A DNA stretch of 35,118 bases from a virus: positions 1 to 35,118 of IMG/VR virus record IMGVR_UViG_3300046003_007866. One strand, given 5' to 3'. Both the position numbers and the translations under genes were made by a program. A model generated the notes under the pieces. That model was not told the DNA's origin. It did not search any database and saw only the letters and a list, made by a program, of their open reading frames with translations. Of the stretch, positions 1 to 35,118 are shown one piece after another; the first letter of the stretch is position 1, and every line of letters begins with the position of its first letter.

Positions 1-2
1 GG

Positions 3-2171
3 CTTGCCTCCCGCGACGAGGACTTTTCGATTCCGAGCAACTGGTCCGCGTTCTCGACGAACGCCAAGGTCTGGCGCGTCTGCGCCGCCAAGACCGCGAC
101 GCATGTGTTCGTCTACACCGCCGAGTGGGACGGGACGGCCGGCGGCCAGCGTGCGATCGGATGCCTGTTCACCGACCGGAACGTCGCCGCGAACACGACG
201 AACTCGGATTGGCGGTTCTTCCAACTCGCGTCGTCCTACAACAGCGCGAAGTCGATGGTGCGGTCGATGTCAAGCTGCGAAGTCGACGGCGGCTTGATGC
301 TCATGTTCGGCCGCTGCGACCCCGACACGTCGGGCGCGGAGGAGGAATACGGCGGCGCGGTCTACGTCCAGCAGTGGACCGCTCGGTCTGCGTGGGAGGA
401 CGAAAACATCACCGGGTCGGCGACGGAACCACAAAGCGTGTGGGACACGATGCTCGGCGACATCACCGATTGGGCTTCGACCGACTGGCGAAGCTCGACC
501 GGGGCGGGCGCGTCGAGGACGTGGGCGAGCAACTACACGCGGCTCGTCTCGAACGGCGGCGCCGTCGCCGGGGCGGTTGAGTCGACTTACGCGCCCGGTT
601 CGAGCGCCCGGTGGGCCGACGGGCAGAACCTCGTCGCAGAGTGGGTTCTCAGCACCCCGGCGACAGGCTCGTCCGGGCCGAACGACCGAATCGCGGTCCG
701 GGTCAAGGGCATCGGGACGGCTGCCGGCGTGTCGGTCGATTTCTCGGTCCGGCACCTCGACGGGAACACGATCTCGGTCTACGACAACGGCGCCGGGAGC
801 CCGATCGCGACACTCTCCGGGCTCTCGCTGTCGAGCTACTTCTACATCGGCCGCGCTTCGATCACCGTCCATGACTCGGCGACGTGGGCGGAGGTCGCCT
901 ACGCTCGCGTCGACCAGATGGGGTCAGCATGGTCGACCGCAACGGGAACGCTGAACCTCGCCGCCGCCGGCGTAACGGCGCAACTCGTGAAGTGGGGGCA
1001 CCTCGCCGCGGCGGTCGGCGTCGCAGGCGTGACGTCCCGATGGCGCCGCTTCGGGTTCGACCACCTTCACGACTGGCACCAAGCCGGCTTCGCGAACCCG
1101 GACAGCCTTCGCGGCGCGCCGGTCAGCGCGCGCCCGTGGTACACGACGGCGGGGACATGGGCGCAGTTCTCCGGCGGCGCCGGGTTCGAGTTCGACACAT
1201 GGCAGAACGAGAGCCGGCACCGGAACGAGGTCGACAACCTGTTCCTTCCATCGCCGCAGGCGACGTGGCGTTCGACGTCGCTCGCGAGCAACCAGATCGT
1301 GTTCGACTCGCGGAACGTCGGCCGCTCCGTGTTCGATCACGGCGCCGTCGCGTTGTTCGGGACGAACACGCGCTCGATCCGAATCGCCTACAACGCAGGC
1401 AACTCGTGGTCTGCCCCGTCGGCGAACTACACGGCATATTCCGACCTCGTTTCCGGCCTGACCGTTTCCGCCGTCGACGTCGCGATGCGGCACGTCGACG
1501 TGGCCGGGGCGACGCTCGCCGAGGGCGAGTACGTCGGGAAGTGGCTGCACGCGACGAACGGCCCGTGGGCCTCGGCTTCGATCACGATTGCGAATCAGGT
1601 CGGCAACCGGCTGTTCTTCGGTGACGCGGGATGGACAGCGGTCGCCATGCAGACCGGCAACTCGGTCGTGATCCACGGCGACCGCTTCGGACTCTTTCAC
1701 GACGTCCAGCAACGCTACCGCTACATGCTCGTCGAGACGAGCGGGCAGACGACGGCGTCGGGGTACTACCAAATCGGAACGATCGTCGCGGGGATCACCG
1801 TCGGGTTCGACGGCGCCGCCGTCGATTGGGAGCACGCCGAAACCGTCGTCAACGGGACCGACCTCTCGGACGGCATCGGTGGCGTTCGGTGGGGATTCGA
1901 GGCGACGCCTCCTCGCCGCGAGTGGCGCGGGCGCGTCGCCGGAGACGCGATCAAGGTCCGGCGCTCGTTCTCGCAGGTGCTCCGGGCGTTCGCCTCGATG
2001 TCGGTTCGCCCGTTCGCGATGACGTGGGACCGGAGCGTGTCGCCGATCGACCTCGCGCTCGTCCGCTACGTCGGCGACTTCGAGTTCCAGAACGCAGGGT
2101 TCCGGCAGGCGGCCGACGGCTCGTGGTACTCGGTCGGCGACGCTGACGTGTCGTTCTCCGAGGAGTTGTAG
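3..2171 (+). CDS. Large phage tail/baseplate structural protein (5' partial)
   Basis: The reading frame is open from the left edge. The first internal candidate start is GTG at 105, but codons before it (positions 3-104) read as normal protein, so the gene begins outside the window. About 722 residues are visible, rich in Ser, Thr, Gly, Ala and aromatic residues, without membrane segments. This is typical of beta-rich virion proteins. Around residues 165-330 it has lectin-like, strand-rich character, but I recognise no named family. It ends in TAG two bases before the GTG of the next tail gene. The tail role is inferred from composition, size and neighbours (hub-like protein, glycine-rich fibre, endolysin). 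It could equally be a receptor-binding or baseplate wedge protein. Confidence 0.7.
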   Translation, partial: LASRDEDFSIPSNWSAFSTNAKVWRVCAAKTATHVFVYTAEWDGTAGGQRAIGCLFTDRNVAANTTNSDWRFFQLASSYNSAKSMVRSMSSCEVDGGLMLMFGRCDPDTSGAEEEYGGAVYVQQWTARSAWEDENITGSATEPQSVWDTMLGDITDWASTDWRSSTGAGASRTWASNYTRLVSNGGAVAGAVESTYAPGSSARWADGQNLVAEWVLSTPATGSSGPNDRIAVRVKGIGTAAGVSVDFSVRHLDGNTISVYDNGAGSPIATLSGLSLSSYFYIGRASITVHDSATWAEVAYARVDQMGSAWSTATGTLNLAAAGVTAQLVKWGHLAAAVGVAGVTSRWRRFGFDHLHDWHQAGFANPDSLRGAPVSARPWYTTAGTWAQFSGGAGFEFDTWQNESRHRNEVDNLFLPSPQATWRSTSLASNQIVFDSRNVGRSVFDHGAVALFGTNTRSIRIAYNAGNSWSAPSANYTAYSDLVSGLTVSAVDVAMRHVDVAGATLAEGEYVGKWLHATNGPWASASITIANQVGNRLFFGDAGWTAVAMQTGNSVVIHGDRFGLFHDVQQRYRYMLVETSGQTTASGYYQIGTIVAGITVGFDGAAVDWEHAETVVNGTDLSDGIGGVRWGFEATPPRREWRGRVAGDAIKVRRSFSQVLRAFASMSVRPFAMTWDRSVSPIDLALVRYVGDFEFQNAGFRQAADGSWYSVGDADVSFSEEL

Positions 2172-2173
2172 CC

Positions 2174-3817
2174 GTGGGCGTCCCGCGCGAACTCGACATC
2201 CGGGAGTGGCGGTCGGCGCAGCGCGTCGGCGGCGTGTCCGGCGCGTGGGCGACGTTGGAGGCTGAGGACATGACCGGGGCCGGCGTCGAGTTCGTGCTGC
2301 ACGCTCGACTCGCCTCGTTCGAGCTTCGGACGTCGACGTCGAGCATCGACCTCGTCGAGCCGGACGGGGCTCGGGTCGCGCACCAGCCCTACCTTCTGAC
2401 CGACTTCGAGTTGACCGACAGCTACGAGCCGGGCCAAGGCGGCTCCGGTGCGCGTTCGGCGACGATCAAGATTCCCGGCAAGGTCGTCTCGTGTGCCTCG
2501 CTGCTCGCCTCCGGCCTCATGCTTGCCGGCGAGGCCGAGGTGTCGATGGCGTTCGACGGCTGCCCCTACATCGAGCGGCGCGTGATCCTCGACGGCGACA
2601 TCACGGGCGGCGTGACCTTCGGCGCGCTGGAGGAGGCCGTCGAGTTCGGCGTCTCCGACCCGTCGAGCACCGCCGCCGTCCTCGTCACTGGGTCGGTCGT
2701 CGACCTCGACCGCTTCCCGTCCGCGTCCGACACGGCGGTTGGCCAGCGATACCCGCTCGTGTTCAACCAGTGGGACCGGGTCGATTGCCTGCAGGTCAAC
2801 GGGCAGGAGCACTTGATCTGCGTCTCGTCGCTCGGCCTCGCGTCCGCATCGTTCGCGATCTACGTCGACGGGCAACTGAAGTCGGCCGCCGACGCGACCT
2901 ATGGGCACACGATCGAGCAGCGGTCCGACACGCGCGGGCAGTCGTATTGGGCCGTCACGTTCACGGGCTCGGCCACGATCGCCGACGAGTCGGTACAGGC
3001 GAGCGTCGCCAACGTCGGCACCGGCGGGCGCTACCTCCACGAACTCGTGACCTACCTGCTCGAAGCGTACACGACGCTCGGTCGTCGTCGGATCAACTAC
3101 GACCTGATCGGCGGCATCCAGTCGCGGATCGGATCGTTCCCGGTCGCGTTCCTCGTCAACGGCAGCGGCGAGGCGTCGAGCGCCGACGCCTTCTCGCTCT
3201 GCGAAGATCGGATCGCCAAGTCGTTCCCGATGCTCACGTTCGCGTGGATCGATGGCCGCTACGGTCCGGTCGTCACGGACGGCCGGGCTCCGGCGCAGGC
3301 CGCTCTCGTCGAGGGCGCGACCCTGCTTCGCCGCGTTTCCGCCGTGCAGGAGAGCGACAAAGCGTCGCTCGTCAACCGCTTCACCGTCCGGGGCGGCTAC
3401 GACTCGACGGCGCAGACCTACACGCTCGTTGCGACGAGGGACGCGACGAACTCGATCCTCTGCTCGCGCTCGGCGGCCGTGATCAACACGCGCGACGCCG
3501 ACGTGACCGACGGCGACCTCCTCACGCGGCAGGCCGACTGCGAGATGGTCGTCGACTGGCGCGTGTTCCACGAGGCGCTCCCGAACTATTACGTCGAGTT
3601 CGACGTGACGACGCTGCTCGCCCTCCGTCTGCGGCCGGGGACGAACGTCGCGCTCTACGTCCCGTCGCTCGGGTGGGACGGCGTAGTCGGCACGATCACG
3701 ACTCGGTCGCTCCGTCGCGGCGTGAGCACGCTCGGCTTCCGCGTCTGGTGGGCGAACCTTTCCGGCTCGACCGTCGGCGGCGGCGGTTCTTCCGGTGGCG
3801 GGGGCGGAGGCCAGTGA
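2174..3817 (+). CDS. Tail hub / tail-tip-like protein with Gly-rich C-terminus
   Basis: This 547-residue protein starts at GTG two bases after the previous stop, which implies translational coupling. The C-terminal half contains sections such as DGRYGPVVTDG, an SLVNRFTVRGGYD segment, and a final GTITTRSLRRGVSTLGFRVWW. This resembles hub proteins of siphovirus tail tips, where an OB-like or gp27-like fold carries ligand-dependent domains. That resemblance is by feel, not by a search. The last 17 residues are almost pure Gly and Ser, probably a flexible tail. There is no signal peptide or membrane segment. It likely assembles with the preceding large protein at the distal tail. Confidence 0.6.
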   Translation: MGVPRELDIREWRSAQRVGGVSGAWATLEAEDMTGAGVEFVLHARLASFELRTSTSSIDLVEPDGARVAHQPYLLTDFELTDSYEPGQGGSGARSATIKIPGKVVSCASLLASGLMLAGEAEVSMAFDGCPYIERRVILDGDITGGVTFGALEEAVEFGVSDPSSTAAVLVTGSVVDLDRFPSASDTAVGQRYPLVFNQWDRVDCLQVNGQEHLICVSSLGLASASFAIYVDGQLKSAADATYGHTIEQRSDTRGQSYWAVTFTGSATIADESVQASVANVGTGGRYLHELVTYLLEAYTTLGRRRINYDLIGGIQSRIGSFPVAFLVNGSGEASSADAFSLCEDRIAKSFPMLTFAWIDGRYGPVVTDGRAPAQAALVEGATLLRRVSAVQESDKASLVNRFTVRGGYDSTAQTYTLVATRDATNSILCSRSAAVINTRDADVTDGDLLTRQADCEMVVDWRVFHEALPNYYVEFDVTTLLALRLRPGTNVALYVPSLGWDGVVGTITTRSLRRGVSTLGFRVWWANLSGSTVGGGGSSGGGGGGQ

Positions 3818-3836
3818 CGGACGTTACCTCGACCTC

Positions 3837-4130
3837 GTGAACCTCGTCCTCGCCATCCTCGCCGCCTGCGCCGTCGACGAATCGACCGGAGGCGATCGAC
3901 GCGCTGCGGGCGTCGTGTTCGGTGTCGCCGAGGGCGTTTGCCCGTCCGGGTTCGACGTCGAGGTCGACGTCGGGTCTGACGTTGCGATCGTCTCGGGGGA
4001 CGCGTGTCCGGCCGACGGCTCTCGTTGTGAACCGATCACCCTACGTCGTGTCGAGCCCGGATCGTCGTTCTGGCGCGGCTCCTGCGACGAGGGGTGGCTC
4101 TATTCGATCGCGTGGGTTGTGCCGGCCTGA
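3837..4130 (+). CDS. Small putative lipoprotein
   Basis: With GTG at 3837 the product is 97 residues, starting MNLVLAILAACAVDEST. LAAC is a lipobox-like motif, so cleavage and lipidation at Cys12 is possible. The signal would be unusually short and lacks a basic n-region. An upstream in-frame GTG at 3795 would add 14 residues and overlap the previous gene by 23 bases. I prefer 3837 because it overlaps the stop of an 8-codon mini-ORF (3814-3840). The mature part has four further Cys, enough for disulfides. Function is unknown. Location between tail genes suggests an envelope-exposed or virion accessory protein. Confidence 0.5.
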   Translation: MNLVLAILAACAVDESTGGDRRAAGVVFGVAEGVCPSGFDVEVDVGSDVAIVSGDACPADGSRCEPITLRRVEPGSSFWRGSCDEGWLYSIAWVVPA

Positions 4131-4141
4131 GTGCAAGCGGG

Positions 4142-4153
4142 TAGACTGCGGCT
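4142..4153 (+). promoter_or_regulatory. TANNNT box, leaderless-like start of fibre gene
   Basis: TAGACT lies 6 bases before ATG 4154. No Shine-Dalgarno is present. Confidence 0.4.
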
Positions 4154-5593
4154 ATGCCGCCCGATCCGCTCATTCGCCGCGTCCGAGCGATCCTCGGCCA
4201 AGGGCTCGGCGGGCTCGTTCCGGTGGCGCCAACGTCTCCGGCCGGGAAGTTCCTCGACGCGGGCGGTGGGTGGTCCGTGCCAGCGGGCGGCGGAGGTGGC
4301 GGCGCGAGCACGCACTCCTCGCTTGCCGGCCTGCGTTGGGTCGGCTCCGGCCACACTGACGCGGCGTACTCGATCCCGTGGTTCGCCGCCTCCGGCGCGG
4401 CTGCGACCCTCGGCGTCGGGTCAGTCGGTCAGTTCCTCGGCTCTGCCGGCCTGACGCCGTCGTGGGCGACGCCGTCTCACCCTTCGATCTCCTCGCTCGG
4501 CTGGTCGGTGAGCGGGCATACCGGCACGCCTTCGAGGCTCGCCTCGTTCGATGGCTCGGGCAATCCGACTGACACCACCCTGGCGGCGGCGATGGAGGCG
4601 TTGAGTTCCACGCAGGGCGCGGTCCTGTACCGCAACGCCTCGGCGTGGGTAGCCCTCGCCGCTGGCACCGCGGGGCAGCGACTCCGCACGGGCGGTAGCG
4701 GCGCAAACCCGGCATGGGCCGACCTGCTCGGCTTCTACGGCGATGGCAGCGACGGCTCGCTGAACTTCGATGGCGCCGCCACGGTGTTGGGCATGGCGCC
4801 AAGCGGCGGCGTCTACACCTTTACGCGCGAGGTCTTCGCGACCGACGTGACGGTGGGGAGCGGCGTGCGTCTCGCGCTCGAATCATATGGCCTCTACGTC
4901 AACGGCACGCTGAGCGGGGCCGATGCTACCTCGTTCGTTTCGGCCAACGGCCTGCCAGCGAGCGGGGTAACGGCGGGCGGCCAACAGACCGCTGCGGCAC
5001 CCTTTCACTTCGTTTCGACGGGCGGCGGTACAGGGCGGCAAACGACATCGGGGGCCGGCGGCAACGGCGGCACCGTCAACCCGTCGCCGTGTGGCGCTGG
5101 TGGCAACGGTGGCGCGGCGGGTGCCAACGCGGGCGGGAATGGCGGATCTGTGATCGCTCCGGTCGCCAGTCGTGGCGGGTCGCAGTCCCTGGATTGGGTG
5201 TTTCGCAAGTGCCGATACCTCGACAGCGCGTCATTCGTCGGCGCACACGCCGGCTCCGGTGGCGGTGGCGGTGGGCTTACGACCGGCGGGGGCTCTGGCG
5301 GCGGTGGCGGTGGCGGTGGCGGTGCGCGTGCCGCGGTGGTGTTCGCGCGGCTGGTTGCCGGCACCGGCTACATCGAGGCCAACGGTGGCGTGGGCGGAAA
5401 CTCCACGGCGGCGGGTGGCCACACAGGCGGCGGTGGTGGCGGCGGAGGCGGCGGCGCTGCGATCCTCGTTACCAGCTCGCCAACGCCATCGTGGACGGTG
5501 CGCGCGAACGGCGGCACGGCGGGGAGCGGTGCCGGCGGCGGCTCCGCTGGCTCCGCTGGCGCCGCTGGACTCACCCTCACCTTCATTCTGTAG
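4154..5593 (+). CDS. Glycine-rich tail fibre / adhesin-like protein
   Basis: This is a 479-residue protein. The N-terminal third (to about residue 200) has SAGLTPSW- and GAVLYRNASAWVALAAGTAGQ-like segments, which resemble repeats in phage fibre stalks. From about residue 275 to 465 it becomes extremely Gly-rich, with repeated GGNGG and GGGSGGGGGGGG blocks separated by short hydrophobic segments. Such sequence is known to form polyglycine-II sandwiches in some phage adhesins (for example T-even-like gp38 proteins). I infer a similar host-recognition fold here. ATG 4154 has no Shine-Dalgarno but lies 6 bases after a TAGACT box. Confidence 0.7.
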   Translation: MPPDPLIRRVRAILGQGLGGLVPVAPTSPAGKFLDAGGGWSVPAGGGGGGASTHSSLAGLRWVGSGHTDAAYSIPWFAASGAAATLGVGSVGQFLGSAGLTPSWATPSHPSISSLGWSVSGHTGTPSRLASFDGSGNPTDTTLAAAMEALSSTQGAVLYRNASAWVALAAGTAGQRLRTGGSGANPAWADLLGFYGDGSDGSLNFDGAATVLGMAPSGGVYTFTREVFATDVTVGSGVRLALESYGLYVNGTLSGADATSFVSANGLPASGVTAGGQQTAAAPFHFVSTGGGTGRQTTSGAGGNGGTVNPSPCGAGGNGGAAGANAGGNGGSVIAPVASRGGSQSLDWVFRKCRYLDSASFVGAHAGSGGGGGGLTTGGGSGGGGGGGGGARAAVVFARLVAGTGYIEANGGVGGNSTAAGGHTGGGGGGGGGGAAILVTSSPTPSWTVRANGGTAGSGAGGGSAGSAGAAGLTLTFIL

Positions 5594-5601
5594 GATCTGC
5601 C
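5591..5601 (+). promoter_or_regulatory. TANNNT box before 5602 gene
   Basis: TAGGAT lies 5 bases before ATG 5602; it also contains the stop of the fibre gene. Confidence 0.35.
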
Positions 5602-5868
5602 ATGGCCAACCAGACGATCAAACCCAGCTACTCAGCCTCGGACGCGGCTTGGCTCGCGGCCTACGTCGCGCGCAACGGCACGATCTCGCTCAACGTAGGC
5701 GGGCACGCGGCGACGGTGCAGGCCAACGGTTGGATCACGGTCGAGGACCGGGCGGTGTCGGTCGCCACGGTGCTGGCGGTGCCGATGACGACGCAGGACG
5801 CAGCCGCTGTGGAGGCATCGGCCGTGGATTGGGTAGCCTCGTGGCGGGCCAGCGGCGCAGCGGGGTAG
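5602..5868 (+). CDS. Small conserved-looking phage protein of unknown function
   Basis: This 88-residue protein starts MANQTIKPSYSASDAAWLAAY. It begins 8 bases after the fibre stop and has a TAGGAT box 5 bases before the ATG. It is Ala-rich, without membrane segments or Cys. The middle part (GTISLNVGGHAATVQANGWITVEDRAV) looks like a small beta unit. Its position right after the fibre suggests a fibre-associated or assembly protein, but I recognise no family. Confidence 0.6.
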   Translation: MANQTIKPSYSASDAAWLAAYVARNGTISLNVGGHAATVQANGWITVEDRAVSVATVLAVPMTTQDAAAVEASAVDWVASWRASGAAG

Positions 5869-5888
5869 ACGGGAAGCGCAAAAAACGA

Positions 5889-5900
5889 TAGGCTGCCCCT
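5889..5900 (+). promoter_or_regulatory. TANNNT box before 5901 gene
   Basis: TAGGCT lies 6 bases before ATG 5901, after an A6 stretch. Confidence 0.4.
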
Positions 5901-6302
5901 ATGGCCGAGCCAGCGACCAGAGACGACCTCCGCGAGATTGCCGACGCGGTGCGCGACCTCGCGAGCGCGATGGCGGCCGGCGCGGGCGCTCGCGAGGCTC
6001 AGCGGCAGGAAGGGCAGGCCCGCGGGGAAACGGTGGTCGCTCAGATCGCCGCCCACCACAGCACGAGCACGGCGACCATGGGCGAGCTTGTGCGACGAGT
6101 TGACGCGCTCGCCAACGCGAAACCGGGCGCGCCCTACGCCCTGGTCTACATGCTGATTGCCGCGATTGTGGTACAGGGTGGCGTGGTGCTGCACCTTTAC
6201 GGCCAATCGAAAGGGCAGGATGCGAGCGCCGCATTCCGTGACGCCTCCCACGCTGCGGATACGCTGGTGCCGACGATGCCCGGCGAGGAGTCGCCCGAAT
6301 GA
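5901..6302 (+). CDS. Single-span membrane protein, possible holin-type lysis protein
   Basis: This is a 133-residue protein. It has a helical, charged N-terminal region (about 1-75, probable coiled coil), one hydrophobic segment near residues 78-98 (ALVYMLIAAIVVQGGVVLHL), and a short polar tail. It has no signal peptide. The topology and its place two genes before the endolysin fit a holin, antiholin or inner-membrane spanin, but sequence alone does not decide. ATG 5901 lies 6 bases after TAGGCT. Its stop overlaps the next ATG (ATGA). Confidence 0.55.
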   Translation: MAEPATRDDLREIADAVRDLASAMAAGAGAREAQRQEGQARGETVVAQIAAHHSTSTATMGELVRRVDALANAKPGAPYALVYMLIAAIVVQGGVVLHLYGQSKGQDASAAFRDASHAADTLVPTMPGEESPE

Positions 6303-6457
6303 CGACCGACCACGCGACCGAGATGGCTTTGATCGAGGCCGCCCGCGCGAAGGCAGAGGCGGTGTGGCTCCGGTGCTCCTCCCCCGGTGCCCCGGCACCA
6401 TCCCCGAAGCCCGCGTCGCCGGCTATCCGCCGCCCTTCCGCCGAGGCTCGCGGGTAG
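6299..6457 (+). CDS. Small Pro/Ala-rich protein in lysis cassette
   Basis: This 52-residue ORF begins MTTDHATEMALIEAARAKAEA. Its ATG overlaps the stop of the preceding membrane protein by four bases (ATGA), the usual sign of coupled translation. The first 25 residues can form an amphipathic helix. The rest is Pro/Ser/Ala-rich and disordered. It ends inside the 3' end of the opposite-strand gene at 6423. No family is recognised. It could be a small lysis regulator. Confidence 0.4.
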   Translation: MTTDHATEMALIEAARAKAEAVWLRCSSPGAPAPSPKPASPAIRRPSAEARG

Positions 6458-6746
6458 GTCGCTGGCGCACCTTCGGCGCCCGGTGGCGTCGGGCCTCGAC
6501 GGCGGCCACGGCCTCATCGAGCGCGGCGAGGCTCGCAGCGTTCGCGGCCTCGACATCCTGTCGGCGAGCGGCCTCCTTGGCCTCGCGCTCGCGCTCGCGT
6601 CGCCGGTCAGACAGGTAGTCGCGGACGACGGCGGCGAGGATAGCGCCCACGACCAACAGGAGCGACGGCCGGAGGAGCGGTGCCCACGCTTCGCCCGCGA
6701 TCGTCAGCCACGCGGGCGCCTCGATGCGGTGGGGGGGCGTGGCCAT
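6423..6746 (-). CDS. Single-span membrane protein with charged coiled-coil tail, holin/spanin-like
   Basis: This 107-residue product lies on the strand opposite its neighbours. It has an N-terminal hydrophobic segment at about residues 25-42 (LLRPSLLLVVGAILAAVV), then a long Arg/Glu/Ala-rich helix (DYLSDRRREREREAKEAARR onward) and a basic tail. This N-in or N-out one-span plus coiled-coil layout is typical of i-spanins and some phage holin partners. GAGG lies 11 bases before the ATG. A run of seven C in codons 3-5 is a possible slippage site. Its 3' end overlaps the + strand small ORF by 35 bases. It could be a membrane lysis protein under separate control. Confidence 0.55.
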   Translation of the reverse strand: MATPPHRIEAPAWLTIAGEAWAPLLRPSLLLVVGAILAAVVRDYLSDRRREREREAKEAARRQDVEAANAASLAALDEAVAAVEARRHRAPKVRQRPTREPRRKGGG

Positions 6747-6779
6747 GCTGGAGGCTACCTCGGTGGAAAGGCGCCGTGC

Positions 6780-6791
6780 TACACTCGTCGG
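6780..6791 (+). promoter_or_regulatory. TANNNT box before endolysin
   Basis: TACACT lies 6 bases before ATG 6792. Confidence 0.4.
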
Positions 6792-7328
6792 ATGACCGAC
6801 ACCGAGCACCTCGACCAGATGCACCCATGGCTTCGCGAGCGGGTCGAGGCCGCGGTGGCCGACTGGCGAGCGAGCGCAGCCGAGGGCGATACGATTCGGA
6901 TCGTGGAGTCGGTGCGCTCGCTTGCCACCCAGCAGGGCTACTACCTCCGTGGCAAGTCGCGAGCCGATGGTGTGGACCGCTACAGCCTCCACCAGTTCGC
7001 CCCCGCCCTCGCCGCTGACGTGGCGGTGCTCCGCGACGGCAAGTACGTCACGAGCGCGGCCGATGGTGCATGGCAGCGGTGGGGAGCCGCCGCGAAGGCC
7101 CACGGCCTGGAGTGGGGCGGCGACTGGAGGGGGCTCGTTGACGCCCCCCATGTGCAGGCGGCCGAAGCCCAGCGTGTGCGCCTCCTCCAGCTCGCGGTGG
7201 GGGCGGTGCCGGATGGCCTGTGGGGGCCGGCGACAGAGGCGGCAATCCGCGGTCGCGGTGGAGTGCTCCGCGAGGGTCGCGGGTGGGCGAGAGTCACTCC
7301 CTCGGCGTGGGCCAAGGTGCTGGCGTGA
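6792..7328 (+). CDS. Endolysin, M15-type (VanY-like) peptidase with peptidoglycan-binding tail
   Basis: This 178-residue protein cuts the peptide part of peptidoglycan at lysis. The peptidase region runs from about 30 to 122. RYSLHQF contains His67, Asp76 follows in ALAADVAV, and the closing EWGGDW...DAPH segment supplies His120. These three match the zinc ligands of M15 L-Ala-D-Glu/D,D-peptidases. The spacing H-x8-D is two longer than the commonest H-x6-D pattern. Residues 125-155 (RLLQLAVGAVPDGLWGPATE) match a short peptidoglycan-binding type-1 repeat. There is no signal peptide, so release needs a holin. ATG 6792 is 6 bases after TACACT. The stop overlaps the next GTG (GTGA). Confidence 0.85.
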   Translation: MTDTEHLDQMHPWLRERVEAAVADWRASAAEGDTIRIVESVRSLATQQGYYLRGKSRADGVDRYSLHQFAPALAADVAVLRDGKYVTSAADGAWQRWGAAAKAHGLEWGGDWRGLVDAPHVQAAEAQRVRLLQLAVGAVPDGLWGPATEAAIRGRGGVLREGRGWARVTPSAWAKVLA

Positions 7329-7489
7329 ACCGCCGCAAGCGCGAGCTTCGCGAGGAGCGGGCCACTGGGCTCGGCGAGCCACCGTTCTCGCTCTACACGG
7401 AGGAGCAGGGGCCGATGTCGTGGCGATCGCCGCGGCTCACGCTGCCCGGCAAGCCTCCCCACCGCATCGCCTCCACGGTGACCAAGTGA
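7325..7489 (+). CDS. Small basic protein of unknown function
   Basis: This is a 54-residue product with a GTG start overlapping the endolysin stop (GTGA). Its own stop overlaps the next GTG in the same way, so three genes are chained. It is rich in Arg, Lys and Pro, without a hydrophobic span. The overlaps on both sides are the main support. No family is recognised. Confidence 0.45.
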   Translation: MNRRKRELREERATGLGEPPFSLYTEEQGPMSWRSPRLTLPGKPPHRIASTVTK

Positions 7490-7728
7490 CCATCCCCGAC
7501 ACCATCGAGGCCCTGCGGCGCAAGGCGATCAACCGCGAGCAGGCGATCGACCTCCTCGTACCGGAGCTTGACCGGCTACTGGCGTTCGAGCTTCTGCCCG
7601 TGGTGGGCGGTTTCGCCGAGGCGCTTAGCGATCAGTTCCTTCGGCCGATGGCGGGCGGCATCGTCAACGCGGCGCAGGCGCGGTGGGCGAAAGAGCGCCG
7701 GGCCGCGAGGGTGGCGGGGGGGCGGTGA
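7486..7728 (+). CDS. Small helical protein of unknown function
   Basis: This is an 80-residue product, GTG start, coupled to the preceding small gene by GTGA. It is predicted largely helical: an Ile/Leu-rich amphipathic region at 8-35, a mildly hydrophobic stretch at 38-50 (ELLPVVGGFAEAL) and a basic C-terminus. The stretch is too polar to be a clear membrane span. Its last 65 bases overlap the 3' end of the opposite-strand gene at 7664. It closes the lysis cluster. Confidence 0.5.
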   Translation: MTIPDTIEALRRKAINREQAIDLLVPELDRLLAFELLPVVGGFAEALSDQFLRPMAGGIVNAAQARWAKERRAARVAGGR

Positions 7729-7876
7729 CCTCCCCCGCCGGCACCCACATCGCGAGCCCGCACGGCAGCACGACGAGGAGCACCTGCCCCGCGGCGGTGT
7801 GGTCGGCATCGGCGAGGGTGACGGGCTGGCCAAGGTAGCGCATGGGAGGGGTATCGGCATCGGGGAGGGTGGGCAT
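7664..7876 (-). CDS. Small hydrophobic-centre protein of unknown function
   Basis: This is a 70-residue product. ATG 7876 overlaps the TAA of a 9-codon leader ORF (TAATG). ATG 7843 (MRYLGQPVTLADADH) is an alternative start, though neither has a good Shine-Dalgarno of its own. The centre (AGQVLLVVLPCGLAMWVPAGEV) looks like a beta-rich small domain rather than a membrane span. The tail is Pro-rich. The 3' end overlaps the + strand gene at 7486 by 65 bases. Function is unknown. Confidence 0.45.
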   Translation of the reverse strand: MPTLPDADTPPMRYLGQPVTLADADHTAAGQVLLVVLPCGLAMWVPAGEVTAPPPPSRPGALSPTAPAPR

Positions 7877-7905
7877 TAGGGCGACTGGCGGGCAGCCGTT
7901 GCCAT
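7876..7905 (-). CDS. Nine-codon leader ORF (MATAARQSP)
   Basis: A strong Shine-Dalgarno (CAGGAG, 5 bases before ATG) precedes this nine-codon ORF, whose TAA overlaps the ATG of the gene at 7664-7876. The downstream gene lacks its own ribosome site, so the leader may deliver ribosomes by termination-reinitiation. It could also be the real upstream end of a start I have placed wrongly, but the frames differ. Confidence 0.35.
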   Translation of the reverse strand: MATAARQSP

Positions 7906-7961
7906 TGAGACTCCTGAGTAGTTGCCGGGGAGCCCTTCCCTGCACCGAGTCGGGCGGCCGG

Positions 7962-7983
7962 AGTCCGGCTCAACTGCCGGACT
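7962..7983 (-). terminator. Terminator-like hairpin after secreted-protein gene
   Basis: Perfect eight-base stem AGTCCGGC/GCCGGACT with a six-base loop, no T run. Confidence 0.4.
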
Positions 7984-7991
7984 GGCGTAGG

Positions 7992-8001
7992 GGTAACGGG
8001 C
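7992..8001 (-). promoter_or_regulatory. GCCCGTTACC site
   Basis: Just after the stop of the secreted protein gene and about 90 bases before the nine-codon leader ORF. Followed by a hairpin at 7962-7983. Confidence 0.4.
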
Positions 8002-8003
8002 GG

Positions 8004-8486
8004 CTACAGGTCGTCGGCCGCCGATCGCGCCCTCGCCGCCTTCGCCGCCTTCACCTTTCCGAGCAGGCCGGTGTCGGCCGCAACGGCGTATCCCTCTTTC
8101 GAGAACTCGTTGTACGACCACGAGCCTATGCTGCCCCCGTCTTGCCAGAAGCGGTCCGGCAGCATCCCGTAGCTCTCCGTCGAGAACGGGCGGCCCCACG
8201 CCGCTCCGAGCGTCTCGACGACGACCGAGCAGGCCGAGAAGCCGTCGCACGAGATCAAGACCGACGCGAACGTGTCCTCCTCGACCATGTACGACACGAT
8301 CACCGGCGCGCCGCCGACAAGCTCCGAGCAGCGCCACCGGACGCCGGCCTCCGGGCTCGGCGCGCACGAATCGCCCGGCGCCGTGGCGATCGTGTCGGAC
8401 GGACCGAACGGGCGACCGCGCCAGCCTGCAGCGAGCTTGCCTGCGTGGGCGGTTGAGATGGAGAGGGAAAGGAGGAGGATGGTCAT
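8004..8486 (-). CDS. Small secreted protein
   Basis: This 160-residue protein has a clear signal peptide. MTILLLSLSISTAHA is followed by GK, giving cleavage after AHA. There is no lysine or arginine in the n-region, as in some short phage and bacterial signals. The mature part has four Cys (two likely disulfides) and ends in a Lys/Ala/Arg-rich helix. ATG overlaps the previous stop (ATGA) and AAGGA lies 8 bases upstream. No family is recognised. A periplasmic or cell-surface role such as superinfection exclusion is an inference only. Confidence 0.65.
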   Translation of the reverse strand: MTILLLSLSISTAHAGKLAAGWRGRPFGPSDTIATAPGDSCAPSPEAGVRWRCSELVGGAPVIVSYMVEEDTFASVLISCDGFSACSVVVETLGAAWGRPFSTESYGMLPDRFWQDGGSIGSWSYNEFSKEGYAVAADTGLLGKVKAAKAARARSAADDL

Positions 8487-9166
8487 GTTCGGTCCTTCGT
8501 CGGTTCGGGTTGTGGAAGCGCGGCGAGCGCCGCTCGGAGAGCGTCTCGTGAGGGTGCGTCGCCGAAGCGCAGGACGAGCCTCGCCGCCTCGGCAACATCC
8601 TCGAACGCGGCCGCCTCGTCGGCAACCGACCAGCCGAGCATGAACGCCTGCGCGAGCGCACGCGACCGCTCCGTGTCGAGCGCGAGCCCGTGGTCGACCG
8701 GGCCGAGCCCGCACTTCCGCGCCGTGATCCCGTCCGTATACGCGTCGTCGCAGGCCCGCCGCCAGTCGAGGGACTCGCGGGCGTCCTCCGGGTCGTCCGG
8801 GGTTCGATCCTCGCCTGAGAACACGCGTAGGGCTTCCCCGACGAGGGCTTCGATCGCCGCAAGGCGGACCGCCGGGTCGTCCCGGCCCGCAGCCCGCTTG
8901 GCGATCCCGTGCAACGCCGTTTCGAGGACCGCGCCGCGCGTCGGCTTCGCGATCGCCTTCCTTGCGGCCTCGACCGCCGTGCGCCGTCGAAGGTCCTCGG
9001 ACTCGCAGGTCCACTGGGCGCCGGTCGGGACGCGCCCGTTGGCGCCGGGTTGCCCGAAGAACTCGGGCGGCACCGGTAGACCCGACGACGTCGAGTAGCG
9101 CAAGCTGTCGACGCTCGTGTTCAGCAAGGTCGCGAGTTCGTCGGTCACCGAGCGCCGGTCGCTCAC
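8483..9166 (-). CDS. Putative DNA-binding protein with MerR/excisionase-like N-terminus
   Basis: This is a 227-residue product with GTG start overlapping the stop of the HTH-like gene (GTGA). Residues 6-65 (DELATLLNTSVDSLRYSTSSG, then PPEFFG, then W..EDLRRR) follow the order helix, recognition helix, turn-Leu-Pro-x-Pro, and EDLR. This is the layout of MerR/excisionase winged helices. The rest is helical, with a possible long coiled region at 90-140 and no known domain. It is inferred to be a regulator because it sits in an operon with an HTH-like gene and next to a sigma-like factor. Confidence 0.5.
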   Translation of the reverse strand: MSDRRSVTDELATLLNTSVDSLRYSTSSGLPVPPEFFGQPGANGRVPTGAQWTCESEDLRRRTAVEAARKAIAKPTRGAVLETALHGIAKRAAGRDDPAVRLAAIEALVGEALRVFSGEDRTPDDPEDARESLDWRRACDDAYTDGITARKCGLGPVDHGLALDTERSRALAQAFMLGWSVADEAAAFEDVAEAARLVLRFGDAPSRDALRAALAALPQPEPTKDRT

Positions 9167-9459
9167 GCGGGGTTCCCCGGCAGCAGGGCCGCGCCGCCGG
9201 CGGCGTCGAACTTGATCGCGAGCCCGAGTTCCCGAAGGAGCGCGGCGACGACGTCCCACGGCGGCGAGGCGTGGCTCGCGTCCGAGCCGGTCGCCCACAC
9301 GGAGCACGACTGCGCCGTGACGGTCCGGCCGAGCCGGGCGGTCAGCATTTCGGCGAAGTCGCGGTTCGTGCGGTCAGGTCCAGACGCGATCCAACGACGC
9401 CGCAGGGTGGCGAACGCGGGGCAGAGGTTGAGGCTTCGGTTCAGTTGGGTTCGAGACAT
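9163..9459 (-). CDS. Small HTH (Cro/XRE-like) protein
   Basis: This is a 98-residue product starting MSRTQLNRSLNLC, with AAAGGA 8 bases before the ATG. Residues 34-80 (NRDFAEMLTARLGRTVTAQ, then SVWATG, then PPWDVVAALLRELGL) resemble the XRE/Cro layout: scaffold helix, turn, recognition helix with S.W, loop, then a closing helix. It is probably a transcriptional regulator. It starts 25 bases downstream of the sigma-like gene and overlaps the next gene, so all three may share one message from the dyad promoter at about 10.1 kb. Confidence 0.55.
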   Translation of the reverse strand: MSRTQLNRSLNLCPAFATLRRRWIASGPDRTNRDFAEMLTARLGRTVTAQSCSVWATGSDASHASPPWDVVAALLRELGLAIKFDAAGGAALLPGNPA

Positions 9460-9484
9460 CGGTGTTTCCTTTCGTGGCGGTTGG

Positions 9485-10048
9485 CTACCCGGCCAACTGG
9501 CGCAGGGTGCGCGAGCGGCGGGCGGCAAGGGAGGGGCCGAGGAAGTCGCGGGCCTCGGAGTCGGAGTGCTCGTCGAGGATCGACTGCGCGCACGCGCGCG
9601 CCTCGAAGCCGGCGCCGCGGAGCGCCTGCGCGATCCGAGAGCGGGCCACGGTCGCCCGCGCCTCGCTGCCGGAGTCGGTCAGCACCGGCGCGTCCGACTC
9701 GGCGATGGCTCCGATCTCCGGATTGGAGAACGCGGCGAGCGGCACCTCGCGCTCGCGGCGGCGGTTCAGCTTTTCGAGCATGTCCTGCCGCGCCCGGCGG
9801 ACGAGCAGGTAAATCCAGTGTTCGGCCGGGGACAGGCTCGCGTCGAACGAGCGGTGGTTCCGGACGATGAACACGACCGCCTCGGCGAGAAGCTCGTCGC
9901 CATCCAACCGCTTGTCGGCGGCAGCGAGCCGCCACGCGCGTTTCGAGATCGCGGCGTAGTGATCGATGATGAACGCCCACGCGGCGGCCGTCTGGTCGTC
10001 GGTGAGCGGGGAGCGGTTCGAGGGGCGGGCGGTCGTCTTGTTGTCCAT
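9485..10048 (-). CDS. Sigma-70/ECF-like RNA polymerase sigma factor
   Basis: This is a 187-residue protein. Residues about 24-95 fit sigma region 2: AWRLAAADKRLDGDELLAEA (the DDLxQE-like part), then FIVRNHRSFDASLSPAEHWIY (the core -10 recognition part with W), then LLVRRARQDMLEKLNRRRER. A weaker C-terminal helical domain at 125-187 may be region 4. It lacks the long regions of a primary sigma, so an ECF-size phage sigma is the best call. GGAG lies 7 bases before ATG. The promoter carries the same dyad TAACCG-N5-CGGTTA as the other units, so autoregulation is possible. It could instead be a non-promoter-binding relative. Confidence 0.7.
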   Translation of the reverse strand: MDNKTTARPSNRSPLTDDQTAAAWAFIIDHYAAISKRAWRLAAADKRLDGDELLAEAVVFIVRNHRSFDASLSPAEHWIYLLVRRARQDMLEKLNRRREREVPLAAFSNPEIGAIAESDAPVLTDSGSEARATVARSRIAQALRGAGFEARACAQSILDEHSDSEARDFLGPSLAARRSRTLRQLAG

Positions 10049-10085
10049 TTTGATCTCCGGTCGGTTAGCGCCTCGGCGGGCGTAT

Positions 10086-10148
10086 CCGTACCGTAACCGA
10101 TACCCGGTTATAACGCCTACCCCGCGAGGCGTTTTTCTTTCGCTTTTT
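10086..10148 (-). promoter_or_regulatory. Dyad promoter/operator of the sigma-like gene (variant)
   Basis: The dyad TAACCG-N5-CGGTTA (10094-10110) is perfect and lies 46 bases before the sigma-like ATG. It lacks the T6 tract and the GGGCGGG leader seen at the other sites; instead an A-rich and hairpin segment lies upstream. It could be the autoregulatory version of the regulon's operator. Confidence 0.6.
10112..10137 (+). terminator. T-tailed hairpin on + strand upstream of sigma-like gene
   Basis: Stem AACGCCT/AGGCGTT with an eight-base loop, followed by a T5 run and further T-rich sequence. It points along + although no + gene precedes it closely. Confidence 0.55.
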
Positions 10149-10784
10149 TCAACCGTCCCGACGGGCGCGCCACTCCCACGCGGGCAAGCCGGGCGCGACC
10201 GGCCCGTGCGGGTCGCAGCGGCGCTCCTGCGTGCCGTCGTAGGCGCGCGAGACGAGGTTCAGGACGTGCGCGTCCTCGTTGCCGAGTGCGATCCAGCCGT
10301 GGGCGACGCCGGGCGGGATGTCGACCCGGAGGCACCCGAGCGCGCTGTCGAGTTCGATCTCGGCGGACGGGAGGCCGGCCACCGACGAGTACCGCGATGG
10401 GTGGCAGACGTTCCCGCTCGCCGCCGAGCCGTGCCCGTCGTAGCCGCGCAGGTCGACGAGGCCGAGCCGGATACGCCCGCGAAGCAGGACGAAGCGGTCG
10501 GTCTGCGCGTGGACCTGCCCGCACCGCCCGCCGGGTAGGCAGTGGAGGTGCCAACCCTTCACCGAATCAGGCCGCGTGATCGAGACGTAGGCTTGCTCGC
10601 ACCGCCCATCGAACGCGGATCGGTACAACTCGCCGAGCGCGCCTCGCGGGTCGACCCGCCACGCCGTAGCCGTCACGAGGACGTCGTCGATCCCAACCCC
10701 GTAGGACGCCGGGCGGCGAGGGACGAACGGCGCGTCGGGCTGGTTGACGGCGCGGTAGTGGTCGAGCACGGGTAGGTGGATCAT
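10149..10784 (-). CDS. RmlC-like cupin, dTDP-4-dehydrorhamnose 3,5-epimerase-related
   Basis: This is a 211-residue protein. The cupin layout of RmlC is visible: RPDSVKGWHLH (first His motif), GRIRLGLVDLRGY (central strands), IPPGVAHGWIALG (the conserved P-G-x-A-H-G) and an ERRCDPHGP tail. RmlC epimerises C3 and C5 of dTDP-4-keto-6-deoxyglucose in rhamnose synthesis. Here the enzyme could alter a nucleotide sugar for host surface or phage glycan decoration. No other rhamnose gene is in the window. It overlaps the preceding gene by ATGA, with GAGG 5 bases before the start. Confidence 0.7.
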   Translation of the reverse strand: MIHLPVLDHYRAVNQPDAPFVPRRPASYGVGIDDVLVTATAWRVDPRGALGELYRSAFDGRCEQAYVSITRPDSVKGWHLHCLPGGRCGQVHAQTDRFVLLRGRIRLGLVDLRGYDGHGSAASGNVCHPSRYSSVAGLPSAEIELDSALGCLRVDIPPGVAHGWIALGNEDAHVLNLVSRAYDGTQERRCDPHGPVAPGLPAWEWRARRDG

Positions 10785-11209
10785 CGGGGCCTCGATTGAA
10801 TCGGGACGAGTTCGATCGCGGGCTCGACGCCGAACGTGTCGAGCCAGAGCGAGCGCAGGACGCCGTACCGCCAGCCCGGCAGGGGCGCGGGGTCGCGGAG
10901 CAGGATGCGCCGGGCGGCGAGGTCGATCGACGCCTCCGGGCCGAGGCAACCGGGCGCGCAGCCGGCCCGGAGGTGCCCGCCGTAGAACCGCCGGAGCCGC
11001 GCGTCGAGACTCGACCACCGCTCGGCGATGTCGCAGAGCCGCTCGATCTCGGCGTCGCTGATCCCGTCGGCTCCCGCAAGCGCCGCCCTTGCCGCCTCGA
11101 TCTGCTCGCCCACGAACGGCCAGCCGTCGAGGTCCGCGAGCGCCCGGCAGGCGCCCACGACGCGCGCGATCGTCGCCGTGCGGCCCATACGGTCGGCGGC
11201 CCTCGTCAC
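10781..11209 (-). CDS. Protein of unknown function
   Basis: This is a 142-residue product, GTG start overlapping the TGA of the preceding gene (GTGA), ending ATGA into the cupin gene. The N-terminal half is helical (ACRALADLDGWPFVGEQIEAARAALAG), followed by a Cys-containing CAPGCLG segment and a C-terminal part ending VEPAIELVPIQ. The tight overlaps on both sides make an operon with 11206-11895 and the cupin gene. No known domain is recognised. Confidence 0.6.
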   Translation of the reverse strand: MTRAADRMGRTATIARVVGACRALADLDGWPFVGEQIEAARAALAGADGISDAEIERLCDIAERWSSLDARLRRFYGGHLRAGCAPGCLGPEASIDLAARRILLRDPAPLPGWRYGVLRSLWLDTFGVEPAIELVPIQSRPR

Positions 11210-11895
11210 GCTTCGGCCGGCGTGCGGACCGGAGGAGCCGATACCCCGGCGTCGACCATGTGGTAGGGCGCGAACATGGACGGCGGCAACTCCGCGCGGG
11301 GCTCGTCGCCCTCGACGGGCTGCATCCACGCGAACGACCGCTCGCGCCCGTTCCGGCCGTCGAACATCCGGGCGACGAGACACTGGCGGTAGCCCCACGG
11401 CAGGGAGTCGAGGTCGTAGCCGGACTCGGCGACCTGACGCACGAGCAGGCGGTTCGCCGGCGACATCGCGTCCTCCCCGTCCGGCCCGATCGCTTGCACC
11501 ACGGAGTGTGTGATCAGGACGTGGTGAGCGTCGAGCGCCCGGCCGAGCCCCGGCGCCGCCCGCATCATCGCTTCGAGGTCGAAGGCGACGATCCGGAACG
11601 CTGCCGCGTTGTTCGGCCCGCACCCGATCACGAACAGCGAGTGCGGCACCTTCTTGATCTCGAACCCGGCCGACCAGTCGCGGCACGACCGGAACACGAC
11701 GTCGGCGACACGGAGGAACGCCGCCTCGGACACGCACGGCGCGTCGAGTTCGATCCCTTCGACGAACACCGCGGCGCGCGCGGCAAGCGGCGCCCCGGCG
11801 CACATCAGGAACAGTTCGGCCACCTTGTTCTCGACCTCGCGCTGCTCGGCGCATGGGTCCTTGATCGTCCACCTGATGTCGCTGTCGTCCGCCAT
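11206..11895 (-). CDS. Protein of unknown function, first gene of a three-gene operon
   Basis: This is a 229-residue protein starting MADDSDIRWTIKDPCAEQRE. A Cys-containing helical N-terminus leads to a strand-rich region around FEIKKVPHSLFVIGCGPNN and HHVLITHSVVQA. There is no membrane segment or familiar motif. Its upstream region holds a CCCGTTACC site, 22 bases before the ATG. The stop overlaps the next start (GTGA). Confidence 0.6.
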   Translation of the reverse strand: MADDSDIRWTIKDPCAEQREVENKVAELFLMCAGAPLAARAAVFVEGIELDAPCVSEAAFLRVADVVFRSCRDWSAGFEIKKVPHSLFVIGCGPNNAAAFRIVAFDLEAMMRAAPGLGRALDAHHVLITHSVVQAIGPDGEDAMSPANRLLVRQVAESGYDLDSLPWGYRQCLVARMFDGRNGRERSFAWMQPVEGDEPRAELPPSMFAPYHMVDAGVSAPPVRTPAEA

Positions 11896-11917
11896 TGGTC
11901 GCTCCGTTCCCCCGTAG

Positions 11918-11927
11918 GGTAACGGGC
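11918..11927 (-). promoter_or_regulatory. GCCCGTTACC site before 11895 gene
   Basis: 22 bases before ATG 11895, between a GC-rich hairpin (11938-11966) and the gene. Confidence 0.5.
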
Positions 11928-11937
11928 GACCGGGGCC

Positions 11938-11966
11938 GGGCCGCCGACCGCTTCGGCTGGCGGCCC
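11938..11966 (-). terminator. Terminator-like GC hairpin after 11973 gene
   Basis: Stem GGGCCGCC/GGCGGCCC with inner pairing. It has no T run, so it is probably a stabiliser or rho-assisted stop rather than a classic terminator. Confidence 0.45.
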
Positions 11967-11972
11967 GTTCGC

Positions 11973-12242
11973 TCAGGGCGAGAACGCTGCGGCCGCGTCG
12001 ATCGCGTCGATCGCGTCGCGGATCACGTTCGCCTTGATCCAGTTGTCGCAGACCTCGTGAACGGCCACGTCTTGCCACAAGCGGGCGACGATCAGGTCCG
12101 CGATCGTCCGGCGACGTTCGGCGCCGACGGACGGGTCGTCCGCGCGCCGAGCGAAGGCGGTCAGGACCACGACCTCGGCCGGGTCGACGGCCGCGAACGG
12201 GAGGCCGGCCACGAGGGCGGCGAGGTCGACGGGGCGGCTCAC
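11973..12242 (-). CDS. Small helical protein of unknown function
   Basis: This is an 89-residue product with GTG start overlapping the stop of the gene at 12239 (GTGA). It is an amphipathic helical protein with one Cys and several acidic/Ala-rich helices toward the C-terminus (NVIRDAIDAIDAAAAFSP). It is the second gene of the dyad-promoter unit at 12.5 kb. A GC-rich hairpin follows its stop. Confidence 0.5.
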   Translation of the reverse strand: MSRPVDLAALVAGLPFAAVDPAEVVVLTAFARRADDPSVGAERRRTIADLIVARLWQDVAVHEVCDNWIKANVIRDAIDAIDAAAAFSP

Positions 12243-12451
12243 GCGCGCACCGAGCGGTGAGCGATGGACCGGCCGGCGCCGTTCGGCATGACGTGCGAGA
12301 ACGGCGTCTCGTTCACCCACTCGACCACCGCCGAGGTTGGTCCGGTGACGATGATGAAGCCGAAGTCGAACGGGCACTCGCAGATGTCGAGGCCGAGGTC
12401 GATCGCGGCGTTGATCAGGGCGGTCGGGTTCGTGGTCGGGGAGGCGTTCAT
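12239..12451 (-). CDS. Small protein from a composite-promoter unit
   Basis: This is a 70-residue product, ATG 12451, first residues MNASPTTNP. The leader and first codons (CCCCGGACGACAAG then ATGAACGCC) nearly match those of the gene at 32797, though the protein bodies differ. It contains a Cys-x-Cys at residues 24-26 (DICECPFDFG). Function is unknown. Confidence 0.55.
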   Translation of the reverse strand: MNASPTTNPTALINAAIDLGLDICECPFDFGFIIVTGPTSAVVEWVNETPFSHVMPNGAGRSIAHRSVRA

Positions 12452-12482
12452 CTTGTCGTCCGGGGTTGGGCGCGGGTTCCTT

Positions 12483-12549
12483 CCCGCCCCCACTACATAG
12501 CCGGCTAACGGTTACCCGGTAGGGTCCAGAGCGAAGATTCCCGAAAAAA
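12483..12549 (-). promoter_or_regulatory. Composite promoter: T6 + dyad + GGGCGGG leader (before 12451 gene)
   Basis: T6 (12549-12544) is 35 bases from the dyad (12514-12498). The dyad here is TAACCG-N5-CGGCTA in the sense direction. GGGCGGG follows 8 bases later. A hairpin with GCGGG stem and AAGGAA loop at 12487-12472 starts the message. Confidence 0.7.
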
Positions 12550-12580
12550 GTTTCGGCCGGCGACCATCGGCCGCCGGCCG
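12544..12580 (-). terminator. Intrinsic terminator after VWA gene
   Basis: A nine-base stem CGGCCGGCG/CGCCGGCCG with a nine-base loop follows the VWA stop and leads into AAAC then T6 (reading the - strand). The T6 is also the first element of the promoter for the 12451 gene. Confidence 0.85.
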
Positions 12581-12592
12581 CCACGGGCCGGG

Positions 12593-14200
12593 CTACCCCG
12601 GCAGCACCTCGGCCGCCGCGTCGTCGCGGGCGCCGCCGGCTACCCGGTCGAGGTCGATCACCTTGTCGCAGATGTCGCGCATCGCGCCCGTGACCGACCC
12701 GCCATTCAGGGCGAGGCCGAACACCCGCAGGCCCTTCTTCTTGCAGTCGAGGAGCCGGAGCATCGTCGCGTCGTCGCAGCCGGCCTGCCCGTCGGTCACG
12801 AACACGAGGTCGGCGCGCTCGTCGGCGATGCCGCTGGGCAGGCCGTCGAGGGCGAGCCGGAGGACCGGGCCGAAGTCGGTCCCGCCGTGGACGCCGTACC
12901 CGGCGACGTCGAGCGCCGCGTCCGCGACCTTGCCGCCGCCGAGCTTGACCGGCGCGCCGCCCTTGCCGTAGCGGTCGACCGGGATCGAGGTCGCGTTCCC
13001 CTTCGCGTCGACGTGGCGGACGGCCAGCGGGCGGGTGTCGAAGTCGACCACCGTCACCGGGCGACGGTCCTTCGCCGCCACGCCGATGCAGGCGATCCCA
13101 ACCGCGCGCGCCCAGTTGTGAGGGTCGCCGGACATCGACCCGGAGCAGTCGAGCAGGACGACCATCGGGCCGCGCCCGAGCTTCTCGGTGCCTTCGAGCC
13201 GGTACTGCAGGAGGCTGCGCTCGGCGATGTCCTTCAGGGCGAGGCGCCGGAGGATCGGGTGGCGAAGCCGCGCCAGTTGGGCGGGCATCGCCCGGCCGAG
13301 GTCGCCGCCGCGCTCGATGTCGACGACCTCGCTGCGGGCGTTCGGGTCGCGGCGCTCGATCCGCTTGCGGTCCTGAATCCGGGCCAGCCGGCCGGCGCGA
13401 CGGAGAATCTCGCGCAGGTTGCGGTCCTTCACCAGCCGCTCGGCGAGCTTCATCCGGGCGGGGTCGCCGTGATCCTTCGTCGCCGGAGCCGATTCGAGGC
13501 CGGGGGCGAGGCCCGCGAGCCCGTCCTTCCGCTCGGCGTCCTGCCGGGCCGCCTTCGAGCAGGCGGCGCGGAGGGCGGCGCGGAGGCGGTCCTCGCCAGA
13601 CGGCCCGTTGCCGTTCGGAGCGGGCGCGCCGTCCTCCTCGGCCTTGTGCTCGGCGGCAAGCTGCTCGATGATCGCGGGGAGCCGCGGGGCGATCTCGCCG
13701 CTCATGTCGGCGGCGGCGAGCGCGGCGCAGTCGGGGTCGCCCGTGACGGCGGCGCGGAGGTCGGAGAACTCCTGCAGGTTGTCGAGCGCGCCGTGGGCGG
13801 CCGGCACCCAGCCCGGCGCGTCGGCCGTCGGCTGGTCGAGCTTGCCGGGGTTGCCGTACAGGCGGCTGAACAGTTCGGATACGAACGTGTCGGCCGCGCG
13901 GTTCGTCGCCGTCTGCTCGGCGAACGTCGGCTCCTTGACGAGCCGGCCCTCCTTCTCCGCGCGCTCCGTCTCGACCTTGACGGTCGCGTCGTAGACCGCC
14001 TTGGCGACCGCGTCGACCGCGCCCGTGAGCGCCGTGCCGGGCTTGCGGACGTCGTAGAGGTGGCGCTCCCACTTCTGGACGTCGTAGACGTGCGCCGGGG
14101 GCGCGCCGGCCGGGCGGACCGTGCGGGCGCTGCCGCCGGCCGAGTCGAGGTCGGTGATCTGTTCTTCGGTCGTGGCGGCGATGTCGGTCGGGGTGGTCAT
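12593..14200 (-). CDS. VWA-domain protein, ViaA-like partner of the MoxR ATPase
   Basis: This is a 535-residue protein. The helical N-terminal part (1-330) includes an acidic/Pro spacer near 200. The C-terminal VWA domain from about 340 has the MIDAS motif DCSGSMSG (DxSxS), and the third MIDAS position lies near GTDFG (about residue 455), with DLVFVTDGQ following. This architecture and the neighbouring MoxR ATPase match the RavA-ViaA class, in which the AAA+ ring remodels targets bound by the VWA subunit. Its own promoter dyad precedes it, with AAGGAG 10 bases before the ATG. CobT-like or other VWA partners are alternatives. Confidence 0.75.
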   Translation of the reverse strand: MTTPTDIAATTEEQITDLDSAGGSARTVRPAGAPPAHVYDVQKWERHLYDVRKPGTALTGAVDAVAKAVYDATVKVETERAEKEGRLVKEPTFAEQTATNRAADTFVSELFSRLYGNPGKLDQPTADAPGWVPAAHGALDNLQEFSDLRAAVTGDPDCAALAAADMSGEIAPRLPAIIEQLAAEHKAEEDGAPAPNGNGPSGEDRLRAALRAACSKAARQDAERKDGLAGLAPGLESAPATKDHGDPARMKLAERLVKDRNLREILRRAGRLARIQDRKRIERRDPNARSEVVDIERGGDLGRAMPAQLARLRHPILRRLALKDIAERSLLQYRLEGTEKLGRGPMVVLLDCSGSMSGDPHNWARAVGIACIGVAAKDRRPVTVVDFDTRPLAVRHVDAKGNATSIPVDRYGKGGAPVKLGGGKVADAALDVAGYGVHGGTDFGPVLRLALDGLPSGIADERADLVFVTDGQAGCDDATMLRLLDCKKKGLRVFGLALNGGSVTGAMRDICDKVIDLDRVAGGARDDAAAEVLPG

Positions 14201-14211
14201 TGGCGTTTGCT

Positions 14212-14279
14212 CCTTACCCGTCTGTAGTAACCGATAGCCGGTTAGCGTGCGGCGCTTACGGTCAAGAAACCCGAAAAAA
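14212..14279 (-). promoter_or_regulatory. Composite promoter without leader hairpin (before VWA gene)
   Basis: T6 (14279-14274) is 35 bases from a perfect TAACCG-N5-CGGTTA (14244-14228). Downstream there is GACGGG followed by AAGGAG, not the GGGCGGG hairpin of the others. The T6 doubles as the tail of the MoxR terminator. Confidence 0.65.
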
Positions 14280-14335
14280 GAGTCGGGCCGGTTCGCGCAG
14301 GCCGGAGAACAACCCGCCGCGCGAACCGGCCCGAC
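14274..14335 (-). terminator. Strong intrinsic terminator after MoxR ATPase
   Basis: A 17-base perfect stem (GTCGGGCCGGTTCGCGC with its complement, 14282-14298 and 14319-14335) is followed by a T6 run. It separates MoxR from the VWA gene, so the pair is not one simple operon. Confidence 0.9.
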
Positions 14336-14347
14336 CGAGGTTCTCGG

Positions 14348-15496
14348 CTACAGGCTGATGCCGAGGCGGTTCGCGACCTCGCGGCCGACCTCCCGCTGCA
14401 TCCCTGCGACCTTGTCGGCGTACTCGGTGATCTCGGCGTCGCTCGTGCCGAGCGCCCGGATCGACTTCGCGATCTTCTGGAGTTCGCTGTTCGCGTTGCC
14501 GAGCGCCGCCGTCGCCTGCTGCCCGGTCGCCTTCCGGTCGATCTTGCCGACCATCTCGACCGCGGCGTCGTAGAGCTTCATCGCTTCGCCGAGCTTCGGC
14601 GAGACGAACTGCGCGACGACCGCGCCGACCGTGGCCCGCTCCTCGACGGTGCGCCAGAGGACGTGCGCGAGGATCGACAGGTCGCGCGGCGTGGCGATGT
14701 CGCGGCCGTCGAGCACCGCCGAGGCGCGGACGAGGCTCGTCGCCTGCCGCCAGCGTCGGTCGCTCGCCGTGATCCCGTGCTCGCGTTCGAGTTCGTCGGC
14801 GAGGTCCATCATCGCGTCCTGCACGACGTCGGGAACCTGCACCGCGTCGCAGGCGGTGCGGAGGACCGCGACGTCGGCGGGCGAGAGCTTCGCCGCCACC
14901 TTCTTGCCGCCGCCGAAGAACAGGGACCGCTTCGCCGAGCGGTTCTTGATCGGGCTCACCCAGTGGCACAGAAGGAACCGGTCGCGCAGGGCGTTGAGCG
15001 AGTCGTCGGCCGGGAACTCGTTGGAGGCGCCGACGCAGAGCTTCAGGGGCACCTTCGACCGGGTGCCGCCGTTGTCGAACTCGCCTTCGTTGAGGATCGT
15101 CAACAGCGCGTTCAGGATGCTGCTGTTCGCCTTGAACACTTCGTCGAGGAAGCCGACCTCGACGGTCGGGAGGTAGCCGGCGGTCACGCGGCGGTACTCG
15201 TCGCGCTCCAACCCTGCGAGCGAGTACGGGCCGAACACCTCCTCGGGCACCGTGTACTTCGTCATCAGCACTTGGAAGAACGACGACCCGAGCGCGGCCG
15301 TGAACAGGCCGGTCAGGTAGCTCTTGCCGGTGCCCGGAGGGCCGAGCAGAAGTACATGCTGCCCGGCGACGAGCGCCGCGGCGAGCGACTTGATCTCGGC
15401 GTCGCGCTCGACGACGGCGCCGCGCAGGTCGCGGATCAGGGCTTGGAGGTTGGCGGTCGCGGTGGCGAGGTCGGTGGTGTTCAGGTTCGCGGTCAT
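14348..15496 (-). CDS. MoxR-family AAA+ ATPase (RavA/CobS-like)
   Basis: This is a 382-residue protein. Walker A GPPGTGKS lies near residue 50, Walker B VGFLDEVFK near 113, sensor-1 GASNEFP near 153, and the following NALRDRFLLCHWV is the MoxR arginine-finger region. These are classic MoxR/RavA elements of a hexameric AAA+ remodelling ATPase. It pairs with the VWA protein that follows. GGAG lies 11 bases before ATG 15496. It has its own composite promoter and is followed by the strongest terminator in the window. Confidence 0.88.
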   Translation of the reverse strand: MTANLNTTDLATATANLQALIRDLRGAVVERDAEIKSLAAALVAGQHVLLLGPPGTGKSYLTGLFTAALGSSFFQVLMTKYTVPEEVFGPYSLAGLERDEYRRVTAGYLPTVEVGFLDEVFKANSSILNALLTILNEGEFDNGGTRSKVPLKLCVGASNEFPADDSLNALRDRFLLCHWVSPIKNRSAKRSLFFGGGKKVAAKLSPADVAVLRTACDAVQVPDVVQDAMMDLADELEREHGITASDRRWRQATSLVRASAVLDGRDIATPRDLSILAHVLWRTVEERATVGAVVAQFVSPKLGEAMKLYDAAVEMVGKIDRKATGQQATAALGNANSELQKIAKSIRALGTSDAEITEYADKVAGMQREVGREVANRLGISL

Positions 15497-15536
15497 GGTC
15501 GTTGTTCTCCGTTCGGGTTCGAGGCGCGGGTTCCTT

Positions 15537-15603
15537 CCCGCCCCCATGTAGTAACCGTCTATCGGTTACCGTAAAGGGCGGCGGGCGAAGATTCCAGAAA
15601 AAA
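15537..15603 (-). promoter_or_regulatory. Composite promoter before MoxR ATPase
   Basis: T6 (15603-15598), 35-base spacer, perfect dyad TAACCG-N5-CGGTTA (15568-15552), 8 bases, GGGCGGG, and a GCGGG-AAGGAA-CCCGC hairpin (15541-15526). No stem precedes the T6, so it is not a normal terminator. Confidence 0.7.
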
Positions 15604-15606
15604 GGT

Positions 15607-15831
15607 TCACGGGCGGCGGGCGCGGACCGGGTTCGGCCGGAGATCGACGTCCACCACGGCGAACGGGTCGCCGTTCGACAGCGTGCCCCGGTCGCGGATC
15701 GACACCGACCCGTCGCGGCCGGCGAACACCTCGCCGCCGTACAGCCGACGCGCCTCGTCGAGCGTGATCCCGAGCCCGTCCGCGAGTTCCGCGAGCAGGT
15801 CGTCCTCGGTCATGGTTCCGTCGGGGTTCAC
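15607..15831 (-). CDS. Small protein of unknown function
   Basis: This is a 74-residue product with GTG start overlapping the TGA of the WGR gene (GTGA). The internal ATG 15813 is an alternative start. It has a helical acidic N-terminus (TEDDLLAELADGLGITLDEARR) and a beta-like middle. It is the last gene of the 17.4-15.6 kb unit. No family is recognised. Confidence 0.5.
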   Translation of the reverse strand: MNPDGTMTEDDLLAELADGLGITLDEARRLYGGEVFAGRDGSVSIRDRGTLSNGDPFAVVDVDLRPNPVRARRP

Positions 15832-16367
15832 GCCGCCCTCAGTACGGCGACGAGGTAACGGTCGCCCTCGCGGATCACGCCCCACAGGCTCCCGTCGGCA
15901 GCAAGGTATGGGATCACGGGCTCGCCCCGGACGTCGGCCGCGACGTCTGGCAGGTCGAGCTTGACGAGCCCGACCTCGCCCGCCGTGTTCGCCAGCCGGT
16001 CGAGCGTGGTCGGCCGCCACGACGCGAGGGCGACGAGCGCGGCGAGCGACGTCGCCGCTGGCCGCCGGGTCGGGAGCCGGGCGGCGGCGTCCTGCCGGTA
16101 GCCCTTCCGCGCCTTCTCGTGCGCGCGGTCGAGCGCCTCGCTGTCGAGCACGCCGGGCTGCGCCTGCCCCTTGCCGCCGATCACGCCCCACCGGACGGTC
16201 GCCGAGAACCCGACGACCGACGACGCCTCCCACCACTTCGCGCTCTTGCCGCTCAGGTTCGCCGGGTTGTCGCCGACGAAGGTGAGCCGGACGCGCCACG
16301 GGCTCCCGCGGCGGGCGAGTTCGCGCGCCTCGCTGATCGTGCTGATCGGGATGTCGGCCGCGTTCAC
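15828..16367 (-). CDS. WGR-domain protein
   Basis: This is a 179-residue product, GTG start overlapping the upstream stop. Residues about 28-92 (VRLTFVGDNPANLSGKSAKWW, then ATVRWGVIGGKGQ, then AHEKARKGYR) match the WGR pattern: conserved W and G, then GxxGQ, then K-GYR near the end. WGR domains bind nucleic acid or regulate PARP- and MolR-type proteins. No PARP catalytic part is present. The C-terminal half (95-179) is unrecognised. Link to MoxR/VWA genes in the same block suggests a DNA- or RNA-sensing partner. Confidence 0.6.
   Translation of the reverse strand: MNAADIPISTISEARELARRGSPWRVRLTFVGDNPANLSGKSAKWWEASSVVGFSATVRWGVIGGKGQAQPGVLDSEALDRAHEKARKGYRQDAAARLPTRRPAATSLAALVALASWRPTTLDRLANTAGEVGLVKLDLPDVAADVRGEPVIPYLAADGSLWGVIREGDRYLVAVLRAA
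15854..15863 (-). promoter_or_regulatory. GACCGTTACC site in 3' end of WGR gene
   Basis: It lies in the codons for Asp-Arg-Tyr, 22 bases before GTG 15831. It may be chance coding. Confidence 0.25.
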
Positions 16368-16498
16368 GAGCGCACCGCCACGCGGGCCACGACCTCGGCG
16401 AACCGGGCCTCCCGCCTTGCCGCCGAGGCGGCCCGGAAGCCGACCACGAGCCGCGCCACTTCAACCAGCGCGAGGACCGCGCAGAGCGCCGGGATCAC
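16364..16498 (-). CDS. Small single-span membrane protein
   Basis: This is a 44-residue product, GTG start and TGA stop overlapping both neighbours (GTGA at each end). One hydrophobic segment occupies residues 2-20 (IPALCAVLALVEVARLVV), followed by an Arg/Ala-rich tail. The tail charge predicts N-out/C-in insertion. Its overlaps place it firmly in the operon from the gene at 17403. Confidence 0.5.
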   Translation of the reverse strand: MIPALCAVLALVEVARLVVGFRAASAARREARFAEVVARVAVRS

Positions 16499-17403
16499 GC
16501 CGCCTCCCCGACGTCGCCCGCGAGCAGGGCGCGCGCCCGGTCCTTCGCCGCGTCGAGCTTCTCGCGCAGGCCGTCGAGGGTCACGCCGAGGGCCAGCGCG
16601 TACAGTTCGCCGCGCTCGTTGATCTCGGCGAAGTCGGCGAGGATCGACGCGACCGCGTGGCTCGGGATCGTGCGGGTCGCCCCTTCCCACTCGGCCAGCC
16701 GGGCGCCGAAGTCGTTGAGAGCGTCGGCGAGGTTGTCGCCAGCCCGGCGCTCGATGGTCGCGCGGGTCGTCGCGTCGCTCGGGTCGATCGCCGCCGCCTC
16801 GAACTCGCTCGACCCGATCCGACGCACGACCGCCTGCAGCCGGCGCAGTTCGGGCTCGTAGCAGCGGGGCACGAAGGCCACGCCGCCGGACCGACGGACC
16901 GGCAGGGCGCCCATCGCCGAGAGGCGGGCGCTGACGAGGTTCGGCCGAATCCACTCGTGATCGAGGAAGGCCGCCGCCGACCGCACGTCCTCGTCGACCG
17001 AGTCGGCCTCGGCGGTCCCGTTGCCGACCCAGCGGTCGCGGCCGATGTTCCCGGCGCTGTCGACGTCGTAGGCGACGACGTCGACCTGCGTCCACTTCAC
17101 CTCGTTCTCGCTGACGCGCTCGCGGCGCAGGACGCCGACCTCGATCCGGCCGCCGGTCGCCGTCGCGAGGTCGTAGACGACCTCGGCGCGGTAGCGGTCC
17201 GCGTTGCCGCGACCCTGCGTCCAGCCGCGTGCGGCGCGGCGGACCGCCTGAACCTGATCGATGTCGGGGACGGCGGCCGGGTCGAGGCCCTCGTCGCCGA
17301 GGATGTCGCGCAGGTTGGCGGGCGTGATCTTCGTGTCGTTCAGCTCCCACCACGTCAGGAGGCCGATCGAGAGGTTCGCGGTGACGGTCGAGGGGGTGAT
17401 CAT
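16495..17403 (-). CDS. DUF6744-like protein
   Basis: This is a 302-residue protein. ATG 17403 is preceded by GGAG about 10 bases away. Segments such as LLTWWELN at the N-terminus, then MGALPVRRSGGVAFVPRCYEP, and a long helical region (IERRAGDNLADALNDFGARL) recall DUF6744 proteins of phages and plasmids. I cannot confirm this by search. It is the first gene of a unit with its own composite promoter and with the membrane, WGR and small downstream genes. Confidence 0.5.
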   Translation of the reverse strand: MITPSTVTANLSIGLLTWWELNDTKITPANLRDILGDEGLDPAAVPDIDQVQAVRRAARGWTQGRGNADRYRAEVVYDLATATGGRIEVGVLRRERVSENEVKWTQVDVVAYDVDSAGNIGRDRWVGNGTAEADSVDEDVRSAAAFLDHEWIRPNLVSARLSAMGALPVRRSGGVAFVPRCYEPELRRLQAVVRRIGSSEFEAAAIDPSDATTRATIERRAGDNLADALNDFGARLAEWEGATRTIPSHAVASILADFAEINERGELYALALGVTLDGLREKLDAAKDRARALLAGDVGEAA

Positions 17404-17440
17404 GGTCTTGTTCTCCGGTTCAGGTCGTTGCGGGTTCGTT

Positions 17441-17507
17441 CCCGCCCCATCATAGTAACCGATAGCCGGTTAGCGTAAAGGCAGCGGGGTGACGATTCTC
17501 GAAAAAA
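17441..17507 (-). promoter_or_regulatory. Composite promoter before DUF6744-like gene
   Basis: T6 (17507-17502), 35 bases, perfect dyad (17472-17456), 8 bases, GGGCGGG, then hairpin GCGGG-AACGAA-CCCGC (17445-17430). The -10-like TACTAT lies between dyad and GGG. Confidence 0.7.
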
Positions 17508-17531
17508 GTTTCGGCGGGGTCGGCCCCGCCG
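17502..17531 (-). terminator. Intrinsic terminator after 17804 gene
   Basis: Stem CGGCGGGG/CCCCGCCG with loop CCGA, then AAAC and T6. Located a few bases after the TAG at 17538. Confidence 0.85.
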
Positions 17532-17537
17532 GGGCGG

Positions 17538-17804
17538 CTACCGGGCCGCCTTCCGGCGGGCGGCGCCGATCGCGTCGAGGTCGTTCCGGGTGAGGCCCGA
17601 CAGGCCCACGTCGCTGGCGACGAAGGCCGCCCTGACCTTCTTTCCGGTGGCCGAGAGCGCGAACCCGTCGACGAGGCGACCGTCGGCGCGGAGGGCGGCG
17701 TAAGCGGCCGACCCCTCGTAGTATTCGGTGCCGAGCGTGGTCCAGTTGGCGCCGCGACCGGGGTTGTTGGCGACGTAGGCGAGGATGCGGGCTTCGAGGT
17801 TCAT
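17538..17804 (-). CDS. Small protein, possible winged-helix
   Basis: This is an 88-residue product starting MNLEARILAYVANNPGRGANW. The helix-turn-strand order up to about residue 55 (ALRADGRLVDGFALSATGKKV) would suit a small winged helix, which is an inference. It is a monocistronic unit with its own promoter, and a strong terminator stem follows its stop. AAGGAG lies upstream of the ATG. Confidence 0.5.
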   Translation of the reverse strand: MNLEARILAYVANNPGRGANWTTLGTEYYEGSAAYAALRADGRLVDGFALSATGKKVRAAFVASDVGLSGLTRNDLDAIGAARRKAAR

Positions 17805-17834
17805 CTTGTTCTCCTTGCGGGGTTGGTTTCTCTC

Positions 17835-17901
17835 CCCGCCCCAACTACATATCCGGCTAACGGTTACCGGGTAGGGTCGGGAGCGAAGATTCCCGAAAAA
17901 A
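17835..17901 (-). promoter_or_regulatory. Composite promoter before 17804 gene
   Basis: T6 (17901-17896), 35 bases, dyad TAACCG-N5-CGGATA (17866-17850), 8 bases, GGGCGGG. The hairpin has a six-base GCGGGG stem (17839-17817). The T6 has no preceding - strand gene or stem. Confidence 0.68.
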
Positions 17902-17913
17902 GTTTCGACGGGC

Positions 17914-17924
17914 TACGCTCGCGC
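17914..17924 (+). promoter_or_regulatory. TANNNT box before RecU-like gene
   Basis: TACGCT lies 5 bases before ATG 17925; no Shine-Dalgarno. Confidence 0.35.
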
Positions 17925-18452
17925 ATGACCACGAAGCCGCTCTCGTCGACCGCGAACCTCGGCAAGCCGTTCGAGGAGGCGCTCGAAGCGATGCACGCGC
18001 TCTACAACGCGGGCGGGCGGGCGGCGGTCACGCGCATCCCCGCGCCCATGCAGCCGGTCGGCAAGGCGACGAGGGGCGTGTTCCCGGCGATCTACGTCAA
18101 GCGGGGCGCGCCCGACTTCCACGCGCAGGCCGGCGGGCACTCGCTCCTGTTCGACGCGAAGTCGACGATCGACCCCGACCGCTGGCCGCTCGCCGACCTC
18201 CCCGGCCACCAAGCCGCCGCGTTCGACCGGCACGAGGCGCAGCGCGGGCGGGCGTTCGTGCTCCTGCTGCTCGGCCGGGTCGTCTACCTGCTCCCGTGGG
18301 CCGCGCTCGCGCCTCGCTACCATCGCTGGTCCGCCGGGCTCGCGGCCCGCGGCGAGGCCTCGCTGACCGTCGCCGACTGCGACCGGCTCGGTCGCCGGTG
18401 CGCGTGGGTCGACTGGCTTCCGACCGCGACCGCGTGGCTCGCTACCAGTTGA
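17925..18452 (+). CDS. RecU-like Holliday-junction resolvase
   Basis: This is a 175-residue nuclease. The pattern NLGKPFEEAL (residues 11-20), then RIPAPM (38-42), GAPDFHAQAGGHSLLFDAKS (61-80) and GHQAAAF (94-100) follows RecU: acidic helix, substrate Pro-rich strand, D64...D77-x-K79 active centre, and the conserved HQ. RecU cuts four-way junctions, resolving recombination intermediates in replicating phage DNA. The start codon ATG 17925 has no Shine-Dalgarno and lies 5 bases after TACGCT. Confidence 0.75.
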   Translation: MTTKPLSSTANLGKPFEEALEAMHALYNAGGRAAVTRIPAPMQPVGKATRGVFPAIYVKRGAPDFHAQAGGHSLLFDAKSTIDPDRWPLADLPGHQAAAFDRHEAQRGRAFVLLLLGRVVYLLPWAALAPRYHRWSAGLAARGEASLTVADCDRLGRRCAWVDWLPTATAWLATS

Positions 18453-18570
18453 GCGCGAGGCGCGCGAAGAACACGACTGCCGAGCCTACGAAGATCGCGA
18501 ACGCGACGATCACTGCGATGAGCACCGAAAGCTCGAACGACGGCGGCTCGCCGGATGAAGGAACGCCCAC
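18442..18570 (-). CDS. Small single-span membrane protein
   Basis: This is a 42-residue product, GTG 18570 with GAGAGG 6 bases upstream. A hydrophobic stretch at residues 15-37 (LSVLIAVIVAFAIFVGSAVVF) spans the membrane. It overlaps the end of RecU by 11 bases (convergent). A GCCCGTTACC site lies 20 bases upstream. The function is unknown, possibly a superinfection-exclusion or lysis-inhibition protein. Confidence 0.5.
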   Translation of the reverse strand: MGVPSSGEPPSFELSVLIAVIVAFAIFVGSAVVFFARLALNW

Positions 18571-18590
18571 GCTGCACCTCTCGCCGCTCG

Positions 18591-18600
18591 GGTAACGGGC
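18591..18600 (-). promoter_or_regulatory. GCCCGTTACC site before 18570 gene
   Basis: 20 bases before GTG 18570, in a 41-base gap. The Shine-Dalgarno GAGAGG follows closely. Confidence 0.5.
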
Positions 18601-18611
18601 GGGCGCGCCGG

Positions 18612-19148
18612 TCAGAACGGCGGGTCGCAGCCGAAGCACTTGCAGCCGTTCTCGCGCCCGTAGCAGTTCGGAGTCGGCGGCGTCACGGGCGCCGGCGGTC
18701 CGCGGGCCGGGCGGCGCGGCGTCGGCGTCGGCACCGGGAGGCCCGGCTCAGGGTCGAACGCGACGGCGATGCTGGCGGCGTGCCCGGCCGCCTTCTCGAC
18801 CGCTGGGGCGAACGCGCGCATGACGGCGTCGCGGATCACGGCGAGCGACTCGCGCCGCACGTCGTCCTTCGACGGCAGGCTCTCGGCGACCCGCTCCCTC
18901 GCCGCGCGCATCGTCTCCGTTCGCACGAGTTCGACCGCCGCGTCGCACGCCGCGAACGTCTCCGACGCGCGCTCGACGAGCAGCCGGTCGATCATCGTTC
19001 CCACCCGAGCGTCGACCGCCCTCACGATCTCCTCGTCGACGCGCTTCACGATCAGGTCGCCGAACCCCGGCCGCGCGAGGATCGCCTCCGCGAGCTTCGT
19101 GGCGACCGCGTCGAGCAGGGCGTCTGGATCAAGCTGGAAGTTCGCCAT
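18612..19148 (-). CDS. Helical protein with Cys-rich C-terminal tail
   Basis: This is a 178-residue product. Residues 1-125 are almost wholly helical (LDAVATKLAEAILARPGFGD and similar). After a Pro-rich spacer the end reads CYGRENGCKCFGCDPPF, with four Cys in C-x6-C-x-C-x2-C spacing that could bind zinc or an Fe-S cluster. There is no Shine-Dalgarno before ATG 19148. Function is unknown. Confidence 0.5.
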   Translation of the reverse strand: MANFQLDPDALLDAVATKLAEAILARPGFGDLIVKRVDEEIVRAVDARVGTMIDRLLVERASETFAACDAAVELVRTETMRAARERVAESLPSKDDVRRESLAVIRDAVMRAFAPAVEKAAGHAASIAVAFDPEPGLPVPTPTPRRPARGPPAPVTPPTPNCYGRENGCKCFGCDPPF

Positions 19149-19193
19149 CGCCGGCCGGTTAACGGCGCGGGCTCCGGCCGGGGCGGTGCGATC

Positions 19194-19260
19194 TTTTTTC
19201 GGGTTTCTTCACCCGGCGCCCTACCGCGTAACCGTTAGCCGGCTATGTAGTGTGGGCGGG
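19194..19260 (+). promoter_or_regulatory. Composite promoter on + strand before 19290 gene
   Basis: T6 (19194-19199), 35 bases, TAACCG-N5-CGGCTA (19229-19245), 8 bases, GGGCGGG (19254-19260), then a GCGGGG hairpin (19256-19277), AAGGAG and ATG. It is the only such site in + orientation, which shows that the design is not tied to one strand. Confidence 0.7.
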
Positions 19261-19289
19261 GAGCGAACCAGCCCCGCAAGGAGAAGAAG

Positions 19290-19460
19290 ATGGGAACGAA
19301 CCGCACCGAATGGACCGAAGCCTCCCGCGCAACGTCGGCCGAACTCCGCGCCGTCGCGAGCCTCGTCACCGCGCAGGGCCGGGTGGCCCTCGCCGAACTC
19401 GCTCGCCGCGAGGAGGCCGAGGCCCGCCTCGTCGCCGCCAACCGCGCGGCGCGCTCGTGA
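19290..19460 (+). CDS. Small protein, first gene of a composite-promoter unit
   Basis: This is a 56-residue product, MGTNRTEWTEASRATSAEL, Ala/Arg/Glu-rich and helical. AAGGAG lies 7 bases before the ATG, just after a leader hairpin. The stop overlaps the next GTG (GTGA). No family is recognised. Confidence 0.55.
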   Translation: MGTNRTEWTEASRATSAELRAVASLVTAQGRVALAELARREEAEARLVAANRAARS

Positions 19461-19675
19461 GCGGCGACCCCTTCGCACAATGGGAAGCAGAAGAAGCCGC
19501 CCGGCGCATCGCCGACGCCGACCGCACCGAAGCGGATCGGCGTGCGCGCCGGGCCGCCGAGTTCGCGCGGCAGGAAGCCGCCATCGCGCGTGACGTCGCC
19601 GCCGGCGTTCGCGACGCCGAAGGCAACCTGCTCGACGAGGACCTCGGCGACGAGGAGGAGGAGGACGAGGATTAG
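19457..19675 (+). CDS. Small acidic-tailed helical protein
   Basis: This is a 72-residue product with GTG start, coupled to the previous gene. It has an Arg/Ala/Glu-rich helical body and a final run of acidic residues (DLGDEEEEDED). Such tails are seen in phage DNA mimics and in small regulators, so an anti-DNA-binding role is possible but unproven. It converges on the primase gene at 19672, overlapping it by four bases. Confidence 0.5.
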   Translation: MSGDPFAQWEAEEAARRIADADRTEADRRARRAAEFARQEAAIARDVAAGVRDAEGNLLDEDLGDEEEEDED

Positions 19676-21216
19676 GCGGCGGCCCGCTGCTCGCTGCAGG
19701 CGGCGAGCAGCCGCGCCCGGTAGGTCGAGCCGTCGCGCGTGACCCGCCAGCCGGGCCGGCGGGCGAGTCGTCCGGGCGAGAAGGCTGACCAGTCGACGGC
19801 GCCTCCGTCGCACCCGAGCCCCCACGCGGCGGCAAGGAGGCGCTCGCCGAGTGCGGCGTACCACCGGCGAACGGTCGGGTCGGCGAACCACGACTCGGCC
19901 GGCAGTCGCCCGGCGACCGGCCTCGCGAGTTCGGCGACGACCTGCGCGCCGCCGTCGCTGGTTCGGACGACGGTCGCCCGGCCAGAGAGTCGCCGGTCGG
20001 ACGCCACGATCGCCAGCACGCGCGCCGCCCACTCGTCGGCCGTCGCAGAGCCGCCGAGTCGAAGGCCGTCGAGGTCGAGCAGGATGTTCGCGACGCCGCA
20101 ATCGGCCCACCCGCTCGGGATGGTGACGCCGGAGCGAAGGGTGATCGTCGCCGTCGGGAACTGCGGCTGAACGCGGATCAACCGGTCGCGAACGTCGGCG
20201 ATGCCCGGTCGGGGCGGCAGGCCGCGCCCGGCGTCTCGCTCCCTCCTCGCCGCCGTCTCGAACTCGGCGTCGACTACGCAGGGCCGGACGCCGCCCCAAT
20301 CGGCGGTGCGCTCTGCCCGGACGATTGCTTCGATCACGCCGCCGGAGAGGGTCGACGTACCAGCCCGCGTGACCCACGAGCCCGACCGGCCGGCGACCGC
20401 CCGGAGGCCGACGCCGACGGTCGACCCGTGGAGCTTGCGAACGCTGGGCGCCCACGGCCGGCCCATGGGCCTTCCGTTGTATCGACCCGTGATTCGGCCG
20501 GTCGTTCCGGTGTTCCAGTCGTTCGCTTCTTCCCGCTGCCGGCGGGCGACCCTCGCTCCGACGGTGCCGTCCGGCGCTCGCCGCCAGCAGAACCGGAGGG
20601 GGGCGCCGTCCGGGCCTCGGCAGACGTGGCAGACACCGGCGCCGTAGCCGAGCCGCGACGCCGGGTAGATGGAGGCCGACGGTCGGGAGTCGGCGTGAAA
20701 CGGGCAACAGGCGGCGACGGGCCGGCCTCCGGGCTCGGGTAGGGTGTCGGGAGCGAAGGGGGCGAAGGGCGACTCGTCCTCGGTCGGGTGCGGCGCGTCG
20801 ACGCCGAACGTCACGAGCAGGGCGTGCGCCTCGGCGTAGGTCGCCCGCTCGGCCGGACTGGCGAACACGACCCACCGATAGCGTTCGCGACCAGTTGGAA
20901 CGGCGAAGCCGAGCGCCCGGAGGGCGGCGGTGGAGATCGACCGCTCGCGGAGGCCGAGCGCCTCGAACGCGACGGTCGACGCGTACTGCGAATGGACGCC
21001 GCACCGCCCGAACTGAATGCAGGTCGGGATGGCGAGCCGGCCACCGGCGCGGAGGTTCCAGTCGTGGTCGACCGGTCGGCGACCAAGCTGGTAGAGGAAC
21101 GCGCAAGCCGCCTCCTGCTGCGGCCGGGCGAGGCCGAGCACTTCACCGGCGAGGGTCGTCGCGGCGGCCGAGGGCGCGCTCAACTTGACGGGCCTCTGCG
21201 TCGCGGATACCTTCAA
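19672..21216 (-). CDS. Primase-like protein: CHC2-type zinc motif plus AEP-like C-terminal region
   Basis: This is a 514-residue protein. Residues 170-199 (CCPFH...CHVC: C171-P-F-H174, C196-x2-C199) match a CHC2-type zinc ribbon of primases. Residues 378-383 (ILLDLD) and VDWSAFSPGRLARRPG (474-489) fit motifs I and III of archaeo-eukaryotic-type primase/PrimPol catalytic cores (D381, D383, D475). The middle motif normally has S-x-H; here it reads SDGGAQ (420-425), with Gln instead of His. The start codon is TTG 21214-21216, supported by AGGA 7 bases before it. A role in priming alongside the gp4-like primase is inferred. Confidence 0.65.
   Translation of the reverse strand: MKVSATQRPVKLSAPSAAATTLAGEVLGLARPQQEAACAFLYQLGRRPVDHDWNLRAGGRLAIPTCIQFGRCGVHSQYASTVAFEALGLRERSISTAALRALGFAVPTGRERYRWVVFASPAERATYAEAHALLVTFGVDAPHPTEDESPFAPFAPDTLPEPGGRPVAACCPFHADSRPSASIYPASRLGYGAGVCHVCRGPDGAPLRFCWRRAPDGTVGARVARRQREEANDWNTGTTGRITGRYNGRPMGRPWAPSVRKLHGSTVGVGLRAVAGRSGSWVTRAGTSTLSGGVIEAIVRAERTADWGGVRPCVVDAEFETAARRERDAGRGLPPRPGIADVRDRLIRVQPQFPTATITLRSGVTIPSGWADCGVANILLDLDGLRLGGSATADEWAARVLAIVASDRRLSGRATVVRTSDGGAQVVAELARPVAGRLPAESWFADPTVRRWYAALGERLLAAAWGLGCDGGAVDWSAFSPGRLARRPGWRVTRDGSTYRARLLAACSEQRAAA
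19686..19711. terminator. Hairpin at convergent gene ends (19675/19672)
   Basis: Perfect nine-base inverted repeat GCTGCTCGC/GCGAGCAGC with an eight-base loop, inside the last codons of the primase gene and just after the 19675 stop. No T run on either strand. Confidence 0.45.
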
Positions 21217-21251
21217 TGTGATTCCTGAGCCGGTAGTGCGGTTTGGAGTCT

Positions 21252-21294
21252 GCGGGCGGGTCGGGGTGAGAGCCGAGCCGCCCGCCCGTTTTTT
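21252..21294 (+). terminator. Strong intrinsic terminator between primase and 21411 genes
   Basis: CGGGCGGG pairs with CCCGCCCG directly before T6, and an inner TCGG/CCGA stem extends it. It ends + transcription entering from the primase gene side, so it would insulate the 21411 unit. Confidence 0.8.
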
Positions 21295-21378
21295 GGACGG
21301 GTGGTGTCGATCGACTCTATAACGGGCCGACGACCGGTCGGCGATCTGGAATCGTCGGGCTGCTCGATCTTCGCCGTC

Positions 21379-21388
21379 GCCCGTTACC
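21379..21388 (+). promoter_or_regulatory. GCCCGTTACC site before 21411 gene
   Basis: 22 bases before ATG 21411, first gene of the helicase/methyltransferase run. Confidence 0.5.
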
Positions 21389-21410
21389 GTGGCGCGGAGG
21401 AACTGAATCC

Positions 21411-22025
21411 ATGCTCGACGACCCGAACGACGACATCGCCGACGACGAGGCGAACCCGGAGGTGCTCTGGCGCGAGATCGTCTCGCTCCGCCGCCGGCTC
21501 GAACTGCGCGCCGTCGAGAACCGACAGTTGGTGGTCGCGCTCGACACGATCGGGATGTGCGCGCACGCTCAGGGTCGGCGGTTCACGATCGCGATCGTGG
21601 CCGTCGCCGACGAGGGGCTCCGGCTGAACTGCACGTCGACCCTCGTCGCCGACGCCGCCGGGGACGAGGAGGCGCTTCGGGATGGCATCGTCGCCGCACT
21701 CGCAGACTCGCTCGCCGCACTCGCCGAGGCGAGGACGATCGCGCCAGTCGCCGAGAACCTGCTCGAAGTGCTCGCCGACCTCGACGCCGACGAGGTGCTC
21801 GAAGGCACATACGGTGTCGACCCCGAGTCCGACCACGAGGACGTCGAGTCGTCGACGGTGCCACCGCTCGAAGCGGCGATCTACGAGTGGCGCAGGTCGG
21901 GCTACCCGATCACGGTCGGGCAGGCGCCGGCGCCCGGCGAGGGGTGGGAGGAGCCCGAGCCGGTCCCGGCCGGCGCCGGGAAGGTCGTTCCGATCCGATG
22001 GCCGGGCGGCAAGGGGGAGGCGTGA
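21411..22025 (+). CDS. Acidic protein of unknown function
   Basis: This is a 204-residue product starting MLDDPNDDIADDEANPEVLW. GGAGG lies 9 bases before the ATG. It is strongly acidic, with a likely coiled coil at 16-45. A CCCGTTACC site lies 22 bases upstream. Its stop overlaps the helicase start by GTGA, so it may be an accessory subunit of the helicase. No family is recognised. Confidence 0.55.
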   Translation: MLDDPNDDIADDEANPEVLWREIVSLRRRLELRAVENRQLVVALDTIGMCAHAQGRRFTIAIVAVADEGLRLNCTSTLVADAAGDEEALRDGIVAALADSLAALAEARTIAPVAENLLEVLADLDADEVLEGTYGVDPESDHEDVESSTVPPLEAAIYEWRRSGYPITVGQAPAPGEGWEEPEPVPAGAGKVVPIRWPGGKGEA

Positions 22026-23515
22026 CGCCGACCCGAATCACCGTCGGCGCCGAGGTCGTCGTCCACGGGCTGCGGCCGGACGAAATGCGCGCCGTGTCGG
22101 AACTGCTCAGCTACCCGAACCCTGAGTTCGTGCGGCGCGAGAAGGCCGGGTCATGGGTCGGCAACATCGACCCGAAGATCAGGGCGTGCCGAACCGACAA
22201 GGGCTCGCTCGTTTGCCCGCGCGGCGCGTTCCACACGGTCCGGCGCAAGTTGGCCGAACTCGGCCGCGAGGGCGTGATCGAACCCGGCACAACGTTCGTC
22301 CCGCTCCGCGAGGGCGTGCCCTTCCTTGCCCCGGACGCCGCGAGCGGTGCGCCGCGCCTCTACCAGTTGGAGGCCGAGGAGCGACTGCTCCGGCAGGTTC
22401 AGGGCTACGTCGTGCTCCCGTGCGGCGCGGGCAAGACCTTCGTCGGCGCGCGCGCCCTGATTCGGTCGGGACAGGCTGCGCTCGTCCTCTGTCACACGGG
22501 CGACCTGCTCGACCAGTGGCGCGATGCGATCTACAGGGCGAGCGGCACGCCGCCCCGGCTGATCGGCGACGAGCACTCGGGCGACTTCCGCCCGGCGCGA
22601 CCGCGCGAGGTCGTCGCCGCGTTGATCCAGTCCGTGCAGGCGGCCGGGCCGAAGGCGCTCGGCCTGCTCCGCTCCGTCGGGGCGGTGCTCGTCGACGAGG
22701 CCCACCGGGCTCCGTGCGCCGGGTACGTCGACCTGTTGGCGAAGTGCCCGGCCCGCTACCGATGGGGACTGACCGCGACGCCCGACCGGGCCGACGGGCT
22801 CGGGTTCCTGCTCGGCTACCACGTCGGCCCCGAACTCTACCGCAAGACGCCGCGCGAACTCGCTGCCGAGGGACACCTCCGGCTCCCGCGCGCGGTGCTC
22901 GTCCGCACCGGCTGGACGGCCGGCGAGGACGTGCGCGACCGGACGGGCCGGCTCGAATGGCACAAGACGGTCGCCGGGTTCTCGACCGACCCGAAGCGGG
23001 ACGCTGTGATCTGCGACCTCGCCGCCGCGTGCGTCGAGTCCGGCCGCACGACGCTCGTGCTCGTCCACCGGGTCGACCACGCCGGACGGATCGCAGCGCA
23101 ACTCCGGAAGCGTGGGATCGCCGCCGAGGCGGTCACGGGGCAGACCGACCGGGGGCACCGGAAGCGTCGGATCAACGACGCCCGCAGGGGCCGGGTCGAC
23201 TGCCTCGTCGCGACGCAACTCGCGGACGAGGGCCTCGACGTCCCGAACCTCGCTGCGCTGGTCACGGCCGCGCCGCAACGGGCCGAGGGCCGGGCGCTCC
23301 AACGGCTCGGCCGGCTCACGCGACCGGGGACGGACAAGCTCGCGCCGATCGCGTTCGACCTCGTGGACGGAGGCCTCGAACACCAAGCGCGGGCGAGGGC
23401 CGCAGCCTACGCCCGCGAGTACGACGCCGAGCCGGGCCGGTCCATCGACCTCGCAGCCGCGCTCGTCATGCTCCGGGGGCTCGACGCCGAGGACGTGCTC
23501 GGGGTGGCGTTGTGA
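22022..23515 (+). CDS. SF2 DEAH-box helicase (XPB/RecQ-like two-domain)
   Basis: This is a 497-residue protein, GTG start overlapping the upstream stop. Walker A PCGAGKT (about 136), DEAH-type VDEAHR (about 224), GLTATPDR (motif III) and a C-terminal QRLGRLTRPG (motif VI) define an SF2 helicase with the XPB-like arrangement. The N-terminal 100 residues are family-specific. It translocates on DNA; a role in origin melting or recombination is likely. Next gene start overlaps the stop (GTGA). Confidence 0.85.
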   Translation: MTPTRITVGAEVVVHGLRPDEMRAVSELLSYPNPEFVRREKAGSWVGNIDPKIRACRTDKGSLVCPRGAFHTVRRKLAELGREGVIEPGTTFVPLREGVPFLAPDAASGAPRLYQLEAEERLLRQVQGYVVLPCGAGKTFVGARALIRSGQAALVLCHTGDLLDQWRDAIYRASGTPPRLIGDEHSGDFRPARPREVVAALIQSVQAAGPKALGLLRSVGAVLVDEAHRAPCAGYVDLLAKCPARYRWGLTATPDRADGLGFLLGYHVGPELYRKTPRELAAEGHLRLPRAVLVRTGWTAGEDVRDRTGRLEWHKTVAGFSTDPKRDAVICDLAAACVESGRTTLVLVHRVDHAGRIAAQLRKRGIAAEAVTGQTDRGHRKRRINDARRGRVDCLVATQLADEGLDVPNLAALVTAAPQRAEGRALQRLGRLTRPGTDKLAPIAFDLVDGGLEHQARARAAAYAREYDAEPGRSIDLAAALVMLRGLDAEDVLGVAL

Positions 23516-24069
23516 GGTTCACGACGCTCCTGCTCGATCCGCCGTGGCCTGAGTCGGGCGGCGGCAAGGTGAAGCGCGGCGCAGATCGACACTACCCGCT
23601 GATGAAGGTCCGAGACATGCCCGGCGTGATCCTCGGCTCCGGGCTCTGGACGCCGGCCGAGCACGCGCACGTTTGGATGTGGACGACGAACACCTACCTG
23701 CCCGGCGCGCTCTGGCTGCTCGGGCAACTCGGCGCCGCGTACCGGACGAACGTCGCGTGGGTCAAGGACGGCCGGCCGGGGCTCGGCCAATACTTCAGGG
23801 GCAAGCACGAGCTACTGTTGTTCGCCACGTTCGGGAACGGCAAAAACCCGACCGTGTTCTCGGGGCGGCGCGATCTCCCGACGGTGATCGTTGCGGCGCG
23901 CGGCCGGCACTCGGCGAAGCCGGAGGCCGCCTACCGGCTGATCGAGGATAGGTCGGTCGGCTATCGCGTCGAGTTCTTCGCCCGCGCCGCTCGGCCCGGC
24001 TGGGTGTCGTGGGGGCCGCACGAGGGGCTCGCTCCGGCGATCGACCAAAAAAAGGCGCCTGTCGAGTAG
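23512..24069 (+). CDS. MT-A70-like adenine DNA methyltransferase
   Basis: This is a 185-residue product, GTG start overlapping the helicase stop. LLLDPPW at residues 6-12 is the DPPW catalytic motif of MT-A70-like N6-adenine methyltransferases. The domain continues with YPLMKVRDM and TNVAWVKDG segments. It likely methylates phage DNA against host restriction. Seven A in a row (24047-24053) form an A_AAA_AAG slippery heptamer near the C-terminus; a -1 shift would only add a shadow tail. Confidence 0.8.
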   Translation: MRFTTLLLDPPWPESGGGKVKRGADRHYPLMKVRDMPGVILGSGLWTPAEHAHVWMWTTNTYLPGALWLLGQLGAAYRTNVAWVKDGRPGLGQYFRGKHELLLFATFGNGKNPTVFSGRRDLPTVIVAARGRHSAKPEAAYRLIEDRSVGYRVEFFARAARPGWVSWGPHEGLAPAIDQKKAPVE

Positions 24070-24080
24070 GTCGTCGGGCT

Positions 24081-24090
24081 ACCCGTTACC
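24081..24090 (+). promoter_or_regulatory. ACCCGTTACC site before nuclease gene
   Basis: Located between the methyltransferase stop and ATG 24118, 27 bases upstream of the start. Confidence 0.5.
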
Positions 24091-24117
24091 CGAGCGACGG
24101 AAGCGAGGATTATCAAG

Positions 24118-25599
24118 ATGCAAGCCGATTTCCCGGTGGCGCGACCGCGCCCGAACTCCGTCAACGCCGACCGCTACGAGGGGGTGCCGATCCTCGGCCT
24201 GCCCGCCGACCCGCGCGTCGTGCTCGTGTCGACGTCGGAGCGCGGTGCGCTCGGTTGCGACCGGCGCTGGCTCTACGGCTACGGGCTCGGGATGCGCGGC
24301 GCGCCGTCCGACGCCATGACCTACGGGACCGCGTGGCACGAGGTCATGGAGGACGTTCACCGGTTCCTGATGGCCCTGACGCCGCCTCCGTCGGCTGGGC
24401 CGACCGCGACTCCGACGCCTTACGAGGACAGCTACCTCGAAGCGTGCGGGCTCTGTCTCGTGTCGCCGATCGTCGCGACGCCGTCCGCCCCGTGCCCGTG
24501 TTGCGGCTCGGACGGCTCCGCGCCCGGTGACGGGCCGCTGCTTCGCATCGAGTCGCGCTGGCGCGCCGAGGCCGCCGCGGGGAAGCTTGCGGCCGGCGAG
24601 GAAGGCGAGGAGGAGGAGCCGGGCGAGTCCATCGAGCAGCGGGTCGAGCGCCTCCGGCGTGCGGCGCAGGGTTGGCTCCGCGTGAATGGTCGGGTCGGCT
24701 TGCCCGGCTACGACGTGGTCGGCGTCGAGTTGGCGGTTGCCTGCCCCGTGCGGTCGCCCGGCTCGACGAAGCCCTACAACCCCGAGGTGCCGCTCGCGTT
24801 CGTGCCGGGCGGCTGGCGGTTCGCGCGGCCCGACGACCCGTCGGCGACCGTCCGGCGGGTGCGGTGGCCGTGGTATTGGATCGGCCGGGTCGACGCCGTG
24901 TTCCGCTCGCGCACCGACGGCTCGCTGCTCGTCGGCGAGTGGAAGTCGTCGCGCGACCCGACCGGCTACGTCCGAGGGATCACGGTCGACCCGCAGACCT
25001 ACGGCTACGGCGCGATGCTCGACCACGTCCGCGACCACTTCGGCGGCGGGCGCGTCCGCGGGTTCCTGTTCGACGTCGCGTCGTCGGTGTTGCAGCGCGA
25101 CCCGGACACGCTCGCCAAGGGTGGGCTCTCGGTCGCGATGAACCGAACCGTGCCCTCGTGGCGGTTCGAGGCGGCGGTCGTTGCCCGCGGCGAGGACCCG
25201 ACCTCGGAGAAGTACGCCGACCACATCTGCGCGCTCCGCGAGCAGAAGGACCCGCGCCTGTACGTCCGCGAGCCGGGCGGCATCGGGGCGATCGACCTCG
25301 CCGCGTGGCACGTCGAGACGTTCGCGATGGCGAAGCGGATCGCAGAGAACCGCCGGAACGTGGTCGACGCGATCGACGCCGGCTCCGTCGCCCTGCTGTT
25401 CCCGCGTCAGCCGGTCTGCCGCCAGCCGGGCGGGTTCTGCAGCTACCGCGGCCCGTGCTCGGCCGACGGGCCGGACGCCCGGCGCGCTTTCCCTGTCCGC
25501 GTCGATCCCGTCTGGACCGACCCGAACCTTCCGCTCGCCGCCGGAAACGACGCGGCGCCCGTTACCCAACCCTCGGAGAAAGAAGAATCATGGCTCTGA
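24118..25599 (+). CDS. PD-(D/E)XK nuclease, Cas4/AddB-like with Cys cluster
   Basis: This is a 493-residue protein. Motif I His74 is in YGTAWHEVMEDVH. Asp and EWK lie at WIGRVDAVF (about 254-262) and VGEWKSS (about 275-281), and QTYGYGAML follows. Cys47 (GCDRRW), Cys434, Cys441 and Cys447 (CRQPGGFCSYRGPC) give a four-Cys Fe-S arrangement like Cas4/AddB. A separate Cys-rich insert (C110, C113, C126, C128, C129) may bind zinc. It is probably the phage recombination exonuclease. It overlaps the Sak4-like gene by 10 bases. Confidence 0.78.
   Translation: MQADFPVARPRPNSVNADRYEGVPILGLPADPRVVLVSTSERGALGCDRRWLYGYGLGMRGAPSDAMTYGTAWHEVMEDVHRFLMALTPPPSAGPTATPTPYEDSYLEACGLCLVSPIVATPSAPCPCCGSDGSAPGDGPLLRIESRWRAEAAAGKLAAGEEGEEEEPGESIEQRVERLRRAAQGWLRVNGRVGLPGYDVVGVELAVACPVRSPGSTKPYNPEVPLAFVPGGWRFARPDDPSATVRRVRWPWYWIGRVDAVFRSRTDGSLLVGEWKSSRDPTGYVRGITVDPQTYGYGAMLDHVRDHFGGGRVRGFLFDVASSVLQRDPDTLAKGGLSVAMNRTVPSWRFEAAVVARGEDPTSEKYADHICALREQKDPRLYVREPGGIGAIDLAAWHVETFAMAKRIAENRRNVVDAIDAGSVALLFPRQPVCRQPGGFCSYRGPCSADGPDARRAFPVRVDPVWTDPNLPLAAGNDAAPVTQPSEKEESWL
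25557..25566 (+). promoter_or_regulatory. GCCCGTTACC site inside nuclease C-terminal codons
   Basis: Encodes A-P-V-T in the disordered tail of the nuclease; 23 bases before ATG 25590 (Sak4-like). Confidence 0.5.
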
Positions 25600-26582
25600 A
25601 CTACGACACCGTCACCGACATCGACACGCACACGAAGATGCTCCTGTTCGGACCGTCCGGCTCCGGCAAGAGCTACACGGCGGCCAAGGCCGGCGGCACG
25701 AGCGAGAGCCCGGAGGGGCGCGTCGCGATCCTCCTGCTCGAACCGAACGGGCTCGCCTCGATCCGAGCGAGCAACCGGCACGCGGTCGTCGTGACCGCCT
25801 ACGACCCGAAGCGATACGGCAAGGTCTACGCGTGGGAGGTGGTCGAGCAGTTCATTCGCGACGCGATGGACGGCACGCTCGCCGCGGCCGGCGTCAAGAC
25901 GATCGTGGTTGACAGCCTGACCGAGTTGCAGCGCGTGTGGCGCGACCGGTGCCTGATCGACGACGGCGTGGAGCCGAAGCGGCTCGCGCTCCACAAGATG
26001 ACGCAGCAGCAGTGGGGCGTCTGGACCGAGCGGTTCCGCCGCGTCCTCCGCACCTTCCGCGACTTGCCGATGAACGTGATCGCCATCGCCCTCGTGCAGA
26101 ACGAGACGGACGACGACGGGAACATCACGGCGATCGTGCCCGCCTTCGAGGGCAAGAAGTTGCCGAACGAGGTGGCGCAGTTCTACTCGGCCGTCGGGTA
26201 CTGCTTCAAGAAGGAGGTCAAGCTCACGCTCGGCGAGGGCGAGGCGCAGCGCACGGAGACGAAGATCGAGCACCGCGTCCTGTTCCAGACCGGGGGCAAG
26301 CTCGTTGTGAAGCCCTTTCCCGGCCTCGCCGCCGTCGAGGCGCCCGACCCGAAAATCTGGCACGCGAAGTACCTCGCCGCGCTCGCGGTGTCGGACGCCG
26401 ACCCGGCGCCCGAGGCCGAGCAGCAGGCCGCGCCCGAAGTGGTCGCGGTCGAGCAGGCGGCCGTCCAGCAGGCCGAGGCGGAAACGAAGCCGGCGCCCGT
26501 TACCCAAGCAGCGGAACCGGCGCCCACGCCGGCCCGCAAGAAGCGCGGGGCGGCAGGCGAAGAAGCCACGGCCGCCAAGTAG
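25590..26582 (+). CDS. Sak4-like P-loop ATPase (AAA_24)
   Basis: This is a 330-residue protein. Walker A GPSGSGKS is at 21-28, and Walker B-like KTIVVDSLTEL at about 104-114. A RecA-like core of Sak4/AAA_24 type, found with phage exonuclease and SSB genes, fits. It probably anneals or loads recombination filaments on ssDNA. The last about 65 residues are Ala/Glu/Pro-rich and disordered. The ATG lies inside the end of the nuclease ORF (10-base overlap). GGAG precedes it by 11 bases. Confidence 0.8.
   Translation: MALNYDTVTDIDTHTKMLLFGPSGSGKSYTAAKAGGTSESPEGRVAILLLEPNGLASIRASNRHAVVVTAYDPKRYGKVYAWEVVEQFIRDAMDGTLAAAGVKTIVVDSLTELQRVWRDRCLIDDGVEPKRLALHKMTQQQWGVWTERFRRVLRTFRDLPMNVIAIALVQNETDDDGNITAIVPAFEGKKLPNEVAQFYSAVGYCFKKEVKLTLGEGEAQRTETKIEHRVLFQTGGKLVVKPFPGLAAVEAPDPKIWHAKYLAALAVSDADPAPEAEQQAAPEVVAVEQAAVQQAEAETKPAPVTQAAEPAPTPARKKRGAAGEEATAAK
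26495..26504 (+). promoter_or_regulatory. GCCCGTTACC site inside Sak4-like C-terminal codons
   Basis: Encodes A-P-V-T in the disordered tail; 108 bases before SSB-like ATG 26613. Confidence 0.45.
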
Positions 26583-26612
26583 ACCCAACCAACCAACTCA
26601 GGAGATATCGAC

Positions 26613-27242
26613 ATGGCTTTCGACCCGAACCAGCACCCCGACAAGAACTTCGAGCCGCCGACCGCAGGCGACAAGGTGGCCGCGTGGGTACGCGTGGCAA
26701 CCGAGCAGACCACCAAGAACGGCAACCCGTATTTCCCGACGACCCTCGTGATCTTGCAGGACCGCGTCGCGGCGCCCGGCGAGAAGGGCGACAAGGGGTC
26801 GCTCCTGTTCGACGACGTGATGACGTCGGCGAACATGGGCTGGCGGCTCGCCAAGGTGTGCCGCGCGGTCAAGAACATGGCGCCGTTCGACGAGCGCGAT
26901 CACAAGGCGATGCAGAAGCGGCTCATGCTCAACGACGCCGGCGAGGCGGTGGCGGTCGTCGTGACGGTCGCCCGCGAGAGCTACACCAAGAACGACGGCA
27001 CGACCGGCGTGAAGGCGAAGATCACCGACTTCAAGCCCTACGGCGGCGCGTGGGGCGACGACTTCGACGACCTGATCGAAGCCGGCGAGAAGAAGGCGAA
27101 GGAGGCCGCCGACAAGGCCGCGGGCAAGCGGTCGGGCGGTGGGTCCGGGTCCAGCGGCGGCGCGCGTCCTGCGCGTCAGGCCGACGACACGGGGATGCCG
27201 TTCGACGGCGGCGGCGCCGACGACAGCGAGATTCCGTTCTAG
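26613..27242 (+). CDS. SSB-like / DUF669-like single-strand DNA-binding protein
   Basis: This is a 209-residue product. Residues 1-150 fit the phage DUF669-type fold (FEPPTAGDKVAAWVRVATE, GDKGSLLFDDV). The C-terminus is a Ser/Gly linker and ends DDSEIPF, the acidic tail by which SSBs recruit partners. CAGGAG lies 9 bases before the ATG. It sits between Sak4-like and replication genes, as expected for a recombination set of nuclease, annealing ATPase and SSB. Confidence 0.75.
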   Translation: MAFDPNQHPDKNFEPPTAGDKVAAWVRVATEQTTKNGNPYFPTTLVILQDRVAAPGEKGDKGSLLFDDVMTSANMGWRLAKVCRAVKNMAPFDERDHKAMQKRLMLNDAGEAVAVVVTVARESYTKNDGTTGVKAKITDFKPYGGAWGDDFDDLIEAGEKKAKEAADKAAGKRSGGGSGSSGGARPARQADDTGMPFDGGGADDSEIPF

Positions 27243-27245
27243 GCG

Positions 27246-27911
27246 ATGGACGAGAACGCCATTTGGTCGGCGCTCTGCGCCTTCCTCCCGGCAGATCGGC
27301 GGCGCGCTCTCACCGGGGCGCGCCGCGATCGTCTCAGGGCTCGCGTTGCCGAGCACGGCGCCGAGGCCGTGGTTCGTGTCGGCCAGTGGGTCGCCGAGTC
27401 GAAGCACGAGCGGGCCGCGTTCCTGCGCGCGCGCGGCGACGTCGACACGCTACTGTGGCGGTCGAAGTTCCAAGCCTACGCGGAGTTCTCGATGGAGCCT
27501 GACGTCGACGTGCGTGCGATCGCGGCGTTCATGCGCTGGCGGTCGCTGACCGGCTCCGACGTCGAGTTGTCACCCGTCCTTGCCGCTCCGATCTTGTCCG
27601 CGATCGAAGCGGTCGGGTGTCCCGCGACGATCCGGGTGATCGAGTGGGTCCTGCTCGGGCAGGACGACCGGGCGCGGTTCCTGCGCTCGAAGGGCGTCAC
27701 GTCGCTCGCCGGCATCCTGCGGGCCGACAAGCTCCACGGGCGAGTCGATCTCGCAAAAGCGGCGAAACCGACGAGGGTGGACGCGCCGCCCGTTACCCTG
27801 TCGGCGGCCACGGGCTCCCCCGGCGTCGACGAGATCGACCTTGGACCCAACGCCTCGCTCGGCTACGCGCCGACCGACCACCTACGCCGCCCGCGCCGCC
27901 CGGCGACCTAA
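27246..27911 (+). CDS. Phage replication-associated protein with an internal duplication
   Basis: This 221-residue product begins three bases after the SSB stop. Two tandem helical units are visible. Unit A, about 30-82, contains RVGQWVAESKHERAAFLRARG. Unit B, about 116-170, contains RVIEWVLLGQDDRARFLRSKG. They share the W and the ERAAFLRA/DRARFLRS core. The pattern ending LLWRSKFQAYAE resembles the C-terminal part of phage replisome organisers or initiator proteins. The tail is disordered. Confidence 0.55.
   Translation: MDENAIWSALCAFLPADRRRALTGARRDRLRARVAEHGAEAVVRVGQWVAESKHERAAFLRARGDVDTLLWRSKFQAYAEFSMEPDVDVRAIAAFMRWRSLTGSDVELSPVLAAPILSAIEAVGCPATIRVIEWVLLGQDDRARFLRSKGVTSLAGILRADKLHGRVDLAKAAKPTRVDAPPVTLSAATGSPGVDEIDLGPNASLGYAPTDHLRRPRRPAT
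27788..27797 (+). promoter_or_regulatory. GCCCGTTACC site inside replication gene tail
   Basis: Encodes P-P-V-T; 123 bases before methyltransferase ATG 27921. Confidence 0.45.
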
Positions 27912-27920
27912 CGAGGAAAT

Positions 27921-28973
27921 ATGACGAAGCACGCCCTGAGCGCCGGGACGATCCACGTCGGCGACTGGCTCGAAGCCGACCTCGCCCCCGGCTACACCCT
28001 CGCGATCGTGGACGGCCCCTACGGCATGGGAAAGGCGGCATGGGATCGCGTGAGCATTGACGACCTCGCCGACTGGTACGCGCCGCACGTCGCCCGCGTG
28101 TCCGCCCTGCTCGCCCCGTCGGCGTCGGTCTACCTGTGGAACACCGCCGAGGGGTGGTCGCGGCTCGACCCGGTGATGCGGGCGGCGGGGTGGACGTTTC
28201 GGGCGCTGGTGACGTGGGACAAGGGGATCGCCTCGCTTGCAGGGAAGGGCGTCGAGGCGCTGACCGGGTGGCCCGACGTGACGGAAGTGGCTGGGTTCTA
28301 CCAGCGGGAACCCAGCGAGGTTGATCTGTGGAATCGGCGCGGAGACGCGCACCCCGTTCGGCGGTATCTCGACGAAGCGCGAGAGCGCGCCGGGCTCACG
28401 AACGCGCAGGTGGACGACGCGATCGGGGTTCGCGGAATGGCGAGACACTGGTTCTCGTGGACGCAGTGGTGCCTTCCGAGCCCGGAGCGATACGCGCAAC
28501 TTCAGCGACTTCTTCCCGGTCTTGATCGAGAACTTGGCGATCTTCGCGCCGAACACGCGGACATATGGGCTCGACATCGTTCAGAGTGGGAGCAGATCAG
28601 GGCGCCATTCGCCCCCCCAATGGCGACCACGAATGTTTGGGCTGAACTGCCCGTTGCCGGCCCGGAACGGCTTCGTCTCGCTGACGGTTCGCCTCTCCAC
28701 CAATGCCAAAAGCCCCTGCTGTTCGCCGAGCGCATGATCCGCGCCTCGACCCGCCCCGGTGAGCGCGTGCTCGTCCCGTTCGGCGGCACCTGTCGCGAGG
28801 CTGTGATCTGCGAGTGGCTGGCGCGAACGACGCCGGCCGATGCGCGCGGCTACGACGTGTGCGAACTGAACGCGGACGGGGTGGACTACATCGGGCCGGT
28901 GCTCGCGCAGATACGCGGGGAGGACATGCGACCGAGGGCGGCGGGACAGGTCCGGTTGTTCGGGGGCTCCTGA
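27921..28973 (+). CDS. DNA methyltransferase with inserted HTH-like segment
   Basis: This is a 350-residue protein. DGPYG (31-35) replaces the usual DPPY catalytic motif IV. The S-adenosylmethionine-binding motif near 285 is VPFGGTCREAV. Motif order IV then I is that of beta-type N6-adenine or N4-cytosine methyltransferases. Residues 145-200 (LDEARERAGLTNAQVDDAIG, then MARHWFSW) look like the extra HTH segment seen in many phage methyltransferases. AGGA lies 5 bases before the ATG. The stop TGA overlaps the next ATG by one base. Confidence 0.8.
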   Translation: MTKHALSAGTIHVGDWLEADLAPGYTLAIVDGPYGMGKAAWDRVSIDDLADWYAPHVARVSALLAPSASVYLWNTAEGWSRLDPVMRAAGWTFRALVTWDKGIASLAGKGVEALTGWPDVTEVAGFYQREPSEVDLWNRRGDAHPVRRYLDEARERAGLTNAQVDDAIGVRGMARHWFSWTQWCLPSPERYAQLQRLLPGLDRELGDLRAEHADIWARHRSEWEQIRAPFAPPMATTNVWAELPVAGPERLRLADGSPLHQCQKPLLFAERMIRASTRPGERVLVPFGGTCREAVICEWLARTTPADARGYDVCELNADGVDYIGPVLAQIRGEDMRPRAAGQVRLFGGS

Positions 28974-31228
28974 TGTCGTTCCCGAAGCACGTTCTCGACG
29001 CGATCCGAGATCGCGCGGACCTCGCCGCCATGATCGGGGTGACCGTCACCCTCCGACGCGAGGGCCGCGACCTCGTCGGCTGCTGCCCGTTCCACAACGA
29101 GAAGTCTGCGTCGTTCCACGTCACGCCGTCGACCGGCCTTTACCATTGTTTCGGCTGTGGCGAGGGCGGCGGCGTGTTCGAGTGGGTCCAGAAGCGCGAG
29201 GGCGTGTCGTTCCCCGACGCGGTCCGCAAGCTGGCCGCCGAGTTGGGCGTCGACCTCGGCAGCGAGCCGGCGAAGCCGAGCGCGGCGCCTGCGGCCCGGC
29301 GTGGCCGGGTGCTCCCGATCGAAGGTGCCGGGAGCGGCGACGCCGGCGGCCGACGGAAGCGGTCGGTGCCGAGCGAGGACGACGAGCAGGGCGACGACGC
29401 GCAGCCGGAGGACCACAAGGACGCCGAGCACCGGGCGACCAAGCTCAGGGCGTCCGCGGCGTTCCGGGCGCTTCCGTGGGGGCCGGACATCGTCGAGAAG
29501 ATCGAGGCGACGCTGTGGGCCGACGACGGCGCGGCGCCGGTCCGCGAGTACCTGCTCAACCGTCGGCGGCTCACGGAGGAGACGCTGTGCGAGTTCGGCG
29601 TTGGGGCGGTCGTCGTTCGCGACGCGAGCGGGAAGGTGCTCGACCTGTGGGCCGCGATCCCAATCTACGACCGGGACAAGCGCGTCCAGAACGTGAAGCT
29701 CCGCGCGGTGCCCGGCCCGTGCCCGGCGTGCGAGTCGAAGGGCTGCGAGCGGTGCGCCGGGACCGGCAAGACGCCGGACAAGCCGAAATACCTCGCGCTC
29801 CCTCGTCGCCCCTTGCCGCTGTTCGGGGCCGACCGGCTCGACGGCAACGCGAAGCACTCGGTCTACGTCACCGAGGGCGAGTTCGACGTGCTCGCGCTCC
29901 ACCAGTACGGTTGGACGAGCAACGTCGTGTCGGGCACCGCCGGGGCCGCGAAGTGGGACGACGCATGGCTCGACGAGATCGAACCCTACGAGCAAGCGGT
30001 CCTGCTCTACGACCCCGACACGGCGGGCGAGAAGGGGGCGGACGCGCTCGCGGGCAAGCTGGGCCGGGACAAGTGCGCGCGGGTGGTCCTGCCGCACAAG
30101 GACCCCGGCGAGTGCGTGGAGCGTGGGATCGCGCGCGAGGTGGTCGAGCGGGCGGTCCGGATGGCGAAGCCGATGACCGGGCTCTCGATCGTCCGGCCGT
30201 CGTCGTTCGCGGCTGAGATCGAAGCGCGGATCGCCGACCCCGAGCGCATGGTCGGGTATGCCACGGGCTCGGCGAAGGTCGACCGGTGCCTCGGCGGCGA
30301 CCGGCCGGGGCTAACGATCGTCACCGGGGACAGCGGCTCGGGCAAGACGACGTTCACCTGTTGGCAGGCATGGGAGCGGGCTCGGATCGGAGTCCCGTCG
30401 CTCACGACCGCGTTCGAGCAGTCGCCCGTCATGTTCGCCGAGAAGCTGCTCCGGCTTCAGATCGGAGGCGACTTCAGCCGGGCGACGCCGGCCGAGCGTG
30501 CCGCCGCGTGGGCGGCCCTCGACGCCTTGCCGCTCTACGTCGTCGGGCACCACGGGCAGACGAACTACGACGACATCCTCGCGACGGTCCGCTACGCGGT
30601 GCGGCGGCTCGACGTGAAGTTCGCCCTGCTCGATCACCTCGGGTACTTCGTCGACCCGGACGCGAAGGACAAGGTGAACGAGATCGAGCGGGTCGTGAAG
30701 GGGCTCGCGCTGGCGGCGACGTCCGAGGGTTGGGCGTGCTGGCTGGTCGCGCACCCGTCGAACCAGAACATCGCTCAGCAGCGCCGGGTGCAGATGGGCG
30801 ACCTGAAAGGGGCGAGTGCGATCCGGCAGGAGGCCGCGGCCGTGATCGTGGTCGAGCGGAACCCGTCGTCGCCGAGCCGGGCGTTCCCGAGCACGAGCCT
30901 GCACTTCGACAAGGTGCGCGCCGAGTGGGGGCTCGCTGGGTCGTCCTGCTGGCTCGCGTTCGATCCCGAGTCGACCCGGTACGCCGACGGCTGGGAGCAG
31001 ACGCCGATGGGCGCGCGCCTCGGGGGCAAGCCGCCGCCGAACGCGCCGGGGGCGCCCGTGGACGTCGGGGCCGACGGCGAGGCCCGCACGGGGCCTGTCC
31101 GGCGCCGTAGGACGGTGCCGGCCGAGGAGGCGGGCGAGGTCGCGCCGCCGAAGCCGGCCGTCCCGTCTTGGCACGACCGGGACGAGCGCGACGACGTCAC
31201 GCTCGACGCGGACGGGATTCCGGTCTGA
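28973..31228 (+). CDS. Primase-helicase, T7 gp4-like (CHC2 zinc, TOPRIM, DnaB-type helicase)
   Basis: This is a 751-residue protein. The CHC2 zinc motif lies near the N-terminus (C38-P-F-H41 ... C59-x2-C62). An extra CPACESKGCERCAGTGK stretch (about 251-267) resembles a DnaJ-like CxxC zinc unit. TOPRIM YVTEGEFDVL is at about 297. DnaB-type Walker A TGDSGSGKTT (about 452) and the downstream LLDHLG region complete a replicative helicase. It unwinds and primes the phage fork. It overlaps the methyltransferase stop (TGATG). Confidence 0.88.
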   Translation: MSFPKHVLDAIRDRADLAAMIGVTVTLRREGRDLVGCCPFHNEKSASFHVTPSTGLYHCFGCGEGGGVFEWVQKREGVSFPDAVRKLAAELGVDLGSEPAKPSAAPAARRGRVLPIEGAGSGDAGGRRKRSVPSEDDEQGDDAQPEDHKDAEHRATKLRASAAFRALPWGPDIVEKIEATLWADDGAAPVREYLLNRRRLTEETLCEFGVGAVVVRDASGKVLDLWAAIPIYDRDKRVQNVKLRAVPGPCPACESKGCERCAGTGKTPDKPKYLALPRRPLPLFGADRLDGNAKHSVYVTEGEFDVLALHQYGWTSNVVSGTAGAAKWDDAWLDEIEPYEQAVLLYDPDTAGEKGADALAGKLGRDKCARVVLPHKDPGECVERGIAREVVERAVRMAKPMTGLSIVRPSSFAAEIEARIADPERMVGYATGSAKVDRCLGGDRPGLTIVTGDSGSGKTTFTCWQAWERARIGVPSLTTAFEQSPVMFAEKLLRLQIGGDFSRATPAERAAAWAALDALPLYVVGHHGQTNYDDILATVRYAVRRLDVKFALLDHLGYFVDPDAKDKVNEIERVVKGLALAATSEGWACWLVAHPSNQNIAQQRRVQMGDLKGASAIRQEAAAVIVVERNPSSPSRAFPSTSLHFDKVRAEWGLAGSSCWLAFDPESTRYADGWEQTPMGARLGGKPPPNAPGAPVDVGADGEARTGPVRRRRTVPAEEAGEVAPPKPAVPSWHDRDERDDVTLDADGIPV

Positions 31229-31250
31229 CGTTCCGCCAACTACGCCGCCC

Positions 31251-31260
31251 GCCCGTTACC
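31251..31260 (+). promoter_or_regulatory. GCCCGTTACC site before 31283 gene
   Basis: 22 bases before TTG 31283, in the short gap after the primase-helicase. Confidence 0.5.
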
Positions 31261-31282
31261 TCGCTAGCCACAAGGAGTTCTC

Positions 31283-32236
31283 TTGCCCGTTCCAGACCTG
31301 TCGACCTCTCCCGCGCAGGCGCGCGGCTCCCTTCAGAAGCTCAGCGTGCGGCGCGACCCTGACGGCGCAGGCCCCGACGACCTGCTGTTCGACGCCGACG
31401 TGGCTCACATGCTCGACCCGAACGACGCCGCCGACATGGGCCGGCTCGACGCGGTGGTTCCCGGCGCGGCGACCCTCGCCTCGTCGGCGAGCGGGTCGCA
31501 GACCCGCGCTCGGCTCGCGCACGCGGTCGACCGCGGCGACCGTTGGATCAGCATCGCCGACTCGAACGGCAAGCTGATCGTCAACGCGCGGAAGTCGGAG
31601 GTGCGTGGCGTGACCGTCCGCGTCGCCGGCCCGCTCGTGACCATGACGGTTCGGCACCGCATCCGGGGGCTCGACCTCGTCGACGCCGCCCGGCTGATGC
31701 GGAGCCTCGACGCCGAGGTCGACTGCGAGGTGGTCGACGCTCAGCAGACCATGTTCCCCGGCGCCGGGGCGGTCGCGGGCCGACGGAGCGCCATCGGGCG
31801 CGGCTGGTCCGGCTCCGGCCCGTCCGGCGTCGGGCTGGTCGTGATCGGCTCGATCGTCGTTCCCGGCGGCGGGCGGCGCGACGTGTGCGGCGTGGTGCAG
31901 TCGGTCACTCCCGACGCGAGCGGTATCGGCGGCGAAATGCTCTGCGTTCGCGACACGGCGGCCGACGAGCCGGCGGTCTACGTCACGAGCAACGACGTCG
32001 CGCAGACGATCGCGGTGGTCGCGCCCGACGGGCAGACGATCGAGGACGTGCTCGCCGGCTACGTCGCTGGGTGCGCGGCCGACGGGTTCGAGCCGACGTG
32101 GGCGGCGCTCGTCGAGGCCTGCGGGAACCTCTACGCCGAGGACGGCGTCGGGTTCGGCCCGGCCGGCGAGTTCGTGATCGACGACCGGGTGGTGACGCGG
32201 GCGCTCGACCTCGCTCGCGACGAGGCGGCGGCGTAG
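31283..32236 (+). CDS. Protein of unknown function (replication region)
   Basis: This is a 317-residue product. TTG 31283 is supported by AAGGAG 5 bases before it. It has an acidic and Ala/Gly-rich body with strand-like segments (GLVVIGSIVVPG, SIADSNGKLIVNA) and a helical C-terminus. There is no recognised domain. A CCCGTTACC site lies just upstream, which suggests it is separately promoted. Confidence 0.55.
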   Translation: MPVPDLSTSPAQARGSLQKLSVRRDPDGAGPDDLLFDADVAHMLDPNDAADMGRLDAVVPGAATLASSASGSQTRARLAHAVDRGDRWISIADSNGKLIVNARKSEVRGVTVRVAGPLVTMTVRHRIRGLDLVDAARLMRSLDAEVDCEVVDAQQTMFPGAGAVAGRRSAIGRGWSGSGPSGVGLVVIGSIVVPGGGRRDVCGVVQSVTPDASGIGGEMLCVRDTAADEPAVYVTSNDVAQTIAVVAPDGQTIEDVLAGYVAGCAADGFEPTWAALVEACGNLYAEDGVGFGPAGEFVIDDRVVTRALDLARDEAAA

Positions 32237-32239
32237 CCT

Positions 32240-32518
32240 GTGCGCTGGCGCGTCGTCCGCGACCTGCAGTTCGTCGCCAAGCCCGACGGCGACCCGCGCG
32301 AGCGGGTGACGTTGAAGGCAGGCGTGGTCGTCGAGTCGATCCCGGAGGGGGCGATGCGGGCGGGCGACCTCGTCGCGTGGAAGGCGCATCAGGCCCGGAC
32401 CGCGCGCGAGGACGTCGCAGCGAAGCCGATCGCCGTCGAGTGGCTCGGCAAGGTGCGGCTGCTACGCGCGCCGGGCGACGTGGTCGCCGCGCAGAACGCG
32501 CGGCGGCTGCCCGATTAG
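32240..32518 (+). CDS. Small basic protein of unknown function
   Basis: This is a 92-residue product, GTG start three bases after the preceding stop, so it is coupled. Beta-strand-like (RVVRDLQFVAKPDG) with a helical middle, pI basic. It converges on the opposite-strand gene at 32531, with a tetraloop hairpin between them. No family is recognised. Confidence 0.5.
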   Translation: MRWRVVRDLQFVAKPDGDPRERVTLKAGVVVESIPEGAMRAGDLVAWKAHQARTAREDVAAKPIAVEWLGKVRLLRAPGDVVAAQNARRLPD

Positions 32519-32530
32519 GCCGTCCGGCCG

Positions 32531-32797
32531 TTACGCCGCTTCGGCGGCGGCGACGGCGCGCTCGGCGAGGATGACGCCCCACCGGGCGTCGTTGCAGCGG
32601 GCGGAGGCGGCGTCGATGGCGGCGGCGGCCTTGGCGGCGGCGGCGCGCTCGGGGGAGCCGAGGTCCGTGCCGAATGCTGCGGTATATGCGGCGTCGGCCG
32701 CGCGAGATGCGCCGACGGCGTTCGCCTTGGCGGCCTTGGCGGCGCGCTCGGCGGAGGCGAGGGCGAGGAGGGCGGCGGTGAGGTTCGAGGCGTTCAT
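32531..32797 (-). CDS. Small Ala-rich helical protein from a composite-promoter unit
   Basis: This is an 88-residue product starting MNASNLTAALLALASAE, mostly Ala, Arg and Glu, one Cys. The leader plus first codons are almost identical to those of the gene at 12451. The body is a low-complexity helix, so its own family is hard to judge. Its stop is inside a UUCG hairpin shared with the convergent gene at 32518. Confidence 0.5.
   Translation of the reverse strand: MNASNLTAALLALASAERAAKAAKANAVGASRAADAAYTAAFGTDLGSPERAAAAKAAAAIDAASARCNDARWGVILAERAVAAAEAA
32534..32549. terminator. UUCG-tetraloop hairpin at convergent gene ends (32518/32531)
   Basis: CGCCGC-TTCG-GCGGCG is a very stable six-base stem with a TTCG loop, placed in the 3' end of the 32797 gene. 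Confidence 0.45.
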
Positions 32798-32828
32798 CTT
32801 GTCGTCCGGGGTTGTTCGCGGGTTCCTT

Positions 32829-32894
32829 CCCGCCCCTCAATCATAACCGGCTATCGGTTATCGTCGAGAAGTTTCTTGCGGATTCGTGAAGAAA
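32829..32894 (-). promoter_or_regulatory. Composite promoter before 32797 gene
   Basis: Interrupted T-rich tract (TTTCTT) about 34 bases from a perfect dyad (32860-32844), 8 bases, GGGCGGG, hairpin GCGGG-AAGGAA-CCCGC (32833-32818). The most distant copy from the central block. Confidence 0.65.
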
Positions 32895-32911
32895 GTTTCG
32901 AGAGGCCGTCC

Positions 32912-32921
32912 GACCGTTACC
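32912..32921 (+). promoter_or_regulatory. GACCGTTACC site before DinG-like gene
   Basis: 17 bases before ATG 32939. Confidence 0.5.
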
Positions 32922-32938
32922 CGACCGTAGAGGGCGTG

Positions 32939-35118
32939 ATGGCGACGAAGCAGCTTGTGAACTCGGAGCGGCCGTGGACCGCGGGCCTGCTTCGGCGGGC
33001 CGAGGAGACGAACGAGCCGCTCGCCGACATCGTCGCGGACGTGTTCGCGCCCGGCGGCCCGATGGAGCAGGCCGGGTTCCCGGCGCGCGAGGGTCAGCCT
33101 GCGCTCGCCGCGATGATCGCCCGGTGCGTCGCGGGCGTCGCGAACGGCGGCGGCTGGCGCATGGGCGAGGCGCCGACGGGGCTCGGGAAGTCGCTCGCCT
33201 ACTTGATCCCCGGCCTGCTCGCGACCCGCCGGGCTCGGTCGCGTTGGGACAAGACCGACAAGCGGCCGTGGCGCCTTGCGATCTCGACGGCGAACATCGC
33301 CCTGCAGAACCAGATCACGAACAAGGACGCCGCGCTCGCCGCCTCGATCCTCGGTGTGAGCACGTCGGTCGCTACCGTCGTCGGCCGGTCGAACTACGTC
33401 TGCCCGCTCCGGCTGAACGAGGCGCGGCTGACGTTCGGCGGGGCGTTCACGACCGCCGAGACGCGGGTTGAGATCGACAAGATCGCCGACTGGTACGACG
33501 GGCTCGACGACCCGTCGAACGCGCACAAGGACCACGCGCCGTTTGCGGTCACGCCGATCGCGTGGGGGAGGTGCTCGACCGACACCGACGGCTGCGCGGC
33601 GAAGGGGTGCCCGCACCACGAGCCGAAGGAGGGGTTCGCCCCGTGCCCGGCCGAAATGGCGAAGGCGGCGGCTGCGGCGGCCGAGATCGTAGTCCTGAAC
33701 CACGCGTTCCTCTCGCGCGGCTACCCGGCGCTCGGCCCGACCTCGCTGCTCGTGGTTGACGAGGGGCACGCCTTCGAGGACGCCTGCCGCGGGGCGGGTG
33801 AGCGGCGGATCAACCGCGGGGCGGCGGCGAGGGCGGCCCGGTTCGCGTCGGAGGTCATGCCGAAGGCGGACGCGCAGCGCCTCGTCGCCGAGCCGTTCCG
33901 CGCGACGGTCAGGGCCGCGCGTACCTACCTCGAAAAGATGGGCGCCAGCCGACCGGGCGAGAAGCGACCGCTGCGGCCGGGCTGGTCGGGCGCGGTCAGG
34001 GGCGCGCCGACCGAGGCCGACTTCGAGGGCGTCCGGCAGGCCGCGGGTGCGATCGAGGCGCTGATGATCGGGCAGTCGGACGACGTCGAGCGCGAGCGCA
34101 TGAAGCACGCGATCGACCAGCTACGGCAACTGCGCGAACGGGCGCTCGCCCTGCTCGACGGTCGGCCGCCGGCTGCGGACGCGAACGCGCTTCCGGGCGA
34201 GTGGGCGACGTGGGCTGAGATCGACGGCAGCATGGACGACGGCGCCGCGCTCGCGTGCGCGCCGGCGGACGCCGGGGCGGTGGTTCAGGCGATCCAGAAG
34301 TCGATCCCGCGCTGCTCGATCACGTCGGCCACGCTCGCGCCCGGCGGGGACGCGGGGCCGACCGAGGCGGCGCTCGGGGCGACGTTCGCCGAGCCGACCC
34401 TCCTTCTGCCGAGCCCGTGGCCTTTGGCTTCGATGGGCGTCCTCGTCGTGCCGGTCGGGCCGAGCACGAAAGACCCGCTCTGGTCCGGCTGGGCCGACCG
34501 GTGCGCCGTCGAGGCGGTCAGAGCGGCGAGGGGACGGACGCTCGTCCTGTGTACGTCGTGGGCGCGGGCGAAGGCGGCGAGCGAGGCGATCCGGTGCGCC
34601 GGCCTGCCTTACTCGCTGCTCGTCCAAGGCGAGGCCGGGCGCGACGTTCTGTCGCGCCGGTTCCGCGACGACACGCACTCGATCCTCGTCGCGACACGCT
34701 CGTTCTTCGAGGGGCTCGACGTGCAGGGCGAGAGCTTGTCCTGCGTCGTGATCGAGAAGCTGCCGTTCGACCCGCCGGGCGACCCGCTCGAAGAAGCCGC
34801 CGGCAACGTCGCGGCGAAACGGATGGGCGGGTCGCCGTTCCTCGCCCGCTCGTTGCCGAAGATGGCGGCGGCGCTCGCGCAGGCGGCGGGCCGGTTGATC
34901 CGGTCGCCGACCGACCGAGGCGCGATCGTCTGCCTCGACGGGCGCGTGGCCGAGCGGACGAGCATCGGTCAGGCGGCAAGGCGGGCGCTCCCGCCGTTCC
35001 CGATCTCAACGCTGATCGAGGACGTCGGCAACCTGCTCGACGGGCGCCCGCTCCTCCTTGCCGCCAAGGGCTCGCCGGCCGTTACCCCGGACGCAGACGA
35101 CGGATCGACCGTCGCTTC
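32939..35118 (+). CDS. DinG-like Rad3-family helicase (3' partial)
   Basis: The frame is open to the right edge, giving at least 726 residues. Walker A EAPTGLGKS lies near 77-85, and the DEAH-equivalent VVDEGH near 272-277. Four Cys (NYVCPL near 155; CSTD near 211; DGCAAKGC near 218-223; a further Cys in APCPAEM) mark the Fe-S region. GRLIRSPTDRGAI is the final motif. This is a 5'-3' DNA helicase of DinG type. A CCCGTTACC site lies 18 bases before ATG 32939, and another near its 3' end. Confidence 0.85.
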   Translation, partial: MATKQLVNSERPWTAGLLRRAEETNEPLADIVADVFAPGGPMEQAGFPAREGQPALAAMIARCVAGVANGGGWRMGEAPTGLGKSLAYLIPGLLATRRARSRWDKTDKRPWRLAISTANIALQNQITNKDAALAASILGVSTSVATVVGRSNYVCPLRLNEARLTFGGAFTTAETRVEIDKIADWYDGLDDPSNAHKDHAPFAVTPIAWGRCSTDTDGCAAKGCPHHEPKEGFAPCPAEMAKAAAAAAEIVVLNHAFLSRGYPALGPTSLLVVDEGHAFEDACRGAGERRINRGAAARAARFASEVMPKADAQRLVAEPFRATVRAARTYLEKMGASRPGEKRPLRPGWSGAVRGAPTEADFEGVRQAAGAIEALMIGQSDDVERERMKHAIDQLRQLRERALALLDGRPPAADANALPGEWATWAEIDGSMDDGAALACAPADAGAVVQAIQKSIPRCSITSATLAPGGDAGPTEAALGATFAEPTLLLPSPWPLASMGVLVVPVGPSTKDPLWSGWADRCAVEAVRAARGRTLVLCTSWARAKAASEAIRCAGLPYSLLVQGEAGRDVLSRRFRDDTHSILVATRSFFEGLDVQGESLSCVVIEKLPFDPPGDPLEEAAGNVAAKRMGGSPFLARSLPKMAAALAQAAGRLIRSPTDRGAIVCLDGRVAERTSIGQAARRALPPFPISTLIEDVGNLLDGRPLLLAAKGSPAVTPDADDGSTVA
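35077..35086 (+). promoter_or_regulatory. GGCCGTTACC site near right edge
   Basis: Within the DinG-like C-terminal codons (P-A-V-T). It may serve a gene beyond the window. Confidence 0.35.

What the first reader, a model, noticed from the sequence alone, without database searches (positions are those of the whole stretch)
11973..17804. Phage-borne RavA/ViaA-like pair with WGR, DUF6744-like and membrane proteins in separate regulated units
A MoxR AAA+ ATPase and a VWA protein lie beside a WGR-domain protein, a one-span membrane protein and a DUF6744-like gene. Each unit has its own copy of the composite promoter and mostly its own terminator, so stoichiometry is probably tuned. MoxR-VWA pairs remodel protein complexes; the WGR protein could be a nucleic-acid-binding adaptor. 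The combination may be a chaperone-like or conflict (defence or anti-defence) system not described as such.
Basis: partly seen in the sequence, partly recalled or inferred. Interest (0 to 1): 0.8.

Follow-up and report, generated by a model that had tools for sequence, protein, structure and literature searches.

The report
Mobile-element MoxR–VWA–DUF6744 three-gene machine
A probable phage carries a protein-remodelling ATPase, its usual partner and a third protein of unknown function (DUF6744), and these three genes travel together across many viruses, plasmids and even archaea, so the unknown protein very likely belongs to the ATPase machine.

Summary
The genes are real: DUF6744 (17403-16495), a 44-aa membrane ORF, a weak WGR protein, MoxR (15496-14348) and VWA (14200-12593), all on the minus strand. 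The repeated promoter-like element is also real: 8 copies, none expected by chance at 0-1 mismatch. Five copies head the units of this region. DUF6744, the membrane ORF, WGR and a 74-aa ORF form one coupled unit.

DUF6744 is a recurrent third partner of a RavA/ViaA-like MoxR-VWA pair. Starting from DUF6744, 45 of 58 non-redundant clusters have MoxR and VWA alongside. Starting from MoxR alone, 79 of 80 viral contigs have VWA and 64 of 80 have DUF6744 (55 of 68 non-redundant, 54 co-directional, three gene orders). The module spans Bacillota, Actinomycetota, Cyanobacteriota, Archaeoglobales, plasmids and phages, and the three proteins co-diverge (Mantel r 0.69-0.75). WGR and the membrane ORF do not recur.

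DUF6744 models confidently (pLDDT 86.5) without a clear PDB relative. I found no paper naming DUF6744. Best reading: a mobile-element remodelling ATPase with DUF6744 as dedicated adaptor or client, perhaps serving DNA replication or recombination. The target is unknown. A conflict role is neither shown nor excluded.

The parts
17538..17804 (-). 88-aa ORF, own promoter element; no relative found
   Evidence: GC3 0.93; no Pfam, PHROG or NCBIfam hit; no relative in the loci compared
16495..17403 (-). DUF6744 protein, 302 aa: dedicated third partner of the MoxR-VWA pair
   Evidence: Pfam PF20529 2.9e-11; AF2 model pLDDT 86.5, pTM 0.83; linkage to MoxR-VWA
16364..16498 (-). 44-aa ORF with one hydrophobic stretch, GTGA overlap with the DUF6744 stop
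   Evidence: sequence; maximum 19-residue Kyte-Doolittle mean 2.37, GC3 0.91
15828..16367 (-). 179-aa protein with a sub-threshold WGR domain
   Evidence: Pfam WGR 18.7 bits against cut-off 22; 18.4 bits in the whole-record scan; does not recur with the module
15607..15831 (-). 74-aa ORF, GTGA overlap with the WGR gene
   Evidence: GC3 0.93; no relative found
14348..15496 (-). MoxR AAA+ ATPase, 382 aa, RavA-type core without the LARA or RavA_C domains
   Evidence: bpMoxR 2.1e-49, AAA_lid_8 4e-18; Walker A and B, sensors and Arg-finger positions invariant; RavA 4e-90; control RavA has LARA and RavA_C
12593..14200 (-). VWA protein, 535 aa: helical N-terminus, ViaA-like linker, C-terminal VWA with MIDAS D351xS353xS355, T441, D470
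   Evidence: phrog_24053 1.5e-30; ViaA 3.9e-13; MIDAS conservation
12239..12451 (-). 70-aa ORF headed by its own promoter element
   Evidence: GC3 0.94; element at 12498
17850..17866 (-). palindrome of the composite promoter-like element, before the 88-aa gene
   Evidence: 1 mismatch
17456..17472 (-). palindrome of the composite element, before the DUF6744-TM-WGR-74aa unit
   Evidence: 0 mismatches
15552..15568 (-). palindrome of the composite element, before MoxR
   Evidence: 0 mismatches
14228..14244 (-). palindrome of the composite element, before VWA
   Evidence: 0 mismatches
12498..12514 (-). palindrome of the composite element, before the 70-aa gene
   Evidence: 1 mismatch
17512..17531 (-). 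terminator-like hairpin at the end of the 88-aa unit
14282..14335 (-). inverted repeat followed by a T run after MoxR, terminator-like
   Evidence: self match on the opposite strand, E 1.4e-5; sequence
12554..12580 (-). terminator-like hairpin after VWA

Best explanation
The core is a three-component machine carried by mobile elements: a RavA-type MoxR AAA+ ATPase, a ViaA-like VWA partner and DUF6744. In the proposed mechanism MoxR forms a hexameric remodelling motor, and the VWA protein with its intact MIDAS site docks a target or stimulates the motor, as ViaA does for RavA. DUF6744 (a compact alpha/beta domain plus a three-helix bundle) is the dedicated third subunit that gives specificity, as adaptor or as the client being remodelled. 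It would take the place of E. coli RavA's LARA targeting domain, which this MoxR lacks. The likely client is a protein assembly used in the element's DNA replication or recombination stage, not the virion. The WGR, membrane and small ORFs are lineage-specific additions in this phage. Shown: the genes, conserved catalytic and MIDAS residues, linkage, co-divergence and a confident DUF6744 model. Inferred: hexamerisation, complex formation, the adaptor or client role, and the replication/recombination target (which I put at about 0.3 on its own).
For: Linkage holds from both directions. Starting from DUF6744, MoxR and VWA lie alongside in 45 of 58 non-redundant clusters (my count of the list), and four more keep one partner, some at contig ends. 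Starting from MoxR alone, VWA is in 79/80 and DUF6744 in 64/80 viral contigs; after clustering, 55/68 with DUF6744, 54 co-directional, median gap 356 nt, gene order 35/18/2, so it is not one frozen block. The next most frequent neighbour family occurs in 14/80 viral loci and in 8/60 of the plasmid, genome and viral loci. DUF6744 itself is rare (over cut-off in 4/396 Actinomycetota and 12/398 Bacillota genomes), so chance linkage is negligible. Distances of the three proteins correlate across 80 non-redundant modules (Mantel r 0.69-0.75, 0/500 permutations). In 12 host genomes the module MoxRs score 387-551 bits against the module profile, while the other MoxR matches score at most 85 bits, with one exception at 219. 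Catalytic and MIDAS residues are conserved. The MoxR profile's best PDB match is RavA over residues 8-332, outside LARA. Neighbours in some loci include Sak4-like annealing protein, RecU, SSB-like DUF669, DnaN and helicases, and the window also carries Sak4-like, exonuclease, RecU and primase-helicase genes. MoxR-VWA pairs are also reported on IncP-7 and SXT/R391-type elements (PMC2642839).
Against: DUF6744 occurs without MoxR-VWA in three 150-200 kb viral contigs. In HVTV-1 it lies about 15 kb from a distant MoxR-VWA pair. About a fifth of the viral MoxR-VWA pairs show no DUF6744, although some of these are cut by contig ends. DUF6744-linked MoxRs are not one clean clade: RavA and a few unlinked pairs nest among them. 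Recombination genes are neighbours in a minority of loci only. Related lineages sharing ancestry contribute to the Mantel correlation. No interaction, ATPase activity or phenotype has been measured.
Confidence: 0.6

Rival explanations
1. Virion assembly chaperone: the pair matures tail or capsid proteins, as reported for Acidianus two-tailed virus and proposed for group 2.2 jumbo phages.
For: MoxR-VWA is linked to tail development in ATV and proposed for virion assembly in jumbo phages (PMC7824862). The phages and viral contigs here carry a related pair.
Against: The module sits on plasmids, in one case next to conjugation genes, and beside dnaN, ssb and helicase genes. Proteins clustered around it are replication or recombination functions or unknown, with no recurrent structural gene identified.
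Confidence: 0.12
2. Conflict system: anti-defence or host takeover on mobile elements, or a defence carried by them, in the style of the MoxR-vWA ternary conflict systems.
For: Mobile-element carriage over several phyla. Ternary MoxR-vWA systems are proposed conflict systems (PMC7159879) and VMAP versions associate with CRISPR loci (PMC10910872).
Against: None of the module proteins scanned matches PADLOC meaningfully. No variable effector, peptidase or toxin recurs next to the module. All three parts are conserved, and fixed partners are unlike the hypervariable effectors of those systems.
Confidence: 0.2
3. Metal-cofactor or respiratory enzyme maturation, as RavA-ViaA with Frd/Nuo or CoxD-CoxE with CO dehydrogenase.
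For: The closest solved relative is RavA and VWA matches CoxE-like models.
Against: No metalloenzyme recurs next to the module. LARA and RavA_C domains are absent. Hosts range from archaea to actinomycetes.
Confidence: 0.06
4. DUF6744 is a hitch-hiker: an unrelated mobile-element gene that merely sits in the same gene cluster.
For: DUF6744 occurs alone in some viruses and some pairs lack it.
Against: Linkage in both directions, three gene orders, co-direction in 54/55 and no other neighbour coming close; co-divergence.
Confidence: 0.06

Closest known systems
RavA-ViaA (E. coli yieN-yieM)
   Same: AAA core and lid of MoxR (RavA 4e-90) and the linker plus VWA region of ViaA; adjacent co-directional genes
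   Different: No LARA or RavA_C domain; a third gene, DUF6744, takes part in the cluster; carried by phages and plasmids
MoxR-vWA ternary conflict systems (VMAP, iSTAND, FtsH, beta-propeller), Kaur et al. 2020
   Same: MoxR plus vWA plus a dedicated third protein; the best Pfam model is bpMoxR, which RavA also matches
   Different: Third protein is DUF6744; no effector domains, peptidases or DGR seen in the parts examined; present in phages and plasmids
MoxR-VWA chaperone pairs of viruses (ATV; jumbo group 2.2 phages; haloviruses Hardycor1 and HVTV-1; Bacillus phage 0305phi8-36)
   Same: Virus-borne AAA+/VWA gene pair
   Different: Those reports describe two components; DUF6744 was not recognised, although HVTV-1 gene 25 is a DUF6744 member
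MoxR-VWA pair of pCAR1 and SXT/R391-type elements (PMC2642839)
   Same: Conjugative-element-borne MoxR and VWA of unknown function
   Different: CbbQ-type MoxR as described there; DUF6744 not tested in those elements
Moorella phage MTATph1 CDS0114-CDS0119
   Same: Same gene order DUF6744 - small ORFs - MoxR - VWA; 28%, 41% and 33% identity
   Different: No WGR detected; small ORFs have no Pfam match; annotated only as ATPase and hypothetical proteins

Membership tests
MoxR AAA+ ATPase family | MoxR-type AAA core with Walker A, Walker B, sensor 1, Arg finger, sensor 2 and AAA_lid | tested here: met
   bpMoxR 2e-49, AAA_5 2e-24, AAA_lid_8 4e-18; invariant K58, D118-E119, N159, R173, R247-R248
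RavA (equivalog) | LARA and RavA C-terminal domains; NCBIfam equivalog score above 681 bits | tested here: not met
   196.6 bits only; no LARA or RavA_C in the window MoxR, both found in the Salmonella control
ViaA (equivalog) | NCBIfam equivalog score above 500 bits | tested here: not met
   49 bits over the linker and VWA start
VWA with MIDAS | DxSxS ... T ... D metal site | tested here: met
   D351, S353, S355, T441, D470 invariant or nearly so
DUF6744 (PF20529) | Pfam gathering score of 27 bits | tested here: met
   43.3 bits, E 2.9e-11
WGR domain (PF05406) | Pfam gathering score of 22 bits | tested here: not met
   18.7 and 18.4 bits; hallmark RWGxIGxxGQ present by eye, so a divergent WGR remains likely
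MoxR-vWA ternary conflict system | Third component VMAP, iSTAND, FtsH-type AAA or beta-propeller | tested here: not met
   The recurrent third gene is DUF6744; no other recurrent partner in 60 plasmid, genome and viral loci plus 80 further viral loci
MoxR-vWA ternary conflict system | Role against invading elements | not testable with these tools
   PADLOC shows no meaningful hit; a functional assay is needed
Remodelling chaperone machine | MoxR, VWA and DUF6744 form a complex with ATP-driven activity | not testable with these tools
   Inferred from linkage and homology only

The most novel reading that the evidence does not exclude
MoxR-VWA-DUF6744 is a hitherto unrecognised class of ternary MoxR-VWA machine, spread over phages, plasmids and archaeal elements. 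DUF6744 is its own targeting subunit, and the machine remodels replication or recombination complexes (or host proteins) during establishment of the element.
Probability: 0.35. Interest if true: 0.78.

Novelty: new variant of a known kind. Interest (0 to 1): 0.62.

Why it matters
Viral MoxR-VWA pairs have been noted repeatedly, mostly without a known client. This links a widespread set of them to one specific partner family and gives DUF6744, a family with no description that I could find, a testable role. If the three form a machine, it is a shared tool of otherwise unrelated mobile elements in bacteria and archaea. The minimal sets, for example from Alicyclobacillus, Moorella phage MTATph1 or Streptomyces plasmids, are small enough to reconstitute.

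Tried and rejected
- Peptide-pattern scans of viral contigs with the window's own VWA or MoxR, with MTATph1 DUF6744, or with two-sequence alignments, found nothing; wider alignments were needed.
- WGR recurrence: tested four ways, not found next to the module. One WGR match lies on the same contig in Planobispora but about 23 kb away. A weak one in the record of L204 lies several kb away.
- Fold of DUF6744: no clear PDB match with the whole model or the N-terminal domain (Foldseek; VIA). Helical-bundle matches to BAG or spectrin-like domains are tied with a designed bundle and mean little. The only strong matches are four viral predicted proteins, one being HVTV-1 gene 25.
- One clade of DUF6744-linked MoxR: not obtained, 4 label changes on the tree.
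- RavA/ViaA membership: rejected by the equivalog cut-offs and missing LARA.
- Literature: no paper in the held library names DUF6744. The only paper holding MoxR, VWA, phage and WGR together mentions WGR in an unrelated context.
- Two searches failed for stop codons in guessed coordinates; the first was rerun with corrected coordinates, the second was dropped.

Full report
What is in the window. The record is a 35,118-bp virus contig (G000) of 71% GC. Gene calls by GC3 bias and the sequence give, on the minus strand: an 88-aa ORF (17804-17538), DUF6744 (17403-16495), a 44-aa ORF with one hydrophobic stretch (16498-16364), a 179-aa WGR-like protein (16367-15828), a 74-aa ORF (15831-15607), MoxR (15496-14348), VWA (14200-12593) and a 70-aa ORF (12451-12239). 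The four genes from DUF6744 to the 74-aa ORF overlap by GTGA, which suggests translational coupling (sequence). Domain searches support DUF6744, MoxR and VWA firmly and WGR only below the Pfam cut-off.

Regulation. The palindrome TAACCG-N5-CGGTTA occurs at 10094, 12498, 14228, 15552, 17456, 17850, 19229 and 32844 with 0-1 mismatch. Twenty second-order Markov simulations gave none at that stringency. In most copies a CTTTTTTC tract lies about 30-45 nt upstream. Each copy stands about 30-60 nt before a start codon (my reading of the coordinates). Five head the units of this region, one heads a sigma-factor-like gene (10048-9485; phrog_1740 1.9e-5) and two head genes elsewhere. The element is therefore a genome-wide promoter or operator, not a feature of this gene set. 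No sigma-70 consensus promoter is found. Hairpins at three unit ends look like terminators, but their number is not above shuffles.

The pair. The MoxR core is RavA-type: a profile of 30 relatives finds RavA in the PDB at 4e-90, over RavA residues 8-332. It lacks the LARA and RavA_C domains, which the same search finds in the control RavA, and scores 197 bits against a 681-bit equivalog cut-off. The VWA protein matches ViaA over the linker and the start of the VWA domain and keeps the MIDAS residues. It works like RavA-ViaA in its parts but is not a member of either equivalog.

DUF6744 is the third partner. In Moorella phage MTATph1 the order DUF6744 - small ORFs - MoxR - VWA is the same. A search of plasmids with its DUF6744 found 20 records; the VWA search of plasmids found a VWA close by in most of these, and six neighbourhoods read in full all contain the three genes. 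A scan of 84,980 prokaryote species for DUF6744 gave 47 loci, and a viral scan 10 more. With the family-based sample from Actinomycetota and Bacillota there are 58 non-redundant DUF6744 clusters. By my count of the list, 45 have MoxR and VWA within 6.5 kb on the same strand and four more have one of them.

Reverse test. A viral scan with the MoxR alignment alone kept 80 loci of 139. VWA is present in 79 and DUF6744 in 64, or 65 with an iterated profile. At 80% MoxR identity there are 68 clusters: 55 have DUF6744, 54 on the same strand. Gene orders are DUF6744-MoxR-VWA (35), MoxR-VWA-DUF6744 (18) and MoxR-DUF6744-VWA (2). No other gene family comes close: the next occurs in 14 of 80 viral loci, and in 8 of 60 loci of the other set. 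Pairwise distances of the three proteins correlate at r 0.69-0.75 over 80 non-redundant modules. In 12 host genomes the module MoxR is sharply separate from the other MoxR matches (387-551 bits against at most 85, one exception at 219). The tree still places RavA and a few unlinked pairs within the larger group, so the association was probably gained or lost more than once.

WGR and the membrane ORF are local. The WGR family is not found over its cut-off in 50 viral module records. In 40 further records the few matches are not adjacent to the module. Relatives of the window's WGR, 44-aa, 74-aa and 88-aa products were not found in any compared locus.

Structure. DUF6744 of the window models well with 41 sequences (pLDDT 86.5, pTM 0.83): an alpha/beta part to about residue 205 and a three-helix bundle at 210-302. 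Neither the whole model nor the N-terminal part alone (pLDDT 86.2) has a clear PDB match. Four viral predicted proteins match strongly. One is an HVTV-1 protein of 383 residues; gene 25 of HVTV-1, of that length, is found by the sequence profile at 1.3e-26, with homologues in related haloviruses. HVTV-1 also has an AAA/VWA pair, but elsewhere in its genome and only remotely similar.

Mechanism. The anatomy suggests a remodelling motor (MoxR) with a VWA docking or stimulating partner and DUF6744 as specificity subunit or client. Conserved catalytic and MIDAS residues are shown; complex formation and target are inferred. Context favours DNA metabolism over virion assembly. Some neighbourhoods hold dnaN, ssb or DUF669-type SSB, helicases, RecU or Sak4-like genes, the window itself has Sak4-like, exonuclease, RecU and primase-helicase genes, and a plasmid with conjugation genes carries the module. 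These neighbours are a minority of loci, so this step is only about 0.3 likely. MoxR-VWA pairs of unknown function on pCAR1, R478, Rts1, SXT and R391 (PMC2642839) are a possible parallel; from memory, the SXT region also holds bet/exo-type recombination genes, which I did not test.

Known against new. MoxR-VWA pairs in viruses are known (PMC7824862, PMC7911831, PMC2147016), and ternary MoxR-vWA conflict systems are known with other third parts (PMC7159879). I found no description of DUF6744 as a partner, and no paper in the held library names it. I therefore call it a new variant of a known kind. Limits: many viral contigs are fragments or may be plasmids or proviruses, the library is not the whole literature, and nothing here measures function.

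Noticed in passing
window 9485-10048 (-), element at 10094: Small sigma-70-like protein (phrog_1740 1.9e-5) preceded by its own copy of the palindromic element; a similar small protein at L143:4067-4564 has Sigma70_r2. Candidate phage sigma factor for the element's regulon.
   Followed up: partly
window 10094, 19229, 32844: Copies of the palindromic promoter-like element outside the module, so it is a genome-wide regulatory signal.
   Followed up: partly
window 24118-25599, 25605-26582, 17901-18452, 28814-31228: PD-(D/E)XK exonuclease, Sak4-like annealing protein, RecU resolvase and primase-helicase: a recombination and replication set in the same contig.
   Followed up: yes
L140 9815-10963 (HVTV-1 gene 25): Hypothetical protein of haloviruses is a DUF6744 member (1.3e-26), conserved in eight Haloarcula virus records; the virus has a separate, distant MoxR-VWA pair.
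   Followed up: partly
L067, L068, L069: Viral contigs of 150-200 kb with DUF6744 but no MoxR or VWA of this family anywhere in the record.
   Followed up: partly
L139 and L138: Cyanobacterial plasmids with a related MoxR-VWA pair preceded by an unannotated 440-470 aa protein in the place where DUF6744 would be; possibly another third partner.
   Followed up: no
L136 758-1600: Aphanizomenon phage CL131: an LPD29-domain protein directly upstream of MoxR-VWA-dnaN, in the DUF6744 position.
   Followed up: no
window 27921-28973 (+): N6_N4 DNA methylase (2.7e-11).
   Followed up: no
window 6387-7328 (+): Endolysin-like M15 peptidase (phrog_2649 3.2e-19; Peptidase_M15_4), supporting a phage origin; the probable start lies inside the ORF.
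   Followed up: no
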